Source of the DNA: Motilibacter rhizosphaerae
GTDB taxonomy: Bacteria > Actinomycetota > Actinomycetes > Motilibacterales > Motilibacteraceae
NCBI RefSeq assembly: GCF_004216915.1
Contig: NZ_SGXD01000001.1
Coordinates: 558,001-622,000, forward strand
Length of the DNA: 64,000 bases
Direction of reading: 5' to 3'
In this document: positions 1-64,000 of the stretch, piece by piece
How the letters are laid out: every line of letters starts with the position of its first letter
Numbering within the stretch: the stretch's first letter is position 1
The notes under the pieces: model-generated
Told to the model about the DNA's origin: nothing
Databases searched by the model: none
The model's input: only the letters and a program-made list of their open reading frames with translations
Made by a program: the position numbers and the translations under genes

Positions 1-6
1 CCCCGA

Positions 7-2277
7 CTACCCCTGCTGCGGCGCTCCAGTCCTGCCGGGCTCGACCTCGGTGCGCGGCGGACGCTCGGGCAGCGCGGGCCCGGAGCCCCGCCGGTCCACG
101 GCGGGCAGCGTGAGCGTGAAGCGGGCGCCGCGCCCCGAGGCGCGGCGGTAGGCGAGGCTGCCGCCGTTGGCCTCGGCGAGGGTGCGGGCGATCCAGAGCC
201 CGAGCCCCGTGCCCTTCTGGTCGCGCGCGCTGCCCGACGCGCGGGTGAAGCGCTCGAACAGGTGCGGCTCGAAGGCGGGGGGCACGCCGGGCCCCGAGTC
301 GATGACGTCGACCGCGACGGTGGTCCCGTGGTGCCGGGCGGTGACCGTGACGGGGGCGGCGCCGTACTTCAGCGCGTTGCCGAGCAGGTTGGCGAGGACC
401 TGCTGGAGCTGCGCGGGGTCGACGCGGACGGCGACGTCGGGCACCCCCGAGGAGTCGACCTCGGCGCCCGACGCCCCGAGCCGGACCACGGCGTCCTCGA
501 CCGCCACCTCCAGGTCGACCGCGCGCGCGTCGCGGCCGAGCTCGCCGCGGTCGAGCCGGGCCATGGTGAGGACGTCCTCGAGCAGGTCGTTGACCCAGTG
601 GCCGGAGCGTGCGGCGCGGGCGACGAGGTCGCGGCGCGCCTCGTCGGGCAGCCCGTCCCACTCGTCGACGACGAGCTCGCAGAAGCCGATCGCCGAGGTC
701 AGCGGCTGGCGCAGGTCGTGGCTGAGCATCGCGACGACGTCGTCCTTGAACTGGTTGGCGGCGCTGAGCTCGGCGTTGCTGGCCTCGAGCCGGGCGACGG
801 AGGCCGCGAGCTCGTCGGCGGCGCGGACCCGCTCGGAGAGGTCGCGGCAGACGGCGACGCGCAGCCGGCCTCCGGCGCTCGGCAGCGCGATGCTCACGGC
901 CTCGACCGGCACGACCGTCCCGTCGGCGGCGAGCAGCCGCGTCTGGCGCGGCACGTGGGCAGGGGCGGTGACGCGCTCGGCCAGCCAGACCTCCCGGTCC
1001 TCGGGCACGAGCAGGTCCACGCTGCGCGCCAGTCGCCGCAGCTCCTCGAGGCTGCGGCCGGTGAGGCGGCACATGGCGTCGTTGGCGTACTCGATGACGC
1101 CGTCGCGGGTCAGCGTCACCGCCTCGCCGAGGTCGCTGAGCGCCTCGAGCAGCTGGGAGTAGAGGTCGCGCTGCTCGCGCAGCTCGCGCTCGGCCGCCAC
1201 GGCCTCCTCGACGTCGACGAGCTGCGTGGCGAAGTACTCGGGGTTGCCGTCCTCGTCGCGGATGAGGGCCGCGGAGGAGTCGACCGTGCGGAAGCCGCCC
1301 TCCCGCCGGCGCAGCCGCAACCGCGCCCGGAAGCCGCCCGAGACCCCCGACAGGGCGCGCCGCATGCCCTCGACCACGAGGGGGGCGTCGTCGGGGTGCA
1401 GCAGCTGCTCCGCCGTGAGGCCGGCGAGCTCCTGGCGGTCGTAGCCGTAGAGCTGGAGGGCGACGTCGTTCGCGCGCAGCAGCCCGCCGTCGGGACTGCG
1501 GTGGACGCGCCCGACCAGCGAGCTGTCGAACGACGCGCGCCAGCGGCGCTCGCTGCGGGCGAGGTCGGCCAGGGTGCTCGCGAGCTGTGCCGTGCGCGCC
1601 CGCTCGACGGAGACGTCGCGGAACACCGCGACCGCGCCGGCCTGCCCGGCGGTGGCGTCCAGCGGGCGGCCGGAGACCGAGAGCAGCCGCTCGGTCCCGT
1701 CGGGGGCGCGGACGAGGACGTCGACGTCGTCCGTGCTCTCCCCGGCCAGGGCGCGGACGAGCGGCATCTCGGCGAGCGGGAAGGGCTCGCGGCCGCCGGG
1801 CCGCCACATGTCGTAGTGCTGCTGCCAGCTGCTCGGGTCGTCGCTGTCCGCGCGGCCGCCGAGCAGGTCGCGCGCCGCCCGGTTGTGCACGAGGAAGCGG
1901 CCCTCCGCGTCGACTACGCCCACGCCGTCGGAGATCGACTCGAGCACGGCGCGCAGCAGGGCGGCGTCGCGGCGGGCGGCCGCCTCGGCCCGGCGCAGCT
2001 CCGCCACTGCGCGCTCGACGCGCAGCTCCGCGCGGCGCCGGCCGAGGGCGAGCTCGAGGACCAGGACGGCGAGGAGGAGCGCACAGGCCCCCAGCGCGAC
2101 GACGAGCGCGCGATCGGCGGTGTCCGTCCCGCCGGGCTGCCCCGCCGACCTGACGCCGACGAGCACGGTGACGGTGAGCCCGCCGGCGAGGACGGCCCCG
2201 GCGAGCACGAGGGCCGCGGGCAGCCCGCGCCGGCGCGCGGGAGCGGCCCCCGCGCCGTCCGCGTCAGCCGTCTGCAT
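7..2277 (-). CDS. PAS-domain sensor histidine kinase
   Basis: Membrane sensor kinase of about 756 residues. Two hydrophobic segments lie near residues 15-35 and 50-70, followed by a short coiled coil, three PAS-type sensory domains (roughly 95-210, 220-340, 350-470), a second coiled coil, and the kinase core. The H-box reads MLSHDLRQPL, and the N-box (LLGNALKYG), G1 (DSGPGV), F-box (FERFTR) and G2 (GTGLGLW) motifs are all present, so it should be an active HisKA-HATPase autokinase. No response regulator is adjacent, so its partner is unknown. The ATG at 2277 is chosen because it has a GAAGG ribosome site about 8 nt upstream and sits just before the first membrane segment. The frame stays open far upstream, but that part is antisense shadow of the next gene. 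It may be co-transcribed with the DUF1501 gene, 55 bp upstream. Confidence 0.93.
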   Translation of the reverse strand: MQTADADGAGAAPARRRGLPAALVLAGAVLAGGLTVTVLVGVRSAGQPGGTDTADRALVVALGACALLLAVLVLELALGRRRAELRVERAVAELRRAEAAARRDAALLRAVLESISDGVGVVDAEGRFLVHNRAARDLLGGRADSDDPSSWQQHYDMWRPGGREPFPLAEMPLVRALAGESTDDVDVLVRAPDGTERLLSVSGRPLDATAGQAGAVAVFRDVSVERARTAQLASTLADLARSERRWRASFDSSLVGRVHRSPDGGLLRANDVALQLYGYDRQELAGLTAEQLLHPDDAPLVVEGMRRALSGVSGGFRARLRLRRREGGFRTVDSSAALIRDEDGNPEYFATQLVDVEEAVAAERELREQRDLYSQLLEALSDLGEAVTLTRDGVIEYANDAMCRLTGRSLEELRRLARSVDLLVPEDREVWLAERVTAPAHVPRQTRLLAADGTVVPVEAVSIALPSAGGRLRVAVCRDLSERVRAADELAASVARLEASNAELSAANQFKDDVVAMLSHDLRQPLTSAIGFCELVVDEWDGLPDEARRDLVARAARSGHWVNDLLEDVLTMARLDRGELGRDARAVDLEVAVEDAVVRLGASGAEVDSSGVPDVAVRVDPAQLQQVLANLLGNALKYGAAPVTVTARHHGTTVAVDVIDSGPGVPPAFEPHLFERFTRASGSARDQKGTGLGLWIARTLAEANGGSLAYRRASGRGARFTLTLPAVDRRGSGPALPERPPRTEVEPGRTGAPQQG

Positions 2278-2332
2278 GCCGCGGCCTTCGGCAGGTCGGG
2301 CGCCCGACCTGAGGACCACGCCCGGAGCCGGG

Positions 2333-3586
2333 TCAGCGCGCTCGCGCGATCCCGAGCCGTCCGGCACCCAGGCCGGGGAAGACGCTGCCCGTGGGGACGC
2401 CGCAGCGGACCTCGAGCAGCTCGGCCAGCAGCTGGCGGTAGTCCGTCGTGCCCGCGAGGTCGCCGTCGACGAGCGCGGAGGCCGAGAGCCCGGGCCACGT
2501 GCCGTGGACGCGGCCGCCGACCACGCCCCCGCCGAGGAGCAGGACCGCGTTGCCGTGCCCGTGGTCGAGCCCGCCGGAGCCGTTCTGCTCGACCCGCCGG
2601 CCGAACTCCGACAGCGTGACCACGCTCGTCGTCGCGAGCGCGTCGCCGAGGTCGGCCGCGAAGGCCGCCAGCCCCCTCGCGAGGACGCCCAGCTGGCGCT
2701 GCATCCGCCCCCACTCGGTCGTGCCGAGACCCTCGTGCATGTCCCAGTCGCCCAGGTCGACGGCCGCGACCCGCACCCCGACCCCGCCCTTGACCAGGCG
2801 CGCGACGTCCTTGAGCGCGTCGCCGAACGCCCCCTCCGGGTACGCCGTGGCCGGCGCCGCCGCGGGCAGGCCGACCGCGGTGGCGACGGCGGCGACCGCC
2901 TCCCGCGCGGGGACGGTGACCGCCGCCGGGCCGGTCGCGTGCAGGGCCGTGAGCGCCGTGCGCCAGCGCGCCCGCTCGTCGGCGTCCCACGAGCCCGGCA
3001 GGTCGACCGAGGAGAGCCGGCCCAGCGCGAGGGTGGGCACCGGCCCGGAGAGCGCCTGCGTCGCGGTCCCGGAGCCGAGCTGCACGCCGGCGAACGTCGA
3101 GGTCGAGCCGCCGGCGCCGACCATGCGGTCGATCCAGCCGGTGCGCAGGCTCGAGGTGGGCGCGGCCCGCTCCAGCTCCTCCATCGCGGAGAAGTGGCTG
3201 CGGGTCGGCGACGCCTGCCCCACCGCGTGCACCGCGCCGAACGTCCCCGCCTGCCACAGCGGGAGCAGCGGCGCCAGCGCCGGGTGCAGGCCGAACATCC
3301 CGTCGAGCTGCAGCAGCCGGCTCGCCGGGACGGCGATGTCGGGGCGCGCCGCCGCGTACGCCGGGTCACCGGCCGGCACGACGGCGGACAGCCCGTCGAA
3401 GCCGCCGCGCAGGCTGACGACGACGAGGGCGTCGCCCGCGTACCCGGGCTCGGCGAGGGCGACCTGCGCGTCCCCGAGCTGGAGCAGCGAGCCGCCCGCG
3501 AGCGCCGCGGCGCCGGCGAGCGCGCCGCGCAGGAAGCCGCGCCGGGAGAGGCCCTGCTGCTCGGTGCAGCCGCACGTGGTCGTCAT
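2333..3586 (-). CDS. DUF1501 family secreted protein (Tat signal)
   Basis: Protein of 417 residues in the DUF1501 family, which is related to sulfatase/alkaline-phosphatase folds. The N-terminus carries a twin-arginine signal (SRRGFLRG followed by an alanine-rich hydrophobic stretch and an AxA-like cleavage region), so folded export by Tat is expected. Conserved family segments visible are the GGFDGL motif after the signal, TRSHFSAM, WDMHEG and LSEFGRRVEQNGSGGLDHGHG, the last resembling a metal-binding region. The start ATG overlaps the stop of the upstream DUF1800 gene by 4 bp, indicating translational coupling. DUF1800 and DUF1501 genes are paired in many bacteria. The substrate is unknown. 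Confidence 0.92.
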   Translation of the reverse strand: MTTTCGCTEQQGLSRRGFLRGALAGAAALAGGSLLQLGDAQVALAEPGYAGDALVVVSLRGGFDGLSAVVPAGDPAYAAARPDIAVPASRLLQLDGMFGLHPALAPLLPLWQAGTFGAVHAVGQASPTRSHFSAMEELERAAPTSSLRTGWIDRMVGAGGSTSTFAGVQLGSGTATQALSGPVPTLALGRLSSVDLPGSWDADERARWRTALTALHATGPAAVTVPAREAVAAVATAVGLPAAAPATAYPEGAFGDALKDVARLVKGGVGVRVAAVDLGDWDMHEGLGTTEWGRMQRQLGVLARGLAAFAADLGDALATTSVVTLSEFGRRVEQNGSGGLDHGHGNAVLLLGGGVVGGRVHGTWPGLSASALVDGDLAGTTDYRQLLAELLEVRCGVPTGSVFPGLGAGRLGIARAR

Positions 3587-4971
3587 CGCAGGGCCGCCTG
3601 GGGGGTGTCGAGGACGAGGGAGAGCAGGGAGGCCAGCCGCCACGTGACCGCGGGGTCGTCGGCCGCCAGCCGCGAGGCCGGCACCTTGCCGACGAAGCCG
3701 CACAGCGCGTCGACCTGCGCCGGCGCGAGCGGGACGAGCAGCGCGGCACCGAGCGCGCGGACGAGCTCGCCGTGGGTCGCGGGGAGCGGGCGCGGCAGGA
3801 ACGACTCGGGCTTCCGGTGGACCAGCTTCGAGTCCCAGCCCGCTGCGAGCGCGAGGTGGGCGTTCCAGCGGGCGAGCGTCGTGCCGGCACCGGCCCAGGC
3901 CGCGGCGACGTCGGGGTAGCCGTCGGGCCGCGGCCAGCCGAGCGGCGGCTGGCCGAGCACGTCGGGCCACCAGCCGAGGCTGCCGAAGTCCGTGCCGCGC
4001 GGCGGGGAGACGCCGAGGACGCGGGCCGTCGCGACGAGGTCCTGGAAGGGCGTCAGCACCTTCTGCCCGCCGGACTCGAGGAATTCCCGCGAGCCGAGGA
4101 GCTGGCGCAGCACGGGGAGGACCGCCGTCCCCGAGACGGTGTACGTGCGGGCCAGCGCCCGCACGAGCGCCGGGCTGGGCGCGTCGCTGACGAAGCGGAC
4201 GGCGAGCCGCGTGGCGACGTGCCGAGCGGTCAGCGGGTGGCGCGCGAGGTAGCGGAGGTACGCCTCGGCGACCTCCCGCCCGCGCTCGGCCGAGGCGTTC
4301 GGGTGGCGGAAGCCCAGCACCCGGACCGGCCCGACCCAGTGGTCCTGCGGCGCGTACTCCGTCTGCCCGCTCTTGCTGCCCACCGTCAGCCCGGTGAGGA
4401 CCAGCGCGCTCTGCCGGACGTCGTGCTCGGTGAAGCCGGACGCCCGCCCGACCGTGTGCAGCTCGAGCAGCTCGCGGCCGAGGTTCTCGTTGGGGTTGCG
4501 GCCGGTGCTCTGGTCGGCCGCGAGGTAGCGCAGCATCGCCGGCGAGGTGACCGCGGCGACGAGCAGGTCCTCGAAGCGGCCCAGGGCGTGCCGGCGGATG
4601 ACGTCGCGGTCGTAGAGGTGGCGCACGTCGGAGACGTCGCTCGAGGGGTTCGGGACGTTGAGCGCGTTGGACCAGACGTCGACGAGGACCTCGAGCAGCT
4701 GCCGGCGTGACCAGACCGCCCGCGCGGTGTGCAGGTCGCGCAGCTGGAGCATGACGGTCCAGTCGAAGCCGTGGACCTCGCGGACCTTCCACGCCGGCCA
4801 CTGCAGCTGCGGGAACCGCTTCGCGAGCCGGTCCCCGACGGGGTCGGTGACCGTCGAGGGGGCGAGCTGCTGGGCGAGCCACGCCGACGGCCCCGTCCGC
4901 TCGACCTCGGCGAGCAGCGCGGGGGTGGGGCCGTACGTCGTGCGGCGCAGGAGGTGGAGCAGGTCGGTCAT
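3583..4971 (-). CDS. DUF1800 domain-containing protein
   Basis: A 462-residue protein of the DUF1800 family, recognised from the N-terminal LLHLLRRTTYGPTP signature and the central segment GRNPNENLGRELLELHTVG. No convincing signal peptide is present, although its coupled partner (DUF1501, overlapping by ATGA) is exported by Tat. The pair might act as a complex, with DUF1501 carrying the signal, but this is inference. It is the first gene of the leftward DUF1800-DUF1501(-kinase) unit and is divergent from the DNA glycosylase gene across a 94-bp gap. The ATG start is supported by the family N-terminus beginning within five residues. Biochemical function is unknown. Confidence 0.9.
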   Translation of the reverse strand: MTDLLHLLRRTTYGPTPALLAEVERTGPSAWLAQQLAPSTVTDPVGDRLAKRFPQLQWPAWKVREVHGFDWTVMLQLRDLHTARAVWSRRQLLEVLVDVWSNALNVPNPSSDVSDVRHLYDRDVIRRHALGRFEDLLVAAVTSPAMLRYLAADQSTGRNPNENLGRELLELHTVGRASGFTEHDVRQSALVLTGLTVGSKSGQTEYAPQDHWVGPVRVLGFRHPNASAERGREVAEAYLRYLARHPLTARHVATRLAVRFVSDAPSPALVRALARTYTVSGTAVLPVLRQLLGSREFLESGGQKVLTPFQDLVATARVLGVSPPRGTDFGSLGWWPDVLGQPPLGWPRPDGYPDVAAAWAGAGTTLARWNAHLALAAGWDSKLVHRKPESFLPRPLPATHGELVRALGAALLVPLAPAQVDALCGFVGKVPASRLAADDPAVTWRLASLLSLVLDTPQAALR

Positions 4972-5053
4972 CGCAGGACGCTTCGGCCCCGTGCGCGGCG
5001 CGCTTGAGCGGCCGCCGGGAGAGGGCGTGCGTGCGCCGGCGCGGCCGGCAGGT

Positions 5054-5059
5054 CACACT
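5054..5059 (+). promoter_or_regulatory. Possible -10 box of a leaderless fpg transcript
   Basis: CACACT lies 6 nt before the GTG start of the DNA glycosylase and there is no Shine-Dalgarno sequence. This matches the spacing of clearer TANNNT boxes in this window, except that the first base is C rather than T. Confidence 0.35.
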
Positions 5060-5065
5060 GGGCGC

Positions 5066-5929
5066 GTGCCGGAGCTGCCCGAGGTGGAGGCGCTCGCCCG
5101 CTTCCTGCGCCAGCGCGCGGTGGGCCACGTGGTCGCTCGCGTGGACGTCGCCGCGATCAACGTGCTGAAGACGTACGACCCGCCGGTGACCTCGCTCGCC
5201 GGGCTGACGGTCACCGGCGTGGAGCGGCACGGCAAGTTCCTCGACCTCGACGTCGACGGCCTCCACCTCGTCGTCCACCTCGCCCGCGCGGGGTGGCTGC
5301 GCTGGAGCGAGCAGCTGGGCCAGACCCCGCCGAAGCCGGGCAAGGGCCCCCTCGCGCTGCGCGTCCACCTCGACGACGGGTCCGGGTTCGACCTCACCGA
5401 GGCGGGGACGCAGAAGCGGCTGGCGGCGTACGTCGTGCGCGACCCGTACGACGTCCCCGGCGTGCGCACCCTCGGTCCCGAGCCGCTCGCGCCGGAGTTC
5501 ACCGTCGACGTGCTCGCCGGCATCCTGCGCGCTGCGGGCCGCCAGCAGGTCAAGGGCGTGCTGCGCGACCAGAGCGTCGTCGCGGGGATCGGCAACGCGT
5601 ACTCCGACGAGGTGCTGCACGTCGCGCGGCTCTCGCCGTTCAAGCCGGCGAGCGGGCTGTCGGGGGACGACGTCGCCCGGCTCCACCAGGCCGTGCGCGA
5701 CACCCTCGAGGGCGCGGTCGCGCGGTCGGCGGGGCTCGCCGCGGGCAAGCTCAAGGCGGAGAAGAAGAGCGGGCTGCGCGTGCACGGGCGCACCGGCGAG
5801 CCCTGCCCCGTGTGCGGCGACACCGTCCGCGAGGTCTCCTTCGCCGACCGCAGCCTGCAGTACTGCCCGACCTGCCAGACGGGTGGCCAGGTGCTCGCCG
5901 ACCGCCGCCTCTCCCGGCTGCTCAAGTGA
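5066..5929 (+). CDS. Fpg/Nei family DNA glycosylase/AP lyase
   Basis: Base-excision repair glycosylase of 287 residues that removes oxidised bases and nicks the abasic site. The mature N-terminus is PELPEVE, giving the catalytic Pro2/Glu3 pair of the Fpg/Nei family once the initiator Met is removed; this fixes the GTG at 5066 as the start. A helix-two-turn-helix region (VKGVLRDQSVVAGIGNAYSDE) carries the conserved Asn-Asp residues. The C-terminal zinc finger is complete (CPVC near 255, then YCPTC near 275). Whether it is Fpg (8-oxoguanine) or an actinobacterial Nei-like paralogue cannot be decided by eye, so no symbol is given. It probably has its own promoter and is followed after 46 bp by the large SpoIIE protein. 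Confidence 0.95.
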   Translation: MPELPEVEALARFLRQRAVGHVVARVDVAAINVLKTYDPPVTSLAGLTVTGVERHGKFLDLDVDGLHLVVHLARAGWLRWSEQLGQTPPKPGKGPLALRVHLDDGSGFDLTEAGTQKRLAAYVVRDPYDVPGVRTLGPEPLAPEFTVDVLAGILRAAGRQQVKGVLRDQSVVAGIGNAYSDEVLHVARLSPFKPASGLSGDDVARLHQAVRDTLEGAVARSAGLAAGKLKAEKKSGLRVHGRTGEPCPVCGDTVREVSFADRSLQYCPTCQTGGQVLADRRLSRLLK

Positions 5930-5975
5930 GCGCCGCTCGCTCAAGCCGGGGCGGCTCCGGGTCGAAGGACCCCCG

Positions 5976-8900
5976 GTGACGGCACCCGCCTCCGACCGCC
6001 CCGGCACGGCCTGCGAGGAGCAGGAGTTCCCGGTCGTCCCGGAGTCCGTGCCCGCGGCCCGCCGCCTGGTCCGCGAGGTCCTCGCCGCGTGGGACCGCAC
6101 CGCGGTCGAGGACAGCAGCGCGCTGGTCGTCACCGAGCTCGTCACCAACGCCGTGCTGCACGCGCGTGGGCCGGTGCGCCTCGTCCTCGAGCCGTACGCC
6201 GCGGCGGGCGTCCGCATCGAGGTCCACGACGGCTCCCCCGCCATGCCGCTGCGCCCCATCGCCGACGCCGGGTCGACGACCGGGCGCGGGCTCAGCCTCG
6301 TCGAGTCGCTCGCCGAGGCCTGGGCCGCCGAGCCGACGCCGCGCGGCAAGCGGGTGTGGGTGCACCTCGTCCCCGGCACCGAGCCCGACGACGCGGACTT
6401 CGGCCTGCACCCGGCCGGGCTCGGGGAGCTGGGCGTCGACGACCTCGAGTCGTGGGCGGACCTGCTCGAGGAGGTCGCGCCCGAGCGCTACAGCGTCACG
6501 CTGGGCGACGTCCCCACCGACCTGCTGCTCGCGGCGAAGGCGCACGTCGACTCCCTGGTCCGCGAGCTCACCCTCACCGCCGGTGGTGCGGCCTCCGGCG
6601 TCACCGGCGCCCTGCCGGAGCACCTCGCCGGGCTCATCAGCGACGTCGTCCAGGAGTTCGCCGAGGCGCGCCACGCCATCAAGCGCCAGGCGCTGGCGGC
6701 GGCGGGTCGGGGCGAGCCGCGCACGACGCTGACGCTCACGCTGCCGACCAGCGCCGCCGACGCGGGTGAGCGCTACCTCGCCGCGCTGGAGGAGGCCGAC
6801 CGCTACGCGCACACCGCGCGGCTGCTCACCCTCGCCGCGCCGCCGCAGCACCAGGTCTTCCGCCGCTGGTACGTCACGAGCCTCGTCTCCGCCCTGCGCT
6901 CCCACGCCGCGGGCGAGCAGCCGCCGCCCGTCCCGTCGTTCGAGTCGTTCCTCCTCGGCGCCGTCGACGTCCTGGCCGGGCTGCAGCGCGCCTCCGCGCT
7001 CGCCGCCCACCTGCACGACGCCACGCAGCGGCTCAGCGCCGCGGGCGGGCTCGACGACGTCGCCCGCGCCGTGCTCGACGCCGCCGCCCGCGAGCTCGAC
7101 GCGACCGGCGGCGCCCTGCTGCTCGCCGACGGCCGGCACCTGCGCCCGCTCGCGACGCAGGGCGACGCGGAGGCGTACGCCGGGCGCATCCCCACCGCCG
7201 GCGCCGGCGCCGCCGCGGTCGCCCACCGGGACCGCACCCCGGTCTGGCTGGAGTCCAACGAGGACCGGGCGGGCGAGCCCGGCGCGGTCTGCGGCCTGCC
7301 GCTGCTCGTCGCCGGGCACAGCATCGGCGCGCTCGAGCTCGAGTTCGCCGACTCGCGGCTGTTCAGCACCGACGAGCGCGCGTTCCTCACCGCGCTGGCC
7401 GCGATCGGCGCCCAGACCCTCGACCGGGTGCGCCTGGACTCCTCGCGCACCCAGGTGGTCCACCGGCTGACCCGGCTGCAGGCCGTGACCACCGCGCTCG
7501 GGCAGGTGCGCGACGTGGAGGCCGTGCTCGACGTCGCGCTGTCGCACGCCGGAGGGCTCGTCGGGGCCTTCGTGGCCGCCGTGACCCTGCTCGACGACGA
7601 CGGGCGGACCCTGCGCCTCGCGCGGGTCGCCCCCGGGCTCCCGGCGGAGTTCGCCGCCCCCACCGCGTACGGCATCGACGAGCCGCTGCCCGTCGCCGAG
7701 GCGCTGCGCCGCCAGCAGCCGGTGTGGGTCGGCTCGGTCGCCGAGCGCGACGAGCTCTTCCCCCGGCTGCGCGGGCTGGACTGGGGCCCGCACGGGCTCG
7801 CGGTCATCCCGCTCGTGGTCGAGGACGTCGTGCTCGGTGCGCTGACCCTGGGCTTCGCCTCCCCCGGCGCCCGGCTCCCCGAGCCGTCCTGGGAGTTCCT
7901 CTCGGCGTTCGCCGACACCTGCGCCCAGGCGCTGGACCGCGCCCGCAGCGCCGAGCGCGTCGAGGCGGCCAACCGCAAGCTCGCGTTCCTCGCCGACGTC
8001 ACCGACCTGCTCGGCGACACCGTGGACGTCGAGCGCAGCCTCGGCGGGGTCTCCCGGCTGGCGGTGCCCGAGCTCGCCGACCTCTGCGTCTTCCACCTGC
8101 TGGAGGACGGTGAGCTGCGCGCGCTCGACGTCCAGAGCGTCGACGCCGAGGGGGCCGCCGCCGCCCGGCGGTTCAACCAGACCTGGCCCGCGCGCATGGG
8201 CGACCTGCAGGGCATCGGGCGCGTCGTCCGCGAGCGCGAGCCGCTCCTCGTCCCCGTCGTCCCCGTCCCGGAGCCGGACGACCCGCGCGCCGCCGCCGTC
8301 GCCGAGCTCGGGGTGGGCAGCCTGCTCAGCGTCCCCCTCGTCGCCCGCGGCCGGACCATCGGCGCGATGACGCTGGTCACGACGGGCTCGGCCCGGTCGT
8401 ACACCGCCGTGGACCTGCAGTTCGCGCAGGACCTCGCGCGCCGGATCGCGGTCGGCGTGGACAACGCGCGCCTGTTCGCCGCGCTGGGCGCGGTCTCCAG
8501 CGGGTCGGCCTTTGGCACGCCCGGGCCCGAGCAGGACGCGGGGCGCCTCGCCGGCGTGCTGGAGACGCTCGCGGCGGCGTTCTTCCGGGTCGACACCGAG
8601 GGCCGCTTCGCCTACCTCAACCTCCAGGCCGAGCAGCTGCTCCTCCGCCGGCGCGAGGAGCTGCTCGGGCGGCGGGTGCGCGACGTGCTCCCCGAGCTGG
8701 TCGGGACGGTCTTCGCCGAGCAGTACGCGACGGCGGCCCGCACCGGACGGCCCGTCTCCTTCGAGGCGGAGTACGCGCCCTTCGGCTCCTGGCTCGAGGT
8801 GCGCGCCACGCCCGACCCCGAGGGCATGTCCGTCTTCGTCCAGCGCATCGACGAGCGCAAGGCGGTCGAGGCCGAGCGTGAGCGGGCCAACGCGCGGCTG

Positions 8901-10148
8901 CGCACCGCTGCGGCGGCGAGCGCGGCGCTGTCCGCCCTGCTCGACCCCGAGCAGGTGATCGACCGCCTGCTCGACCTCGTGGTGCCGAGGCTCGCGCCGT
9001 ACGCCGCGGTGGCCCTGCGCGCCGACCTCGCCGACGCGCTCGACGTGCGCACTTCGCGCAGCCGGCAGGGCGACGTCCGGGTCGTCGCGGTGCGCCACGC
9101 CGACCGCGCCGAGGAGGAGCCGCTGAGCAGCCTGCTCCGCGCGCTGCCGCTGCGCACCACCGACGCCGCCGGGGCCGGCGCCGTCACGGGGACGGGCCGT
9201 CCCCAGGAGCGCCCGGTGACCGAGGAGCTGCTGCGCCGGGTCGCGGGCGGGGACGAGGCGGCGTACGCCGCGCTGCGCGCCACCGGCGCGACCAGCGCCT
9301 GGACCGTGCCGCTCGTGAGCCGGGGGCGCACGCTGGGCGCGCTCTCCCTGGCGGAGGCCGGCGCCGGCACCCTCGACCGCGACCTGCTCGCCGACCTCGC
9401 CGTCCGCGCGGCCGTCGCGCTGGACAACGCCCTGCTCTACCGCTCCGAGCGGCGCAACGGCATCGAGCTGCAGCGCCACCTGCTCCCCCGCGTGACGCCG
9501 CAGCGCGCCGACCTGCAGATCGCCACGCGCTACCTGCCGAGCGTGCAGGGCGCGCTCACCGGCGGCGACTTCTACGAGGCGGTCGAGGTCGGCGACGGGC
9601 TGCTCGTCGCGCTCGGCGACGTCGTGGGGCACGGCATGCGCTCCGCCGCGCGCATGGGCCAGCTGCGCGCCATCACCGCCGCGCTCGCGTTGCAGGGGCT
9701 GAGCCCCGGGACCCTGCTCGAGCGGATGGCGGCCGACGTCGACAAGATGCTCGACCTCGGGCTCGCGACGCTGCTCGTCGGGTCGTACGACCCGCAGGGC
9801 CGGCGGCTGACGCTCGCCTCCGCCGGGCACCCGCCGCCGCTGCTGCTCGCCCCGGACGGCACGGCGACCTGGATCGAGGTCGAGCCCGGGCCGCCGGTTG
9901 GGGTGGGCACCGGCGCGTACCCCGAGGTGGTGGTGGACCTGCCGGCGCACGCCACCGTCGTCATGTTCACCGACGGGCTGGTCGAGCGCCGCGACGAGAG
10001 CCTCACGGTCGGGCTCGAGCGGCTGCGCCGCGCCCTCGAGGGCGCGTCCAGCGACCCGCAGGAGCTGGCCGACGCGCTGCTGCTCGCGACCGACCGCAGC
10101 CTCGGTGGCGACGACGACGTGGCGCTGCTCGTCCTGCACCACCACTGA
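5976..10148 (+). CDS. HATPase-GAF-PAS-SpoIIE multidomain regulatory phosphatase
   Basis: Very large (1390-residue) cytoplasmic regulator. An N-terminal HATPase of the anti-sigma (RsbW-like) type occupies about residues 15-130 (VVTELVTNAVLHA, then GRGLSLVESLA). Next come a linker conserved in actinobacterial SpoIIE proteins, two or three GAF modules (about 370-500, 500-650, 670-830), a PAS domain (about 865-960), another GAF (about 985-1140), and a C-terminal PP2C/SpoIIE phosphatase (about 1150-1390; GGDFYEAVEVGDG, GDVVGHG, FTDGLVERR, DDDVALLV). Combining kinase-like and phosphatase modules suggests partner switching on an anti-sigma-factor antagonist, but no sigma factor or STAS protein is nearby. 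The GTG at 5976 has a GAAGGA ribosome site 7-8 nt upstream and overlaps no neighbour. Confidence 0.92.
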   Translation: MTAPASDRPGTACEEQEFPVVPESVPAARRLVREVLAAWDRTAVEDSSALVVTELVTNAVLHARGPVRLVLEPYAAAGVRIEVHDGSPAMPLRPIADAGSTTGRGLSLVESLAEAWAAEPTPRGKRVWVHLVPGTEPDDADFGLHPAGLGELGVDDLESWADLLEEVAPERYSVTLGDVPTDLLLAAKAHVDSLVRELTLTAGGAASGVTGALPEHLAGLISDVVQEFAEARHAIKRQALAAAGRGEPRTTLTLTLPTSAADAGERYLAALEEADRYAHTARLLTLAAPPQHQVFRRWYVTSLVSALRSHAAGEQPPPVPSFESFLLGAVDVLAGLQRASALAAHLHDATQRLSAAGGLDDVARAVLDAAARELDATGGALLLADGRHLRPLATQGDAEAYAGRIPTAGAGAAAVAHRDRTPVWLESNEDRAGEPGAVCGLPLLVAGHSIGALELEFADSRLFSTDERAFLTALAAIGAQTLDRVRLDSSRTQVVHRLTRLQAVTTALGQVRDVEAVLDVALSHAGGLVGAFVAAVTLLDDDGRTLRLARVAPGLPAEFAAPTAYGIDEPLPVAEALRRQQPVWVGSVAERDELFPRLRGLDWGPHGLAVIPLVVEDVVLGALTLGFASPGARLPEPSWEFLSAFADTCAQALDRARSAERVEAANRKLAFLADVTDLLGDTVDVERSLGGVSRLAVPELADLCVFHLLEDGELRALDVQSVDAEGAAAARRFNQTWPARMGDLQGIGRVVREREPLLVPVVPVPEPDDPRAAAVAELGVGSLLSVPLVARGRTIGAMTLVTTGSARSYTAVDLQFAQDLARRIAVGVDNARLFAALGAVSSGSAFGTPGPEQDAGRLAGVLETLAAAFFRVDTEGRFAYLNLQAEQLLLRRREELLGRRVRDVLPELVGTVFAEQYATAARTGRPVSFEAEYAPFGSWLEVRATPDPEGMSVFVQRIDERKAVEAERERANARLRTAAAASAALSALLDPEQVIDRLLDLVVPRLAPYAAVALRADLADALDVRTSRSRQGDVRVVAVRHADRAEEEPLSSLLRALPLRTTDAAGAGAVTGTGRPQERPVTEELLRRVAGGDEAAYAALRATGATSAWTVPLVSRGRTLGALSLAEAGAGTLDRDLLADLAVRAAVALDNALLYRSERRNGIELQRHLLPRVTPQRADLQIATRYLPSVQGALTGGDFYEAVEVGDGLLVALGDVVGHGMRSAARMGQLRAITAALALQGLSPGTLLERMAADVDKMLDLGLATLLVGSYDPQGRRLTLASAGHPPPLLLAPDGTATWIEVEPGPPVGVGTGAYPEVVVDLPAHATVVMFTDGLVERRDESLTVGLERLRRALEGASSDPQELADALLLATDRSLGGDDDVALLVLHHH

Positions 10149-10160
10149 GCAGCAGCGACC

Positions 10161-10227
10161 GGAACGGCCGCCTGCGGCCACTCCGGAACGGCCGCCTGCG
10201 GCCACTCCGGAACGGCCGCCTGCGGCC
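10161..10227. repeat. Three tandem 24-bp hairpin units
   Basis: A 24-bp unit (GGAACGGCCGCCTGCGGCC plus ACTCC) is repeated exactly at 10161 and 10185, with a 19-nt third copy at 10209. Each copy contains GGCCG-CCTG-CGGCC, so the transcript could fold into three consecutive short hairpins. The array begins 12 bp after the SpoIIE-gene stop and probably acts as an RNA-processing or termination element, or is simply a slippage-expanded repeat. Confidence 0.75.
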
Positions 10228-10332
10228 GGGCGTTGGTCGGGAGGGTCCACGCGGTGGCAGACTCGACACTCCGGGCCTGCTCGACGCCGCCCGGCCCGAG
10301 ACGCCCCGTCCCCGACCCCCGGACTCCAGCCT

Positions 10333-12507
10333 GTGACGATCCGTCCCTTCGCGCGCACGTCCCCGACGTCCTCCGGACCGAAGGGCGAGCAGCCGCCCTC
10401 CGCCGCCGAGACCACGATGGTGACCCCTGTCGGGACGCCCGCGCCCTCGGTGCCGTCGGTGTCGCCGCCGTCCGTGCGCTGGGAGCACCCGCTCGAGCGC
10501 GTCGAGGAGATCGCCTCGCCGCCCCGCCGCCCGCGCCTGCCGTGGCTGCGCCGGCGCAAGGTGCTCGTCTGGGCCGGCGTGGTGCTCGTCGTGCTGGGCG
10601 CGCTCGCCGGCTTCGGCGTGTGGATGGCGCTCGGCCTGCGCGACTCGGCCCGCGACGTGAAGACCCAGGCCACGGCCGCCGAGGACGAGCTGACCGCCTT
10701 CCGCACCGTGGCGGGCAGCGACCCGACGGCGGCCTCGCGCCACCTCGACGCGGCGGCGCTGCACCTCGCCACGGCCCGGCGCTCGTCGCGCACGACGCAG
10801 ATGCGCATCGCCGGCGTCCTCCCCTGGGCGAAGATCCCGGTCAGCGACCTCGGGCACCTGCTCGACGCCGCGGACGCGACCGTCTCCGCCGGGCACTACG
10901 CCCTCGACGTCAGCGGTGCGATCAAGCCCGTGCCGGGCTCGTCGCAGCAGCCGCTGTACGCCGACCACGTCTTCTCGCTGCCGGTCGTCCAGCAGACCGC
11001 CGTCAAGGCCCAGCAGATCTCCTCGCTGATGGCGGGCGCCGAGCAGGACCTGCTCGAGGTCGACGGCACCGGGCCCAAGGAGCAGGAGGTGCCGGGCATC
11101 CGGGACCGCGCCCTGGACCAGGTGCGCTCGCTGCGCAAGCAGATGGAGCAGGCGCTCCCGCTGCTGCGCCTGCTGCCGGGCGTGCTCGGTGCGGACACCC
11201 CGCGGACCTACCTCGTCACCGTGCTCAACCAGGCGGAGATGCGCCCCTCGGGCGGTGCCCCGCTGTCGGTGGCGACGCTGACCCTGGACAAGGGCGTCAT
11301 GACGCAGGGGGCGGCGCAGTCGACCTCCGACGTGAAGTTCCCCAACGGGCTCGCCCAGGGCGCCGGCAAGGGCTTCATCAACGCGCCCGTGCCGTGGAAG
11401 CCGGCCGTCGCCGACCCCTTCTTCTCCGGCCAGCGGGTGAAGGGCAAGACCTACACGCCGTTCGTCAACGCCAACACCGACCCCGACTTCCGCGTCTCGG
11501 GCCAGAACCTCGCGCTCGCCTGGCAGGGCGGGACCGGCCAGCACATCGACGGCGTCATCGCGCTCGACATGAACGCCGTCCGCGAGCTGCTCCGCGTCAC
11601 GGGCGGCGTCGACGCCGCCGGCTACGGCCAGGTCAACGACCAGAACGTCGCCCAGCTCCTCCTCGCGAACGTCTACGCAGAGGCGGACAGCCCGCAGCGC
11701 CACCTGCTCAACGCCGCGCTCATGGGCGGCCTCGTCCAGCGGCTCTCCGAGGGCGGTGGGCTCACCGACAAGGCGAAGGCGCTGTTCGCCTCGGCGCCGG
11801 GGCGGCACTTCCAGATCTGGATGGCGGACCCCTCCGTCCAGCAGTTCATCAGCGGGGCGGGGCTCTCCGGCGCGGTGGCGGCACCCGCGACCACCGGTGA
11901 CCGCATCGCGCTGTTCAACCAGAACCTCAAGGGCGCCAAGGTCGACGCGCTCCAGCAGCGCACGGTGGACGAGATCATCACGATGCAGGCCGACGGCTCG
12001 GCCAAGGTGCAGCGCACGGTGACGCAGAGCAACGGCGCCATCGACCGCAGCGGCAAGATGCTGGAGTACGGCGAGCTCAGCGGCTTCGCCCGCGACAGCC
12101 TCGTCACGGTGCTGCCGACGGGCGCGTCCGATGTGACGACCCCGCCGGCACCCGCGAAGCCCCAGCAGGGCGCGACGCAGGTGCTCGGCAAGCGCCAGGT
12201 CCTCGCGGTCGGTGGGCTGAGCTACCTGCGCCAGCCCGTCCAGATCGCGCCCGGCTCCACCGGGACCTGGCCCGTCACCTTCACCATCCCCAAGGCGGCG
12301 GTGGCGGAGGGCGACGGGATGACCCTGCAGGTCGCGTACGACGCCAACAACGACCTCACGCCCGTGCGCACGCGCACCGTCGTCATCCCCCCGCCGGGCT
12401 GGCGGGTCACGGGCGGGACGGGGGTCCAGGTGGCGAGCGGCCAGGGCGTGCTGGACGTCGCGCTGGACCGTACGCAGACGCTCTCCGTGGTCCTGAGCCG
12501 GGGCTAG
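10333..12507 (+). CDS. DUF4012 domain membrane protein
   Basis: Protein of about 724 residues with a proline-rich cytoplasmic N-terminus, a basic patch (RRPRLPWLRRRK) and one transmembrane helix near residues 77-99. A large extracytoplasmic region follows, including the DUF4012 domain in its middle (VLNQAEMRPSGGAPLS and the IDGVIALDMNAVRELLRVTGGV segment). DUF4012 proteins are commonly found beside actinobacterial exopolysaccharide genes; this one lies between a signalling phosphatase and the ole operon, about 5 kb from the sugar locus. Function is unknown. The start is uncertain: GTG 10333 gives the longest sensible protein, while ATG 10417 would shorten only the disordered N-terminus. Neither has a strong ribosome site. 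Confidence 0.82.
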   Translation: MTIRPFARTSPTSSGPKGEQPPSAAETTMVTPVGTPAPSVPSVSPPSVRWEHPLERVEEIASPPRRPRLPWLRRRKVLVWAGVVLVVLGALAGFGVWMALGLRDSARDVKTQATAAEDELTAFRTVAGSDPTAASRHLDAAALHLATARRSSRTTQMRIAGVLPWAKIPVSDLGHLLDAADATVSAGHYALDVSGAIKPVPGSSQQPLYADHVFSLPVVQQTAVKAQQISSLMAGAEQDLLEVDGTGPKEQEVPGIRDRALDQVRSLRKQMEQALPLLRLLPGVLGADTPRTYLVTVLNQAEMRPSGGAPLSVATLTLDKGVMTQGAAQSTSDVKFPNGLAQGAGKGFINAPVPWKPAVADPFFSGQRVKGKTYTPFVNANTDPDFRVSGQNLALAWQGGTGQHIDGVIALDMNAVRELLRVTGGVDAAGYGQVNDQNVAQLLLANVYAEADSPQRHLLNAALMGGLVQRLSEGGGLTDKAKALFASAPGRHFQIWMADPSVQQFISGAGLSGAVAAPATTGDRIALFNQNLKGAKVDALQQRTVDEIITMQADGSAKVQRTVTQSNGAIDRSGKMLEYGELSGFARDSLVTVLPTGASDVTTPPAPAKPQQGATQVLGKRQVLAVGGLSYLRQPVQIAPGSTGTWPVTFTIPKAAVAEGDGMTLQVAYDANNDLTPVRTRTVVIPPPGWRVTGGTGVQVASGQGVLDVALDRTQTLSVVLSRG

Positions 12508-12598
12508 CGACCGGCGCCGTCGCGTGCGACGCGGCGGATCGGGGAAGATGGGACTTCCGCGGGAAGCCATCCCGCACTCACGGACGACGAGGACACAC

Positions 12599-13624
12599 GT
12601 GGCCGGCAACGCCTCCTACACCCTCCGCAACACCGCACTGCTGTCGGTGGCGGGCCTGGAGGGCCCGGTCGTCGTCACGTCCGCCGAGATCGACGAGCGG
12701 CTCGCCGAGAGCATGGCGCGGCTGCGCCTGCGCCCGGGGACCCTCGCGACGCTGACCGGCATCGTGGAGCGGCGCTGGTGGCCCGAGGAGGTCTCCTTCG
12801 CCGACGCCGCGGCGATGGCGGGGGCCAAGGCCCTGTCCGAGGCCGGGGTCGACCCGTCGCAGGTCGGCCTGCTCATCAACTCCAGCGTCTCCCGCGAGCA
12901 CCTCGAGCCCTCCACCGCCTCGGCCGTCCACCACCTCATGGGCCTGCCGCCCACGGCGCTCAACTTCGACGTCACCAACGCCTGCCTGGGCTTCGTCAAC
13001 GCGGTGCAGATCGCGGGCACGATGATCGACTCCGGCGCCGTGCAGTACGCCGTGGTGGTCGACGCCGAGGGCGCCCGGCAGACCCACGAGGCGACGATCG
13101 CGCGGCTCTCGCGCCCCGAGACGACCCGCGAGGACTTCCTCCGCGAGTTCGCGACGCTGACGCTGGGCTCCGGTGCCGCCGCGGCGGTGCTCGGGCGCGC
13201 CGACGAGCACCCCGGCGCGCACCGCGTCCTCGGGGGCATCAGCCGGGCCGGCACCGAGCACCACGAGCTGTGCGTGGGTGACCTGCAGCAGATGCGCACC
13301 GACCACAAGGGCCTGCTCGAGGCGGGCGTGCAGCTGGCGCGCGACGTCTGGGCCGAGGCGCGCGAGGCCGGCTGGGACTGGTCGGCCATGGACGCGTACG
13401 TCATGCACCAGGTCTCGGTCGTCCACACCGCCTCCATCGTCGACGCGCTGGGCATCGACCCCGACAAGGTGCCGACGACCTACCAGCGGCTCGGCAACGT
13501 CGGCCCGGCGGCGCTCCCCATCACGCTCGCCGACCACGCCCCCGAGCTCAGCCCGGGCGACCGGGTGCTCTGCATGGGCATCGGCTCGGGGCTCAACACG
13601 AGCGTGCTCGAGATCGCCTGGTGA
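12599..13624 (+). CDS. oleA: OleA, acyl-CoA head-to-head condensing thiolase
   Basis: First enzyme of long-chain olefin biosynthesis: non-decarboxylative Claisen condensation of two fatty acyl-CoAs to a 2-alkyl-3-ketoacid. It is a 341-residue KAS-III/thiolase-fold protein with Cys129 in NACLGF, His270 in YVMHQVS and Asn300 in LGNVGPAALP, the expected catalytic set. By sequence alone it could be read as a FabH-like 3-oxoacyl-ACP synthase III. The directly following hydrolase-AMP-ligase fusion and NAD-dependent reductase identify the Ole pathway. GTG 12599 is preceded by GAGGA at a suitable distance, and the stop overlaps the oleBC start by 4 bp, so the three genes form one operon. Confidence 0.92.
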   Translation: MAGNASYTLRNTALLSVAGLEGPVVVTSAEIDERLAESMARLRLRPGTLATLTGIVERRWWPEEVSFADAAAMAGAKALSEAGVDPSQVGLLINSSVSREHLEPSTASAVHHLMGLPPTALNFDVTNACLGFVNAVQIAGTMIDSGAVQYAVVVDAEGARQTHEATIARLSRPETTREDFLREFATLTLGSGAAAAVLGRADEHPGAHRVLGGISRAGTEHHELCVGDLQQMRTDHKGLLEAGVQLARDVWAEAREAGWDWSAMDAYVMHQVSVVHTASIVDALGIDPDKVPTTYQRLGNVGPAALPITLADHAPELSPGDRVLCMGIGSGLNTSVLEIAW

Positions 13625-16197
13625 CCTCTCCGCTGTCCGACCTGCCCACCTCCGAGCTGCTCGACCCGCCCCTCCCCGCCGGCCTGCCCGGGCTGGATCC
13701 GGCCTGGTCCCGCGCGGTCCGCGCGCTCGACGCCGACGGCGTCGAGCGCACGTGGCACGTCCTCGACAACGCCCCCTCGCTGGCCGGACCCGCGCAGGGC
13801 ACCGTGCTCTGCGTCCACGGCAACCCGACCTGGGCGTACCTCTGGCGCTCGGTGCTGGCCGCCGGCGCGGCCCGCGGGTGGCGCGTCGTCGCCGTCGACC
13901 ACCTCGACATGGGGTTCTCCGAGCGGACCGGGACGCTCCGGCCGCTCGCCCGCCGCATCGACGACCTCGGCCGCGTCGTCGACGCCCTGGGGCTCGAGGG
14001 CCCGGTCGTCACGCTCGCCCACGACTGGGGCGGTATCGTCTCGCTGGGCTGGGCGCTCGCCCACCGCGACCGGCTCGCGGGCGTCGTGCTGTGCAACACC
14101 GCGGTCTCGGAGGCGGGCGCCGCGCTGCCCGCCCCGCTGCGCCTCGCGCGCGCCGACGCGCTGCTCCGCTTTGGCACGACGACGACCCCGGCCTTCCTCG
14201 AGACCACGCTCGCGCTGGCCCACCCGCCGCTCGCGCGCGAGGTGAAGGAGGCCTTCCGGGCGCCCTACCGCCGCGCCGAGCGCCGGCGGGCGGTGGGGGA
14301 CTTCGTGGCGGACATCCCGCTCGAGCCCGACCACGGCTCGCGCGCCGCGCTGCTCGACGTCGCCGGGCGGCTCGGCGAGCTCGCCGACGTCCCCGTGCTG
14401 CTGCTGTGGGGCCCGCGCGACCCGGTGTTCTCCGACCGCTACCTGCGCGACCTGCGCGCGCGGCTGCCGCACGCGGACGTCCACCGCTTCGAGGGCGCCG
14501 GCCACCTGCTGCCCGAGGACGCCGACGTCGCCGGCACGCTGCTCGCCTGGCTCGGCTCGGCGCGCGTCCCGGCGGCCCCGCCCCTCGCTCCGGCGGTGCG
14601 CCCGCTGTCCGCGGCGCTGGAGGAGCGCCGCGCCGACCCCGGTCCCGCCGTCGTCGAGCTCGGCGAGGGGGCGCGCACGGTCTCGTGGGCGCAGCTCGCG
14701 ACCCGCGTCGACGAGCTCGCGGCCGGCCTGCTCGCGAGCGGGGTACGCCGGGGCGACCGCGTCGCCCTGCTGGTCCCGCCGGGCACCGAGCTCACCTCCG
14801 TGGTCTACGCCTGCCTGCGCATCGGCGCCGTCATCGTCGTCGCCGACGCCGGGCTCGGGCTCCCCGGCCTCCACCGGGCCGTCCGCGGGGCGGGCCCCGC
14901 GCACGTCGTCGGCATCGCCCGCGCCCTGGTCGCCGCCCGCGCCCTCGGCTGGCCGGGCTCGCGCTTCCTCGCCGGCCCGGGCCGCGCGCTCCGCCTCGGC
15001 ACCCCGCTGGACGAGCTCGCCCGCCGCGGCCGCGCCGCCCTCGCCACCACCCCGCTCCCGCCGCCGCCCGGCCCGACGGAGGAGGCGGCGGTGCTGTTCA
15101 CCTCCGGGTCCACCGGGCCCGCGAAGGGCGTCGTCTACACCGTCGCGCAGCTCGCCGCCGTGCGCGACCTGCTCGCCGCCGCGTACGCCGTCGGGCCCGG
15201 GACGCGGCTCGTCGCGGGGTTCGCGCCCTTCGCGCTGTTCGGGCCCGCGCTCGGTGCGGTCTCCGCCGTCCCGGACATGGACGTCACCGCCCCCCGCACG
15301 CTCTCGGCCACGGCGCTCGCCGACGCGGTCGCCGCCGTGGGCGCCACCGTGGTCTTCGCCAGCCCGGCGGCGCTCGCCGGCGTCCTCGCCACGCGCGGCG
15401 CGCTCGACCCCGCCCGGCGCCGAGCGCTCGAGCAGGTCGAGCTGCTGCTCAGCGCCGGCGCGCCGGTGCCGGCCGCGCTGCTGCGCCAGGTCCAGGAGCT
15501 CGTGCCGCGCGCGTCGCTGCACACGCCGTACGGCATGACGGAGGCGCTGCCCGTCACCGACATCGACCTCGTCGGCATCGAGGAGGCCGGCTCGGGCGAC
15601 GGCGTCTGCGTCGGCCACCCGCTGCCCGGCGTGGAGGTCGCGCTGGCGCCGCTGACCTCGACCGGCACGGCCCCCGGCCCGCTCGTGGACGTGCCGGACG
15701 TGCTGGGCGAGATCGCCGTCCGCGGCGCCCACGTCAAGGAGCGCTACGACCAGCTCTGGCTCGCCGAGCGGGCCTCCACGCGCGACGCCGGCTGGCACCG
15801 CACGGGCGACGTCGGGCACCTCGACGCCGAGGGGCGGCTCTGGGTCGAGGGCAGGCTGGCGCACCTCGTGCTCACCGCGGAGGGCCCGGTCGCGCCCGTC
15901 GGCACCGAGCAGCGCCTCGAGTCCGTGCCGGCGGTGTCCCGGGCCGCGCTGGTCGGCGTCGGCCCGGCCGGGGCGCAGCGGCTGGTCGCGGTCGTCGAGG
16001 CGCCGGGGACCGCCGCCGGCGTGGCGCCCCTCGAGCTCGCCGACGCCTGCCGCGCTGCAGCGGGCCGCGAGCTCGTCGCCGTGCTCGTCGTGGCGGTCCT
16101 GCCGACCGACATCCGGCACAACTCGAAGATCGACCGCACGCGGGTCGCGCGCTGGGCGCAGCGCGTGCTCGCCGGCGAGCGGGTCGGCCGCCCGTGA
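13621..16197 (+). CDS. oleBC: OleBC fusion: beta-lactone decarboxylase plus beta-lactone synthetase
   Basis: 858-residue natural fusion. Residues 1-about 310 are an alpha/beta hydrolase related to haloalkane dehalogenases (OleB): the HGNPTW oxyanion segment, nucleophile Asp135 in HDWGG, and His295 in GAGHLL. OleB decarboxylates the cis-beta-lactone to the alkene. Residues about 325-858 are an AMP-forming ligase-fold enzyme (OleC): phosphate loop TSGSTGPAKG at 494-503, HTPYGMTE, HRTGDVGHLDAEGR, and Lys836 in NSKIDRTR. OleC converts the beta-hydroxy acid to the beta-lactone. Fused OleBC proteins are known in Actinobacteria. Both halves keep their key residues, so both activities are expected. 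The GTG start overlaps oleA's stop, and the end overlaps oleD's start, each by GTGA. Confidence 0.93.
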   Translation: MTSPLSDLPTSELLDPPLPAGLPGLDPAWSRAVRALDADGVERTWHVLDNAPSLAGPAQGTVLCVHGNPTWAYLWRSVLAAGAARGWRVVAVDHLDMGFSERTGTLRPLARRIDDLGRVVDALGLEGPVVTLAHDWGGIVSLGWALAHRDRLAGVVLCNTAVSEAGAALPAPLRLARADALLRFGTTTTPAFLETTLALAHPPLAREVKEAFRAPYRRAERRRAVGDFVADIPLEPDHGSRAALLDVAGRLGELADVPVLLLWGPRDPVFSDRYLRDLRARLPHADVHRFEGAGHLLPEDADVAGTLLAWLGSARVPAAPPLAPAVRPLSAALEERRADPGPAVVELGEGARTVSWAQLATRVDELAAGLLASGVRRGDRVALLVPPGTELTSVVYACLRIGAVIVVADAGLGLPGLHRAVRGAGPAHVVGIARALVAARALGWPGSRFLAGPGRALRLGTPLDELARRGRAALATTPLPPPPGPTEEAAVLFTSGSTGPAKGVVYTVAQLAAVRDLLAAAYAVGPGTRLVAGFAPFALFGPALGAVSAVPDMDVTAPRTLSATALADAVAAVGATVVFASPAALAGVLATRGALDPARRRALEQVELLLSAGAPVPAALLRQVQELVPRASLHTPYGMTEALPVTDIDLVGIEEAGSGDGVCVGHPLPGVEVALAPLTSTGTAPGPLVDVPDVLGEIAVRGAHVKERYDQLWLAERASTRDAGWHRTGDVGHLDAEGRLWVEGRLAHLVLTAEGPVAPVGTEQRLESVPAVSRAALVGVGPAGAQRLVAVVEAPGTAAGVAPLELADACRAAAGRELVAVLVVAVLPTDIRHNSKIDRTRVARWAQRVLAGERVGRP

Positions 16198-17168
16198 CCG
16201 TGCTCGTCACGGGGGCCTCCGGGCTCCTCGGCGGCACGGTCGCCGCGCTGCTGCGCGACCGGGGCGAGCGCGTCCGCGTCCTCCAGCGGCGGCCCAGCCG
16301 GCTCGTCGGGGTCGAGGAGGTGCAGGGCTCGGTCACCGACGCCGACGCGGTGGCGCGTGCGGTGGAGGGGACCGACGCGGTCGTCCACCTCGCCGCGAAG
16401 GTCTCGATGACCGGTCCGGAGGCGGAGTTCGAGGCGGTCAACGTCGAGGGCACCCGCGCCCTGCTCGCCGCGGCCGCGGGCCGTCCCACGGTCTTCGTCT
16501 CCTCGCCCTCGGTCGCGCACGCCGGGACCGCGCTCGCCGGCGCGGGTGCCGACCCCGCCGACCCGGCGCGGGCCCGCGGCGCGTACGCGCGGACCAAGGC
16601 CGCCGCCGAGCTCCTCGCACTCGCCGCCGGCGCCGTCGCCGTCCGCCCCCACCTCGTCTGGGGTCCCGGCGACGAGCAGCTGGTCGCCCGCATCGTGGGC
16701 CGCGCCCGCTCCGGGCGGCTCGTCGTCGTGGGGTCCGGTGCGGCGCTCGTCGACACGACGTACGTCAGCAACGCCGCCGACGCGCTCGTGGCCGCGCTCG
16801 ACGCCGTGCGCGAGCGCCCGGACGTGGTCGGCGGCCGGGCCTACGTCGTGACCAACGGCGAGCCGCGCCCGCTCGCCGAGCTCGTCGAGCGGATCTGCCG
16901 GGCGGCGGGCGTGCCGGGACCGCGCCGCCACGTACCCCGTCGGGTGGCGCTGGCCGCGGGGGCCGGGGTCGAGCGCGTCTGGCCGCTGCTCGCCGACCGC
17001 GTCCCCGGAGACGGGGAACCACCGCTCACCCGCTTCCTCGCCGAGCAGCTCTCGACGGCGCACTGGTTCGACCAGGCGGAGACCCGCGCCGCCCTGCGCT
17101 GGACGCCCGCGGTCGGGCTCGAGGAGGGCTTCGCGCGGCTGGCGGCGGCGTACCGCTCGGGCGGCTGA
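16194..17168 (+). CDS. oleD: OleD, NAD(P)H-dependent 2-alkyl-3-ketoacid reductase
   Basis: Short-chain dehydrogenase of 324 residues that reduces the OleA product to the 2-alkyl-3-hydroxy acid used by OleC. The nucleotide-binding motif TGASGLLG sits at the N-terminus, a catalytic YxxxK is present (YARTK), and the C-terminal half is of the extended, epimerase-like type. Its assignment rests on family plus position as the third gene of oleA-oleBC-oleD, coupled to oleBC by a 4-bp GTGA overlap. On its own it would be annotated as an NAD-dependent epimerase/dehydratase. Together the operon should make a long-chain internal monoalkene, as in Micrococcus-type actinobacteria. Confidence 0.9.
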   Translation: MTVLVTGASGLLGGTVAALLRDRGERVRVLQRRPSRLVGVEEVQGSVTDADAVARAVEGTDAVVHLAAKVSMTGPEAEFEAVNVEGTRALLAAAAGRPTVFVSSPSVAHAGTALAGAGADPADPARARGAYARTKAAAELLALAAGAVAVRPHLVWGPGDEQLVARIVGRARSGRLVVVGSGAALVDTTYVSNAADALVAALDAVRERPDVVGGRAYVVTNGEPRPLAELVERICRAAGVPGPRRHVPRRVALAAGAGVERVWPLLADRVPGDGEPPLTRFLAEQLSTAHWFDQAETRAALRWTPAVGLEEGFARLAAAYRSGG

Positions 17169-17174
17169 GGCAGG

Positions 17175-17495
17175 ATGGCCCGCGTGCAGCACGGCCACCC
17201 CCTGCCCCAGGTCAGCGTCACCGACGTCCCCGCGGACGCCCCGCTCCTCGACGTCCGCGAGGACGACGAGTGGGCCGCCGGGCACGTGCCGTGGGCGCAG
17301 CACCTCCCGATGAGCGGCCTCGGCTCGCGCGCCGGCGAGATCGAGCTGCCGGACGAGGGCCCGCTCTACGTCGTCTGCCACGTGGGCGGCCGCTCCGCCC
17401 AGGTCGTCATGTGGCTGCGCTCGCAGGGCGTCGACGCCGTCAACGTCGCCGGCGGCATGGACGCGTGGGAGCGCGCCGGCCTGCCGGTGGAGTGA
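17175..17495 (+). CDS. Single-domain rhodanese-like protein
   Basis: A 106-residue rhodanese module with the full fold (LLDVREDDEWAAGHVPWAQHLP, then the active loop VCHVGGRSAQV containing the catalytic Cys, then GGMDAWERAGLP at the end). It probably transfers sulfane sulfur; the acceptor is unknown. It starts 6 bp after oleD and may be carried on the ole transcript, although nothing links it to olefin synthesis. ATG 17175 follows GAGGCAGG almost directly; GTG 17184, three codons in, has better ribosome-site spacing and is an equally good start. The stop shares a perfect 10-bp palindrome (TGAGCGCTCA, 17493-17502) with the stop of the convergent sugar-nucleotide gene. Confidence 0.92.
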   Translation: MARVQHGHPLPQVSVTDVPADAPLLDVREDDEWAAGHVPWAQHLPMSGLGSRAGEIELPDEGPLYVVCHVGGRSAQVVMWLRSQGVDAVNVAGGMDAWERAGLPVE

Positions 17496-17499
17496 GCGC

Positions 17500-18441
17500 T
17501 CAGTCGGCTGCGGCGCTGCGGCGGAACCACTCGATCGTCCGCTCGAGCCCCTCCTCCACGGGCACGACCGGCTCCCAGCCGAGGCGCTCGCGGGCCAGCG
17601 TGATGTCCGGCTGGCGGACCGAGGGGTCGTCGACCGGCCGCTCGACGAACGCGATGGTCGACGAGGACCCGGACAGGTCCCGGATCCAGGTCGCGAGGTC
17701 GAGCATGCTCAGCTCGTGCGGGTTGCCGACGTTGATGGGGCCGGCCTCCTGCGAGCGGGCGAGCCGCAGGATGCCCTCGACGAGGTCGTCGACGTAGATG
17801 ATCGACCGGGTCTGCGACCCGTCCCCAGCGACGGTGATGGGCTCGTCGCGCAGGGCCTGGCGGATGAAGGTCGGGATCGCCCGGCCGTCGTCCGGGCGCA
17901 TGCGCGGGCCGAACGTGTTGAAGATGCGGATGATCGCGGTGTCGACGTCGTGCGCGCGCCGGTAGGCCATGGTGAGCGCCTCGCCGAACCGCTTGGCCTC
18001 GTCGTAGACGCCGCGGGGGCCGACGGGGTTGACGTGGCCCCAGTAGGACTCCGGCTGCGGGTGGACCTGCGGGTCGCCGTAGGTCTCGCTGGTCGACGCG
18101 AGCAGGAAGCGCGCGCCCTTGTCCATCGCCATGCCGAGGGCGTGCAGGGTGCCGACCGAGCCGACCTTGAGCGTCTGGATCGGCAGCTGGAGGTAGTCCA
18201 CCGGCGAGGCGGGCGAGGCGAAGTGGAGCACCAGGTCGACCGGTCCACTCACGTGCAGGTAGTCCGTGACGTCGGCGCGCAGCAGCCGGAAGCCCGGCCG
18301 ACCGACCAGGTGCGCGACGTTGTCCGGCCGCCCCGTGATGAAGCTGTCGATGCAGACGACCTCGTCACCGTCGTCGAGCAGCCGCTCGCACAGGTGCGAC
18401 CCCAGGAAGCCCGCCCCGCCCGTCACCACCGTGCGCCCCAC
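17500..18441 (-). CDS. UDP-glucuronate decarboxylase (UDP-xylose synthase) family SDR
   Basis: Extended SDR of 313 residues, N-terminal [11 protein letters not shown] for NAD+, catalytic YDEAK (YxxxK), and the family-typical [20 protein letters not shown] and [14 protein letters not shown] segments of UDP-glucuronic acid decarboxylases (UXS). It would convert UDP-glucuronate to UDP-xylose or the 4-keto-pentose for the neighbouring polysaccharide locus. The GTG at 18441 begins the Rossmann motif and is preceded by GGAGGGA at 6-8 nt, a strong ribosome site. Alternative readings within the family (dTDP-glucose dehydratase, UDP-glucose epimerase) fit less well because of the PASP motif. Confidence 0.9.
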
Positions 18442-18521
18442 GCGCGCTCCCTCCGCCGCGGGCCGGCTGGCCCGTACGGAGGACGATCCTCCTCCCCGCG
18501 CCCGGGGCGGACCGCGCGGGG

Positions 18522-19361
18522 TCAGGCGTGCGCGGCCTCGACGGGGACCGCGCGGCGCTGGCGGCGCAGCTCGCGGGCCGCGAGCCGGACGAAGACGGCG
18601 TTGGAGATGAGGTAGCGCCGCCACAGCCGTCCGGGCTCCGAGAGCAGGCGGTGCACCCACTCGAACCCCGTGCCGTGGAGGTACGCCGGAGCCTCGGGCT
18701 TGTGGCCCGAGAGGAAGTCGAAGGCGGCCCCCACCCCGACCAGCACGGCGTCGACCGAGCCGGCGAGCCGCGCGATGAGGAGGTCCTGGCGCGGGGTGCC
18801 GAGCCCGACCCACACGACGTTGGCGCCGCTTCGGCGCACGGCCTCGGCGTAGGCGGCGACGTCCTCGTCGGTCGGGTCGCGGAAGGGCGGCGCGACGGCA
18901 CCGACCACCTCGGCGGCCGGGTGGTCGCGCTCGATCGCCGTCCGCAGGTCCGCGAGCACCTCGTCGGTGCCGCCGAGCAGGAAGTGGCGCAGGTGGGGGC
19001 GGTCGAGCATCGCCTTCATGAGGCCCGGGCCGCGCACGGGCCCCCGCGAGGGCTCGCGGGTCACGGCACGGGAGTACCAGCTGACCGGAGTGCCGTCGAC
19101 GAGGTTGAGGGCGTCGTCCGCCAGGCTCGCGCGGTGCGCCTCGTCGGCCTCGGCGGAGACCAGGGTGTACGCGTTGCACATGTGCACGCCCACTCCCTGC
19201 CGCACCCGGGCGAGGGAGGCGAGCACCTCCACGGCCTCCTCGGGAGCGATGTCGAGCAGCTCCACGGCCCCGAAGCGCAGCCGGGTGCCGAGGCCCCCGA
19301 GCAGGCGCGCGCGACCGGTGCGCCGGTCCGTGGGGAGGTGGGCGGAGGACATCCGGGGCAT
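18522..19361 (-). CDS. WecG/TagA/CpsF family (GT26) glycosyltransferase
   Basis: Predicted cytoplasmic glycosyltransferase of 279 residues. Family signatures are [21 protein letters not shown] (the DG motif), [30 protein letters not shown] (the Pro-Gln motif) and the C-terminal [22 protein letters not shown]26 enzymes add the second sugar (often ManNAc or a uronic-acid derivative) to a lipid-linked primer in teichoic-acid, capsule or enterobacterial-common-antigen synthesis. It is the first-transcribed of the leftward wecG-uxs pair and is divergent from gmd. ATG 19361 has GAGGGG six nt upstream; ATG 19352 is possible. Confidence 0.92.
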
Positions 19362-19684
19362 CCTAGGCCCCTCGGGCGCCGTCGCGTGAGACGCCGCTCC
19401 TGCAGCGGTGGTACCAGGCACAGCGGTCCCCGTCCTCCCTCGGCCCGGCGGGCGGCGTCGTGCCGTCCGGGCAGGCGTGTCAGCAGGAGGACGCACTGGG
19501 CCCCCCGGCAGGTTCAGTCGCTCCGGGGACTTCTCCTGGAGGGCCCCGGCACGGCGGATCCGCGGCTCCGCGGCGGACCGGGCGGCGGGACGAGCCGTGG
19601 CATACTCGACCAGGCTCTGCGCGCGACCGGCCCCGTCGTCGGCCCAGTGGACCCTTTGCCCCCGACACCCAGAGGACCCCCTGC
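19362..19684. other. Divergent intergenic region between GT26 gene and gmd
   Basis: 323 bp with no credible gene. It holds the leftward GT26 ribosome site and, for gmd, a CATACT -10-like box at 19601-19606 without a recognisable -35. The AGAGGA before the gmd ATG serves as its ribosome site. A CCGCGG-CT-CCGCGG inverted repeat around 19559-19572 could be an operator or hairpin. Confidence 0.5.
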
Positions 19685-20698
19685 ATGACCAAGTCGGCTC
19701 TCATCACCGGAGTCACGGGCCAGGACGGCTCCTACCTGGCCGAGCTCCTGCTCGAGAAGGGCTACGAGGTCCACGGCATCATCCGCCGGGCGTCGACGTT
19801 CAACACCGACCGGATCGACCACATCTACCAGGACCCGCACGACTCCGACGTGCACATGGTCCTGCACCACGGCGACCTCTCGGACGCCACGATGCTGGTC
19901 AACCTCATGCGCGACGTGCAGCCCGACGAGGTCTACCACCTCGGCGCGCAGTCGCACGTGAAGGTCAGCTTCGAGATGCCGGAGTACACCGGGGACGTCA
20001 CGGGCCTCGGCACGATCCGCCTGCTCGAGGCGATCCGCGCGTCCGGTGTGGCGACCCGCTTCTACCAGGCCTCGAGCTCGGAGATGTTCGGGTCCACGCC
20101 GCCCCCGCAGAACGAGGACACCCCGTTCCACCCCCGCTCGCCCTACGGCGCGGCGAAGGTCTACGCGTACTGGGCCACGGTGAACTACCGCGAGGCCTAC
20201 GGCATGCACGCGACCAACGGCATCCTGTTCAACCACGAGTCGCCCCGCCGCGGCGAGACCTTCGTCACGCGCAAGATCACCCGCGGCGTGGCGCGCATCG
20301 CCGCCGGCCTGCAGGACTACCTCTACCTCGGCAACCTCGACGCCGTCCGCGACTGGGGCTACGCCAAGGAGTACGTCGAGGCCCAGTGGCTCATGCTCCA
20401 GCAGGAGCAGGGCGACGACTACGTCGTGGCCACCGGCAAGGCGGCCACGGTCCGCGACTTCTGCGAGGCCGCCTTCTCCCGTGCGGACCTCGACTGGGAG
20501 AAGCACGTGCGCACCGACCAGCGCTACGAGCGTCCCTCCGAGGTCGACGCGCTCATCGGTGACCCCGCCAAGTGCCGCGAGAGGCTCGGCTGGGAGCCCA
20601 AGACCGACTGGCGCGCGCTCGCCGACCTCATGGTCGACGCGGACCGCCAGCTCCTCGAGGACCAGCTCAGCGGCAAGCACGTGCGCAACGGCCGGTGA
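19685..20698 (+). CDS. gmd: GDP-mannose 4,6-dehydratase
   Basis: Converts GDP-D-mannose to GDP-4-keto-6-deoxy-mannose, the first step to GDP-L-fucose. Of 337 residues, with the highly conserved [20 protein letters not shown] start, IIRRAS, the [17 protein letters not shown] segment, catalytic [12 protein letters not shown] (YxxxK) and [21 protein letters not shown]. The second enzyme (fcl) is 14 kb downstream at the other end of the locus. It starts at ATG 19685 with AGAGGA upstream, and its stop overlaps the flippase start by 4 bp. It shares a transcript with the flippase and the following glycosyltransferase. Confidence 0.97.
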
Positions 20699-22248
20699 CG
20701 GCAGGCGCCGAGGACGTCCCCGCCCTCGCTGACGCCCCGCCCGGCGCGGGGGTCGCGGCGGGCCCGGGAGCGCCCCCGCGCTCCGACCGCTCGTCGCTCG
20801 CGGCCAACGCGATGGCCTACTGGTTCGCCTCGGGGACCACGCTGGTGGGCAGCCTGGTGCGCGGCAAGGTCGCCGCGGTGGTCCTCGGTGACCGCGGGCT
20901 CGGCGTCACCGGGACGCTGGCCGTGCTCACGGCGTTCGTCGTCACCCTCGCCTCGCTCGGGCTGGGCATCGGCGGGGTCAAGCTCATCTCCGAGGCCCGC
21001 GGCCGTGGCGACGACGAGGGGGCCCAGCGGCTCGTCTCGTTCCTCGTGTGGGTCCCGGTCACGGTCGGGACGGCGGCGTTCCTCGTGACCGTCCCCCTGT
21101 CGGGGTGGCTCTCCGGCCTCATGCTCGACAAGGGCGGCTACGGCAGCTACGTCGTGGTCACCATGCTCGCCGTGCCGTTCTCCCTGCTGGCCTCGAGCTT
21201 CCAGCTCGTCCTCCAGGGCTACGAGCGGGCGGGCCGCCTCGCCGTGACGTCGGTCGCCACCGCGGTCCTCGTGACGCTCGCGTCCGTCCCGCTCACCACG
21301 GAGTTCGGCCTCGACGGTGCCATCGCCGCGACACCCCTCGCGGCCGTCGTCACCGCCGCCGTCTTCGTCGCCCGCGACCCGTGGATCGCGCGCACCGCCC
21401 TCCGGCTGCACCGCGTCGCAGGAGCCGTGCGCGTCCAGCTGTGGACGCTCGCCGCGGCGAGCGTGGTCGCGTCGCTCATGACCTACGGCGCCGACACCAT
21501 CGTGCGTGCTCGCGCCTCCCACGTCCTGGGCATCCCGCTCAACGGCCTCTACCAGCCGGTCCAGATGTTCAGCTCGGTCGTCATGCCCCAGCTCGTCGGC
21601 GCGCTCTCCCTCGTGCTGCTGCCCAGGTTGTCCTACGAGTTCGGGGCCGAGCGCCGCGAGGAGGTCGCTGCCGTCCTGCGCGGAGGGGCTCGCGCCGCAG
21701 CCGTGCTCGCGGTCACGGTGTCCCTCATGACCATGGCCCTCGCCGAGGTCTTCGTCGTCGTGTTCTTCAACACGGAGTTCCTGCCCTCGGCGCACGTGCT
21801 GGCCGTCCAGGTCGCCGCCGAGGTCCCGCGCTTCCTCGCGTACGTGCTCGGGGCCGCGGTGGTCCCGGCCGGGCTGATCCGCCAGTGGGTCGGGATCGGG
21901 GTCGTCTCGACGCTCGCCCGGGTGGGTGTCGCGGCAGGGCTCATGCCCTCGATGCACCTCTACGCGCTGGCGCTCTCGGTGGTCGTCGAGTGGGCGGTCG
22001 CCCTTGCGCTCACGACCGCGGTGCTCTGGCGCGCGATCGGCTGGCGTCCGGGGCGGGACCTGGTCGCGCTCGTGCTCGCGGCGGCCGCCGTGGTCGCCCT
22101 CGCGGTGCTGGTCTCGCTGCGCGCGCCGTGGGCGCCCACCCTCCTGCTGGCCGCCACCGCGGTGTGGCTCGCCGCCGTGGGCAGGCGCGAGGTCGCGCTC
22201 GTCGCGCACGCCCTGCGCCTGGACCGGTTCCGAGGAGCCTCTGCATGA
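20695..22248 (+). CDS. Wzx-type polysaccharide flippase (MOP superfamily)
   Basis: Integral membrane protein of 517 residues with about 12-14 hydrophobic helices and the family-typical segments [17 protein letters not shown] and [17 protein letters not shown] near the start. It is expected to flip undecaprenyl- or polyprenyl-linked oligosaccharide repeat units to the outer face of the membrane. It is coupled to gmd (GTGA overlap) and to the next glycosyltransferase (ATGA overlap). MurJ and MATE transporters belong to the same superfamily; the surrounding glycosyltransferases and Wzy/WaaL-like genes favour Wzx. Confidence 0.88.
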
Positions 22249-23255
22249 AGGTCGTCCACGTCGCCCACCGCTACGACTACGGCAAGCCGGAGCGGGGGCT
22301 CAGCTTCGAGCACTACAACTTCTACGAGACGCTCGTGGCGATGGGCCACGACACCAGCTACGTCGACATCGGGGCCGGCGGGGGTGGTCCCGGCTCGGCC
22401 GACGCCCTGCTCCACGCGTCCGTGGAGCGCGAGCGGCCCGACGTCGTCTTCTGCCTGCTGTTCGGGGACGAGGTGTCCCCCGAGGCCCTCGGCCAGGTGA
22501 CGACGTCCGGCGTGCCCACGGTCAACTGGTTCGCGGACGACCACTGGCGCTTCGCGGACTTCACCTCCCGCTACGCCCCCCACGTGTCGCTCGCGGCCAC
22601 GACGGACCGCGAGTCGCTCCCCGAGTACGAGCGCATCGGCGCGCGCGCGGTGCTCACCCAGTGGGCGGCAGCCACGCAGCGCTACCGCCCGACGCCCGGA
22701 CCCCTGCGCTACGACGTGACGCTCGTCGGCCAGGTCTACGGCGAACGGCCCGGGCTCGTCGCGGCCCTCCGCGCCGACGGCGTCGACGTCCGCACGTGGG
22801 GGACGGGCTGGGGCGTGCGGCGCCACCACTGGCTGCTCGGGACCAAGCAGCCGTTCGCCGCACTGGGTGGTGCCCGCCTGCTCTCCCGCGTCCAGGCGAG
22901 CACCCGGGCGGACCAGGACGAGATGATCCGCATCTTCGGCACGAGCCGCGTCAACCTCAACCCGACGGAGGCCTCGCACGACGGCGTCCCGCAGATCAAG
23001 GGCCGGACGTTCGAGGTGCCCGCCTGCGGCGGCCTGCTGCTGACCGGGCCGGCGCTCCACCTCGAGGACTACTACGTCCCCGGCGAGGAGGTCGTGGTGT
23101 TCGACGACGTCGACGACATGAGGGCGAAGGCGCGCTGGCTGCTGGACCACGACGACGAGCGGCGCCGGATCGCCGAGGCGGGCCACGCACGCACGGTGGC
23201 GGAGCACACGTACGAGAAGCGGCTGGGCGCGATCTTCGCCGCGCTCGGCGCCTGA
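22245..23255 (+). CDS. CgeB-like glycosyltransferase
   Basis: Predicted GT-B glycosyltransferase of 336 residues, resembling the CgeB/spore-maturation group. Features are an N-terminal Rossmann half (VVHVAHRYDYGKPERGLSFEH), NWFADDHWRF, YDVTLVGQVYGER, and a C-terminal nucleotide-binding half ending in QIKGRTFEVPACGGLLLT and EEVVVFDDVDDMRAKARWLL. The latter motif (GRTFEVPACGG) is typical of CgeB-type enzymes. Donor and acceptor are unknown. It is translationally coupled to the flippase, with GAGGAG upstream of the ATG. It is convergent with the next gene, the stops forming a CCTGA/TCAGG inverted repeat (23251-23272). Confidence 0.85.
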   Translation: MKVVHVAHRYDYGKPERGLSFEHYNFYETLVAMGHDTSYVDIGAGGGGPGSADALLHASVERERPDVVFCLLFGDEVSPEALGQVTTSGVPTVNWFADDHWRFADFTSRYAPHVSLAATTDRESLPEYERIGARAVLTQWAAATQRYRPTPGPLRYDVTLVGQVYGERPGLVAALRADGVDVRTWGTGWGVRRHHWLLGTKQPFAALGGARLLSRVQASTRADQDEMIRIFGTSRVNLNPTEASHDGVPQIKGRTFEVPACGGLLLTGPALHLEDYYVPGEEVVVFDDVDDMRAKARWLLDHDDERRRIAEAGHARTVAEHTYEKRLGAIFAALGA

Positions 23256-23267
23256 GGGCGCTCCCGG

Positions 23268-24659
23268 TCAGGAGGGGCGCTGCGCCGCGGCGAGCTCCTC
23301 GGCCCAGTCGACGTACGCGCCGAGGCCCGCCGACCCGGAGAACCGCTGCTCGGCGTCGGCCCGACCCGCGGAGCCCAGGCGGCGGCGCAGCGCGGGGTCG
23401 TCGACCAGCGTGCGCAGGGCCGCCGCGAGCGGAGCCGGGTCGCCCGGCGGGACGAGGATCCCCGTCGCCGGGGCGGCTCCTGCTGCGGCCGAGAGGCTCG
23501 CCCCGGGGAGCGCCGCCGGTCGGACCTGCTCGGGGATCCCCCCGACCGCCGAGGCGACCACGGGCAGCCCGGTGGCGAGCCCCTCCAGCACGGCGTTCGG
23601 AAAGGTGTCCACGCGAGCGGCGTGGACGTAGACGTCGCTCGCGCGGTACGCGGCCGCCACCTCCTCCCGCTCCGTGCGCCGGCCGAGGAAGACGACGCGG
23701 ACGCGACCGAGCTGCAGGTCGGCCCCCTCCTCGCCGAGGGCGGCGACCGTGACGGGTCCGCCCTCCTCGCTGCCGAGCAGCCCGAGCGCGCGGTGCAGGG
23801 TCCCCCAGTCCTTCCACGGGTTCGCGACGAGCCCGTTGGCGACGGTGAGCAGGACCGGGGCCCCCTGCGGCAGCCCGAAGCGCTCCCGCGCGGCCTCCGC
23901 CTCACCGGCCCGGGCAGGACGGAACACCTCGAGGTCCACGCCCCCGTGGATCACGCGGGCGTCGGCGACGGCCGGCCCGAGCATCGAGGCGTCCACCCTG
24001 TCGAGCAGCCAGCGGCTGGGGGCACCGATATGGAGGCGGCCGGTGGACCGGGCGTAGATCCGCTGCTTGCGCCGCCAGTTGCCCGCTGTCGCGTCGCGCC
24101 GCACGGCGGGGTAGACGGAGAGGTCGGGGCAGCCGCCGCACCCCGTGCGCCAGCGCTCGCAGGCACCGGAGTGCGCGCAGTGCCCGGTCAGCAGCCAGGA
24201 GTCGTGCAGGGTGAGGATCGTCGGCGCCGCCTCCGCGATCCCGGGGAGCAGCCGCAGGTCGAAGTACCGCCCGTGCAGGTTGTGCAGGTGCACGACGTCG
24301 CTCGTGGCTGCCGCGGTGAGGACGGCGCGCGACGCGGGGTGGGAGAAGTCCTCGTGCCCGGCGAGCCGGCGGGCGGCGCGGACGGGCTCCGCGACCGCGA
24401 GCAGGGCGGTGCCGGGCGGTCCGCTGCGCAGCACCGGGGCCTTGGCGGCCGCGCGCACGCCGCGCGCCCAGGCGCTGCGCCCCTGCTCGTCGCCGAGGTG
24501 GACGACACCAGGCGATGGGGGGCCGTTGCGGTGGCCGACGAGGAGGGTCGCGTCCCAGCCCGCCGCGAGGTAGGCGGAGTGCTGCTGGAGCGCGACGAGC
24601 TCGGCGCCCCCGGCGACGTCGGCGGTGCTGACCTGCGTCACCCGTCGCACCTGCACCAT
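23268..24659 (-). CDS. GT4 family glycosyltransferase (WcaC-like)
   Basis: Retaining GT-B glycosyltransferase of about 463 residues. The N-terminus (VSTADVAGGAE) matches the donor-independent half. A Cys-rich segment (GHCAHSGACERWRTGCGGCP) is characteristic of WcaC/colanic-acid-type transferases. The C-terminal half has the GT4 E-x7-E-like loop (DTFPNAVLEGLATGLPVVASAVGGIPEQV region). ATG 24659 places the start next to the family N-terminus; ATG 24668, three codons upstream, is possible. A TATGCT box at 24664-24669 on this strand lies just before 24659. Donor sugar unknown. Confidence 0.88.
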   Translation of the reverse strand: MVQVRRVTQVSTADVAGGAELVALQQHSAYLAAGWDATLLVGHRNGPPSPGVVHLGDEQGRSAWARGVRAAAKAPVLRSGPPGTALLAVAEPVRAARRLAGHEDFSHPASRAVLTAAATSDVVHLHNLHGRYFDLRLLPGIAEAAPTILTLHDSWLLTGHCAHSGACERWRTGCGGCPDLSVYPAVRRDATAGNWRRKQRIYARSTGRLHIGAPSRWLLDRVDASMLGPAVADARVIHGGVDLEVFRPARAGEAEAARERFGLPQGAPVLLTVANGLVANPWKDWGTLHRALGLLGSEEGGPVTVAALGEEGADLQLGRVRVVFLGRRTEREEVAAAYRASDVYVHAARVDTFPNAVLEGLATGLPVVASAVGGIPEQVRPAALPGASLSAAAGAAPATGILVPPGDPAPLAAALRTLVDDPALRRRLGSAGRADAEQRFSGSAGLGAYVDWAEELAAAQRPS

Positions 24660-24681
24660 CCCGAGCATATCCGCCCACCGC

Positions 24682-24687
24682 TAGACT
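24682..24687 (+). promoter_or_regulatory. Candidate -10 box of the rightward glycosylation operon
   Basis: TAGACT lies in the 78-bp divergent gap, placing a start site near 24694 and giving a 5' leader of about 44 nt with an AGGGGAGA ribosome site before GTG 24738. No clear -35 box is seen. Confidence 0.45.
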
Positions 24688-24737
24688 CCCCGGACCCGTG
24701 CGGGACGCCGTCCGCCGGCGAGAGGGGAGACCTGCGG

Positions 24738-25658
24738 GTGACGCACGTGCGCCTGGTCGTGGTGTTCAACCACAAGTTCGAGGCCAACCTGCCGAAGCTC
24801 GACGAGATCCTCGGGGAGCGCTTCCCGGACCGGTGCTACGTGATGCCGTTCTACGACGGGGACCGCGACGACGTCATCGGCGTCTACGAGAGCTCGTACG
24901 CCTTCCAGGGCTACCTCACCCAGGCGCGCGACCGCATCGCCTCGCCCACGGCGACGCACTACGTGGTCATGGCGGACGACATGGTGCTCAACCCCCGCTT
25001 CGACGCGACCAACCTCCCCGACGAGCTCGGGCTCGGCAGTGGCACGGCCTGGATCAAGGGGCTCGCCCCGCTGAGCGACCAGTCGCCGCTCTGGATGCAC
25101 CTGCGCCGGGCGGTCGAGCCGTTCACGACGGAGACCGGCACCGAGTGGCGCCGGGAGCTCCCGGAGCCCGAGGAGGCGGCCCGGCTGCTGGCCCGGCACG
25201 GCATCGTCCCCGGCGCTCACGACCCGCGGAGGCTCGTCGCGGCGGCGCGGGAGGTGCCCGCGCGGCGCCTGCTGCGCGAGAGCAGCGTGCGCTGGTCCGT
25301 CCGCTACCTCGCGAGAGGTGCGCGTCCCCTGCCCTACCCGCTCGCCGTCGGCTACAGCGACTTCATGGTGGTGCCGGCAGAGGTCTGGCCGCGCTTCTGC
25401 CACCTCGCGGGCGTGCTCGCGGCGATGGGCGTGTTCGTCGAGGCCGGAGCGCCCACTGCCCTGGCGCTCGCCGCCCCCGGCATCGCCACCGAGCAGACCA
25501 GCGGGTGGCACGGCCTCGAGGTCTGGGGCGTCGACGGGCCCCAGGAGGTCCAGCGGGCGCACGACGGGCTGTTCAGCAACCTGCTCGCGTCGTTCGCCCC
25601 CCGCCAGGTCTACGTCCATCCGGTGAAGCTCTCGATGTGGGAAGGGCCCTTCTCGTGA
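24738..25658 (+). CDS. Unrecognised protein of the polysaccharide locus, possible glycosyltransferase
   Basis: Soluble protein of 306 residues. I do not recognise the family. The N-terminal strand VRLVVVFNHKFEANLPKL and a central HYVVMADDMVLNPRF segment, with acidic residues after a hydrophobic strand, resemble the nucleotide-sugar-binding DxD region of GT-A enzymes, so a glycosyltransferase role is inferred. It is the first gene of a three-gene operon with GTGA overlaps (this gene, STELLO-like, GT2). GTG 24738 has AGGGGAGA about 8 nt upstream. Co-occurrence with the STELLO-like gene may mean the two act on the same acceptor. Confidence 0.75.
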   Translation: MTHVRLVVVFNHKFEANLPKLDEILGERFPDRCYVMPFYDGDRDDVIGVYESSYAFQGYLTQARDRIASPTATHYVVMADDMVLNPRFDATNLPDELGLGSGTAWIKGLAPLSDQSPLWMHLRRAVEPFTTETGTEWRRELPEPEEAARLLARHGIVPGAHDPRRLVAAAREVPARRLLRESSVRWSVRYLARGARPLPYPLAVGYSDFMVVPAEVWPRFCHLAGVLAAMGVFVEAGAPTALALAAPGIATEQTSGWHGLEVWGVDGPQEVQRAHDGLFSNLLASFAPRQVYVHPVKLSMWEGPFS

Positions 25659-26656
25659 CTCGTTCCGTGGTCATCACGACGATCAACCCGCCGACGACGG
25701 CGGTCAGGGGGTTCGCGGCGTCGGGCTGGCGGACGTACGTCGCGGGCGACCTCAAGACCCCCCGCGACTGGGCGTGCGAGGGCGTGGTCTACGTCGGCCC
25801 CGACGAGCAGCGCGGCCGCCTCGCAGAGGAGCTGCCCCACAACCACTACAGCCGCAAGCTGTACGGCTACCTCGCCGCGGTCGCTGACGGCGCGACCGTG
25901 GTGGCGGACAGCGACGACGACAACATCCCCGGCGAGGGGTGGGACTTCCCGGCCTTCGACGGCGAGTACGACACGGCGCCCCGCGAGGCCGGCTGGGTCA
26001 ACATCTACCGCTCGTTCACCAGCAAGCACATCTGGCCGCGCGGCCTCCCGCTGGACCGCGTGCTCGCGCCCGACTCGGTGCTGCAGGAGGACGCCCTGGC
26101 GCCCGCTCCGGCGCGCGTCGGGGTCTGGCAGGCCCTGGCCGACGGCGACCCGGACGTGGACGCGATCTACCGCCTGACCGACGGCGAGCTGTGCACCTTC
26201 GACCAGCGCCCGCCGGTGGTGCTGCCGGAGGGGACGCTGTGCCCGTACAACTCCCAGAACACCGCGACGCGCGAGGAGCTGCTCGCGCTGCTCTACCTGC
26301 CCGCGACCGTGACGTTCCGCTTCACCGACATCCTGCGCGGCATCGTCGCGCAGCCGGTCATGTGGGCGGCGGGGTTCTCGCTCGGCTTCACCGCCGCCAC
26401 CGTGGTCCAGGAGCGCAACCCGCACGACTACGTCAAGGACTTCGAGTCCGAGATCCCCTGCTACCTGCAGGTCCGCGAGAGCGTCGAGGCCGTCTCCGGC
26501 GTCGTGCGTGCCGGTGCTGCGGTGGAGGACAACCTGCGGGCGGGCTACGCGGAGCTGCGCCGGCGCGGCATCGTCCAGGACGCCGAGCTCCGGCTCCTCG
26601 ACGCGTGGCTCGAGGACCTCGCGGAGGCCAGGACGGCGGGCCGGGCCCTGGCGTGA
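25655..26656 (+). CDS. STELLO/DUF288-like glycosyltransferase
   Basis: 333-residue protein beginning with VVITTINPPTTAV and containing VADSDDDNIP (Asp85, Asp87-89). Both match the STELLO (DUF288) glycosyltransferase family, known from plant cellulose-synthase-associated proteins and nematodes, with scattered bacterial members. The acidic cluster is the probable metal/nucleotide-sugar DxD site. Conserved NSQNT and the FRFTDILRGIVAQP segment follow. No membrane helix is seen, unlike the plant proteins. It sits between two coupled genes (4-bp GTGA overlaps on both sides), so it should be made in step with a GT2 enzyme. Donor and acceptor unknown. Confidence 0.82.
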   Translation: MTRSVVITTINPPTTAVRGFAASGWRTYVAGDLKTPRDWACEGVVYVGPDEQRGRLAEELPHNHYSRKLYGYLAAVADGATVVADSDDDNIPGEGWDFPAFDGEYDTAPREAGWVNIYRSFTSKHIWPRGLPLDRVLAPDSVLQEDALAPAPARVGVWQALADGDPDVDAIYRLTDGELCTFDQRPPVVLPEGTLCPYNSQNTATREELLALLYLPATVTFRFTDILRGIVAQPVMWAAGFSLGFTAATVVQERNPHDYVKDFESEIPCYLQVRESVEAVSGVVRAGAAVEDNLRAGYAELRRRGIVQDAELRLLDAWLEDLAEARTAGRALA

Positions 26657-27639
26657 CCGCGTCACCGCGGGTCTCGGTCCTCCTGCCCGCGCGCAACGCC
26701 GCGCAGTGGCTGGGTGCCGCGGTCGGCAGCATCCTCGCCCAGACGCTCGACGACCTCGAGCTGGTCGTGGTCGACGACGGCTCCACCGACGCCACCCCGG
26801 AGGTGCTCAGCGCGGTCGCGGACCGACGGCTGCGGGTGGTGCGCCGCGACGGGGGCGAGGGCGTCGCCGCCGCGCTCGACGCCGGGCTGGAGCACGTGCG
26901 CGCACCGCTCGTGGCACGCATGGACGCCGACGACCTCGCCCTCCCCGGGCGGCTGGCGCGGCAGGTCCCGGTCCTGGAGCGGGACGAGGGGCTCGTCGCG
27001 CTCGGGGCGCAGTACGACGAGGTCGACGCCGCGGGCACCCCGACGGGCGTGCGCTCGACCCTCCCGTGCGGCTCACCGCTCGTCCACTGGCGGCTGCTGC
27101 TGGAGAACCCGCTCGCGCACCCGACGGTCGTCGTGCGCCGTGCCGCCCTGGAGGCGGTGGGCGGCTACCGCCTCGACCGGCCCGGCGCGGAGGACCACGA
27201 CCTCTGGCTCCGGCTGTCCCCGCTCGGCCGCCTCGACAACCTGCCGGACAGCCTGCTGCGCTACCGCCGCCACCCCGGGAGCGTCACGGTGGGCGCGACC
27301 GAGGTGGGCGAGCGCACGACCGCGTCGCTCGTGGCGGACGCGCTGGCGGAGCGGCTCCACCGCGAGCCCCCCGCCGAGGCGGTGGCCGTGCTGCGCGGCG
27401 CGCTGGACCCCCGCGCTGCCGCGCCGGGCTCCGTGGTCGAGGCGGTCGGTCTGCTCGACGACCTGCTCGCCGCGTCGGGAGCAGCGGACGCCGCCGTCAG
27501 GTCGGACGCCGCACGCCGCCAGGTGCGCCTGCTGCGGGCGTCCGCCCGGGCGGGAGTGCTGCGCCCCGCCCTGGCGCAGCTGCGCGAGCTCCGGCGGGGG
27601 GAGCTCCTGCGGGCCGGCCTCGGCGCGCTGGCCCGCTAG
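26653..27639 (+). CDS. GT2 family glycosyltransferase
   Basis: GT-A inverting glycosyltransferase of 328 residues: VSVLLPARNAAQWLGAAVGSIL, VVVDDGSTDATPEVL, ARMDADDLALPGRLARQ (DxD), and the acceptor-side segment PGAEDHDLWLRL. The last about 100 residues are helical and alanine-rich without a membrane span. It is the last gene of the three-gene unit. Its TAG stop is embedded in CTAG, which is also the stop of the convergent gene. Confidence 0.93.
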   Translation: MTASPRVSVLLPARNAAQWLGAAVGSILAQTLDDLELVVVDDGSTDATPEVLSAVADRRLRVVRRDGGEGVAAALDAGLEHVRAPLVARMDADDLALPGRLARQVPVLERDEGLVALGAQYDEVDAAGTPTGVRSTLPCGSPLVHWRLLLENPLAHPTVVVRRAALEAVGGYRLDRPGAEDHDLWLRLSPLGRLDNLPDSLLRYRRHPGSVTVGATEVGERTTASLVADALAERLHREPPAEAVAVLRGALDPRAAAPGSVVEAVGLLDDLLAASGAADAAVRSDAARRQVRLLRASARAGVLRPALAQLRELRRGELLRAGLGALAR

Positions 27640-29453
27640 CCCCGCCGCTCGTACGCCGCGAGGAGCTGCGGGAGCGGCGCAGCGGGGGCGAGCAGCGTGC
27701 GCACGCGCTTGGCCGCCTGCTCACCACGGCGCACGGCCTCCGCCCGGTCGCACAGCGCGGCCAGGGCGGCGGCGGCGGCGTCCGCCGTGTCGGCGTACGC
27801 GCCGGTGGGGCCCGCCAGCCAGCGGGTGCCGGGCAGGTCGCTGACGACGGGGGCGACGCCCACCCACATCGCCTCCTCCTGCGCGAAGGGCACGCCCTCG
27901 AAGTGGCTGAACAGGCAGAACCCCCAGGCAGCGGCGAGCACGGGCGCCACGCCCGCGACTCCCTGCACGTCGCCGCGCAGCTCGACGGGGGCGCCGGTGC
28001 GCTGGACCAGGTCCTCGAGGCGTGCGGCGAGCGGACCGTCGCCCAAGACGACGCCCCTGGCGCTGGGGTGGGTGCGCGCGAGCAGCGCCAGTGCCTCGAC
28101 GAAGACCTCCGGGCGCTTCTGCTCCGAGAGCCGCCCGACCCAGACGAACAGCGGCTCCGGCGCCAGCGACGCGGCGTCCCGGCGCTCCAGGGCGGTGAGC
28201 GCGGGGCTGGCCGTGGGCAGGTGCACCCAGCCCGGGCCGACGCCGGGAGAGACGCTGAGAGCCCCGCGCGAGAGCAGCGGTGCGGCGCCCCGCGCGACCT
28301 GCCGCACAGCGGTGGCGGGTCCGGACTGGCCCGGCAGCCGGCCGGCGCCGTGGAACGTCACCCAGGGCCGACGGCCGGCGAGGAGGGCCAGCGCCTGGGA
28401 GCGCGTCCCGTGGACGTGCACGTGGCGCGGTGCCTGCTCCCGGAGGACGGCGCGCAGCACACGGGCGGCACGGAGCATGCCCGCGACCTCGAACGCGCTG
28501 TCCGGCACGGGGAGCTCGACGGTGGCGGCTCCCCGCACCCCCGAGGCGCCGGCGCCCGGAGCCGCGAGCCCGACCGTCCAGCCCTCGCCCGCGAGCCCCT
28601 CGGCGTGCCGTCGGGCAGCGCCGCCCAGGCCGCCCTCCATGGTGTCGGCGACGACGAGCAGGCTGCGCCCCCGGCTGGCCCGCGGAGCGGGCCGGAGCTT
28701 GTCGACGTGGTAGACCACCTGCCCGGCTGCACGCCCGGCGCGCGCGAGCAGGGCGGCGGCGGGTCCGCCGCGGCGGTAGCGGCGGCGCACGCGCTCGGCC
28801 TCCGCGGCGGACTCGGCCTGGTTGTCGACGGTGAGCGTGCCCTCCTCCCAGCGGTAGCTCGCGAGCAAGGCCGGCACGCGCACCAGCGGACCCTGCCGCT
28901 GCAGCCGCAGGAACAGGTCGAGGTCCATCGTGTAGCGCAGGTCCTCGTCGAGCGGGCCGGCGGCGCGCAGGGCCGTGCCGCGGAAGACGCAGCCGGGCTG
29001 GGAGACGAGGTTGGGCCCCCAGCGGAGCAGCCAGCGCCCCTCCGCCCGCCCCGGCCGCAGGACCCGCGTCGTGCGGCCGTCACCGTCGACGAACCGCACC
29101 CCGCCGTACGCCATCGAGGCCCGGGGGTCCCCCTCGAGCGCGGCGGTCGCCGCCCGCAGGGACCCGGGCTCGAGGGCGTCGTCGTCGCCGAGCCACGCCA
29201 CCCAGGTCGCGTCCCCGGCGGCCGCGAACCCGGTGTTGATCGCGGCGCTCAGCCCCTTCCCGCGCTCCTGCAGGAGCTCGGCGCCCGGGGGCAGCAGCGG
29301 GCGCACGCGCTCGTGGGCGCGCTCGGGTGCCACGACGAGGATGCGCGGGTGGGGGAACTGCGTCGTGAGGGAGGCGAGGCAGCGCTGCAGCAGCTCCGGG
29401 CGGTCGCCGAGCGTCGGCACGACGACCACGACGTCGCTGGCAGGGGGGATCAC
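27636..29453 (-). CDS. Bifunctional GT2-GT4 fusion glycosyltransferase
   Basis: A 605-residue protein with two glycosyltransferase units. Residues 1-about 240 are GT2 (VVVVVPTLGDRPELLQRCL, WVAWLGDDDALEPGSL, TMDLDLFLRLQRQG). Residues about 265-605 are GT4 (VVADTMEGGLGGAARRHAEGL, FVWVGRLSEQKRPEVFVEAL, GDGPLAARLEDL, SHFEGVPFAQEEAMW). Such fusions probably add two successive sugars to the same chain. All core motifs look intact in both halves. The start ATG 29453 is followed directly by the GT2 strand. It is divergent from the acyltransferase gene across 62 bp. Confidence 0.9.
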   Translation of the reverse strand: MIPPASDVVVVVPTLGDRPELLQRCLASLTTQFPHPRILVVAPERAHERVRPLLPPGAELLQERGKGLSAAINTGFAAAGDATWVAWLGDDDALEPGSLRAATAALEGDPRASMAYGGVRFVDGDGRTTRVLRPGRAEGRWLLRWGPNLVSQPGCVFRGTALRAAGPLDEDLRYTMDLDLFLRLQRQGPLVRVPALLASYRWEEGTLTVDNQAESAAEAERVRRRYRRGGPAAALLARAGRAAGQVVYHVDKLRPAPRASRGRSLLVVADTMEGGLGGAARRHAEGLAGEGWTVGLAAPGAGASGVRGAATVELPVPDSAFEVAGMLRAARVLRAVLREQAPRHVHVHGTRSQALALLAGRRPWVTFHGAGRLPGQSGPATAVRQVARGAAPLLSRGALSVSPGVGPGWVHLPTASPALTALERRDAASLAPEPLFVWVGRLSEQKRPEVFVEALALLARTHPSARGVVLGDGPLAARLEDLVQRTGAPVELRGDVQGVAGVAPVLAAAWGFCLFSHFEGVPFAQEEAMWVGVAPVVSDLPGTRWLAGPTGAYADTADAAAAALAALCDRAEAVRRGEQAAKRVRTLLAPAAPLPQLLAAYERRG

Positions 29454-29503
29454 GCGACGAGGATAGGGGGCTCCGCGCCAGGCCGCGGGTGCGCACGGGG
29501 CAG

Positions 29504-29509
29504 TACCGT
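29504..29509 (+). promoter_or_regulatory. -10 box of a leaderless acyltransferase transcript
   Basis: TACCGT is followed by 6 nt and then GTG 29516. No Shine-Dalgarno sequence precedes the start. Confidence 0.55.
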
Positions 29510-29515
29510 GCGTGA

Positions 29516-30718
29516 GTGCCCGACCTCGTGCAGAGCGCCGCCCCCGCCGGTGAGCAGCCCGTCACCGCCCCCTCCGCCCCCAACCGGCTCGGCTACCGGC
29601 CGGGCCTCGACGGCGTGCGCGGCCTGGCGATCCTGCTGGTGATGGTGCACCACGCGGGCATCACGGCCCTGCTCGGCGGCCACGTGGGCGTGACCGTGTT
29701 CTTCACGCTGTCGGGGTTCCTCATCACCACCCTGCTGCTCGAGGAGCGCCAGCTCACCGGGCGCATCGACCTGGCGGCGTTCTACCTGCGCCGGGCCGCC
29801 CGGCTCCTGCCGGCGCTCGTGGTCGTGCTCGCCGTGGCCACGGTGTCGACGCTGGTCGTCCTCGGGCGCGACGGCTGGTCCGCCATCGGGTGGGGCGCCG
29901 GCTCCGCGCTGCTCTACTGCTCGAACATCATCGGGATCCTCGAGCCCGACGTGGCGCACGTGCAGATCTTCGGCTGGGCCTGGTCGCTGTCCATGGAGGA
30001 GCAGTTCTACGTCGTCTGGCCCTCGCTCATCGTCGCGGCCTTCCTGCTGCGGCGCCGGCCCCTGGTCGTGCTCAGCGCGGTCGCCGCCGTCCTCACGGTG
30101 CTCTCGGTCGCCGAGAAGCTCAGCATGGGGACGCCGCAGGGCTGGAACGGCCACCTCTACCTCGGCCCGGACACCCGCGGGGACGCCCTGCTCGTCGGCT
30201 GCCTGCTGGGGCTCGCCCTCCACGCCCGGGCGGGACGCAGGGCCGGGAGCGGCACGGGACGGCTGCGTCCGCTCGTCGCCGGGGTGGCCGGGGTCGTCGG
30301 GCTGGTGCTGCTCGCGGGGGTGGTGCACGAGGGGCTGGTCGGCGACGCCCGGACCTACCACTACGGCCTCCCCGCCACCGCGCTGGCGACCGTCGGGCTG
30401 GTCCTCGCCGTGCTCGACGCGCCGAGGTCCCCGGTGGCCCGCCTGCTCGCGCTGCGGCCGCTGGTGCGTGCCGGGCAGGTGTCCTACGGGCTGTACCTCT
30501 GGAACTTCCCGCTGCTGTGGTTCTGGGAGCACCACCGCGGTGCCCCCATCACCCACCGCGAGGCCGTCGTGTGGTTCGTCGCGACGTACGTCGTGGCGGA
30601 GCTGAGCTACCGCCTGGTCGAGCAGCCGGTGATCGAGCGCAACCGCGCCCACCTGCGGGCGAGGCGCGAGCGCCGCGCCGGGCGCCAGCCGCTGGCCCCC
30701 GCGGCGCAGCCCGCCTGA
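29516..30718 (+). CDS. OafA/YrhL-type membrane acyltransferase (acyltransferase 3)
   Basis: 400-residue multi-spanning O-acyltransferase. Signature segments: RPGLDGVRGLAILLVMVHHAG (with RGLA and the catalytic His of the family), FFTLSGFLITTLLLEE, FYLRRAARLLPAL, and WSLSMEEQFYVVWP. About ten hydrophobic helices are visible; the C-terminus is short and basic, with no SGNH domain, so this is the minimal form. It probably O-acetylates or O-acylates the locus polysaccharide. It is convergent with the ligase-like gene. Confidence 0.93.
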   Translation: MPDLVQSAAPAGEQPVTAPSAPNRLGYRPGLDGVRGLAILLVMVHHAGITALLGGHVGVTVFFTLSGFLITTLLLEERQLTGRIDLAAFYLRRAARLLPALVVVLAVATVSTLVVLGRDGWSAIGWGAGSALLYCSNIIGILEPDVAHVQIFGWAWSLSMEEQFYVVWPSLIVAAFLLRRRPLVVLSAVAAVLTVLSVAEKLSMGTPQGWNGHLYLGPDTRGDALLVGCLLGLALHARAGRRAGSGTGRLRPLVAGVAGVVGLVLLAGVVHEGLVGDARTYHYGLPATALATVGLVLAVLDAPRSPVARLLALRPLVRAGQVSYGLYLWNFPLLWFWEHHRGAPITHREAVVWFVATYVVAELSYRLVEQPVIERNRAHLRARRERRAGRQPLAPAAQPA

Positions 30719-30736
30719 CGGCGGTCGCTCAGGCGG
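30711..30736. terminator. Bidirectional terminator-like hairpin enclosing both stop codons
   Basis: Arms CCGCCTGA (30711-30718) and TCAGGCGG (30729-30736) are perfectly complementary with a 10-nt loop. They contain the TGA stops of the two convergent genes. No T-run follows on either strand, as is common in high-G+C actinobacteria. Confidence 0.55.
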
Positions 30737-32060
30737 CTCGCCCGGCGTCGCCGGCCTCGTCGGAGGGCGGGACCAGCACGCGGCCCGCGGCGAAGGCGAA
30801 CGGGATCGCCGCGAAGGGCGACTCCAGGATGACCCCCACCATGCTCGCGACGAACAGCGCGCCGAGCACGAGCGCGCAGAGCACGCCGAGGTGCGTCGCC
30901 TCCTTGCGCCGCAGCGCGCGCACCGCCGCGACGACGAGGGAGACGAGGAGCCACGCGAGGAGCGCGACGCCGACGAGGCCCGTCCTGGCGTAGGTGTTGA
31001 GCGCGTAGTTGTGCGGCTGGCGCACCTCCTTGCGACCGACGTACTGGAAGTGCACCGCGGCGCCGGAGTCCTGCAGGAAGTCGGGTCCCATGCCGACGCC
31101 GACCGCGACGCGGGACGGGCGGTGGTCGACGTAGTGCAGGACCTCTCCCCAGGCGGCCTCGCGAGCGGCGGTGGTGCCCGAGACCGAGTTCTTCGCCCAG
31201 CCGGCGCCCCCGGCGAGGCGGTCGTAGACGGGGGTGCGCGGGGCGACGACGACCAGGGCCACCAGGAGCAGGACGGCGGCGGCGGCGCTGACCCGGGGGT
31301 GGTGCCGGACCGCGAGCGCGAGCGTGGACCAGCAGGCCACGAGCACACCGCACAGGGTCGTGACGAGCGCGATGAGGGCGGCGCGGTTGGCGGTGCTCGC
31401 CACGACGTACATGCTCGCGACGCTGAGGGCGAGCAGCGCGAGCCGCGCGGGGAGGCGCCGCGAGCCCACGGCCAGGGCGAGCGAGGCGGACGCGAGCACG
31501 GCGGTGACCGAGCCGTCGAAGTCGGCGCGGGTCTCCAGCACGCGGACGGTCCCGTCGAGCAGGGGCAGGCCCGCGACCCTGGCGGGGAAGCGCATCGACC
31601 AGACGAACCAGCCGGCGTGCACGACGAGGGCGGCGTACAGCACGGCGGTCGTGCGCAGCCGTGCGCGCTCGCCGACGCGGACGAGCCCGAAGCAGGCGAC
31701 GAGCAGGTAGAGGTACGGCGCGACGTCGCGCAGCGCGTCGGACTCGAGGTGCAGCGGCGTCACGAGCCGGACCGCGGCCCAGCCGGCGAGGGCCAGCACG
31801 GGCGCCAGGGCCACGAGGTCGCGCCGGGTGGCGGAGAACGAGGCCCGGTGCCGCAGCAGGGCCCACACGACCGTGAGGGCGAGCAGGACGTCCCCGGCGT
31901 AGACCTGGTGCGCGGGCCAGCCCACGTAGCTGCCCCAGCGACCCGTGGCCAGGAGGTACGCGGCGGCGACGGTCCCCGGCACCAGCAGCGGCCCGGGGTC
32001 CTCCCGGCGGTGCCGGCTCGTCCGCTGCTCCACCTGCTGCAGGTCCTTGACCGCCGTCAC
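30729..32060 (-). CDS. O-antigen ligase/polymerase-like membrane protein
   Basis: 443-residue protein with about 11-12 transmembrane helices. The loop near residues 320-350 (GVGMGPDFLQDSG to RQPHNYALNTYARTGLVGV) is the Wzy_C/WaaL signature: an H/N-rich segment followed by a hydrophobic helix. It would polymerise repeat units or ligate the glycan to a lipid or protein carrier. A second protein of this type lies at 33397-34872. GTG 32060 has GGGGA upstream and gives a cytoplasmic N-terminus of about 25 residues. Twin palindromes (32145-32188) lie upstream of it. Confidence 0.82.
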   Translation of the reverse strand: MTAVKDLQQVEQRTSRHRREDPGPLLVPGTVAAAYLLATGRWGSYVGWPAHQVYAGDVLLALTVVWALLRHRASFSATRRDLVALAPVLALAGWAAVRLVTPLHLESDALRDVAPYLYLLVACFGLVRVGERARLRTTAVLYAALVVHAGWFVWSMRFPARVAGLPLLDGTVRVLETRADFDGSVTAVLASASLALAVGSRRLPARLALLALSVASMYVVASTANRAALIALVTTLCGVLVACWSTLALAVRHHPRVSAAAAVLLLVALVVVAPRTPVYDRLAGGAGWAKNSVSGTTAAREAAWGEVLHYVDHRPSRVAVGVGMGPDFLQDSGAAVHFQYVGRKEVRQPHNYALNTYARTGLVGVALLAWLLVSLVVAAVRALRRKEATHLGVLCALVLGALFVASMVGVILESPFAAIPFAFAAGRVLVPPSDEAGDAGRAA

Positions 32061-32144
32061 TCGTCCCCGTTCCTCCGTGTCACCGGCCGCGGCCGGACGC
32101 TCCCCCCGGCCCCAACGCGCGGTGCGCGTCCCGCGTCCCCGGAG

Positions 32145-32188
32145 GTGGCACTGCGTGCCACGTCCCCGGGAGGTGGCACGGCGTGCCA
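32145..32188. repeat. Twin 17-bp palindromes, 28 bp apart
   Basis: GTGGCAC-TGC-GTGCCAC (32145-32161) is followed by an imperfect second copy, GTGGCAC-GGC-GTGCCAG (32173-32189). The surrounding CCCGG-AGGTGGCAC context is also duplicated. They lie between two leftward genes, 85-130 bp upstream of the ligase-like start. They could be paired operators for a dimeric repressor or a double hairpin terminator of the upstream glycosyltransferase. Confidence 0.7.
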
Positions 32189-32227
32189 GGGTACCGCGGC
32201 GTCCCTCCCGGCCCGGGCCGCTCGCGC

Positions 32228-33400
32228 TCACCAGCGCCCCGCCAGGACCTCCTCGTAGACGGCCAGCAGGCGCCGGACGCTGACCTCGCTGCTGTGCTGC
32301 CGCTCGTAGGCCGCGCGCGCCGCCGCCCCCTGCTGGGCCAGGTCGGCGACGGACGCCTCCGCGAGCGCAGCCGCCCAGGCCCCGGCGTCCGGAGCGACGA
32401 CCGTCCCGCCTCCGGGTGGCACGAGCGCGGGCAGGCCCCCGACCGCGCTGACCAGCAGCGGGCGACCGTGGGCGAGCGTCTCGAGCACGACGAGCGGCTG
32501 GGCCTCGGGCCACACCGAGGGCACCACGACGTACGCTGCCGCGCGCATGCGCTCGGCGACGGCGGGGCGGTCGAGCTGCCCGGTGAGCTCGACGTCGCGG
32601 CGCTGCGCCACCCGCTGGCGCAGGACGGGGAGCTCGGGGCCGTCCCCCACGACGGTGAGCGTGCCGAGCGCGCCGTCGGGGTGCCGGAGCCACGCGTCGG
32701 CGAGCAGCAGCACCCCCTTCTCCTCCGACACCCGCCCCACGAAGAGGAAGCCGCGGCCGGGCGGCGTCGCTGGGCCCGGGTCCGGCACGCCGTTGGGCTT
32801 GAGCACGATGCGCTCCTCGGGGACCCCGGCGCCGAGCAGGCTCTCCCGGATCTCGGGCGTGAGCGCGAGGTGGCGGGCGATCGGCTGCCGGGCGTACGGG
32901 TAGCGGGTCAGCGCCGTCGCCATGACGAGGCTCTGCGCGGCCGAGCCGCGGTAGCACCGGTGCGCCACGCCCGGCCACGGCAGGCGGGCGGCGGCGCAGT
33001 CACGGCAGTCGTGCCCGTCCCGCCTGTACGTGCCCTTCATGCAGGTGTGCCGGTGGTTGTGCACCGTGTGCACCACGGGGATCCCGGCCTCGTGCAGACC
33101 GCGCACCACGCCCAACGAGAGCATGGGGTACGGGTTGTGCAGGTGCGCGACCTCGCACCCGCGCTCGCGCGCGAGCGCGACGACCTCGCGGACGGTCCCC
33201 GGGGCAGCCACCGGCGCGACCGCCGTCCGCAGCTTGTCCTGCACCCCCATCGCGGCGATGTCGTCGCTGCGCCGCAGCACGAGGGTGACCTCCGCGCCCG
33301 CTGCGCGCAGCCCGGCGACCTCCTGCTCGACGACGGCGTTCTCGCCCGAGGGCAGCTCCGAGCGGTAGGCGTTGTGCAGGACGAGGACCCGGCGGGTCAC
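32228..33400 (-). CDS. GT4 family glycosyltransferase
   Basis: Retaining GT-B glycosyltransferase of 390 residues. It starts VLVLHNAYRSELPSGENAVVE and has a Cys-rich patch (HTCMKGTYRRDGHDCRDCAA). The C-terminal half has GRGFLFVGRVSEEKGVLLLADAWL, VVGDGPELPVLRQRV and the SVWPEAQPLVVLETLAHG donor-binding loop. GTG 33400 overlaps the stop of the upstream membrane protein by 4 bp (GTGA). Together they form an operon with the ligase-like gene downstream, 167 bp away. Donor sugar unknown. Confidence 0.91.
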   Translation of the reverse strand: MTRRVLVLHNAYRSELPSGENAVVEQEVAGLRAAGAEVTLVLRRSDDIAAMGVQDKLRTAVAPVAAPGTVREVVALARERGCEVAHLHNPYPMLSLGVVRGLHEAGIPVVHTVHNHRHTCMKGTYRRDGHDCRDCAAARLPWPGVAHRCYRGSAAQSLVMATALTRYPYARQPIARHLALTPEIRESLLGAGVPEERIVLKPNGVPDPGPATPPGRGFLFVGRVSEEKGVLLLADAWLRHPDGALGTLTVVGDGPELPVLRQRVAQRRDVELTGQLDRPAVAERMRAAAYVVVPSVWPEAQPLVVLETLAHGRPLLVSAVGGLPALVPPGGGTVVAPDAGAWAAALAEASVADLAQQGAAARAAYERQHSSEVSVRRLLAVYEEVLAGRW

Positions 33401-34872
33401 GCGGCGGTCCCGCCGTCCGCGGGCGCACGCCCCTCGCCCGGCGCCGGCCGCTCCCCGCCGAGCGGTGCGTGCCGCACGAGCACGACCGCCGCCAGGACGA
33501 CGGGCAGCTCCACGCTCGCCTGCTCGGTCCAGTCGAGCAGCGACGAGGCGGCGAGCGGGCCGAGCACGAGGGCGGCCACCCCGAGCAGGACGAGCACGCG
33601 ACCGGACGCCCGCGCGACCACCGCCACCAGCGCAGCCGCGGCGCTCGCGACCGCCGCCACCCACAGCAGGGCGCCGAGCGTCCCGAGGTCGCCCCAGACG
33701 CCGAGGACGCTGCTCTGCGCGTCCTCGAACTGCAGGGCCCCCTCGCTCCTGAGCAGCTCGAGGGCGACGGGCCCCGGTGGCGTCACGGAGGCGCCGTTCG
33801 CCGGACCCTGTGCCAGCACCTCCGCGGCGTGGCTCACGGAGTTGCCCGGCCCGAGGCCGAGGAGCAGCGTGCGCGCGGAGCCCGGGACGGCCGAGCCGAC
33901 GACGCGCAGGGCGTCCTTGATCGTGGCGGGGGCTCCGCCGACCGCGTGGTCGGGCCCGTCCTGCGCGAAGACCTCGATCTCGTGGGTGTGGCCCTCGAAG
34001 ACCTGCCAGGTGCCCTGGGCGGAAGGCGTGAACCAGAGCCCCCCGACGACGACCGCGGCCGCGGCTGTGCCGAGCGCGGCTCCGACGGCGCCCTGCAGCC
34101 CCGGCCGGGGCAGTCCGCCACGCGCGCGCAGGGCGAGCACGGCGCCCACGACCGCGACCACGACGAGGACGGGGACCCAGAGGGTGAGGGCCGCCTTCGC
34201 CTCGGCGTAGACGCCGAGGACGGCGACGGACAGCGGCCAGGCCGCGCGGCGCCAGCCCCGCTCGAGCACGGCGAGCACGATCGCGCCGGGGAGGGCGAAG
34301 GCCGGCCAGAGGTTGTGGGAGGTGGTGCCGTTGACGAGGTCGGCAGCGTACGGCGCGCGCTGGGCGACGTGGTGCTCGACGTACTGCACCATGCCCGCGG
34401 CGAGCTGGGCGAGCACGGCGACCTGCAGGACGACGACGTCGACGCGCGAGCGGCGGGCGCGCACCGCGACGGCGCCGAGGTAGAGCGCCAGCGGCAGCAG
34501 GAGGACGCAGGCGAAGCCCAGGCCGAGCGCCGGGACGCCGTGCGGCGAGGCCAGGACCCAGGACAGGAGGGTGACGGCCCCGAGCGCGACCAGCAGCGCG
34601 GTGGCGACGACGACGGGCCGGCTCGCGAGCGCGCGCCGGCGCAGCACGGCCACGACGACGGCGAGCGCCGCGAACGGCACGAGGATGCCGTCGAGGTTGC
34701 GCGTCACCGAGGGCAGGCCGGTCGCAGCGACGAGCGGCCGGACCGCGAGGGAGAGCACGACGAGGGCCAGGACGGCGCGGAGGGCGAGCTCGGCAGCCGG
34801 CTCCTCGGACACGGGACCGGCCGCCGGGCGGGCGCGGGGAGGCGGTGCCACCCGGGTCGCGGGCTCGAGCAT
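33397..34872 (-). CDS. Second O-antigen ligase/polymerase-like membrane protein
   Basis: 491-residue polytopic membrane protein with about 11 helices. It has the long periplasmic loop and flanking features of Wzy/WaaL proteins ([19 protein letters not shown] mid-protein, [19 protein letters not shown] in the large loop, [15 protein letters not shown] after it). Sequence is divergent, so ligase versus polymerase cannot be decided. ATG 34872 has GGAGGA at good spacing. It is coupled to the GT4 gene and divergent from fcl across 188 bp. With the 30729-32060 protein, one may polymerise and the other ligate. Confidence 0.78.
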
Positions 34873-35060
34873 CTGTCCTCCGCTGTCGCGTCGCGCTGGT
34901 CCGGCGTCCGCGCGGTCCTGCCCGCACGCGGGCCGTCCGGGTCGAGCCGCCAGCCTATCGGCCGCCTGTGGACGGCGGACCCGGGACGACCCGGCGGTGG
35001 CCCGTACCCTGGGAGCGGCGCGGGCGGGCCGCAGCCGGGCACGCAGGATTGGGGACGCAC

Positions 35061-36017
35061 GTGGGCGAGGGTCTCGACAGGTCGGCACGCACCTACGTCG
35101 CCGGCCACCGCGGCCTCGTCGGCGGCGCGGTCTTCCGCCACCTGCAGTCCGACGGCTTCACCGACGTCGTGGGCCGCACGAGCAAGGAGCTCGATCTGCG
35201 CGACCGCGCGGCCGTCGACGCGTTCTTCGACGAGCAGCGCCCGGCCTACGTCGTGCTGGCGGCCGCGAAGGTCGGCGGGATCCTGGCCAACGACACGTAC
35301 CCCGCGGACTTCCTCAGCGACAACGTGCGGATCCAGGTCAACGTCCTCGACGCCGCCGCGCGCACGGGCGTGCAGAAGGTGCTGTTCCTCGGCTCCAGCT
35401 GCATCTACCCGAAGTTCGCGCCGCAGCCGATCCGCGAGGACTCGCTCCTCACCGGTGTGCTCGAGCCGACCAACGACGCGTACGCCATCGCCAAGATCGC
35501 CGGCGTGCTGCAGGTGCAGGCGCTGCGCCGCCAGCACGGCCTGCCCTACGTCTCCGCGATGCCGACCAACCTCTACGGCCCCGGCGACAACTTCGACCTC
35601 AAGGGCTCGCACGTCCTGCCCGCGCTGATCCGCAAGGTGCACGAGGCAAAGCTGCGCGGCGACCGCGAGTACGTCGTGTGGGGCACGGGCACGCCGCGCC
35701 GTGAGTTCCTCCACGTCGAGGACCTCGCCCGGGCGACGGTCGCGCTGCTCGAGCGCTACGACGACCCCGCGCCGATCAACGTCGGCGTCGGCGAGGACGT
35801 GACGATCCGCGAGCTCGCGGAGACGGTGGCCGACGTCGTCGGCTTCGACGGCGAGATCGTCTTCGACACCAGCAAGCCGGACGGCACCCCGCGCAAGCTG
35901 CTCGACGTCTCGCGCATCCACGCCCTGGGCTGGAAGGCCGAGATCGCGCTGCGCGACGGCATCGCCAGCACCTACCAGTGGTTCCTCGAGCACCACGCAG
36001 ACGCGCGCGGGCTGTGA
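35061..36017 (+). CDS. fcl: GDP-L-fucose synthase
   Basis: Bifunctional 3,5-epimerase/4-reductase (WcaG/Fcl) making GDP-L-fucose from the Gmd product. 318 residues: [16 protein letters not shown] for NADP(H), [29 protein letters not shown], catalytic YAIAKIAG, and [14 protein letters not shown] are diagnostic. It is separated from gmd by about 14 kb, so the two steps bracket the glycosyltransferase genes. GTG 35061 is preceded by GGGGA at 6 nt. An 8-bp inverted repeat starting 5 bp after its stop may be its terminator. Confidence 0.96.
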
Positions 36018-36021
36018 CGCC

Positions 36022-36043
36022 CGTCTAGGGCGCTGCCTAGACG
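36022..36043. repeat. Perfect inverted repeat between fcl and AAA ATPase gene
   Basis: Arms CGTCTAGG (36022-36029) and CCTAGACG (36036-36043) flank a 6-nt loop. The repeat lies 5 bp after the fcl stop and covers the expected -35 region of the promoter whose -10 box is at 36050-36055. It may be either a terminator or an operator. Confidence 0.65.
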
Positions 36044-36049
36044 CCCAGA

Positions 36050-36055
36050 TACGCT
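36050..36055 (+). promoter_or_regulatory. -10 box of a leaderless AAA ATPase transcript
   Basis: TACGCT followed by 7 nt and ATG 36063, with no Shine-Dalgarno sequence. Confidence 0.5.
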
Positions 36056-36062
36056 GCTCGAC

Positions 36063-37241
36063 ATGGACCCCGTCCGCAACCCCTACGCGCCGGGAGCCGG
36101 GCAGCGCCCGCCGGAGCTGGCCGGGCGCGACCGCGAGCTCGACGCGTTCGAGGTCGTGCTCGAGCGGGTCGCGAAGGGCCGGCCGGAGCGCAGCCTCGTC
36201 CTCACCGGGCTGCGCGGGGTCGGGAAGACGGTCCTGCTCAACGCCCTGCGCAGCGCCGCGGTCACCCGACTGTGGGGCACCGGCAAGGTCGAGGCGCGGC
36301 CGGGGCAGTCGTTCCGCGGGCCGCTGTCGAGCGCACTGCACCTGGCGGTCCGTGAGATCGCGCCGCGCCACCGGGACCCCGAGCGGGTCGACCAGTTCCT
36401 CGCCACGCTCAAGGCGTTCGCGCTGAAGTCCGGCACGGGGCGCTGGCACCCGGGCATCGACGTGCTCGCGGCGAAGGGGCGCGCCGACACCGGCGACCTG
36501 GAGATCGACCTCGTCGAGCTGCTGAGCGACGCGGCGGCCCTCGCGCAGGACGTCGGGACGGGCATCGCGCTCTTCCTCGACGAGATGCAGGACCTGCCCC
36601 CGGGCGACATCGACGCGCTGTGCGCCGCCTGCCACGAGCTCAGCCAGCAGGCCGCCCCGCTCGTCGTCGTGGGCGCCGGCCTCCCGCACCTCCCAGCGAC
36701 CCTGTCGGCGAGCAAGTCCTACTCGGAGCGGCTCTTCCGCTACGCCCGCATCGACCGCCTCGAGCGGGCGGCGGCCGACCTCGCCCTCGTCGTGCCCGCG
36801 GACGAGGAGGGGGCCGAGTTCACGCCCGAGGCGCTCGAGCTGCTCTACGCCGCGACCGACGGCTACCCGTACTTCGTCCAGGCCTACGGCAAGGCGGTCT
36901 GGGACACCGCCCCGCGCAGCCCGGTGACGGCCGAGGACGTGCGCATCGCCGTCCCCGTGGCGCAGGACGAGCTGGCCGTCGGCTTCTTCGGCAGCCGCTA
37001 CGAGCGGGCGACGCCCGCCGAGCGCGAGTACATGCGGGCCATGGCCGAGCTCGACGACGCCGACCGCCCGGTCTCCACCAGCGCGGTCGCCCAGCACCTC
37101 GAGCGCAAGCCGGCGAGCCTGTCGCCCGCGCGCGACGCGCTCATCAAGAAGGGCCTGGTCTACTCCGCGGAGCGCGGCACGATCGCCTTCACCGTCCCGC
37201 ACTTCGGCCAGTACCTCCGCCGCCAGCCGGCCCCGGCATGA
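36063..37241 (+). CDS. AAA-type ATP-binding protein
   Basis: 392-residue predicted ATPase. Walker A is GLRGVGKT (about residues 50-57), Walker B is IALFLDEMQDL (about 162-172), and a sensor-like VVVGAGLPHLP follows. A C-terminal winged-helix-like region (VSTSAVAQHLERKPASLSPARDALIKKGLV) suggests DNA or protein binding. Proteins of this arrangement, starting NPYAPGAGQRPPELAGRD, are common in actinobacteria, but no function is established that I know of. The next gene overlaps it by ATGA, yet its product is a glycosyltransferase, so the coupling does not explain its role. Confidence 0.88.
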   Translation: MDPVRNPYAPGAGQRPPELAGRDRELDAFEVVLERVAKGRPERSLVLTGLRGVGKTVLLNALRSAAVTRLWGTGKVEARPGQSFRGPLSSALHLAVREIAPRHRDPERVDQFLATLKAFALKSGTGRWHPGIDVLAAKGRADTGDLEIDLVELLSDAAALAQDVGTGIALFLDEMQDLPPGDIDALCAACHELSQQAAPLVVVGAGLPHLPATLSASKSYSERLFRYARIDRLERAAADLALVVPADEEGAEFTPEALELLYAATDGYPYFVQAYGKAVWDTAPRSPVTAEDVRIAVPVAQDELAVGFFGSRYERATPAEREYMRAMAELDDADRPVSTSAVAQHLERKPASLSPARDALIKKGLVYSAERGTIAFTVPHFGQYLRRQPAPA

Positions 37242-38233
37242 GCAGCTCCAGCGCACCCGTCCTCAGCGTCGTCGTCCCCGTCTACGACGAGCGCGAGGTG
37301 CTGCCGCTGTTCGCCGCGCGCACGCGGCCGGTGCTCGACGGGCTCGGCGTGCCGTACGAGGTGGTGGCGGTCGACGACGGCAGCACCGACGGCACCCCGG
37401 AGGTGCTGGCCGGTCTCGCCGCCGGCTGGCCGCAGCTGCGCGTGCTGCGGCTGCGGCGCAACGCCGGGCACCAGGCGGCGATCACGGCCGGGCTCGACGC
37501 GGCGGCCGGCGCGTACGTCGTCACGCTGGACGCCGACCTGCAGGACCCGCCCGAGCTCGTGCCCGAGCTGCTCGCCACGGCGCAGCGCGCGGGCGTGGAC
37601 GTCGTCTACGCCGCCCGCGACGAGCGCGGCACGGACACGTGGTTCAAGCGGACGACGGCCCGCGCGTACTACCGGCTGATGCGGCGCATCGCCGGCGTCG
37701 ACCTGCCTCCGCACGCCGGCGACTACCGGCTGATGAGCCGCGCGGTGGTCGGCGACCTGCGCGCGCTGCCCGAGCGGCACAAGGTCTACCGGCTGCTCGT
37801 GCCCTGGCTCGGCTACCCGAGCGCGACCGTGCACTACGCGCGCGAGGCCCGCGCCGCGGGACGCACCCACTACCCGCTCGCGAAGATGGTGCGGCTCGGG
37901 CTCGACAGCGTGACCGCCTTCTCCGGCTCGCCGCTGCGCATCGCCACGTGGGCCGGTGGCGGCGGCAGCGTCGTGGCCTTCCTGCTCGCCGTCTGGGCCG
38001 TCGTCGCGCGGCTCGCGGGGCACGTCGTCCCCGGCTGGACGAGCGTGCTCGTGGCCGTGCTGTTCCTCGGAGCGGTGCAGCTGCTCTGCGTCGGCCTGCT
38101 GGGGGAGTACCTCGGGCGGCTGTTCTCCCAGTCGCAGGGGCGGCCGGTCTACTACCTGCAGGACGAGGCGCCCGGGAGGGCCGCTGCGCGAGCGGCGGAG
38201 CCGGTCGGCGGAGGCCAGCCCGCGAGCGAGTGA
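37238..38233 (+). CDS. GT2 polyprenyl-phosphate glycosyltransferase (DPM1/GtrB-like)
   Basis: 331 residues with a GT2 catalytic domain (VVVPVYDEREVLPLF, VAVDDGSTDGTPEVL, LDADLQDPPELVPELL) and the R-rich segment common to GtrB/ArnC-type enzymes (YAAREARAAGRTHYPLAKMVRLGLDSVTAFS-like). Two C-terminal transmembrane helices lie at about residues 237-262 and 270-298. Enzymes of this type transfer a sugar from a nucleotide to polyprenyl phosphate, the donor for extracytoplasmic GT-C transferases such as the MptB-like and GT87 proteins encoded nearby. Coupled to the AAA gene by ATGA. Confidence 0.92.
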   Translation: MSSSSAPVLSVVVPVYDEREVLPLFAARTRPVLDGLGVPYEVVAVDDGSTDGTPEVLAGLAAGWPQLRVLRLRRNAGHQAAITAGLDAAAGAYVVTLDADLQDPPELVPELLATAQRAGVDVVYAARDERGTDTWFKRTTARAYYRLMRRIAGVDLPPHAGDYRLMSRAVVGDLRALPERHKVYRLLVPWLGYPSATVHYAREARAAGRTHYPLAKMVRLGLDSVTAFSGSPLRIATWAGGGGSVVAFLLAVWAVVARLAGHVVPGWTSVLVAVLFLGAVQLLCVGLLGEYLGRLFSQSQGRPVYYLQDEAPGRAAARAAEPVGGGQPASE

Positions 38234-38240
38234 CGGCCCT

Positions 38241-38270
38241 TTGACAGAACGTCACGAAGCAGGGCACGCT
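38241..38270 (+). promoter_or_regulatory. Candidate sigma70-type promoter of anti-sigma-type ATPase gene
   Basis: TTGACA at 38241-38246 and CACGCT at 38265-38270 with 18-bp spacing. A GTGACG/CGTCAC inverted repeat (38230-38235, 38250-38255) brackets the -35 box. Confidence 0.5.
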
Positions 38271-38378
38271 CGGAGCGTCTCGCCGTTTCCCTGCAGCTCG
38301 TCGGGGAATCCCCAGTGCGCCGAGTCCCTCCCGATCCCCGGGGGACGGGACCGCGCCGGACCGAGGGAGGTGCGCTCG

Positions 38379-38888
38379 ATGCCGGTCTCACCCGCTGTGG
38401 GCCCTCCAGCTGCGCGCGTGCTGCCCGGGAAGGGCCACCACCCGACGCCGGCCCGCCGCGGCATGGCCACGGTCCTGCTCCCGCACGCGGCCTCGAGCGT
38501 CGGCGTCGTGCGCAGCCAGCTCAGCTCCGACCTGCTCCGCTGCGGCCTCCCGCTCGCGGCCGTGGACGACGTCGTGCTCGTCGCCTCCGAGATCGTGAGC
38601 AACGCGCTGAAGCACGCGCGCCCGCTGCCGAGCGGCCGCGTCCGCGTCCACTGGCAGGTCGAGGAGGACGCGCTCGAGGTCGAGGTGACCGACGGCGGCT
38701 CGGGCACGCGGCCCCGGCGCGCGGAGGGCACCGCTCCGGGTGCCGGTCGCGGGCTGCGCGTGGTCGACCGGCTCGCGCGGCTGTGGGGGGTGCGCGACGC
38801 CCCCGGCGAGACGACGGTGTGGGCCGTGGTGGACCTCGACGCCCGGCGGATCACGCTCGAGAGCCGGGCTCTTCGTCACGATGCGTGA
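38379..38888 (+). CDS. Anti-sigma-factor-type HATPase (RsbW-like)
   Basis: 169-residue stand-alone ATP-binding domain of the HATPase_c_2 group. Motifs: VVLVASEIVSNALKHA (N-box), VEVTDGGSGTRP (G1), GRGLRVVDRLARLWG (G2). Such proteins bind sigma factors or anti-sigma antagonists, often without measurable kinase activity. The large SpoIIE protein at 5976-10148 contains a similar module. No sigma factor is linked. ATG 38379 has a strong GGGAGGTG ribosome site; ATG 38463 would delete a poorly conserved N-terminus. Confidence 0.88.
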   Translation: MPVSPAVGPPAARVLPGKGHHPTPARRGMATVLLPHAASSVGVVRSQLSSDLLRCGLPLAAVDDVVLVASEIVSNALKHARPLPSGRVRVHWQVEEDALEVEVTDGGSGTRPRRAEGTAPGAGRGLRVVDRLARLWGVRDAPGETTVWAVVDLDARRITLESRALRHDA

Positions 38889-38932
38889 CGTCGGCCTACT
38901 CCTTGCTCTGACAACGAGCACCGTGACGATCT

Positions 38933-38948
38933 TGTGATGCACGTCACA
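38933..38948. promoter_or_regulatory. Perfect Crp/GlxR-type binding palindrome
   Basis: TGTGA-TGCACG-TCACA, the full TGTGA-N6-TCACA consensus of Crp-family regulators. It lies about 150 bp upstream of the GT2-MptB gene pair and 56-71 bp before a TAGTGT box (39004-39009). Additional GTGACG/CGTCAC half-sites occur at 38874-38890 and 38923-38928. Confidence 0.75.
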
Positions 38949-39082
38949 CGTACCCGACGCAACTTCTCGCGCTGACTCGTGTCCGCGCTTTCCTCGTGCG
39001 CTGTAGTGTTCACCTCGGCCCGGGCGCTGCTGCATCCCCCGTCTGCAGCGCCCGGGTCCCCAAACGCCCTGTGGCTGAGCGA

Positions 39083-39088
39083 TAGTCT
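39083..39088 (+). promoter_or_regulatory. -10 box of a leaderless GT2 transcript
   Basis: TAGTCT, then 6 nt, then GTG 39095. No Shine-Dalgarno sequence. A second possible -10 box, TAGTGT, lies at 39004-39009. Confidence 0.55.
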
Positions 39089-39094
39089 CGCCCT

Positions 39095-39823
39095 GTGAGC
39101 CCCTCCTTCGCTGCCGTCGTCCCGGCCCTCGACGAGGCCGCCACGGTTGCGCAAACAGTCCAGGCCGCCGCCGCCCTCCCCGGTGTGGATCTCGTCGTCG
39201 TGGTGGACGACGGGTCGACGGACGCCACCGCCGCCGCTGCCCGGGATGCCGGGGCCATCACGTTCCGTCACCCGCGCCGCCGCGGCAAGGCCGCCGCGCT
39301 CGAGTCGGGGGCGGCCCTCGTCGCGGCCCTCGACGCCCGCGACGGGACCGCCCACGCCCTGCTCCTCCTCGACGCCGACCTCGGCGACTCCGCGGCCGGC
39401 GCCGCGCCGCTGCTCGAGCCGGTCCGTACGGGCCGGGCCGACTGCGCCGTCGGCCTCCTCCCCCGCCAGCTGCTCGCCGACGGCTCCCCCGCGGGAGGTC
39501 ACGGGCTGGTCGTCCGCCTCGCGCGCGACGGCATCGAGCGGGCGACGGGCTGGGTGCCGGAGCAGCCGCTGTCCGGGCAGCGCGCGCTGACCCGCGCGGC
39601 CTTCGACGCGGCGCTGCCGCTCGCGCCCGGCTTCGGGGTCGAGGCGGGCATGACCATCGACCTGCTGCGCGCCGGGCTGCGCGTCGTCGAGGTCGGCATC
39701 GACGTGCGGCACCGCGCGACCGGGAGCGACTGGCGCTCCCAGCTGCACCGCGGCCGGCAGTGGCGCGACGTCGCCCGCGCGCTCGCCGCCCGCGGAGCGC
39801 TGCCGCCGCCGCACCGGCGGTGA
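39095..39823 (+). CDS. GT2 family glycosyltransferase, soluble
   Basis: 242 residues, catalytic GT-A domain only: AAVVPALDEAATVAQTV, VVVDDGSTDATAAAARDAGA, LLLLDADLGDSAAGAAPLLE. The EQPLSGQRALTRAAF and GVEAGMTIDLLRAG segments resemble glucosyl-3-phosphoglycerate synthase/DPM-like actinobacterial GT2 proteins. No membrane helix. It is coupled to the MptB-like gene by GTGA, so it may supply its lipid-linked donor or a related glycan. Exact donor unknown. Confidence 0.9.
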   Translation: MSPSFAAVVPALDEAATVAQTVQAAAALPGVDLVVVVDDGSTDATAAAARDAGAITFRHPRRRGKAAALESGAALVAALDARDGTAHALLLLDADLGDSAAGAAPLLEPVRTGRADCAVGLLPRQLLADGSPAGGHGLVVRLARDGIERATGWVPEQPLSGQRALTRAAFDAALPLAPGFGVEAGMTIDLLRAGLRVVEVGIDVRHRATGSDWRSQLHRGRQWRDVARALAARGALPPPHRR

Positions 39824-41277
39824 GGCGGCCCGCGCTCGGGTCCGCCCTCTGCGCCAGCTCGGGCCTGCTCGTCGCGGCCACCGCGGCGCTCGGGACCTCC
39901 GCCGCGACGCCCCCGCTCGGCCCGCGCGGACTGCTGCCGCCCTGGTCGCTCGCGGTCGGGCCGTCCTCGGGACTCGTGACCGTGCTGCTCGCGCTGGCCC
40001 TGCTGCTCGGCGCCGGCGGTCTCGGGCTCCTCGTGGCTGCGCTGGCCGAGGGGTGGCGCCCGGCGACGCGCCAGGTGCTCGCCGGCGGCCTCGGCGTCGT
40101 CGCGCTGCTCGTCCTCGTCCCGCCGCTGGGCTCCGCCGACCACCTGTCCTATGCGGCTTACGGCCGGATCGCGGCGTCGGGCGGTGACCCGTACCAGGTG
40201 GCGCCGGACGCGTGGCGCGGCGGGACCGATCCCGTCGCCTCCGCCGTGCGCCCGCCGTGGCGCTCCACCGTCTCGGTGTACGGGCCGGTCGCGACCGCCG
40301 ACCACGCCCTCGCCGCGGCCCTCGGCGACGACGTCGTCCGCCACATCGTGCTCGTCCTGGCCCTCAGCACCGCGCTGGCGGTCGCCGCGGTCGGGCTGCT
40401 GGTCGCGCGCGGCGGCCCGGGTGGCGTCGTGCTGTGGCTGGCGAACCCGCTCGTCTGGTGGACCCTCGTCGCCGGCGCGCACGTCGACGCGCTCGCCGTG
40501 CTCCCCGCGGTCGGGGCGGTGCTGCTGCTCGGTCGCCCGCAGCGCTGGGCGCCGCTCGCCGCCGGCGCTCTGGCGGGCGTGGCCGGCTGCGTGAAGCTGC
40601 CGTACGCCGTGGTCCTCCTCGCCCTGCTCTGGGCGCTGCGGCCCCGCCCGCGCGACGCGGTGGCGGCGGCGGTCGGGTGCGTGGTCGTCGCCGCCACGGC
40701 GTACGCGCTGGTGCCGGACGCGACGGCGCGCACCGGTGACGCCTCGACCCTGGTCTCGCTCGCCTCACCCTGGGGCCCGGTCGCGCACGCGCTCGACGGC
40801 CCGCTCGGCTTCGGCACCTCGCGGTGGGTGGCGCGCGTCGGTGCGGTGGTCCTCGCGCTCGCGCTGCTGCCCGTGCTGCGCCGCCTGCTCCCCCAGGATG
40901 TGCATGATCACGAGGGGAGTAGTCCGGTGGCGGAGGCGGCGTGGGCGTGGCTGGTGCTGGGGACGGCGTACGTGCTGGCGGCGCCGTACGTCCTGCCGTG
41001 GTACGACGCGATCGCCTGGGCGCCGCTCGCCGTCCTCGCCTCCCGCGTGCCGGTCGCGCGGCTGCGCTGGACGGCCGCGCTGCTGCTCGTGCACGCGACG
41101 GTGCTGGCGCTGGCCTACGTCCCGGGCCGGGTCGAGGGGCTCTCGCCGCGCGTCGAGGACCTCACGCTGGGGCTGCGCCGGGACGTGGCGCCGTGGGTGG
41201 CGTGGGCGCTGGTGCTGGTCCTGCTGCTGCGTCCAGCTGCAGCGCGCTGGCGCTCGCGGCGACCAGCAGCGGGATGA
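39820..41277 (+). CDS. MptB-like polyprenol-phosphomannose-dependent mannosyltransferase (GT-C)
   Basis: 485-residue integral membrane protein with about 12-13 helices. The first large loop has the GT-C acidic/aromatic signature SADHLSYAAYGRIAASGGDPY, and YGPVATADHALAAALGDD follows. The pattern fits MptB/PimE-type actinobacterial alpha-mannosyltransferases acting on lipomannan or related envelope glycans from polyprenol-P-mannose. The C-terminal 116 bp overlap in antiparallel with the end of the next gene. Coupled to the upstream GT2 gene, and downstream of the Crp-type site. Confidence 0.85.
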   Translation: MRRPALGSALCASSGLLVAATAALGTSAATPPLGPRGLLPPWSLAVGPSSGLVTVLLALALLLGAGGLGLLVAALAEGWRPATRQVLAGGLGVVALLVLVPPLGSADHLSYAAYGRIAASGGDPYQVAPDAWRGGTDPVASAVRPPWRSTVSVYGPVATADHALAAALGDDVVRHIVLVLALSTALAVAAVGLLVARGGPGGVVLWLANPLVWWTLVAGAHVDALAVLPAVGAVLLLGRPQRWAPLAAGALAGVAGCVKLPYAVVLLALLWALRPRPRDAVAAAVGCVVVAATAYALVPDATARTGDASTLVSLASPWGPVAHALDGPLGFGTSRWVARVGAVVLALALLPVLRRLLPQDVHDHEGSSPVAEAAWAWLVLGTAYVLAAPYVLPWYDAIAWAPLAVLASRVPVARLRWTAALLLVHATVLALAYVPGRVEGLSPRVEDLTLGLRRDVAPWVAWALVLVLLLRPAAARWRSRRPAAG

Positions 41278-43264
41278 CCATGGTGAGCGCGACGGCGGGG
41301 ATCGCGACGCCGGAGTCGTTGACCGCGAAGGCGACGACCTGCAGCACGAGCAGGGCGAGCAGCACCGCGCGGAGCAGCGGCTCGCGGTCGTAGGCCCGCT
41401 CGAGCGCCGGCGCGTGCCAGCGGGCCGGGCGGCGCAGCACGAGCACGACGAAGAGCAGCGCCGCGGGCAGCAGCAGCGTCAGCGGGGTGCTCAGCAGCAG
41501 CGAGAGGTTGGCGCCGGCCTTGCGCCGCAGCGTCCGTCCGCCCTCGCCGTGGACGAGCTCGACCGCGAACCGCCCGAGGTGCGTCCGCGAGTCCGCCGGC
41601 CGTGACGCGTCGAGGGCCGCGAGCGCGGCGAGCGCGACGACCGCCGCCCCGCACGCCGCGACGAGCCGCACCCACGACAGCCGCAGCCCGGCGACGAGCA
41701 GGACGAGCACGGCGAAGCCGGGGATGACGGCGAGCACGCCGCCGACGTCGGCGCCGAGCGGCGGGGCGCCGTCGAGGACGAGCACGACGAGCCCGACGAG
41801 GGCGACGGTGAGCGCCCGGGCCCGCGGTGTCCGCAGCGCGGCGGCGAGTCCGGTGGCGGCGAGCAGCCCGCCGGTCGCGAACAGCGAGAAGGCCTGGTTG
41901 CCGAAGCCGTAGAACCGCCCGGCGACGGTGGGGAAGTAGCCCATGAGCGTCCCCTCCTGCAGGTGGCCGCCGGTCAGCACGTCGACGCCGAGCACGAGCG
42001 CGGTCACCGCGCCGACCGCGGCGAGCGGGCCGAGCGGGCGCCGCCGCCACGGGCCGGCCTCGGCGAGCAGGGCGACGAGCGCGGCCAGGACGACCACGAG
42101 CCCGAGCACGGCGAGCGCGGGGACGCTCGACCGCTCCCACGGCAGCAGGTCCGCGAGGAAGGTCGCCGCCGGTACGCCGCCGAAGAGCAGTCCTCCCACT
42201 CGCGCCGCGCGCAGTGCGGTGCTCCGCGTGCGCTCCCCGCCCCAGGCGCGGCCGAGGGCGACGGCGACCGCGACGTAGAGCAGGAACTGCAGCACGAGCA
42301 GCACCGTCCAGAAGCCGGCCTGCGCGCGGCGGGCGCTCTGCTCGTCGTCGTCGGCCTGCACGAGGTGGGCGACGGCGGCCGCGGCAGCGGGGCGCGCGGC
42401 CCCCGGCCGCTGCGGGGTCCCGACGAGCTCCTCGGGCTCGGCTGCGCCCGCGTGGCGCAGCACCGTGACGGTCGCATCGGTGAGCTGGGAGAGCGTCGGC
42501 CTGCGGGTGGAGCGGCTGGTGAGCCAGTGCCCGGCGGACCCCGGCGCCCGCAGGGCGGCGACGCCGAGGTGCGGGGTGGTCGTCGTGGGGTCGCCGGACA
42601 CGCTGACGAGCAGCACGTCAGTGTCGCCGGCCGCGCCCAGCGCAGCGCCGGCCGCGCGGTCGAGGTCGGCGGGCGTCGTCCCCGCCGCGGCGAGGTCGAC
42701 GAGCGTGACCGGGCAGCGCCGTACGTCGTCGGCCGTGAGCTGCGAGGGGTCCGCGCGGTAGTCCGGCACCGCGCCGTCAGCGAGGGCGAGCGCGAGCGCC
42801 GCCCCCGGCCCGACCGCCAGGGCGCAACCCCGGCGGGCGAGCGCGTCGCCGAGCAGGCCGGGCGTCGCGCCGTAGTCGGAGTGGCGCGAGAACGACGTCA
42901 ACGACGCCCAGTCCTCCACGCGGCCGCCCGACACCGCGACGGTCGTGGTCGGGCAGCGCTCCTTCGACCCGGGCCGCCCCTCGTGCGCGACGGCCTGGGC
43001 GCGTACGCCCGTGCCGAGGCTCAGCCAGCCGTCGGGAGCGCAGGTCACCGGCCGCGCCGTACGCGTCACGAGCGACCCGATCGCGGACTCCCCGACGAGC
43101 GACCACAGGTGCGGGGTCGCCGTCGGGCTGAGCTCGGACCAGCGCAGACCGGGGGCGCCGAGCACGACGAGCGGGCGGGATGCGGGCGCAGCGGCGGCAG
43201 ACGGGGCCACGAGCAAGAGCCCGAGCAGCGTCGCGACCAGCACGCTGACTCGTCTCCCGACCAC
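41162..43264 (-). CDS. Alkaline-phosphatase-like membrane protein, actinobacterial, unknown function
   Basis: About 700 residues: an N-terminal signal/anchor (VLVATLLGLLLVAPSAAAA), an extracytoplasmic domain of about 300 residues, and a C-terminal half with about ten transmembrane helices. The soluble part resembles phosphodiesterase/sulfatase folds (LVVLGAPGLRWSELS, LLVSVSGDPTTTTPHLGVAAL). The membrane half has GVPAATFLADLLPWER and FYGFGNQAFSLFAT, seen in related actinobacterial membrane proteins. Its place between MptB- and GT87-type genes suggests a role in envelope glycan metabolism. GTG 43264 is chosen because it starts the signal peptide; no good ribosome site. It overlaps the MptB-like gene tail to tail by 116 bp. 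Confidence 0.82.
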   Translation of the reverse strand: MVGRRVSVLVATLLGLLLVAPSAAAAPASRPLVVLGAPGLRWSELSPTATPHLWSLVGESAIGSLVTRTARPVTCAPDGWLSLGTGVRAQAVAHEGRPGSKERCPTTTVAVSGGRVEDWASLTSFSRHSDYGATPGLLGDALARRGCALAVGPGAALALALADGAVPDYRADPSQLTADDVRRCPVTLVDLAAAGTTPADLDRAAGAALGAAGDTDVLLVSVSGDPTTTTPHLGVAALRAPGSAGHWLTSRSTRRPTLSQLTDATVTVLRHAGAAEPEELVGTPQRPGAARPAAAAAVAHLVQADDDEQSARRAQAGFWTVLLVLQFLLYVAVAVALGRAWGGERTRSTALRAARVGGLLFGGVPAATFLADLLPWERSSVPALAVLGLVVVLAALVALLAEAGPWRRRPLGPLAAVGAVTALVLGVDVLTGGHLQEGTLMGYFPTVAGRFYGFGNQAFSLFATGGLLAATGLAAALRTPRARALTVALVGLVVLVLDGAPPLGADVGGVLAVIPGFAVLVLLVAGLRLSWVRLVAACGAAVVALAALAALDASRPADSRTHLGRFAVELVHGEGGRTLRRKAGANLSLLLSTPLTLLLPAALLFVVLVLRRPARWHAPALERAYDREPLLRAVLLALLVLQVVAFAVNDSGVAIPAVALTMVIPLLVAASASALQLDAAAGPAPAPTPPTAPRPGAAPA

Positions 43265-43306
43265 GGCCGGAAGGCTACGGCGTCGGGCGGGTCGGGCACC
43301 CCTGCG

Positions 43307-43312
43307 TACCCT
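43307..43312 (+). promoter_or_regulatory. -10 box of a leaderless GT87 transcript
   Basis: TACCCT, then 6 nt, then ATG 43319, without a Shine-Dalgarno sequence. Confidence 0.5.
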
Positions 43313-43318
43313 TGCGCC

Positions 43319-44581
43319 ATGCCGGACCCGAGCCCCAGCGCGCTCCGGACGGCGCCCTGGTGGTGGTGGTCGCTCGGCCTCGCGGTGCTCGCGCTCGGTG
43401 TCGGGCCGGCGCTCGTGCTCGCCCTCGACGTCAACGCCTGGCAGCGCGAGGTCGACCTCGAGGTCTACCGCGCGGCGGGGCAGTCGCTGCTCCACGGCCG
43501 CGACCTCTACACGCACCTGACCGACGTGCCGAACCTCCTGCCGTTCACCTACCCGCCGTTCGCCGCGGTGCTCGCGGTGCCGCTGGCGATGGTGCCGTTC
43601 GGCGTCGCCCAGGGGCTCTGGGCGGCGGCGCAGGTCGCCATGGTCGGCGTCATCGTGGCGCTGAGCGCCCGCCCGCTGCTCGACCGGTGCGGTGAGACCG
43701 CTCCCGTCGCCTGGGCCGCGCTGGTGACGGCCGCGGTGTGGACGCTGCCGGTGAGCGACGGGCTGTTCTTCGGGCAGGTGGGGGTGCTGCTCTGCCTGCT
43801 CTGCCTGCTGGACGTACGCCGGGTGGTCTCCGACGCGCCCGGCCGCCCGCACCCCGGCGCGCTCTCGGCCGTCGCGGCGGCGGTGAAGCTGACGCCGGCG
43901 CTGTTCGCCGTGCAGTACCTCCTCGCGCGGAAGTGGCGCGCCGGCCTGACCTCGGCGGCGGTCGCCGCGGGCATCACGCTCGGCGCGGCGGTGCTCTTCC
44001 CGCGGGCGTCGATGACGTACTGGGGCACGACGGTCTTCGACTCCAAGCGCATCGGCGACCCCGCGATCACCTACAACGGCTCGCTCGCCGGCATGGCCGA
44101 CCGGCTCGGTCCGCACGGTCCCGAGGGCTCGTACCTCTGGGGGCTCATCGGCGCGCTGGTCACGGCGTACGGGCTGTGGGTCGGCGCCCGGCTGCTCCGC
44201 TCGGGCGAGTCCGTGCTCGCGGTCGCGGTCGTCGGCATGCTCACCGTGCTGCTCAGCCCGATCGCCTGGCTGCACCACATGACGTGGTTCGTCCCCGGCA
44301 TGCTCGGGCTCGTCGGCGACGCCCGCTCGAAGGTCCGGGTGGCGCTCGCGGGTCTGCTCTGGCTGGTCCTCGACATGCCGCTCGAGCTGCCGTGGCGCGG
44401 CTCGCGCTGGCTCGCGAACGGCGAGGTCCCCCGGCTGGTCGCCCGCCTCGCCCAGTCGTCGTTCCCGATCTGCGCGGTGCTGCTCATGGTGGCCGCGCAC
44501 CTGCTCGTGCTGGTCCCGCAGGGCAGGCGCGCCGAGCCCGCCTCGCCGGCTGTCGTCCCCGAGCCGGTTCCGGTCGCCTGA
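43319..44581 (+). CDS. GT87 (DUF2029) membrane mannosyltransferase
   Basis: GT-C glycosyltransferase of 420 residues with about ten helices. The first loop carries the acidic site (WQREVDLEVYRAAGQSLLHGRDLY); further family segments are FTYPPFAAVLAVPLAM, DGLFFGQVGVLL, AAVKLTPALFAVQYL and LSPIAWLHHMTW. Members (PimE-like, alpha-1,2-mannosyltransferases) use polyprenol-P-mannose outside the membrane. It lies back to back with the alkaline-phosphatase-like gene across 54 bp. Confidence 0.93.
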   Translation: MPDPSPSALRTAPWWWWSLGLAVLALGVGPALVLALDVNAWQREVDLEVYRAAGQSLLHGRDLYTHLTDVPNLLPFTYPPFAAVLAVPLAMVPFGVAQGLWAAAQVAMVGVIVALSARPLLDRCGETAPVAWAALVTAAVWTLPVSDGLFFGQVGVLLCLLCLLDVRRVVSDAPGRPHPGALSAVAAAVKLTPALFAVQYLLARKWRAGLTSAAVAAGITLGAAVLFPRASMTYWGTTVFDSKRIGDPAITYNGSLAGMADRLGPHGPEGSYLWGLIGALVTAYGLWVGARLLRSGESVLAVAVVGMLTVLLSPIAWLHHMTWFVPGMLGLVGDARSKVRVALAGLLWLVLDMPLELPWRGSRWLANGEVPRLVARLAQSSFPICAVLLMVAAHLLVLVPQGRRAEPASPAVVPEPVPVA

Positions 44582-44607
44582 GGCGGTCTGCCGCCGGGCA
44601 CGGCCAG

Positions 44608-44613
44608 TACGAT
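44608..44613 (+). promoter_or_regulatory. -10 box of a leaderless DUF4446-pheA transcript
   Basis: TACGAT, then 7 nt, then GTG 44621. If this is the promoter, the alternative ATG at 44612 would lie inside the -10 box and cannot be the start. Confidence 0.5.
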
Positions 44614-44620
44614 GCGGCGC

Positions 44621-45112
44621 GTGCCGACGCCCGATGCCTCCACCGCCGGCCAGCTGGCCGTCGCGGCCCTCGCCGTCGCGGTCGTCGCCCTGCTCGTGGC
44701 GCTCGTCGCGCTCGTCCGGCTGCGCGCTGCGCGCCGTACCCTCGCCGCGCTCGGCGCCGATGACCGCACGGACCTGCTCGGAGTCCTCGGCCGCCTGCAG
44801 GCCGACATCGGCCAGGTGCGCACCGAGACCGAGGCCGCGATGGTCGAGGCCAAGCTCGGGCGGGCCGAGGTCGCCGACTCCCTGCGCCACGTCTCGGTCG
44901 TGCGCTACGACGCGTTCGGCGACATGGGCGGGCGGCTGTCGTTCAGCGCCGCGCTGCTCGACGACGGTGGCGACGGGCTCGTGCTGACCTCCATCAACGG
45001 GCGCACGGAGACGCGGACCTACGCCAAGGGCGTCAAGGCCGGCCGCAGCGAGCACACGCTCTCGCCGGAGGAGGAGCAGGCCGTGCAGTACGCCTCGCGC
45101 GGCCGCCAGTGA
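44621..45112 (+). CDS. DUF4446 family membrane-anchored protein
   Basis: 163 residues: an N-terminal transmembrane helix (residues 10-35), a predicted coiled-coil segment, then the conserved DUF4446 core (VVRYDAFGDMGGRLSFSAALLDDGGDGLVLTSI-type, residues about 95-130). DUF4446 genes are often found near pheA or serS in Gram-positives; here it is coupled to pheA by a GTGA overlap. Function unknown. Confidence 0.9.
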   Translation: MPTPDASTAGQLAVAALAVAVVALLVALVALVRLRAARRTLAALGADDRTDLLGVLGRLQADIGQVRTETEAAMVEAKLGRAEVADSLRHVSVVRYDAFGDMGGRLSFSAALLDDGGDGLVLTSINGRTETRTYAKGVKAGRSEHTLSPEEEQAVQYASRGRQ

Positions 45113-46038
45113 CGACGTACGCGTACTTCGGCCCCGCCGGCACCTTCACCGAGGCCGCCACCCGCTCGCTCCCGCTCGGCGCGGACGACGAGCTGGTGCC
45201 GCTCGCGACGGTGCCGCACGCGCTGGCCGCGGTGCGCGAGGGGCGCGCCGACCGCGCCGTCGTCCCGATCGAGAACTCCGTCGAGGGCGGCGTCCCCGCC
45301 ACCCTCGACGACCTCGCCTCGGGCACGCCGCTCGTCATCCTGCGCGAGGTGCTCGTCAACGTGCGCTTCGCGCTGCTCGTGCGGCCGGGCACCACGCTCG
45401 CCGACGTCCGCCGCATCGGGACGCACCCGCACGGCGAGGCGCAGTGCCGGCGCTGGCTCGCCGAGCACGTCCCGCAGGCGGCGTACGTCGCGACCTCCTC
45501 CACTGCCGCGGCCGCGGCGGCGCTCGCTGCGGGCACCGCGACGTACGACGCCGCGATCTCCGCGCCCATCGCGGCGCAGACCTACGGCTTGGAGACGCTG
45601 GCCGAGGGGGTGGGCGACAACCCGGACGGCGTGACCCGTTTCGTCCTGGTCTCGCGCCCGGTGCCCCCGCCGCTGCCGACGGGCGCGGACCGCACGACGC
45701 TCGTGCTCTCCATGCGCCACGACCACCCGGGCGCGCTGCTGCAGATCCTCGACGAGCTCGCGGTGCGCGGGGTCAACCTCAGCCGCATCGAGTCGCGGCC
45801 CACGGGCGAGCGGCTCGGCGACTACCTGTTCAGCGTGGACTGCGACGGCCACGTCGACGACGCCAACGTCGGCGAGGCGCTGATGGGGCTGCGCCGGGTG
45901 TGCGCGGACGTGCGCTACCTGGGGTCGTACCCGAAGGCGGGGCAGGTCCCGGCCGACCGCGAGCGCGCGGTCGCCGACGCGCGGTTCCGCGACAGCGCCG
46001 CGTGGCTCGCGCGCATCCGGGAGTCCGGGACCGCCTAG
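45109..46038 (+). CDS. pheA: Prephenate dehydratase
   Basis: Converts prephenate to phenylpyruvate in phenylalanine synthesis. 309 residues: PDT catalytic domain (YFGPAGTFTEAAT at the start, VPIENSVEGGVPATLDDL, and the catalytic TRFVLVSR near 180), then an ACT regulatory domain (about 195-275) with the phenylalanine-binding ESRP motif (SRIESRPTGERLGDYLF). This is the monofunctional, feedback-regulated form. The stop shares CTAG with the stop of the convergent small membrane-protein gene. Confidence 0.97.
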   Translation: MTTYAYFGPAGTFTEAATRSLPLGADDELVPLATVPHALAAVREGRADRAVVPIENSVEGGVPATLDDLASGTPLVILREVLVNVRFALLVRPGTTLADVRRIGTHPHGEAQCRRWLAEHVPQAAYVATSSTAAAAAALAAGTATYDAAISAPIAAQTYGLETLAEGVGDNPDGVTRFVLVSRPVPPPLPTGADRTTLVLSMRHDHPGALLQILDELAVRGVNLSRIESRPTGERLGDYLFSVDCDGHVDDANVGEALMGLRRVCADVRYLGSYPKAGQVPADRERAVADARFRDSAAWLARIRESGTA

Positions 46039-46481
46039 CCGCCCGTCGTCGGGCAGGCCGCGGCCGAGGCGCCGGTCGTCATCGCGAGCGCGGCGCAGGC
46101 CGCCTTCTGCACCGTGGCCGGGTCGGGGCTCGTGGAGCCGCCCGAGGAGCCGTGGTGGCCGAGCGCGAGCAGGTTCGCCACCAGCACGACCAGCCCGAAC
46201 GACATCGACAGGGCGAGCGCGCCGCGCGACGTGCGCTGCGAGTGCATCGTCGAGGCGAGCCTGATGACGCGGAGCACCTTGGCGGCGAGCGGCACGACGA
46301 GCAGCGCGGCGGCCGACCAGCCGCTCGAGCCGGTGAGGCGCAGCAGGACCAGCGCCAGGACCGCGCCCGCGACCGCGCAGCCCGCGACGACCGGGGCGTC
46401 GCTGGGGCGCGCCGGCGCCGGCACGGTGATCGGCGGCAGCGGCGCCGGAGCCGCTGCGGCCGCGAAGTAGTCGTCCGCCAC
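46035..46481 (-). CDS. Hypothetical small membrane protein
   Basis: 148 residues. A proline-rich N-terminus is followed by two or three hydrophobic helices (about residues 33-60, 60-75, 90-110) and a Ser/Gly-rich tail with two Cys. No family recognised. GTG 46481 has GAGAGGAC immediately upstream. Its 3' end meets pheA with a shared CTAG stop. A lone actinobacterial membrane protein of unknown role. Confidence 0.75.
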   Translation of the reverse strand: MADDYFAAAAAPAPLPPITVPAPARPSDAPVVAGCAVAGAVLALVLLRLTGSSGWSAAALLVVPLAAKVLRVIRLASTMHSQRTSRGALALSMSFGLVVLVANLLALGHHGSSGGSTSPDPATVQKAACAALAMTTGASAAACPTTGG

Positions 46482-46525
46482 GTCCTCTCGTCGGGCGCGG
46501 AGCGCGACGACTGGTGGGCGCAGCG

Positions 46526-47131
46526 TCAGCTGTCACCCGTCTGGAGCAGCCGGTCGAGCAGGGCGAGCGTCTCGGCGACGTCCGTGTGGTGCACACCGGT
46601 CATCCCGACCGCGTCCGCGGCGGCGACGTTCTCCGCCCGGTCGTCCACGAAGACGACGGCCGCGGGCTCGGCGCCGAGGGCGCGCGCGGCGGCGAGGTAC
46701 GCCTCCGGCCGCGGCTTCGCGATCCCGAGGTCGGCGCTGAAGGTCAGCGAGGTGAACGCCTTGGCCCACGGCTGGCGCTCGAGGGCACGGGCGAGCGGGA
46801 AGGGGGCGTTGCTGAGCAGGCCGACGGGGACGCCGCGCTCGTGCAGGCCGGGCAGCACGCCCGTCATCCGCTCCTCGAGGTGCAGCCAGCCCGCGGTGTC
46901 GAGCTCGACGAAGCGCCCGACCTCGGCGGCCGTCGGCTCGCGGCCGAGCACGGAGGCGAGGTAGACGTCGTCGGCCATGCCCTCGTCGTAGGCGAGCCGC
47001 ACGTCCCAGTAGCCGCGCCAGAAGTCGGCCGGAGCGACGTCGGGGGCGACGGACTCAAGGGCGCGTACGGCGTCGGGAGGCTGGGGCAGGCTCAGCACGC
47101 AGCCGTAGTCGAGCAGCAGGGCGCGGGTCAC
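46526..47131 (-). CDS. HAD superfamily hydrolase (subfamily IA)
   Basis: 201 residues. Motif I is LLLDYGCVL: the nucleophile Asp is present but the second Asp of DxD is Gly, as in the DFGGVL-type subgroup. A helical cap follows, then motif II (GLLSNAP), motif III Lys in GIAKPRPEAY and motif IV VFVDDRAENV. A phosphatase or dehalogenase-like role is likely; substrate unknown. GTG 47131 starts directly at the HAD strand, with CAGCAT 7 nt upstream in the leaderless arrangement; ATG 47140 is an alternative start. Confidence 0.9.
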   Translation of the reverse strand: MTRALLLDYGCVLSLPQPPDAVRALESVAPDVAPADFWRGYWDVRLAYDEGMADDVYLASVLGREPTAAEVGRFVELDTAGWLHLEERMTGVLPGLHERGVPVGLLSNAPFPLARALERQPWAKAFTSLTFSADLGIAKPRPEAYLAAARALGAEPAAVVFVDDRAENVAAADAVGMTGVHHTDVAETLALLDRLLQTGDS

Positions 47132-47162
47132 GCTGCGCATGCTGCCACGGGCCGCCCGGGCG

Positions 47163-47357
47163 CTACCGGGCGCGGGCGACGACCACGACCGCGCGTCCGG
47201 CGCACCCGGCGCCGGCCAGCAGCCCGAGGGTGCAGACGACGAGCAGCGGGCCGGAGGTCCAGGAGACGCCGACGCTCGCCGGCAGGGCCAGGGCGGCGGC
47301 GGCCGCGAGCAGGGCGAACGCCCGGAGGCGGTCGTGCTGGCGGAGCAGGTCGGGCAC
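47163..47357 (-). CDS. Small two-helix membrane protein
   Basis: 64 residues, mostly two hydrophobic helices (about 12-28 and 34-60) with a basic N-terminus and C-terminus. Support comes from a strong ribosome site (GAGGAGG 5 nt before GTG 47357) and stop codons compatible with the upstream HAD gene. No family recognised. Confidence 0.6.
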   Translation of the reverse strand: MPDLLRQHDRLRAFALLAAAAALALPASVGVSWTSGPLLVVCTLGLLAGAGCAGRAVVVVARAR

Positions 47358-47488
47358 GGGTCCTCCTCGGTCGACGGTCCGGGGCGGGCCGTCGGCTGCC
47401 CCTTCGGCAGCTGCGCCGCCTGACTGGAGCCTGACCGGCCGGCGTGCTTTCGGGTGCGCTTCGCCGCAGTGGGGAACGATGCTCCACC

Positions 47489-48286
47489 GTGCCTCCTCTC
47501 GACCGCCGCCGCTTCCTCGGCCTCGCCGTCAGTACGGGCCTGCTCGCCGGGTGCAAGGGCGGCACGACCTCCTCGTCCGCCGCTGCCGCTCCGTCGTCTG
47601 CTCCAGCGACTTCGGCTGTGCCTCCGGCCGCCTCACCGTCGGTCGTTGCCACCCCCGCGGCCTCTCGGGCTTCCGTGCGGGTGACGTCGGCACGCGAGAT
47701 CGGGTCGGGGCCGCGTACGGTCCCGCGGGTCGCGCTCACCTTCCACGGCGCGGGCGACCTCGCCATCGCGCGCCAGGTGCTCGGGGAGCTGCGCCGCGCG
47801 CACGTCCAGGCGACCGTGCTCGTCGTGGGCAGCTGGCTCGGCGAGTACCCGGCCGCCGGGCGCCTCGTCCTCGACGACGGGCACGAGATCGGCAACCACA
47901 CCGAGCACCACAAGGCGATGCGCGGGCTGGGCGCGGCCACCGCGTACGCCGAGGTCAAGGGGTGCGCGGACCGCCTGCGCAAGCTGACCGGCAGCGAGGG
48001 CGCGTGGTTCCGCCCGTCGGGCACGCAGCACACGACGCCGACGATCCGGCGGGCGGCGGCGAGGGCGGGCTACGCGGAGTGCCTGTCCTACGACCTCGAC
48101 TCGCGGGACTGGACGGACCCGGGAACGCGGGCCATCGTGCGTACGGTGGTCTCCGGCGCCCGGCCGGGCTCCATCGTCAGCCTCCACCTGGGTCACCGGG
48201 GGACCATCGCCGCGGTGCCCGCGATCCTCGAGGGCCTGCACGCGAAGGGCCTCGCCCCCGTGTCCGTCTCGACCCTGCTCGCCTGA
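47489..48286 (+). CDS. Polysaccharide-deacetylase-like (NodB/CE4) lipoprotein
   Basis: 265 residues. The N-terminus combines a Tat-like RRRFLG motif with a lipobox ending at Cys22 (LLAGC), so a Tat-exported lipoprotein is expected. A Ser/Ala/Pro linker leads to a NodB domain. Motif 2 is present (GHEIGNHTEHH, metal-binding His pair), as is motif 3 (WFRPSG). Motif 1, normally TFDDGP with the catalytic base, reads LTFHGAGD instead, so classical deacetylase activity is doubtful. It is 10 bp upstream of the beta-propeller lipoprotein gene; the two probably form an operon. An AACGAT box lies 8 nt before the GTG. Confidence 0.88.
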   Translation: MPPLDRRRFLGLAVSTGLLAGCKGGTTSSSAAAAPSSAPATSAVPPAASPSVVATPAASRASVRVTSAREIGSGPRTVPRVALTFHGAGDLAIARQVLGELRRAHVQATVLVVGSWLGEYPAAGRLVLDDGHEIGNHTEHHKAMRGLGAATAYAEVKGCADRLRKLTGSEGAWFRPSGTQHTTPTIRRAAARAGYAECLSYDLDSRDWTDPGTRAIVRTVVSGARPGSIVSLHLGHRGTIAAVPAILEGLHAKGLAPVSVSTLLA

Positions 48287-48296
48287 GAGGACGTCC

Positions 48297-49541
48297 GTGC
48301 TCCGACTCCCCGCTCGCTCCACCGCCCTGGCCGGGGTGGGGCTGGCCCTGCTCGCCGGCTGCACCTCGGGGTCGACGCCCTCGTCGTCCGGGGCGGCGGC
48401 GTCGAGCGGCTCGGGCAGCGCGATGAGCGGTGCGGCCAGTGCGAGTGCCGCTGCGCCCTCCCCGTCACGCGCGGCGGTGAAGACGGCGTCGGCGACGGGC
48501 CTGCTGCCCGGGATGCCGCCCCCGCTCTCGCCGGGCGACGTGTGGGCGGCCGACCGCCCGGGCGCGCTGGTGCCGGCGACCAAGGGGATCAAGCCGCTCG
48601 TCTACGTGCCCAACAGCAAGAGCGACACGGTCACGGTCATCGACCCGGCGACCGGCAAGGTGCTGCGCACCGTCAAGGTCGGGCACGAGCCGCAGCACGT
48701 GGTGCCGTCGTGGGACCTGAAGACGCTGTGGGTCAACAACGACCTCGGCAACTCGCTGACGCCGATCGACGCGCGCACGGGGAAGTTCGGCAAGCGGGTC
48801 GCGGTGGCCGACCCGTACAACCTGTACTTCACGCCCGACGGGAAGTACGCCGTGGTCATGGCGTCGATGCTGCACCGGCTCGACTTCCGCGACCCGCACA
48901 CGATGAAGCTCGAGAAGTCCGTGCACGTGCCGTGCGCCGGCGTGAACCACGCGGACTTCTCGGCTGATGGCAGGTACTTCCTCGTCAGCTGCGAGTTCTC
49001 CGGACAGATGCTCAAGGTCGACACCGCGAAGCTCAAGCTCGTCAGCGTGCTGCGCCTGCCGCACCGCGCCGGCAAGATGGCGCCGAAGCCGCAGGACGTG
49101 AAGGCCGCGCCCAACGGCAAGACGTTCTACGTCGCCGACATGATGAGCGACGGCATGTGGGTCATCGACGGGCCGAGCTTCAAGGTCACTGGCTTCATCC
49201 CCACCGGCCGCGGTGCGCACGGGCTCTACGTCACGCGCGACTCGAAGGACCTGCTCGTCACCAACCGCGACGAGGGCTCGATCTCCGAGTACGCGTTCGC
49301 CGGGATGAAGCTGCTGCACAAGTGGAAGCTTCCCGGTGGCGGCAGCCCGGACATGGGCGGGCTGTCCGTCGACGGCACGCAGTTCTGGGTCAGCGGCCGC
49401 TACAACGGCGTGGTGTACGCCGTCGACATCCGCACGGGCAAGCTGCTGCACAAGATCAAGGTCGGGGCGGGGCCGCACGGGCTGTGCTTCTGGCCGCAGC
49501 CGGGGCGGTACTCGCTGGGGCACACGGGAGTCATGCGCTAG
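48297..49541 (+). CDS. YncE/YVTN-type beta-propeller lipoprotein
   Basis: 414 residues with a lipobox at Cys22 (LLAGC), a long Ser/Ala/Gly linker, and a seven-blade-like propeller with YVTN-type repeats (VYVPNSKSDTVTVIDPATGKVLRTVKVGHEP first, then repeated segments ending with FKVTGFIPTGRGAHG and IRTGKLLHKIKVGAGPHG). Such proteins act as extracytoplasmic binding scaffolds; ligand unknown. GAGAGGAC precedes the GTG. It is probably co-transcribed with the deacetylase-like gene. Its TAG stop shares CTAG with the convergent gene. Confidence 0.92.
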   Translation: MLRLPARSTALAGVGLALLAGCTSGSTPSSSGAAASSGSGSAMSGAASASAAAPSPSRAAVKTASATGLLPGMPPPLSPGDVWAADRPGALVPATKGIKPLVYVPNSKSDTVTVIDPATGKVLRTVKVGHEPQHVVPSWDLKTLWVNNDLGNSLTPIDARTGKFGKRVAVADPYNLYFTPDGKYAVVMASMLHRLDFRDPHTMKLEKSVHVPCAGVNHADFSADGRYFLVSCEFSGQMLKVDTAKLKLVSVLRLPHRAGKMAPKPQDVKAAPNGKTFYVADMMSDGMWVIDGPSFKVTGFIPTGRGAHGLYVTRDSKDLLVTNRDEGSISEYAFAGMKLLHKWKLPGGGSPDMGGLSVDGTQFWVSGRYNGVVYAVDIRTGKLLHKIKVGAGPHGLCFWPQPGRYSLGHTGVMR

Positions 49542-50119
49542 ACGCGGCGCCCGGTCAGCCCGAGCAGCCGGTCGAGCACCTGTGCGTCGTCCGGGACCGG
49601 CACGGCAGGCCCGAACAGCCCCGGGATGCCCTGCGGTGCGTGGGCGACGAGCAGCTGCACCCACGCGTGGGCGAACTCCACGAGCCGCTCGTTCGCGGCG
49701 TACGGCTGTCCCCCGGCGGTCGCGAGGTCCCAGCTGTGCACGAGGACTTCGTCGGCAGCAGCAGCCGCGGCGTCGCGCGCCTGCATTTCGACCCCGCCGA
49801 CCCGCGTCATCCCGTCCCACGCCCGCTCGTCGCGCTACGCGTCGGCGAGGGCGGACAGCCGCTCGGGTACGCGGTCCCGCCACCCGTCCGCGAGCGTCAG
49901 CTGCTCGAGCGGGGTGCCCGACCCCGTCGGCCGCTTGCCGGCGGCCGCGGCGAAGGCGGTGGCGAAGTCCTCCAGGTGCGCCACCAGGGCGGCGACCTGG
50001 ATCCCGACGCAGGGCGTCGTTGCCTCGAGCTGCTCGTCAGGCACGTCGCGGACGAGTCCGGCGAGCGCCCGGGTCGCGGGCTCGAGGTCGATCTCCACCG
50101 TCGTCGGCTGGGCGTCCAC
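49538..50119 (-). pseudogene. TIGR03086/mycothiol-isomerase-like gene interrupted by in-frame TAG
   Basis: A 193-codon gene of the TIGR03086/maleylpyruvate-isomerase-like DinB fold, read from GTG 50119 (GGAGG 6 nt upstream) to TAG 49538. Codon 95 (49835-49837) is TAG. Sequence on both sides is in the same frame and aligns with one family member (LADGWRDRVPERLSALADA, stop, RDERAWDGMTRVGGVE). Family members usually have Trp at this place, so TGG to TAG is a one-base change. The downstream half keeps EVLVHSWDLA. Consequently either a recent pseudogene, read-through, or a sequencing error. Metal-binding His residues cannot be fully judged by eye. Confidence 0.8.
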
Positions 50120-50201
50120 ATGTGCCTCCGGGTCGTGGGAGTCGTCGTGTGGAGGACGGGTCTCGGCGGGCCGACTCATCGGCACCGCACGCGTCAACCG
50201 G

Positions 50202-51395
50202 TCAGAGGCGGGCCGCCATCCGCTGCGCGGCGTGCTCGCGGAAGGCGATCGTCGCGCGCTTGTCCACCGGGCCGGCGAGGCCGAGGGCGGCGACCTCGTC
50301 ACCGCGCCGGACGAGGATGATCCCGCGGCCGCCCTTGACGCCGTACGCCGGACCGAGCACCAGCGCGTCGTCCCGCACGCCGGGCACGGACTCCCCGGCG
50401 ATGAAGCGGTACCTCGAGCAGGAGGTCCGGACCAGCGCGCGCACGCGCGCCATGTAGCGCGCGCCCTGGCCGGGCTGGAGCCGGCTGATGTTCTCCCAGC
50501 TCGCCTCCACCTTCCGGGGGTCCTGGCCCGCCGTGACGTACGACGCGGTGCGCCCGGCGACGACGGCGAAGTCGACCGGCTGGCACTTCGCCGTCCCGCC
50601 CTGCGCGCCGTCGTCCACGCCGCCGGAGAAGAACGTGCCGCTTCCCAGGCGGCGCCAGCCGCGGCCGAGGTCGTGGGCCGTGAGGACGGCGCTGGTCGCG
50701 GGCGCGCGGCGGGAGGCGTCCACGGGGAAGTCGACGGCGCCGGGGGGAGGCGTGATGCCGGCGAGGCGGTCCACCGACGCCGTCTCGAACGCGTCGAGTG
50801 CGGCGCCTGCCGCTCGTACCTCGGCGGTGGACCCGGCCGTCTCGACGCGGAAGACGCCGACCATGCTGCCGCTGCGGACGACGATCTCGCGGGCGAGGTT
50901 CTCGGTGAGGCCCACCGGCAGGCCCGACGGCAACGTCGTGGCCTGGAACACCGTGCGCTCGGTCGCGCCGTCGGGCGAGGTCGTGTCCGTGGTGCTGCCG
51001 TGGAGGAAGCTCGTGGAGCAGGGCAGCTGGCCGAGCAGGAACTGGTAGCCGGTCTCGGCGGACACCGCGTCACCGAAGCGGTAGAGGGACTGGTCGAGCG
51101 ACCAGACCGGCGCTGTGCCGAGCCGCTCGCCGATGGTCAGGCTGTACGCCTGCAGCCCGGCCGCCGCGGCCTCGTCGAGCTGCGGCCCCGCAAAGGGTGG
51201 TCCCGACGTGATGTGCCAGTTGCCGGCGAAGTCCGCCGGCGACAGGCTGTGCGAGCGGGCGACGTCGGGGAGCTCAACCTGGACCGGGTCGTACCTGCAC
51301 GGGCTCGGCGGCAGCCCCGACGCCGCGGCGCTGCTGGCTGCGGGGACGCCCGCGGCGGCGACGCAGATCACGAGAGCGGTGGCGCAGCGACGCAC
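50202..51395 (-). CDS. Hypothetical secreted protein
   Basis: 397 residues with a clear signal peptide (RRCATALVICVAAAGVPAASSAAAS). The remainder is soluble and extracytoplasmic. Two related halves appear to be present, each with a Cys-containing segment (FLLGQLPCSTSF, and VRALVRTSCSRYRF), suggesting a duplicated domain of the PknH-sensor or lipoprotein type. I do not recognise the family firmly. GTG 51395 is preceded by GGAGG at 4 nt. It lies 82 bp upstream of the broken TIGR03086 gene on the same strand. Confidence 0.82.
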   Translation of the reverse strand: MRRCATALVICVAAAGVPAASSAAASGLPPSPCRYDPVQVELPDVARSHSLSPADFAGNWHITSGPPFAGPQLDEAAAAGLQAYSLTIGERLGTAPVWSLDQSLYRFGDAVSAETGYQFLLGQLPCSTSFLHGSTTDTTSPDGATERTVFQATTLPSGLPVGLTENLAREIVVRSGSMVGVFRVETAGSTAEVRAAGAALDAFETASVDRLAGITPPPGAVDFPVDASRRAPATSAVLTAHDLGRGWRRLGSGTFFSGGVDDGAQGGTAKCQPVDFAVVAGRTASYVTAGQDPRKVEASWENISRLQPGQGARYMARVRALVRTSCSRYRFIAGESVPGVRDDALVLGPAYGVKGGRGIILVRRGDEVAALGLAGPVDKRATIAFREHAAQRMAARL

Positions 51396-51475
51396 GAGAC
51401 CTCCAGCAGTCCGGCCGACGGCTGGATCCTCGCAGGTCAGGGCGGGCTGGTCGAGGTTCTCGCGGGATGTCTCCG

Positions 51476-52207
51476 TCAGCCGCCCAGACGACCCAGCATC
51501 CCGCCGATGCCGCCGGCGGCACCGCCGCCGCCACCCGAGCTCCCGCCGTGCTTGGGGTTCTCTGCCGGCTGCACGATGACGAAGCCCTGGCCGCTGAAGC
51601 CGAGCTGGAACGCCTCGCCGGACGTCCGCCCGATCAGCGCGCCCGGCTTGAACCCCCCGGAGCGGATGCCGGTCTGCAGGCCGGCTGACCAGGCGACGAC
51701 TGCGTCGGTGTCGACGAAGGTGGGGGCATCGACCTGGAGCACGACGGGCGTGCCCTTGGTGGTGATGGCGACCTTGCCGGCGCCGGTGAAGACGGTGTTG
51801 AAGAGGCCGCCGCCCAGCATGCCTGCGTTGCCGATCATCTTGATGTCCCAGGAGAGCGACGGCTCGAAGGCGAGCACGTTGGCCCCGTTGACCGAGAGCC
51901 CGTCGCTGCCGTCGAGCTCGAGGACGTGCACGTCGGCCGCCGCATCGCCGAAGAACACGTCACCGCTGCCGGTGCAGCTCATGACGTCGAGGCCCTCGCC
52001 GGTCACGGCCTTCTTGATGACCTTTCCGATGCCGCCGGCGCTCTGGTAGTCGAAGCGCACGTCGCCCTGGAACGCGACCATCGAGCCCTGCCGCGCCATC
52101 ACGGTCCCGCCCTGGAGCGTGACCTTGAGCATCTTGGAGTTCTGCAGCGCGAAGCCCTCGGGGGCGGACCGCTCGAGGTACTCCTGGCTGAACAGCTGGC
52201 TGCGCAT
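51476..52207 (-). CDS. AIM24 family protein
   Basis: 243 residues of the AIM24/DUF124 family (beta-helix-like, TRAP-like fold). Recognisable segments: LQNSKMLKVTLQGGTVMARQGSMVAFQGDVRF, GEGLDVMSCTGSGDVFFGD, LSVNGANVLAFEPSLSWDIKMI, and GAGKVAITTKG. The last 25 residues are Gly-rich (GGSSGGGGGAAGG). The bacterial function is unknown; the yeast relative supports mitochondrial inner-membrane architecture. ATG 52207 has GGAAGCGAG upstream. Confidence 0.93.
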   Translation of the reverse strand: MRSQLFSQEYLERSAPEGFALQNSKMLKVTLQGGTVMARQGSMVAFQGDVRFDYQSAGGIGKVIKKAVTGEGLDVMSCTGSGDVFFGDAAADVHVLELDGSDGLSVNGANVLAFEPSLSWDIKMIGNAGMLGGGLFNTVFTGAGKVAITTKGTPVVLQVDAPTFVDTDAVVAWSAGLQTGIRSGGFKPGALIGRTSGEAFQLGFSGQGFVIVQPAENPKHGGSSGGGGGAAGGIGGMLGRLGG

Positions 52208-52310
52208 GGGCTCGCTTCCATGTTGGTGTCGGGACCCCGGATCCTGGCAGGTTGGCCCGCGCGCGACCAGGAGCGGCATGCCCGGCCTGCCCGAAGGGGA
52301 GGAGGCCGGC

Positions 52311-52445
52311 ATGACCGAACCTGCACACGACCACGAGCTCGAAGTCCTGGAGAGCGACGAGACCGTGCCGCCGCGCCCGGAGGAGGCCGCGGCGGACGCC
52401 GCCGACAGCAAGGTGACGCCGCCGGAGAAGGGCGACGTCGAGTAA
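52311..52445 (+). CDS. Small acidic protein, 44 aa
   Basis: 44 codons, strongly acidic (about 13 Asp/Glu), beginning MTEPAHDHELEVLESDETVPP. Preceded by GGGGAGGAGG with about 5 nt spacing, an excellent ribosome site, and in high-G+C codon usage. Divergent from the AIM24 gene. No family recognised. Confidence 0.6.
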   Translation: MTEPAHDHELEVLESDETVPPRPEEAAADAADSKVTPPEKGDVE

Positions 52446-52565
52446 GCCTGCTGTGAAGCGGCACCGAATGCGGGCGGCGATTCATCTCCCGCGGAAGCGG
52501 CTCACCCCGGCCGGTTCCGTTCCCCGACGTGCACCTTCAGCGCAACGCGCGTCGAAGGCTCAGAC

Positions 52566-53351
52566 TCAAGGAAAGGTCCCAGCGGGGTATGTAGCCCGCA
52601 ACTCCTGAGCCAAATTCGCCAGATCAGGATAAATGTCGCCGCGCCGAAAGCCGCAGGCTGCGATCTCTCGCGCCATCCGGGCGACGCTGTCTTGAGGTAT
52701 TTCAATTCGCTGCAAGAACTGGCTGCTTTTCGAATGCGACTCCAGAGGGCCGCGGCTAGAGTGGATGGTGAAGCACCCTTGCTGCACGAACATCCGCATG
52801 TCGACTTCCGTCGCCATCGCAGCCATGTAGCCGCCTGGCTCAGGTAAGCGGTCCGTGAACGCTGGACGAAGCATGTCTCGGCACTTGTCGGCCTCAAGCG
52901 CGGGGGTGTGAGTACCTCGCCCTTCAACCGAGTTCAGTCCATGCGGTCGGAGTGCCCAGATGACTGCCGGTCCACTCGCGTCTAACTGAGGGCTTTCGAC
53001 GTGCTCTTCTAGAGCGAAGTACGCCGCAATCAGAGGAGATCGCGACCAATCGAGCAGTCTCGTTGGGAGACCATAATGCTGCATCAGGCTAAGCCAATAC
53101 GCATAGTGCCGGTATTCAGGCACTGATGCTCGCCGAGTATTCGCGCGCGAGCGGAAGCGGTTAGTCAGATTCCGTTCGTCTTCCGGAGTGTAGTCCCGGT
53201 GCCCGGAGGGTGTAACCGTCCACTCCGGGGAGCGGTGCCCTCGGTACCAAACAATGTGGGTCGGGTCTGGGATGGCGCGACTGACGAGCTCTGCCAACTC
53301 ACCCACGCTGTGCACGACCGGCGCCTCTTCGCCCGAGAACAGCTCTACCAC
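52566..53351 (-). CDS. FRG domain-containing protein
   Basis: 261 residues. The FRG domain spans about residues 10-190: [30 protein letters not shown] (the YRG variant of the FRG motif), [25 protein letters not shown], and VIWALRP. FRG domains are found in phage-defence loci and toxin-like proteins, but no catalytic activity is firmly assigned. Base composition is clearly lower in G+C than the neighbours, with many A/T-ending codons, pointing to horizontal acquisition. GTG 53351 is chosen for its AAGGAGG ribosome site 9 nt upstream. It sits alone between the small acidic gene and serS. Confidence 0.88.
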
Positions 53352-53624
53352 GTGCCTCGCCCTCCTTCTGGTAAGAGCCGCGCTCGCTCGTGGGCGCCAG
53401 CACCAGTCAGCGACGGTGCGGGTCGTCGTCCGTTCGAACTGGGCCACGCTTGCGGTAGGAACGCTGCCACTGTTGCGGACAGTGTGGTCGGTACTGAGAG
53501 GCCCACAGGATCACGGCGACCCCACACTCGTCCAGGGCACTCATGAGCAAGCAGCGTCTAGGTCGTACAGCCTCTCTAAGAATTTTTTTAGACGAGGCTC
53601 GAAGGAGGTAGTGGGCGAGCCAGA

Positions 53625-53630
53625 TAGGCT
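53625..53630 (+). promoter_or_regulatory. -10 box of a leaderless serS transcript
   Basis: TAGGCT, then 7 nt, then GTG 53638, with no Shine-Dalgarno sequence at the right distance. An A/T-rich TCTAA-TTAGA inverted repeat with a run of seven T (53575-53592) lies upstream. Confidence 0.6.
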
Positions 53631-53637
53631 CAGACCC

Positions 53638-54906
53638 GTGATCGACCTGCGGCTGCTGCGTGAGGACCCCGACCGCGTACGCGCGAGCCAGCGTGCCCGC
53701 GGCGAGGACGAGGGGCTCGTCGACACCCTGCTCGCCGCTGACGCCACGCGTCGCGAGGCGCTGCAGCGCTTCGAGACGCTCCGCGCGCGGCAGAAGGCGC
53801 TCGGGTCGCAGGTCGCGAAGGCGAAGGGCGACGAGAAGGCGGCCCTGCTCGCCGAGACCAAGCAGCTGTCTCAGGACGTACGCGCCGCCGAGGCCGAGTC
53901 GAACGCCGCCGGCGAGGCCGCGGACCGCGCGCTGCTCGCGCTGTCGAACATCGTGGACCCCGCGTCGCCGGTCGGTGGCGAGGAGGACTTCACGGTCCTC
54001 GAGGAGATCGGCGAGATCCCGACGTTCGACTTCGAGCCGCGCGACCACGTCGAGCTCGGCCGCATGCTCGGCGCGATCGACCTCGACCGCGGCGCCAAGG
54101 TGTCGGGCTCGCGGTTCTACTTCTTCACCGGCGTCGGCGCGCTCCTGGCCAGCGCGCTGGTGCGCTACGCGCAGGACTACGCAGTGCGCGAGGGCCTGAC
54201 CCCCGTTCTGCCGCCGGTGCTCGTCCGCCCGGAGGCGATGGAGGGGACGGGCTTCCTCGGCCAGGCCGCGGAGAACGTCTACCACCTGGGCGACGAGGGG
54301 TTGTACCTCGTCGGCACCTCGGAGGTGCCGCTCGCGGCCTTCCACATGGACGAGATCCTCGACGCCGGCGAGCTGCCGCTGCGCTATGCGGCGTACTCGC
54401 CGTGCTTCCGGCGCGAGGCCGGCGCGCACGGCAAGGACACCCGCGGCATCATCCGCGTCCACCAGTTCGACAAGGTGGAGATGTTCGTCTTCTGCAAGCC
54501 GGAGGACGCGGACGCCGAGCACCAGAAGCTGCTGGCGCACGAGAAGGCGGTCCTGCAGGCGATCGGGCTGCCGTTCCGCGTGATCGACGTGGCGACGGGG
54601 GACCTCGGGGCGAGCGCGACGCGGAAGTTCGACTGCGAGGCGTGGGTGCCGACGCAGGGGAAGTACCGCGAGGTGACGTCGACGTCGAACTGCACGGAGT
54701 TCCAGGCGCGACGGCTGCGGACGCGGTTCCGCGACGAGGGTGCGACGCGTCCGGTCGCGACGCTCAATGGCACGCTCATCGCCGTGCCGCGCGTGCTCGT
54801 CGCGATCCTCGAGAACTTCCAGCAGGCCGACGGCTCGGTCGGCGTGCCCGAGGTGCTGCGCCCGTACGTCGGCCGCGACGTCCTCACCCCGATCCCGGGC
54901 CGCTGA
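53638..54906 (+). CDS. serS: Seryl-tRNA synthetase
   Basis: Charges tRNA-Ser. 422 residues, normal family length. The N-terminal long coiled-coil arm covers about residues 25-105. The class II catalytic core follows: motif 1 region ([19 protein letters not shown]), [10 protein letters not shown] for serine, motif 2 ([21 protein letters not shown]) and motif 3 ([16 protein letters not shown]). GTG 53638 starts [15 protein letters not shown], the standard SerRS N-terminus. The HAD gene follows after one base. Confidence 0.98.
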
Positions 54907-54907
54907 G

Positions 54908-55705
54908 TTGCCGGTCCCGGAAGGGTGGCGCCCGCGCCTCGTGGCGCTGGACCTCGACGGGACGGTCGTCGCGCCGGACGACACGGTGCCGGCCGAGGTC
55001 TGTGCTGCCGTCGGTGCTGTTGTCGCGGCCGGCGTCCCGGTCGTGCTGTCGACCGGGCGCTCGGTGCACCACACGCGCCCAGTCGCCGAGGTGCTCGGCC
55101 TCAGGTCCGGGTGGTTGGTGTGCAGCAACGGCTCGGTGATCGCGACCATCGACCCGCCGGTGGTCACGGACACGATGACGTTCGACGCCGGCCCGGCGGT
55201 GCGCCTGCTGCAGAAGCACCTGCCTGATGCGCTCGTGGCGGTCGAGGAGCTCGGCGTCGGCTACCGGGTGACCGCGCCGTTCCCCGAGGGCGAGCTCGCG
55301 GGGGAGCAGGTCGTCATGGACGTCGACGCCTTGGTCCGTGAGCCGGTGACGCGCGTGATCCTGCGCAGCCCGGGCGAGGAGCCGGACCACTTCCTCGACG
55401 TGGTCGGGAAGCTCGGGCTGCAGGACGTGTCGTACGCGGTGGGCTACACCGCCTGGCTCGACATCGCGCCGAAGGGCGTGTCGAAGGCGTTCGCGCTGTC
55501 CTCGGTGGCACGGCGGCTGGGTGTGCCTGCTTCTGCTGCCCTGGCGGTCGGGGACGGGCGGAACGACGTGGAGATGCTGCAGTGGGCCGGTGTCGGCGCG
55601 GCCATGGGCCACGCCCCTGCGGAGCTCCAGGACGTCGCTGACGTCGTGACGGGTTCCTTTGACGAGCTGGGTCTGGTGTCGCTGCTGCGCCGGTGGTTCC
55701 CGTGA
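54908..55705 (+). CDS. HAD superfamily (Cof-type) phosphatase
   Basis: About 265 residues. HAD motifs: LDLDGTVV (nucleophile), STGR (motif II), SKAFAL with the motif III Lys, and VGDGRNDVEML (motif IV); a C2-type cap lies between II and III. Cof-type enzymes dephosphorylate sugar or cofactor phosphates. The start is uncertain: TTG 54908, one base after the serS stop, allows re-initiation; GTG 54941 is the next candidate but would begin inside the first strand. Confidence 0.9.
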   Translation: MPVPEGWRPRLVALDLDGTVVAPDDTVPAEVCAAVGAVVAAGVPVVLSTGRSVHHTRPVAEVLGLRSGWLVCSNGSVIATIDPPVVTDTMTFDAGPAVRLLQKHLPDALVAVEELGVGYRVTAPFPEGELAGEQVVMDVDALVREPVTRVILRSPGEEPDHFLDVVGKLGLQDVSYAVGYTAWLDIAPKGVSKAFALSSVARRLGVPASAALAVGDGRNDVEMLQWAGVGAAMGHAPAELQDVADVVTGSFDELGLVSLLRRWFP

Positions 55706-56448
55706 TCCGACTGATCGCGTCGGATCTCGACGGGACGCTGCTGAACTCTGCTGGTGAGGTGTCTGCTCGTACGGCGGCTGCGGTGCAGGCTGCGGAGGCG
55801 GCGGGCCTGATCGTCGTGTTCGTGACGGGGCGGCCGCCGCGGTGGCTGGGGTCGGTCGCTGCGGCGACGGGTCACACCGGGCTCGCGATTTGCAGCAACG
55901 GCGCGCTGGTCTACGACCTGCACCGCGAGGAGGTCGTGGAGGCGTACGCGATCCCGGTAGAGGTGGCGCGGTCGGCGGTGTCTGCTGTGCGCTCGGCTTT
56001 GCCTTCGGTGACCTTTGGGGTGGAGACGGCACACGGTCACCGGCAGGAGGAGCCGGGGGTCGAGCTAATCAAGGAGCCGGTGGCGAAGCTGCTGGTGCGG
56101 TCGGCGTCGTTGGACTCGGATGCACTGCTGGCTGCGGTACGCGACGTGCTCGGCGACACGGTCGAGGCGACGCACTCGTGGAACGGGCCGGGCGGACTGG
56201 TCGAGATCTCGGCGGCTGGCGTCACGAAGGCGACGTCGTTGGCGAGGTTCTGCGGGGAGCGGGGCATCACGGCGGACGAGGTCGTCGCCATCGGTGACAT
56301 GCCGAACGACCTGCCGATGCTGGCGTGGGCTGGCACGGCGTACGCGGTGGCGAACGCTCATCCGGAGGTGCTGGCGGCGGTCGGGCAGTCCACTGCGAGC
56401 AATGATGAGGATGGGGTGGCGCAAGTCCTTGTGGGGGTTCTTGTGTGA
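55702..56448 (+). CDS. HAD superfamily (Cof-type) phosphatase, second copy
   Basis: 248 residues, related to the preceding gene: SDLDGTLLNSAGE, VTGRPPRWLG, VTKATSLARFCGERGI, and AIGDMPNDLPMLAWAG. It keeps all four motifs. GTG 55702 overlaps the upstream stop by GTGA, so serS and both HAD genes are one transcript. Tandem Cof-like genes after serS are frequent in actinobacteria. It is the last high-G+C gene before the ThsA-like island. Confidence 0.93.
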   Translation: MIRLIASDLDGTLLNSAGEVSARTAAAVQAAEAAGLIVVFVTGRPPRWLGSVAAATGHTGLAICSNGALVYDLHREEVVEAYAIPVEVARSAVSAVRSALPSVTFGVETAHGHRQEEPGVELIKEPVAKLLVRSASLDSDALLAAVRDVLGDTVEATHSWNGPGGLVEISAAGVTKATSLARFCGERGITADEVVAIGDMPNDLPMLAWAGTAYAVANAHPEVLAAVGQSTASNDEDGVAQVLVGVLV

Positions 56449-56684
56449 CAGCATTCCCCTGTGACAGACGGTCGGACGCCGGCGCAACTCCAGGAGGTGT
56501 CCCAGCGCGGCGGTCCAGCCCGCGGCTCAGCCACACCTCCTCGAGATTGACCCGCAACGGGACTGTAGAAGCGGTCGCGAAGGCAAAAGGCCGCATGTTG
56601 TTGGCTCATTGAGGGGGGCACTGACGCTAGACGAGGTGCGGAGCGCCCTGGTCTTGCAATTTGCAGAGTTCCGACTTCCCAAGG
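56449..56684. other. Left edge of low-G+C island, no gene
   Basis: 236 bp without a supported gene. TGTGACAG occurs twice, 15 bp apart, right at the junction with the HAD gene (56444-56466). Composition drops from about 56,520 onwards. No tRNA-like or clear attachment sequence was seen. Confidence 0.4.
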
Positions 56685-57428
56685 TTAAATATGACGACTC
56701 GTAACCACAGGAACCGCAGTCAACAGATGTGGGGCTGGCTGCCGTTCGTCGCCGGAGCTTATACGCAGACTGCACGCTCCTTCAATCAACTGATGAGCTG
56801 CCCAGCGACCGTCGACGATAGGCGCGAACAGTAGCGCCGACCCCAAAAAACTCATCAGGCCTTCAGGGCCCGAGAGCAGGTCGTGCCCAATGAAGTGGTA
56901 AGAGCGCCCTGAATTCAGCAGCCATCCCCTCTGCTTCAGGACTGTCAAGTGATCGAGCACCAGCTCCTCGTTCTCAGGCGAAACCTTAACTCGGTAGTCC
57001 AGCATGGGGATGTGCCACTCACGGGCGTCGTAGCCGACTAGCCGCGAACTTAGCGTTAGAATTTGCCCGGGCGTCAGATGGCCTACTTCTTCGGCCAACA
57101 GGGCCTCGACTTGCGCCGGATTTTTCAACGGAATTGGCCTGCTGCTCGACACCTCAGCCATGGCGTGGTGGTATCTGGCCTGAGTGAGGACGTCCACTCG
57201 AACTTCGGGTGGTTGCCCGGAGAGCCGACTAAACAACGCATCCCAGAAGGGGCGATTAGTTTCGCTCTTGTCAGCCTTCGCAGCGGCCACTAGGTTCGCT
57301 GTCCCGGTAGTCCGCGCTCGCTTCTGCATTCTTCCAGCAACCGTGAACCTGTGCACTTGCGCCGTTGCCATGTCGAATGTTGTGAGTATCCGAGGGAGCT
57401 CTTCAAGGATGGTAATCGTGGCGGTCAC
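56685..57428 (-). CDS. Unrecognised protein with primase-like motif spacing (third gene of ThsA-like operon)
   Basis: 247 residues from GTG 57428, which overlaps the phosphoribosyltransferase stop as GTGA. I do not recognise the family. The C-terminal half has MLDYRVKVS (Asp144), an LNSGRSYHFIGHDLL segment (Ser176-x-His178), Asp206 in VDGRW and ACSLRISSG (Arg222). This order (acidic strand, SxH, Asp, Arg) recalls archaeo-eukaryotic primase/PrimPol folds. The first motif lacks the second Asp of DxD, so activity is uncertain. The N-terminal half is helical and basic (VAGRMQKRARTTG). Low G+C, like its operon partners. Membership in a nucleotide-signalling defence system is inferred from the neighbours. 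Confidence 0.72.
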   Translation of the reverse strand: MTATITILEELPRILTTFDMATAQVHRFTVAGRMQKRARTTGTANLVAAAKADKSETNRPFWDALFSRLSGQPPEVRVDVLTQARYHHAMAEVSSSRPIPLKNPAQVEALLAEEVGHLTPGQILTLSSRLVGYDAREWHIPMLDYRVKVSPENEELVLDHLTVLKQRGWLLNSGRSYHFIGHDLLSGPEGLMSFLGSALLFAPIVDGRWAAHQLIEGACSLRISSGDERQPAPHLLTAVPVVTSRHI

Positions 57429-58162
57429 GCGAGGCTCCCAGCGGTCGTCGTCAACAACCAAGCGTAACCTTCCGCCCGGGAATCCCTCAGATCCAACCTG
57501 CGACGCCAAAAGACGCGCGAATGCTCGTTGAAGTCCGGATTAACCCGGCGCCCTAATGTGAGGATTCCAATCACACTTATCCCAGCGGCACCTAGAGTTG
57601 CCGCTGCGGTTTGAGCTCTTGCGCCACTTACATAGGCGTCCTCGAGTAGCAAAACCCGGCCTAGAGGCAGTGTAGGTTCGACCATGAACAGGCCAAGGTC
57701 GTACCTCCGGTGTTGTCCGGGAACGCCTGTGGACCGAAGGCCGTGGCACACCGTCATCCCCGCACTCGCCATCACGTCCCCGACGCCTAGGCCAGAGCGC
57801 CGGCGAGTGGAAGGAATCGGAACTGCAACGTCCCAGTCCGAGCCGAAGTAGTTCGCGACGGCGGGCTCGTACTGGCTCATGAAGCTGGAGAGCATTGCTG
57901 CAAGTGCTTCCGACTCATGCGCAGCGTTCATGCGCTTGTATTCTGTAAGGGCGTCCCTGACTTTTGAGGGCTTCGCGAAAAGGGTGATGGGCAGCACAGG
58001 TGTGAGCGAAGACAGCGTTCCCGCCGCGTTGGTGCAAGTTGGACAAGCTGAACCGGACTCATCCGTCCAACTGTGACATGTCGGGCAGCTGTCGCTGCTG
58101 GGGAACGGGAGCACCGGAGCCCAGGCCTGCCAGACCTCGTTCCAACACGGTTGCGTCTTCAT
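57425..58162 (-). CDS. ComF-like phosphoribosyltransferase with N-terminal zinc ribbon
   Basis: 245 residues. An N-terminal ribbon has C26-x2-C29 and C40-x2-C43. The PRTase fold follows, with VAVPIPSTRRRSGLG (about 112-126) and a PRPP-binding loop VLLLEDAYVSGARAQ (Glu174-Asp175, Ser179-Gly180-Ala181). The layout is that of ComF-type proteins, but it is linked to a SIR2-SLOG gene rather than competence genes, like the effector-associated PRTases proposed in nucleotide-based conflict systems. ATG 58162 lies one base beyond the upstream stop, giving re-initiation; TTG 58192 is an alternative. It would use PRPP to modify or hydrolyse a base or nucleotide; substrate unknown. Confidence 0.85.
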   Translation of the reverse strand: MKTQPCWNEVWQAWAPVLPFPSSDSCPTCHSWTDESGSACPTCTNAAGTLSSLTPVLPITLFAKPSKVRDALTEYKRMNAAHESEALAAMLSSFMSQYEPAVANYFGSDWDVAVPIPSTRRRSGLGVGDVMASAGMTVCHGLRSTGVPGQHRRYDLGLFMVEPTLPLGRVLLLEDAYVSGARAQTAAATLGAAGISVIGILTLGRRVNPDFNEHSRVFWRRRLDLRDSRAEGYAWLLTTTAGSLA

Positions 58163-58163
58163 G

Positions 58164-59576
58164 TCAGGAAGAGTATGTGGCCCATCTGACAAGGCGCTGA
58201 ACGGCCAGCGCGACAGCGTCGGTGTCAGGCTGCGCTAGTGCTTGCCAGTGCCGCTCCGCTTCAGCAACGCTGTCTCGTGGGACGGGTATCCTGCTAGCGC
58301 TCAGGCCGGCCCTCCATTCAATCAGCGCCGTGCCGGCAGTGATGGCAACGGGGATGACGGGCAGACCCTGTTCTCTTGCGGCGTCGACCTCGAGTCGCGT
58401 CCGACTTCCACCACCAAACAACAAGAATGCGCGAACGTCCTGGAGAGCTGATGCGCGTAGATCCTCGACGCTATCCTGAGTGTGAATCCGCGTGCCCATC
58501 AACGCATGAGACTCCTTCTTTCGCGCGCCATCAGGGAAGAAGAAGCGAATCTTCTCAGGGGCGTCCGACACGCCTCGTTGACGCAAGGTGCGAGCAAAAG
58601 CGTGCGAAATCTTGCCAGCGTATGTCCCGGCCAGGGAAGCTAAGGATATATCCAATTCCGCCAGGCGAGATCCAATCGACCGCGCCAACGCGTCCAACGG
58701 AATGCGGCCGTCCTCCTGAACGCTCCCAGAAACGAACAAACTCGGAGGGCGAAGTCGCAGTGACAGCTCTCCCAGCAGGCCGTCGAGTTCCGCGTACTCG
58801 GGTATCTCCACTACCTCCACTCCAGAAGACTCGAGATCCTGGACGCGAAGTTCATGCGCCCGCAAGTCGAGCCCTCCACTCGGGCGCCGCATGACCGTGA
58901 AGTGTTGCTCGGCCGCTTGCAGGCTTCGTGCAAGCCGGAGCATCACATTGATATTAGGGTCGTCGAAACTGAAACCAAGGAACAACATCTTCTGGGTTAA
59001 ATAAGTGGACTTCAAGAGATTCCAGATGAGCGGTCGCCGCTGCTCGTATTGTTCGTAGTCACGTCGGGTCAGCACGGGGTCAACGAACTCTGCGGTGCGG
59101 CCGACCCCTTGAATCCCGCCGTGCATCTTGATCAAACGCTTACCCGGTGTCGCTCTGCACGCGACAAGATCCGAATCCGTGGCTATAACAACCGGACTGC
59201 TGCCCGTCGCCTGCATGGCCCGCTCAAGTAGATCGTCGTAGTTCTGAGTCCACAGGTGCGTCATGGGCATTCTCGCCAGAAGCTCGTGCCCCTTGCTCGG
59301 TGCTTGACTACCCGACTTCGCGGTAATTAGCGCACCGACCCGGGCCTGCAGGCGGTCGCGGCCCAGGGCTACGTCTTGCGAGTAGTACTCAGCTACTAGG
59401 GGCAGGTCTCGAACGGAGGCCGGGACCTTCGCCTCCCGCCGCGGGCCCTTCATCAGGTCATTCCAGTCGGGCAAGCCAGCACGGCGTGAGAGCCCAGCAC
59501 CGACTAGTACCGTTGCATTGCCCGCGTCAGCCGCACCACCGAAGCGGCTGACAAATGTTTCGCGGTCGACCGGCAT
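58164..59576 (-). CDS. ThsA-like SIR2-SLOG NADase (Thoeris-type effector)
   Basis: 470 residues. The SIR2 domain (about 1-275) has VLVGAGLSRRAGLPDW (NAD-binding), WTQNYDDLLERA with Asn112, IKMHGG with His152, and MLFLGFSFDDPNI. The SLOG/STALD domain (about 279-430) starts SLFVSGSV and contains FFFPDG and FLLFGGGSRTRLEVDAARE. Length, domain order and both catalytic positions coincide with Bacillus cereus ThsA (476 aa, N112/H152), the NAD+-depleting effector activated when its SLOG domain binds a TIR-made cyclic ADP-ribose isomer. ATG 59576 has GGGGGAG upstream. First gene of a three-gene operon; no TIR gene adjacent. Lower G+C than the surroundings. Confidence 0.9.
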   Translation of the reverse strand: MPVDRETFVSRFGGAADAGNATVLVGAGLSRRAGLPDWNDLMKGPRREAKVPASVRDLPLVAEYYSQDVALGRDRLQARVGALITAKSGSQAPSKGHELLARMPMTHLWTQNYDDLLERAMQATGSSPVVIATDSDLVACRATPGKRLIKMHGGIQGVGRTAEFVDPVLTRRDYEQYEQRRPLIWNLLKSTYLTQKMLFLGFSFDDPNINVMLRLARSLQAAEQHFTVMRRPSGGLDLRAHELRVQDLESSGVEVVEIPEYAELDGLLGELSLRLRPPSLFVSGSVQEDGRIPLDALARSIGSRLAELDISLASLAGTYAGKISHAFARTLRQRGVSDAPEKIRFFFPDGARKKESHALMGTRIHTQDSVEDLRASALQDVRAFLLFGGGSRTRLEVDAAREQGLPVIPVAITAGTALIEWRAGLSASRIPVPRDSVAEAERHWQALAQPDTDAVALAVQRLVRWATYSS

Positions 59577-59608
59577 CGGCTCCCCCACTTCACGACCTTG
59601 ACGTGGGC

Positions 59609-59614
59609 ACCCTA
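59609..59614 (-). promoter_or_regulatory. Candidate -10 box of the ThsA-like operon
   Basis: TAGGGT on the minus strand, giving a start site near 59602 and a leader of about 26 nt that contains GGGGGAG. No clear -35 box. Confidence 0.4.
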
Positions 59615-59906
59615 GTCGCTTCCATCGCTCGGCGCAGTCGGAGCGGCGGACTAGTCGGTCGCCCCCACGAATGCCGCGCGCTGCCGCATCTAAGCGGTTG
59701 AGCCCGCCGGTTGTCGATCGGCCAACGACGCAGGTTCGAGGCTTGCGCTTCCGCATGCGCAGCCTGTAACCCTTTTTGACCGCCCCGACCGGCGGTGGCC
59801 CCCGCAGGCGGCCTTCTAGTCCGGAATGGTGCAGTCTACGCCCCGGCGTCGTTCGACCCCGCGGGTCCTAACGCACACTGCCGCCAGTTTCAAGAGGGTC
59901 ATCGTG

Positions 59907-59922
59907 CCTCCAGTACTGGAGG
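59907..59922. promoter_or_regulatory. Perfect 16-bp palindrome
   Basis: CCTCCAGTACTGGAGG, fully self-complementary with no loop, so more like a protein-binding site than a hairpin. It lies 331 bp upstream of the ThsA-like start and 82 bp past the GH15 stop. Confidence 0.55.
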
Positions 59923-59953
59923 GCCGGCGAACGGCAATGGTGGCAGAGCAGCA

Positions 59954-59986
59954 GAGCCCCGGGCGCCGTACCGACGCCCGGGGCTC
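59954..59986 (-). terminator. Terminator hairpin of the GH15 gene
   Basis: 12-bp perfect stem (GAGCCCCGGGCG / CGCCCGGGGCTC) with a 9-nt loop, 17 bp after the GH15 stop. No T-run follows. Confidence 0.7.
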
Positions 59987-60003
59987 CTGCTACCGCGTAC
60001 GGA

Positions 60004-63000
60004 CTAGCTGACGGGGATCCCCTCGATCGCGGGCACCCGAACCGCACCAGCCGTGCCTGGGTTCAGCTCCGCCGCCTGGTCGACACCAGCCGGCGTGAGC
60101 ACGTCGATAATCTTCGGCAGCTGGTCCAGCGGCACCGAGCAGATCGGGCTCGAAGCCGTCGCCGCGCTGCACCGCTCGAGCTGGTAGCCCTGCGGCGTGT
60201 CCGAGAACCCGCGCGCCTGGTCGGACGAGAACCCGTCCTGCCCGTGCAGCGTGACGGCGAACTTCCAGCCGGCCGTCGGCGTACCGCCCAGTGCCGCCTT
60301 CGGCACGACCACCGTGATGGTCTTGGCGATCTGGCTCGGGATCACCGAGACAGCGCCCTGGTTGTTGCCGGCAGCGTCGACGAACACCGGGGACGTGAAG
60401 CCCTGGATCTCCAAGCGCCGGCTCCAGGCGGAGTCGGGCGCGATGGTGAAGTTGCGCGACGGGTAGCCGGGCGACGTCGAGGTGACGCCGGCACCGGGCT
60501 CGGCGACGTAGATGTCGAGCAGCTGCGCGCCGATCGGCGAGCCGAAGGTCGGCGTCAGGTCACCCACGGTCGTGCGCAGGACGATGTTCGCCCCCGTGTC
60601 GATGACCTCGAAGCGGCGCAGGTCGAAGGCGCCCGCGTGGAAGTCCGACGCGGTCGGGTACCCGTAGGTCCCCGGGCCGTTGTCGTCGCCCGCCGGGTCG
60701 GTCACGTCGAGCACGGTCGTGCCGGCGATGAAGCTGGAGACGACGCTGGCGCGCGCCGTACCCGTCGCGTTCCCGAGCGAAGCCGCGGCCGCGATGTCCG
60801 TCGTGCCGGTCGGCGTGGGCACCGAAGCGCTGAACGCGCCGTTGCCGTCAGCCGTGACGACGACGTCCGTCGTGCCGGTCGTGCCGCCCTCGAGGAGCGC
60901 CTGCACGGTGACGGTCGCGCCCGGCGTGGTCGTGCCGGTCACGGTGGTCGTGGCCGCGTTGACCTCGCTGCTGTCCGCCGGGGACGTGATCGTCACCGGG
61001 AGGGACGCGATCGGGCCACCGGCGTACCGCGCCTTCACGATCGACGGCTGCTCGACGACCGTGCCGGTCGCGATGCTGCGCGCGAGGCGCACCTCCTCGG
61101 CCTGCGCCCAGGTCAGCGGCGAGGCGCTGCCCGCGGCGTGGCCGTTCTGGAAGCCGATCGAGGCGACGGCCGGGTCGGTGCCGTACGGCGAGGCCGGCAG
61201 GTCGGGGTCCTCCCACACCTGCTCGGGCACGAGCCCGACGCCCGACGCGGAGTTGATCATGAAGAGCAGGCGGTCGGTCGCCGTCTGCGGCTGCCCGAGC
61301 GCGAGCTCCTGCTCACCGTGCTCTCCGGAGAGCACCGGCCACAGGTGGCCCGAGCCCTTGTCGGTCGTCGGCCACGGCTGCCCGTTGACCGCGCAGTCCG
61401 TCGGGTCCGGCACGTAGCAGTCGCCGTAGCCGTCCTCCGAGCCCGGGTCGTTGGTGCCGTAGCGGTAGTAGCCCTGGCCCGTCGACGTCGTGCGCCCGAT
61501 CGCCGAGTCCAGCAGCGGCAGCGTCGCGAGGACGTCGGGGTCGTTCGCCGGCAGGACGCCGAGGCGGGTCAGCTCGAGGAAGCCGCCGTCCAGCACGTTG
61601 CGCTGGTCGGTCGTGATGCTGCCGTTGCCGAGGCTGTAGGTGATCGCCGCGTTCGGGTCGCCGGTCTTCGACAGGCGGATGAAGTAGCGGCCGCTGCCGA
61701 GCGAGCCGGTCGTCGTGACCGTCCAGCCCTTGATCTGCCGCTGGTACGAGTCGGCCGTCGCCGCGTAGACGCGGGCCGAGGCGCTGTCACCGTTCTGGTC
61801 GGCGATGGCGGCCGCCGCGACGAGGCCGGCGATCTCCGCCGCGATCGTCGACGGCGAGTAGCCCGCCTGCTCCTCCCAGCGCTCGTTGCCGTACGACGGG
61901 CCGTGCGCCACGACGAAGTCGGCCGCCGGCTTGATGTGGTCCTTGTAGAGGGCCGCGTCACCGCCGAGCCCGGCCTGCCACGCCGCGAGGACGGGGAAGG
62001 CGTTCTCGTCGAGCTGCACGCCCTGGCTGTCGTAGTTCAGCGCGCCGTTGAGCAGCGAGTTGCGGGGGAAGCTGCCGTCGGGCTGCTGCTGCACGTCAAA
62101 CAGCCAGCGCACGATCTCCTGCTGCGTCGTCTTGTCGCCGTCAGCGAGGAAGCCGGTGAACGCCTCGTACAGGTCACGGGAGAAGATCTCGCGGTACGAC
62201 CCGAACCACGGCGCGAGGTGCGTCGTCGGGTCCGCGGTGCCGGCGCTCACGTCCTGGCCCCACGGGCTGGCGAGCGACGCGACGACCGCGCCCTTGTAGG
62301 TCTTGTCCTCGCTGGCCTTCAGCACGTTCGCCGACAGCCAGTACTGCGCGGCGGCGTTGGCCGCGACCGCGTCGGTCTGCCTGGGCAGGTGCGCCGGCGG
62401 CTGGTTGAGCCGGCTGTCGTACTTCTTCCAGTCCTTGAGGTAGTCCCCGCGGACCTGGTCGAAGGGCAGGTGCGCACTCTGGTACGCGGTGTGCGCCGCG
62501 CGCCCCTCCCGCCGCGAGTCGTAGCCCAGCGCCAGCGTGAAGGCGCCGCTGCTCACGTCGACCTGACCCGTCTGCACGACGTTGCCGTGCAGTGCCGGGG
62601 ACCGGTCGTTGGTCAGCGCGTGCTGCGCGTCGAGCTGCGTGAGCCCGTCGCTCGCACTGCCGACGAAGCCGCTGTTGACCGCGAGGAACGGCTTGTCGGC
62701 GGCGATCGCGCCGAACACCGCCCCGGCGTACGTCCGGTTGACTGCCTGCGTCGCCGTCGAGGTGTCGCCCGTGACGAGCGCGCCGGTCGAGGTGTCGTAC
62801 GTCGCGTCGTCGGCGCCCGCGTTGTCGGTGCCGCCGCCCCCGTTGCCGTTCGCCGTGCCGTCGTAGCGCACGAAGACCTTGAGGTCCTTGCGGTTCGTGA
62901 CGATCCGCGTGTGCATGATCACGCTGTCGTTGCGGGGGTCGGTGATGTACTCCGTGACGAGCGAGTAGCCGTGCGCCGCCGACGTGCTGGTGACCTCGCA

Positions 63001-63372
63001 GGACATGCCCGTGAGGTCCGTCGTGCGGACCGTGTAGGTCGTGTCGCGGGTCTGCAGGTCGGTGAAGCTCGACCCGTCGGTGACGACGTACTGCAGCGTC
63101 TCGACGTTGGTGTTGTCGATCGTCGGCCAGTAGACGTCCGAGAGGACGCCGCCGGCGACCGTGAACCACACCTTCGAGCGGTCGGTCGCTGACGTGCCCA
63201 GGCAGTCCTTGCGGGCCAGGTCGTAGTGGGACAGGGTCCCGGGTCCGCCGGTCACGCTGGGTGCCGGGGGCTTGGTGGACGCGGATGCAGCACTGGGAGC
63301 AGCAAGAGCTCCCGAGGCCAGCGCACCCGCAACTGTGAGGATGGTCGGCGTCAGCCGACGACTCGTGCGCAT
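60004..63372 (-). CDS. Secreted GH15 glucodextranase/glucoamylase-like enzyme
   Basis: About 1122 residues. Signal peptide, then the glucodextranase N domain (about 40-310, GVLSDVYWPTIDNTNVETLQY), an (alpha/alpha)6 GH15 catalytic domain (about 330-790), an Ig-like domain with TSPADSSEVN (about 800-880) and a glucodextranase C-like domain (about 890-1080). Catalytic acid Glu500 lies in RWEEQAGYSPST and base Glu684 in LWPVLSGEHGEQEL. It releases glucose from alpha-glucans (starch-type or dextran; not distinguishable by eye) outside the cell. ATG 63372 or GTG 63378 are both possible starts. Two CTTGCAG repeats lie upstream, and MarR is the next gene upstream on the same strand. Confidence 0.93.
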   Translation of the reverse strand: MRTSRRLTPTILTVAGALASGALAAPSAASASTKPPAPSVTGGPGTLSHYDLARKDCLGTSATDRSKVWFTVAGGVLSDVYWPTIDNTNVETLQYVVTDGSSFTDLQTRDTTYTVRTTDLTGMSCEVTSTSAAHGYSLVTEYITDPRNDSVIMHTRIVTNRKDLKVFVRYDGTANGNGGGGTDNAGADDATYDTSTGALVTGDTSTATQAVNRTYAGAVFGAIAADKPFLAVNSGFVGSASDGLTQLDAQHALTNDRSPALHGNVVQTGQVDVSSGAFTLALGYDSRREGRAAHTAYQSAHLPFDQVRGDYLKDWKKYDSRLNQPPAHLPRQTDAVAANAAAQYWLSANVLKASEDKTYKGAVVASLASPWGQDVSAGTADPTTHLAPWFGSYREIFSRDLYEAFTGFLADGDKTTQQEIVRWLFDVQQQPDGSFPRNSLLNGALNYDSQGVQLDENAFPVLAAWQAGLGGDAALYKDHIKPAADFVVAHGPSYGNERWEEQAGYSPSTIAAEIAGLVAAAAIADQNGDSASARVYAATADSYQRQIKGWTVTTTGSLGSGRYFIRLSKTGDPNAAITYSLGNGSITTDQRNVLDGGFLELTRLGVLPANDPDVLATLPLLDSAIGRTTSTGQGYYRYGTNDPGSEDGYGDCYVPDPTDCAVNGQPWPTTDKGSGHLWPVLSGEHGEQELALGQPQTATDRLLFMINSASGVGLVPEQVWEDPDLPASPYGTDPAVASIGFQNGHAAGSASPLTWAQAEEVRLARSIATGTVVEQPSIVKARYAGGPIASLPVTITSPADSSEVNAATTTVTGTTTPGATVTVQALLEGGTTGTTDVVVTADGNGAFSASVPTPTGTTDIAAAASLGNATGTARASVVSSFIAGTTVLDVTDPAGDDNGPGTYGYPTASDFHAGAFDLRRFEVIDTGANIVLRTTVGDLTPTFGSPIGAQLLDIYVAEPGAGVTSTSPGYPSRNFTIAPDSAWSRRLEIQGFTSPVFVDAAGNNQGAVSVIPSQIAKTITVVVPKAALGGTPTAGWKFAVTLHGQDGFSSDQARGFSDTPQGYQLERCSAATASSPICSVPLDQLPKIIDVLTPAGVDQAAELNPGTAGAVRVPAIEGIPVS

Positions 63373-63425
63373 GGGCACAACGAAGCACGCCGGAGGCCGC
63401 TCGGCAAGAGGAGAGCTGATGGAAT

Positions 63426-63452
63426 CTTGCAGATGACGTCAGCCGCTTGCAG
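63426..63452. promoter_or_regulatory. CTTGCAG direct repeats (putative MalR operator)
   Basis: CTTGCAG occurs at 63426-63432 and 63446-63452, exactly 20 bp apart, with the palindrome TGACGTCA (63434-63441) between. Repeats of this heptamer mark MalR-regulated amylase and maltose promoters in Streptomyces. They lie 54-80 bp upstream of the GH15 start. Confidence 0.7.
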
Positions 63453-63455
63453 GGC

Positions 63456-63938
63456 TCACGCTCGATCGCGCTCCGCCTCGAGCGCAGCGACCTGCTGACG
63501 TACGCGCTCGCTGAGCCCGGCGAGGACCGCGAGCTCCTCCCGGCTGAGCAGGTCGACCACGGCCGCGCGTACCACGGCCACGTGCCGGGCGGCGGCGGTG
63601 CCGATCAGCTCGCGACCACGCGGAGTGATCGCCGTGACGGAGCCGCGGAGGTCATCGGCACAGGGCTCGCGGGTGACGAGACCGCGCCCCTCCATGCGGG
63701 TCAGGTGCTGGGAGAGCCGTCCCTTCTCCCAGTGCAGCAGCTGCTGCAGGGCGCGGGGGCGCAGCCGGCCGTCCGGCGCCTCGCTGAGGTGCACGAGCAC
63801 CCGGTAGTCGGCGGTGGACAGCCCCGAGTCGGTCCGGAGCCGGCGGTCGAGGAACTCGGCCAGCCCCTCGTGCATGTCGATGATGCTGCGCCACGCCCGT
63901 GACTCGTCCTCGTCGAGCCAGCGCGGGTCCTCGGTCAC
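63456..63938 (-). CDS. MarR family transcriptional regulator
   Basis: 160 residues with a winged helix-turn-helix (LSTADYRVLVHLSEAPDGRLRPRALQQLL, then WEKGRLSQHLTRMEGRGLVTRE, and the wing DDLRGSVTAITPRG), flanked by dimerisation helices. Typical MarR length. It is divergent from a strong promoter that reads out of the window at 63968-63996 and carries a MarR-type inverted repeat, so it probably represses that unseen gene. GTG 63938 follows TACCAT by 6 nt, a leaderless arrangement. It may or may not affect the GH15 gene behind it. Confidence 0.94.
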   Translation of the reverse strand: MTEDPRWLDEDESRAWRSIIDMHEGLAEFLDRRLRTDSGLSTADYRVLVHLSEAPDGRLRPRALQQLLHWEKGRLSQHLTRMEGRGLVTREPCADDLRGSVTAITPRGRELIGTAAARHVAVVRAAVVDLLSREELAVLAGLSERVRQQVAALEAERDRA

Positions 63939-63944
63939 GGCTCG

Positions 63945-63950
63945 ATGGTA
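63945..63950 (-). promoter_or_regulatory. -10 box of a leaderless MarR transcript
   Basis: TACCAT (minus strand), then 6 nt, then GTG 63938; no Shine-Dalgarno sequence. Confidence 0.55.
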
Positions 63951-63965
63951 GGCGCGACGGACGAT

Positions 63966-63981
63966 GGTTGACGTGTGAACC
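63966..63981. promoter_or_regulatory. Probable MarR operator
   Basis: GGTTGAC-GT-GTGAACC: 7-bp arms with one mismatch around a 2-bp centre. It covers the -35 box of the rightward promoter and lies 28 bp from the MarR start codon. Confidence 0.6.
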
Positions 63982-63996
63982 TCAGGTGGGTAGCGT
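63968..63996 (+). promoter_or_regulatory. Strong rightward promoter leading out of the window
   Basis: TTGACG (63968-63973), 17-bp spacer, TAGCGT (63991-63996). The best-matching sigma70-type promoter seen in the window; its gene lies beyond position 64000. Confidence 0.75.
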
Positions 63997-64000
63997 CGCT

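What the first reader, a model, noticed from the sequence alone, without database searches (positions are those of the whole stretch)
63426..63452. CTTGCAG direct repeats 20 bp apart before a GH15 glucan hydrolase
The heptamer is the repeat associated with MalR control of amylase and maltose genes in Streptomyces. Two exact copies two helical turns apart sit just upstream of an alpha-glucan hydrolase, which predicts MalR-type regulation conserved in this lineage.
Basis: partly seen in the sequence, partly recalled or inferred. Interest (0 to 1): 0.6.

Follow-up and report, generated by a model that had tools for sequence, protein, structure and literature searches.

The report
MalR-type switch before glucan-degrading gene
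Two copies of the short DNA word CTTGCAG, exactly 20 bases apart, sit in front of a secreted dextran/starch-degrading enzyme gene, and the same word recurs in front of other starch-degrading genes and a maltose-type regulator gene of this bacterium, so it is very probably the switch through which a known kind of sugar repressor (MalR) controls them: a well-supported new case of a known system.

Summary
In detail: CTTGCAG lies at 63426-63432 and 63446-63452, in the 83-bp gap between a GH15 gene (60004-63372, minus strand, glucodextranase-like) and a MarR gene. It is not chance. The 4.3-Mb genome holds only two exact CTTGCAG direct pairs with gaps of 5-30 bp; both have a 13-bp gap (0.002-0.02 expected) and both lie about 50 bp upstream of a secreted glucan hydrolase (this GH15, and an amylase-pullulanase). 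With one mismatch allowed, two congeneric genomes give four sites, all before glucan hydrolases; one is the congener's GH15 ortholog, where spacer and upstream gene differ but the 20-bp spacing is kept. CTTGCAG also precedes a CBM20 alpha-amylase and an orphan LacI regulator whose Embleya orthologs end malE-malF-malG-GH13 operons. The alpha-glucosidase conserves an inverted repeat built like the Actinoplanes AcrC operator. Best explanation: half-sites of a MalR/AcrC-type LacI repressor of alpha-glucan degradation. Binding is inferred, not shown. MalR control through direct or inverted CTTGCAG repeats is already described for Streptomyces and Actinoplanes, so this is a new member of a known kind; the recurrent two-turn direct arrangement is the only unusual point.

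The parts
63446..63452 (+). CTTGCAG copy distal to GH15 (CTGCAAG along the gene); CCGCAAG in the congener
   Evidence: aligned with congener
63426..63432 (+). CTTGCAG copy proximal to GH15 (CTGCAAG along the gene); identical in the congener within the conserved block CTGCAAGATTCC
63433..63445 (.). 13-bp spacer; sequence diverged but length kept in the congener
63402..63408 (-). CTTGCCG, conserved in the congener: putative -35 (TTGCCG), possibly also a weak third half-site
   Evidence: not scored by the consensus scan; inference
63379..63384 (-). TTCGTT (TTAGTT in the congener), putative -10, 17 bp from TTGCCG and 6 bp before the ATG: suggests a leaderless mRNA
   Evidence: inference, one search found no consensus promoter
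60004..63372 (-). secreted GH15 glucodextranase-like enzyme (1122 aa), the presumed target gene
   Evidence: Pfam PF09137, PF00723, PF09985; PDB 1ug9 over residues 41-1045; substrate not tested
63456..63938 (-). MarR-family gene upstream; not conserved next to GH15 in the congener, so not considered the regulator
   Evidence: Pfam MarR_2; congener neighbourhood

Best explanation
The two CTTGCAG copies are half-sites of an operator for a MalR/AcrC-type LacI-family repressor. They lie two helical turns apart just upstream of the GH15 promoter, so two repressor units can sit side by side on one face of the DNA and hold the promoter off; release is expected when a maltodextrin-type effector binds. 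The same half-site, as direct (13-bp gap), inverted (3-bp gap) or everted (2-bp gap) repeats, would place GH15, an amylase-pullulanase, an alpha-glucosidase, a CBM20 alpha-amylase and malR itself in one alpha-glucan regulon. Shown by computation: the sites, their rarity, their confinement to glucan genes, the spacing conserved in the congener, and a MalR-type LacI gene with the word in its upstream region. Inferred: that MalR is the binder, that it represses, the effector, and the promoter geometry.
For: Two exact pairs in the genome, both gap 13, both upstream of secreted glucan hydrolases against 0.002-0.02 expected. With <=1 mismatch, 4 of 4 sites in two genomes precede glucan hydrolases. 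Spacing kept in the congener's GH15 (73% identical) although spacer and upstream gene changed. Alpha-glucosidase conserves GGTTCTTGCTGCCGTTGCAAGAACC in the congener and GGTTCTTGCAGGTGGTGCAAGAGTC here, the layout of AcrC operator O1; the CBM20 amylase site GTGCAAG-AA-CTTGCAG has the layout of O2 (PMC5526262). MalR-type LacI P0002: 65-66% identical to LacI proteins in Embleya malE-F-G-GH13 operons and beside a Nonomuraea GH13 gene, the Embleya binding protein matching maltose-binding 8art/GacH; CTTGCAG about 40 bp before its start. MalR core site CTTGCAG as direct or inverted repeats is published (PMC5526262); tandem LacI-family sites about two turns apart are read as cooperating dimers (PMC4052901).
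Against: LacI dimers normally need inverted half-sites; no convincing second half is seen at either direct copy. The pair points opposite ways at GH15 and at the amylase-pullulanase. The direct pair at the alpha-glucosidase is not kept in the congener. P0002 lies away from any malEFG and was not found at the syntenic place or elsewhere in the sampled third of the congener. Homologs of GH15 outside the genus lack the pair. Orthology to Streptomyces MalR rests on synteny and similarity to unnamed relatives, not on a direct comparison.
Confidence: 0.7

Rival explanations
1. The sites are bound by the paralogous LacI regulator L022 (C1:639355), which heads a GH13 / binding protein / permease / alpha-1,3-glucanase operon about 18 kb from GH15, instead of or together with P0002.
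For: L022 and P0002 share the recognition helix GVSEATVSRVLNG, unlike the other LacI proteins whose helix could be read, and are 51% identical; GTGCAAG-N14-GCGCAAG lies upstream of L022.
Against: Its own upstream elements are poorer matches with 21-bp spacing; its operon has a counterpart in Streptomyces fungicidicus with its own LacI, which points to a local regulator; CTTGCAG itself is absent from its upstream region.
Confidence: 0.13
2. A different regulator that reads direct repeats head-to-tail (for example an AraC/XylS-type or MalT-like activator) binds the 20-bp direct pair upstream of the -35 region and activates the gene.
For: Direct repeats two turns apart with fixed spacing, upstream of the presumed -35 at GH15; no clear inverted partner at either copy.
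Against: The same half-site occurs in inverted or everted form at the alpha-glucosidase and amylase and singly before malR, matching MalR/AcrC sites; at the amylase-pullulanase the pair has the opposite orientation and, if TAGGTT is the -10, would overlap the promoter.
Confidence: 0.1
3. The pair is the operator of the neighbouring MarR-family protein.
For: MarR gene ends 3 bp from the distal repeat.
Against: The congener keeps the repeat upstream of GH15 but has no MarR gene there; the repeats lie downstream of the MarR gene, and other copies in the genome are far from it.
Confidence: 0.03
4. Chance repetition with no function.
For: Single CTTGCAG copies are at background frequency in the window; orthologs outside the genus lack the pair.
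Against: 0.002-0.02 pairs expected at this gap, two seen; all pairs with <=1 mismatch at glucan genes; spacing conserved across a diverged spacer.
Confidence: 0.04

Closest known systems
MalR (Reg1) regulon of Streptomyces lividans/coelicolor (as summarised in PMC5526262)
   Same: Core word CTTGCAG, as direct or inverted repeats (3-15 bp spacers at amylase and chitinase genes), upstream of amylase and maltose genes; LacI-family repressor
   Different: Here the regulator gene is not beside malEFG; the recurrent form is a direct pair with exactly 13 bp between; targets include a glucodextranase-like GH15; binding untested
AcrC of Actinoplanes sp. SE50/110 and its operators O1/O2 (PMC5526262)
   Same: Alpha-glucosidase site has the O1 layout (CTTGCTG-3 bp-inverted), CBM20 amylase site the O2 layout (CTGCAAG-2 bp-CTTGCAG)
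   Different: AcrC controls acarbose genes acbD/acbE; the GH15 and pullulanase sites here are direct, not inverted
Tandem LacI-family operator pairs (RafR, ScrR and others; PMC4052901)
   Same: Two binding units about two helical turns apart, read there as cooperating dimers (peaks at 22 and 32 bp)
   Different: There each unit is a palindrome; here only one half of each unit is recognisable, spacing 20 bp
Glucodextranase of Arthrobacter globiformis I42 (PDB 1ug9/1ulv; organism from general knowledge)
   Same: Domains N, GH15 catalytic and C-terminal binding module over residues 41-1045
   Different: Sequence divergent; activity of this protein untested

Membership tests
MalR-type (LacI-family) operator | CTTGCAG half-site repeated upstream of an alpha-glucan or maltose gene | tested here: met
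MalR-type (LacI-family) operator | Repeats inverted so that a LacI dimer can contact both halves | tested here: not met
   GH15 and pullulanase pairs are direct; inverted or everted only at alpha-glucosidase and amylase. The literature also reports direct MalR repeats (PMC5526262), so this weakens the model without excluding it
MalR-type (LacI-family) operator | A MalR-type LacI protein is encoded in the same genome | tested here: met
   P0002: Pfam LacI domains; 65-66% identical to LacI proteins of malE-F-G-GH13 loci
MalR-type (LacI-family) operator | MalR-type gene present in the congener that keeps the element | tested here: inconclusive
   absent from the syntenic place and from about a third of the genome sampled; searches exhausted
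MalR-type (LacI-family) operator | The protein binds the site and maltodextrins release it | not testable with these tools
   needs EMSA or footprinting
Regulatory site conserved by selection | Repeat spacing conserved in orthologs while the spacer changes | tested here: met
   GH15 ortholog of G001; limited to one congener
MarR operator | Site travels with the marR gene | tested here: not met
   site kept in the congener without marR
Glucodextranase (GH15) | Domain N + GH15 catalytic domain + C-terminal binding module | tested here: met
Glucodextranase (GH15) | Hydrolyses alpha-1,6 glucan (dextran) from chain ends | not testable with these tools
   needs an enzyme assay

The most novel reading that the evidence does not exclude
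A LacI-family repressor that uses direct (head-to-tail) half-sites exactly two helical turns apart as a genuine operator class beside its inverted sites, employed in this genus for secreted glucan hydrolases.
Probability: 0.15. Interest if true: 0.5.

Novelty: new member of a known kind. Interest (0 to 1): 0.33.

Why it matters
It turns a two-word sequence hint into a predicted alpha-glucan regulon (GH15, amylase-pullulanase, alpha-glucosidase, CBM20 amylase, malR) in an actinobacterium outside Streptomyces, with exact coordinates to test. It also gives a clean test case for an odd point about MalR: why its CTTGCAG half-sites are found as direct repeats although LacI-family dimers are expected to read inverted ones.

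Tried and rejected
(1) Chance: rejected by expected counts and position. (2) MarR operator: rejected because the congener has no marR there. (3) General use of the 13-bp gap across the class: direct pairs at any gap 0-30 occur in 216 of 395 genomes and gap 13 is rare among the listed rows (list truncated), so no sign of this exact spacing outside the genus. (4) Conservation in distant GH15 homologs: Streptacidiphilus jeojiense has one CTGCAAG, the other homologs none near the start; Nonomuraea none. (5) Hidden palindromes around each direct copy: compared by eye at 2- and 3-bp spacers, not convincing. (7) Two class-wide protein searches failed at the server yet counted, so the MalR search in the congener was by sampling stretches only and is inconclusive. 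(8) Pullulanase conservation: the syntenic place in the congener lacks the gene. (9) L022 was first taken for MalR because of its operon; the operon ends in an alpha-1,3-glucanase and has a Streptomyces counterpart with its own LacI, so it is more likely a local regulator. (10) The sigma-70 consensus scan found no promoter in the gap. (11) The primary Streptomyces papers on Reg1/MalR are not held; their content is cited through PMC5526262.

Full report
Observation. CTTGCAG lies at 63426-63432 and 63446-63452, 20 bp start to start, 13 bp between. The pair sits between the stop of a MarR gene (63456-63938, minus) and the start of a GH15 gene (60004-63372, minus). Read along the GH15 gene it is CTGCAAG-CGGCTGACGTCAT-CTGCAAG. 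The GH15 protein has the glucodextranase domains N, GH15 and C, and its best solved relative is glucodextranase 1ug9, E 6e-156, so an exo-acting alpha-1,6-glucanase is the likeliest activity (inference).

Is it more than chance? Single copies of the heptamer are not enriched in the window (6 versus 4.0 +/- 2.0). Pairs are. The whole 4.3-Mb genome has only two exact direct pairs with any gap of 5-30, and both have gap 13, against 0.002-0.02 expected at that gap. The second pair (C2:1104874-1104900) ends 48 bp before the start of a secreted 1917-aa protein with an amylase domain and a pullulanase-type alpha-1,6-glucosidase domain. With one mismatch allowed, the genome and its only held congener (G001) together give four hits: those two, GTTGCAG-N13-CTTGCAG before a GH13 alpha-glucosidase-like gene (C2:1063290), and the GH15 ortholog in G001. 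All four precede glucan hydrolases, while most two-mismatch hits lie inside genes.

Conservation. The GH15 ortholog of G001 (73% identical) has CCGCAAG-ATCACGTCAATCT-CTGCAAG: the spacer sequence has changed, the 20-bp spacing is kept. The upstream gene is different there, so the element belongs to GH15 and not to MarR. Downstream, both genomes share TTGCCG-N17-TT(C/A)GTT-N6-ATG, which I read as a promoter with a leaderless start; the consensus scan does not score it, so this is inference. GH15 homologs at 54-56% identity in Streptacidiphilus, Solirubrobacterales and Nonomuraea records lack the pair.

The rest of the regulon. In 768 kb of this genome, chosen to cover all LacI genes and alpha-amylase-family genes found, the non-coding CTTGCAG copies within 150 bp of a called start lie before the amylase-pullulanase (two), the alpha-glucosidase, a CBM20 alpha-amylase (GTGCAAG-AA-CTTGCAG), an orphan LacI gene (P0002) and one arabinose-type LacI gene; GH15 adds two more. 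Because these stretches were chosen around such genes this is supportive rather than unbiased; the genome-wide pair search is the unbiased test. The alpha-glucosidase ortholog in G001 (73% identical) has the palindrome GGTTCTTGCTGCCGTTGCAAGAACC. That is the layout of AcrC operator O1, CTTGCTG-3 bp-TAGCAAG, and the amylase site has the layout of O2, CTGCAAG-2 bp-CTTGCAG (PMC5526262).

The regulator. The genome has 31 LacI-family genes. P0002 (about C3:892571-893590, minus) is 65-66% identical to LacI proteins that in Embleya end binding protein-permease-permease-GH13 operons and in Nonomuraea follow a GH13 gene. The Embleya binding protein matches a putative secreted maltose-binding protein (8art) and GacH, E 2e-118 and 9e-111. 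I therefore call P0002 a MalR-type protein by synteny; direct comparison with Streptomyces MalR could not be run. CTTGCAG lies about 40 bp before its start, as expected for autoregulation. Among the LacI proteins whose helix could be read (about three quarters), only P0002 and L022 share GVSEATVSRVLNG. L022 heads a GH13/transporter/alpha-1,3-glucanase operon and is the main rival binder.

Mechanism. Published MalR sites are CTTGCAG as inverted or direct repeats with 3-15 bp spacers (PMC5526262). Tandem LacI-family sites show peaks at 22 and 32 bp, read as two cooperating dimers (PMC4052901). The simplest model is two MalR units on the two half-sites, repressing the adjacent promoter until a maltodextrin-type effector releases them. 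What fits poorly is the lack of a recognisable second half at each copy and the opposite orientation of the pair at GH15 and at the pullulanase gene.

Verdict. MalR-type control is the best explanation (about 0.7); binding, effector and the congener's malR are untested. As a kind of system it is known; what is new is the membership of this regulon and the recurrent 13-bp gap.

Noticed in passing
window 58164-59756 (-): 530-aa SIR2-domain protein matching ThsA (Thoeris defence) models over residues 63-477 (E 1e-58; Pfam SIR2_2); neighbouring genes 57425-58192 and 56685-57509 match no defence model, and no ThsB was looked for.
   Followed up: partly
L080 7355-15683 (G000 C1:639355-647683): LacI (L022) - GH13 - binding protein - two permeases - alpha-1,3-glucanase operon, LacI 69% identical to one in a similar Streptomyces fungicidicus plasmid operon; GTGCAAG-N14-GCGCAAG upstream of the LacI gene.
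   Followed up: partly
L069 6890-6941 and L131 1511-1526: Even palindromes with the same half-word (CTTGCAGCGGTGCAAA and TTTGCAGCGCCGCAAA) between a LacI gene and a binding-protein/permease/GH51-like operon, and a perfect CTTGCAGCGCTGCAAG before a GH43-like gene in the congener: another LacI paralog, probably for arabinose, seems to share the CTTGCAG half-site.
   Followed up: partly
window 63434-63441: Perfect palindrome TGACGTCA inside the spacer; the congener has TGACGTGA on the corresponding strand but shifted by 3 bp relative to the repeats. Meaning unknown.
   Followed up: no
L110 (G000 C1:174415-176553): Second glucodextranase-N/GH15 protein (40% identical over the shared part) with no CTTGCAG-like pair upstream.
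   Followed up: partly
L228 1025-1310 and L229 1215-1470 (Embleya): Repeated TTGC(T/G)GAAA-N2-TCTTGCAAG-like motifs upstream of malE in both Embleya records, a possible local form of the MalR operator.
   Followed up: no
L088 around 5860-15400 versus G001 C15:119.4 kb: About 21 kb holding the amylase-pullulanase, a subtilase and ESX-like genes is missing from the syntenic place in the congener.
   Followed up: no
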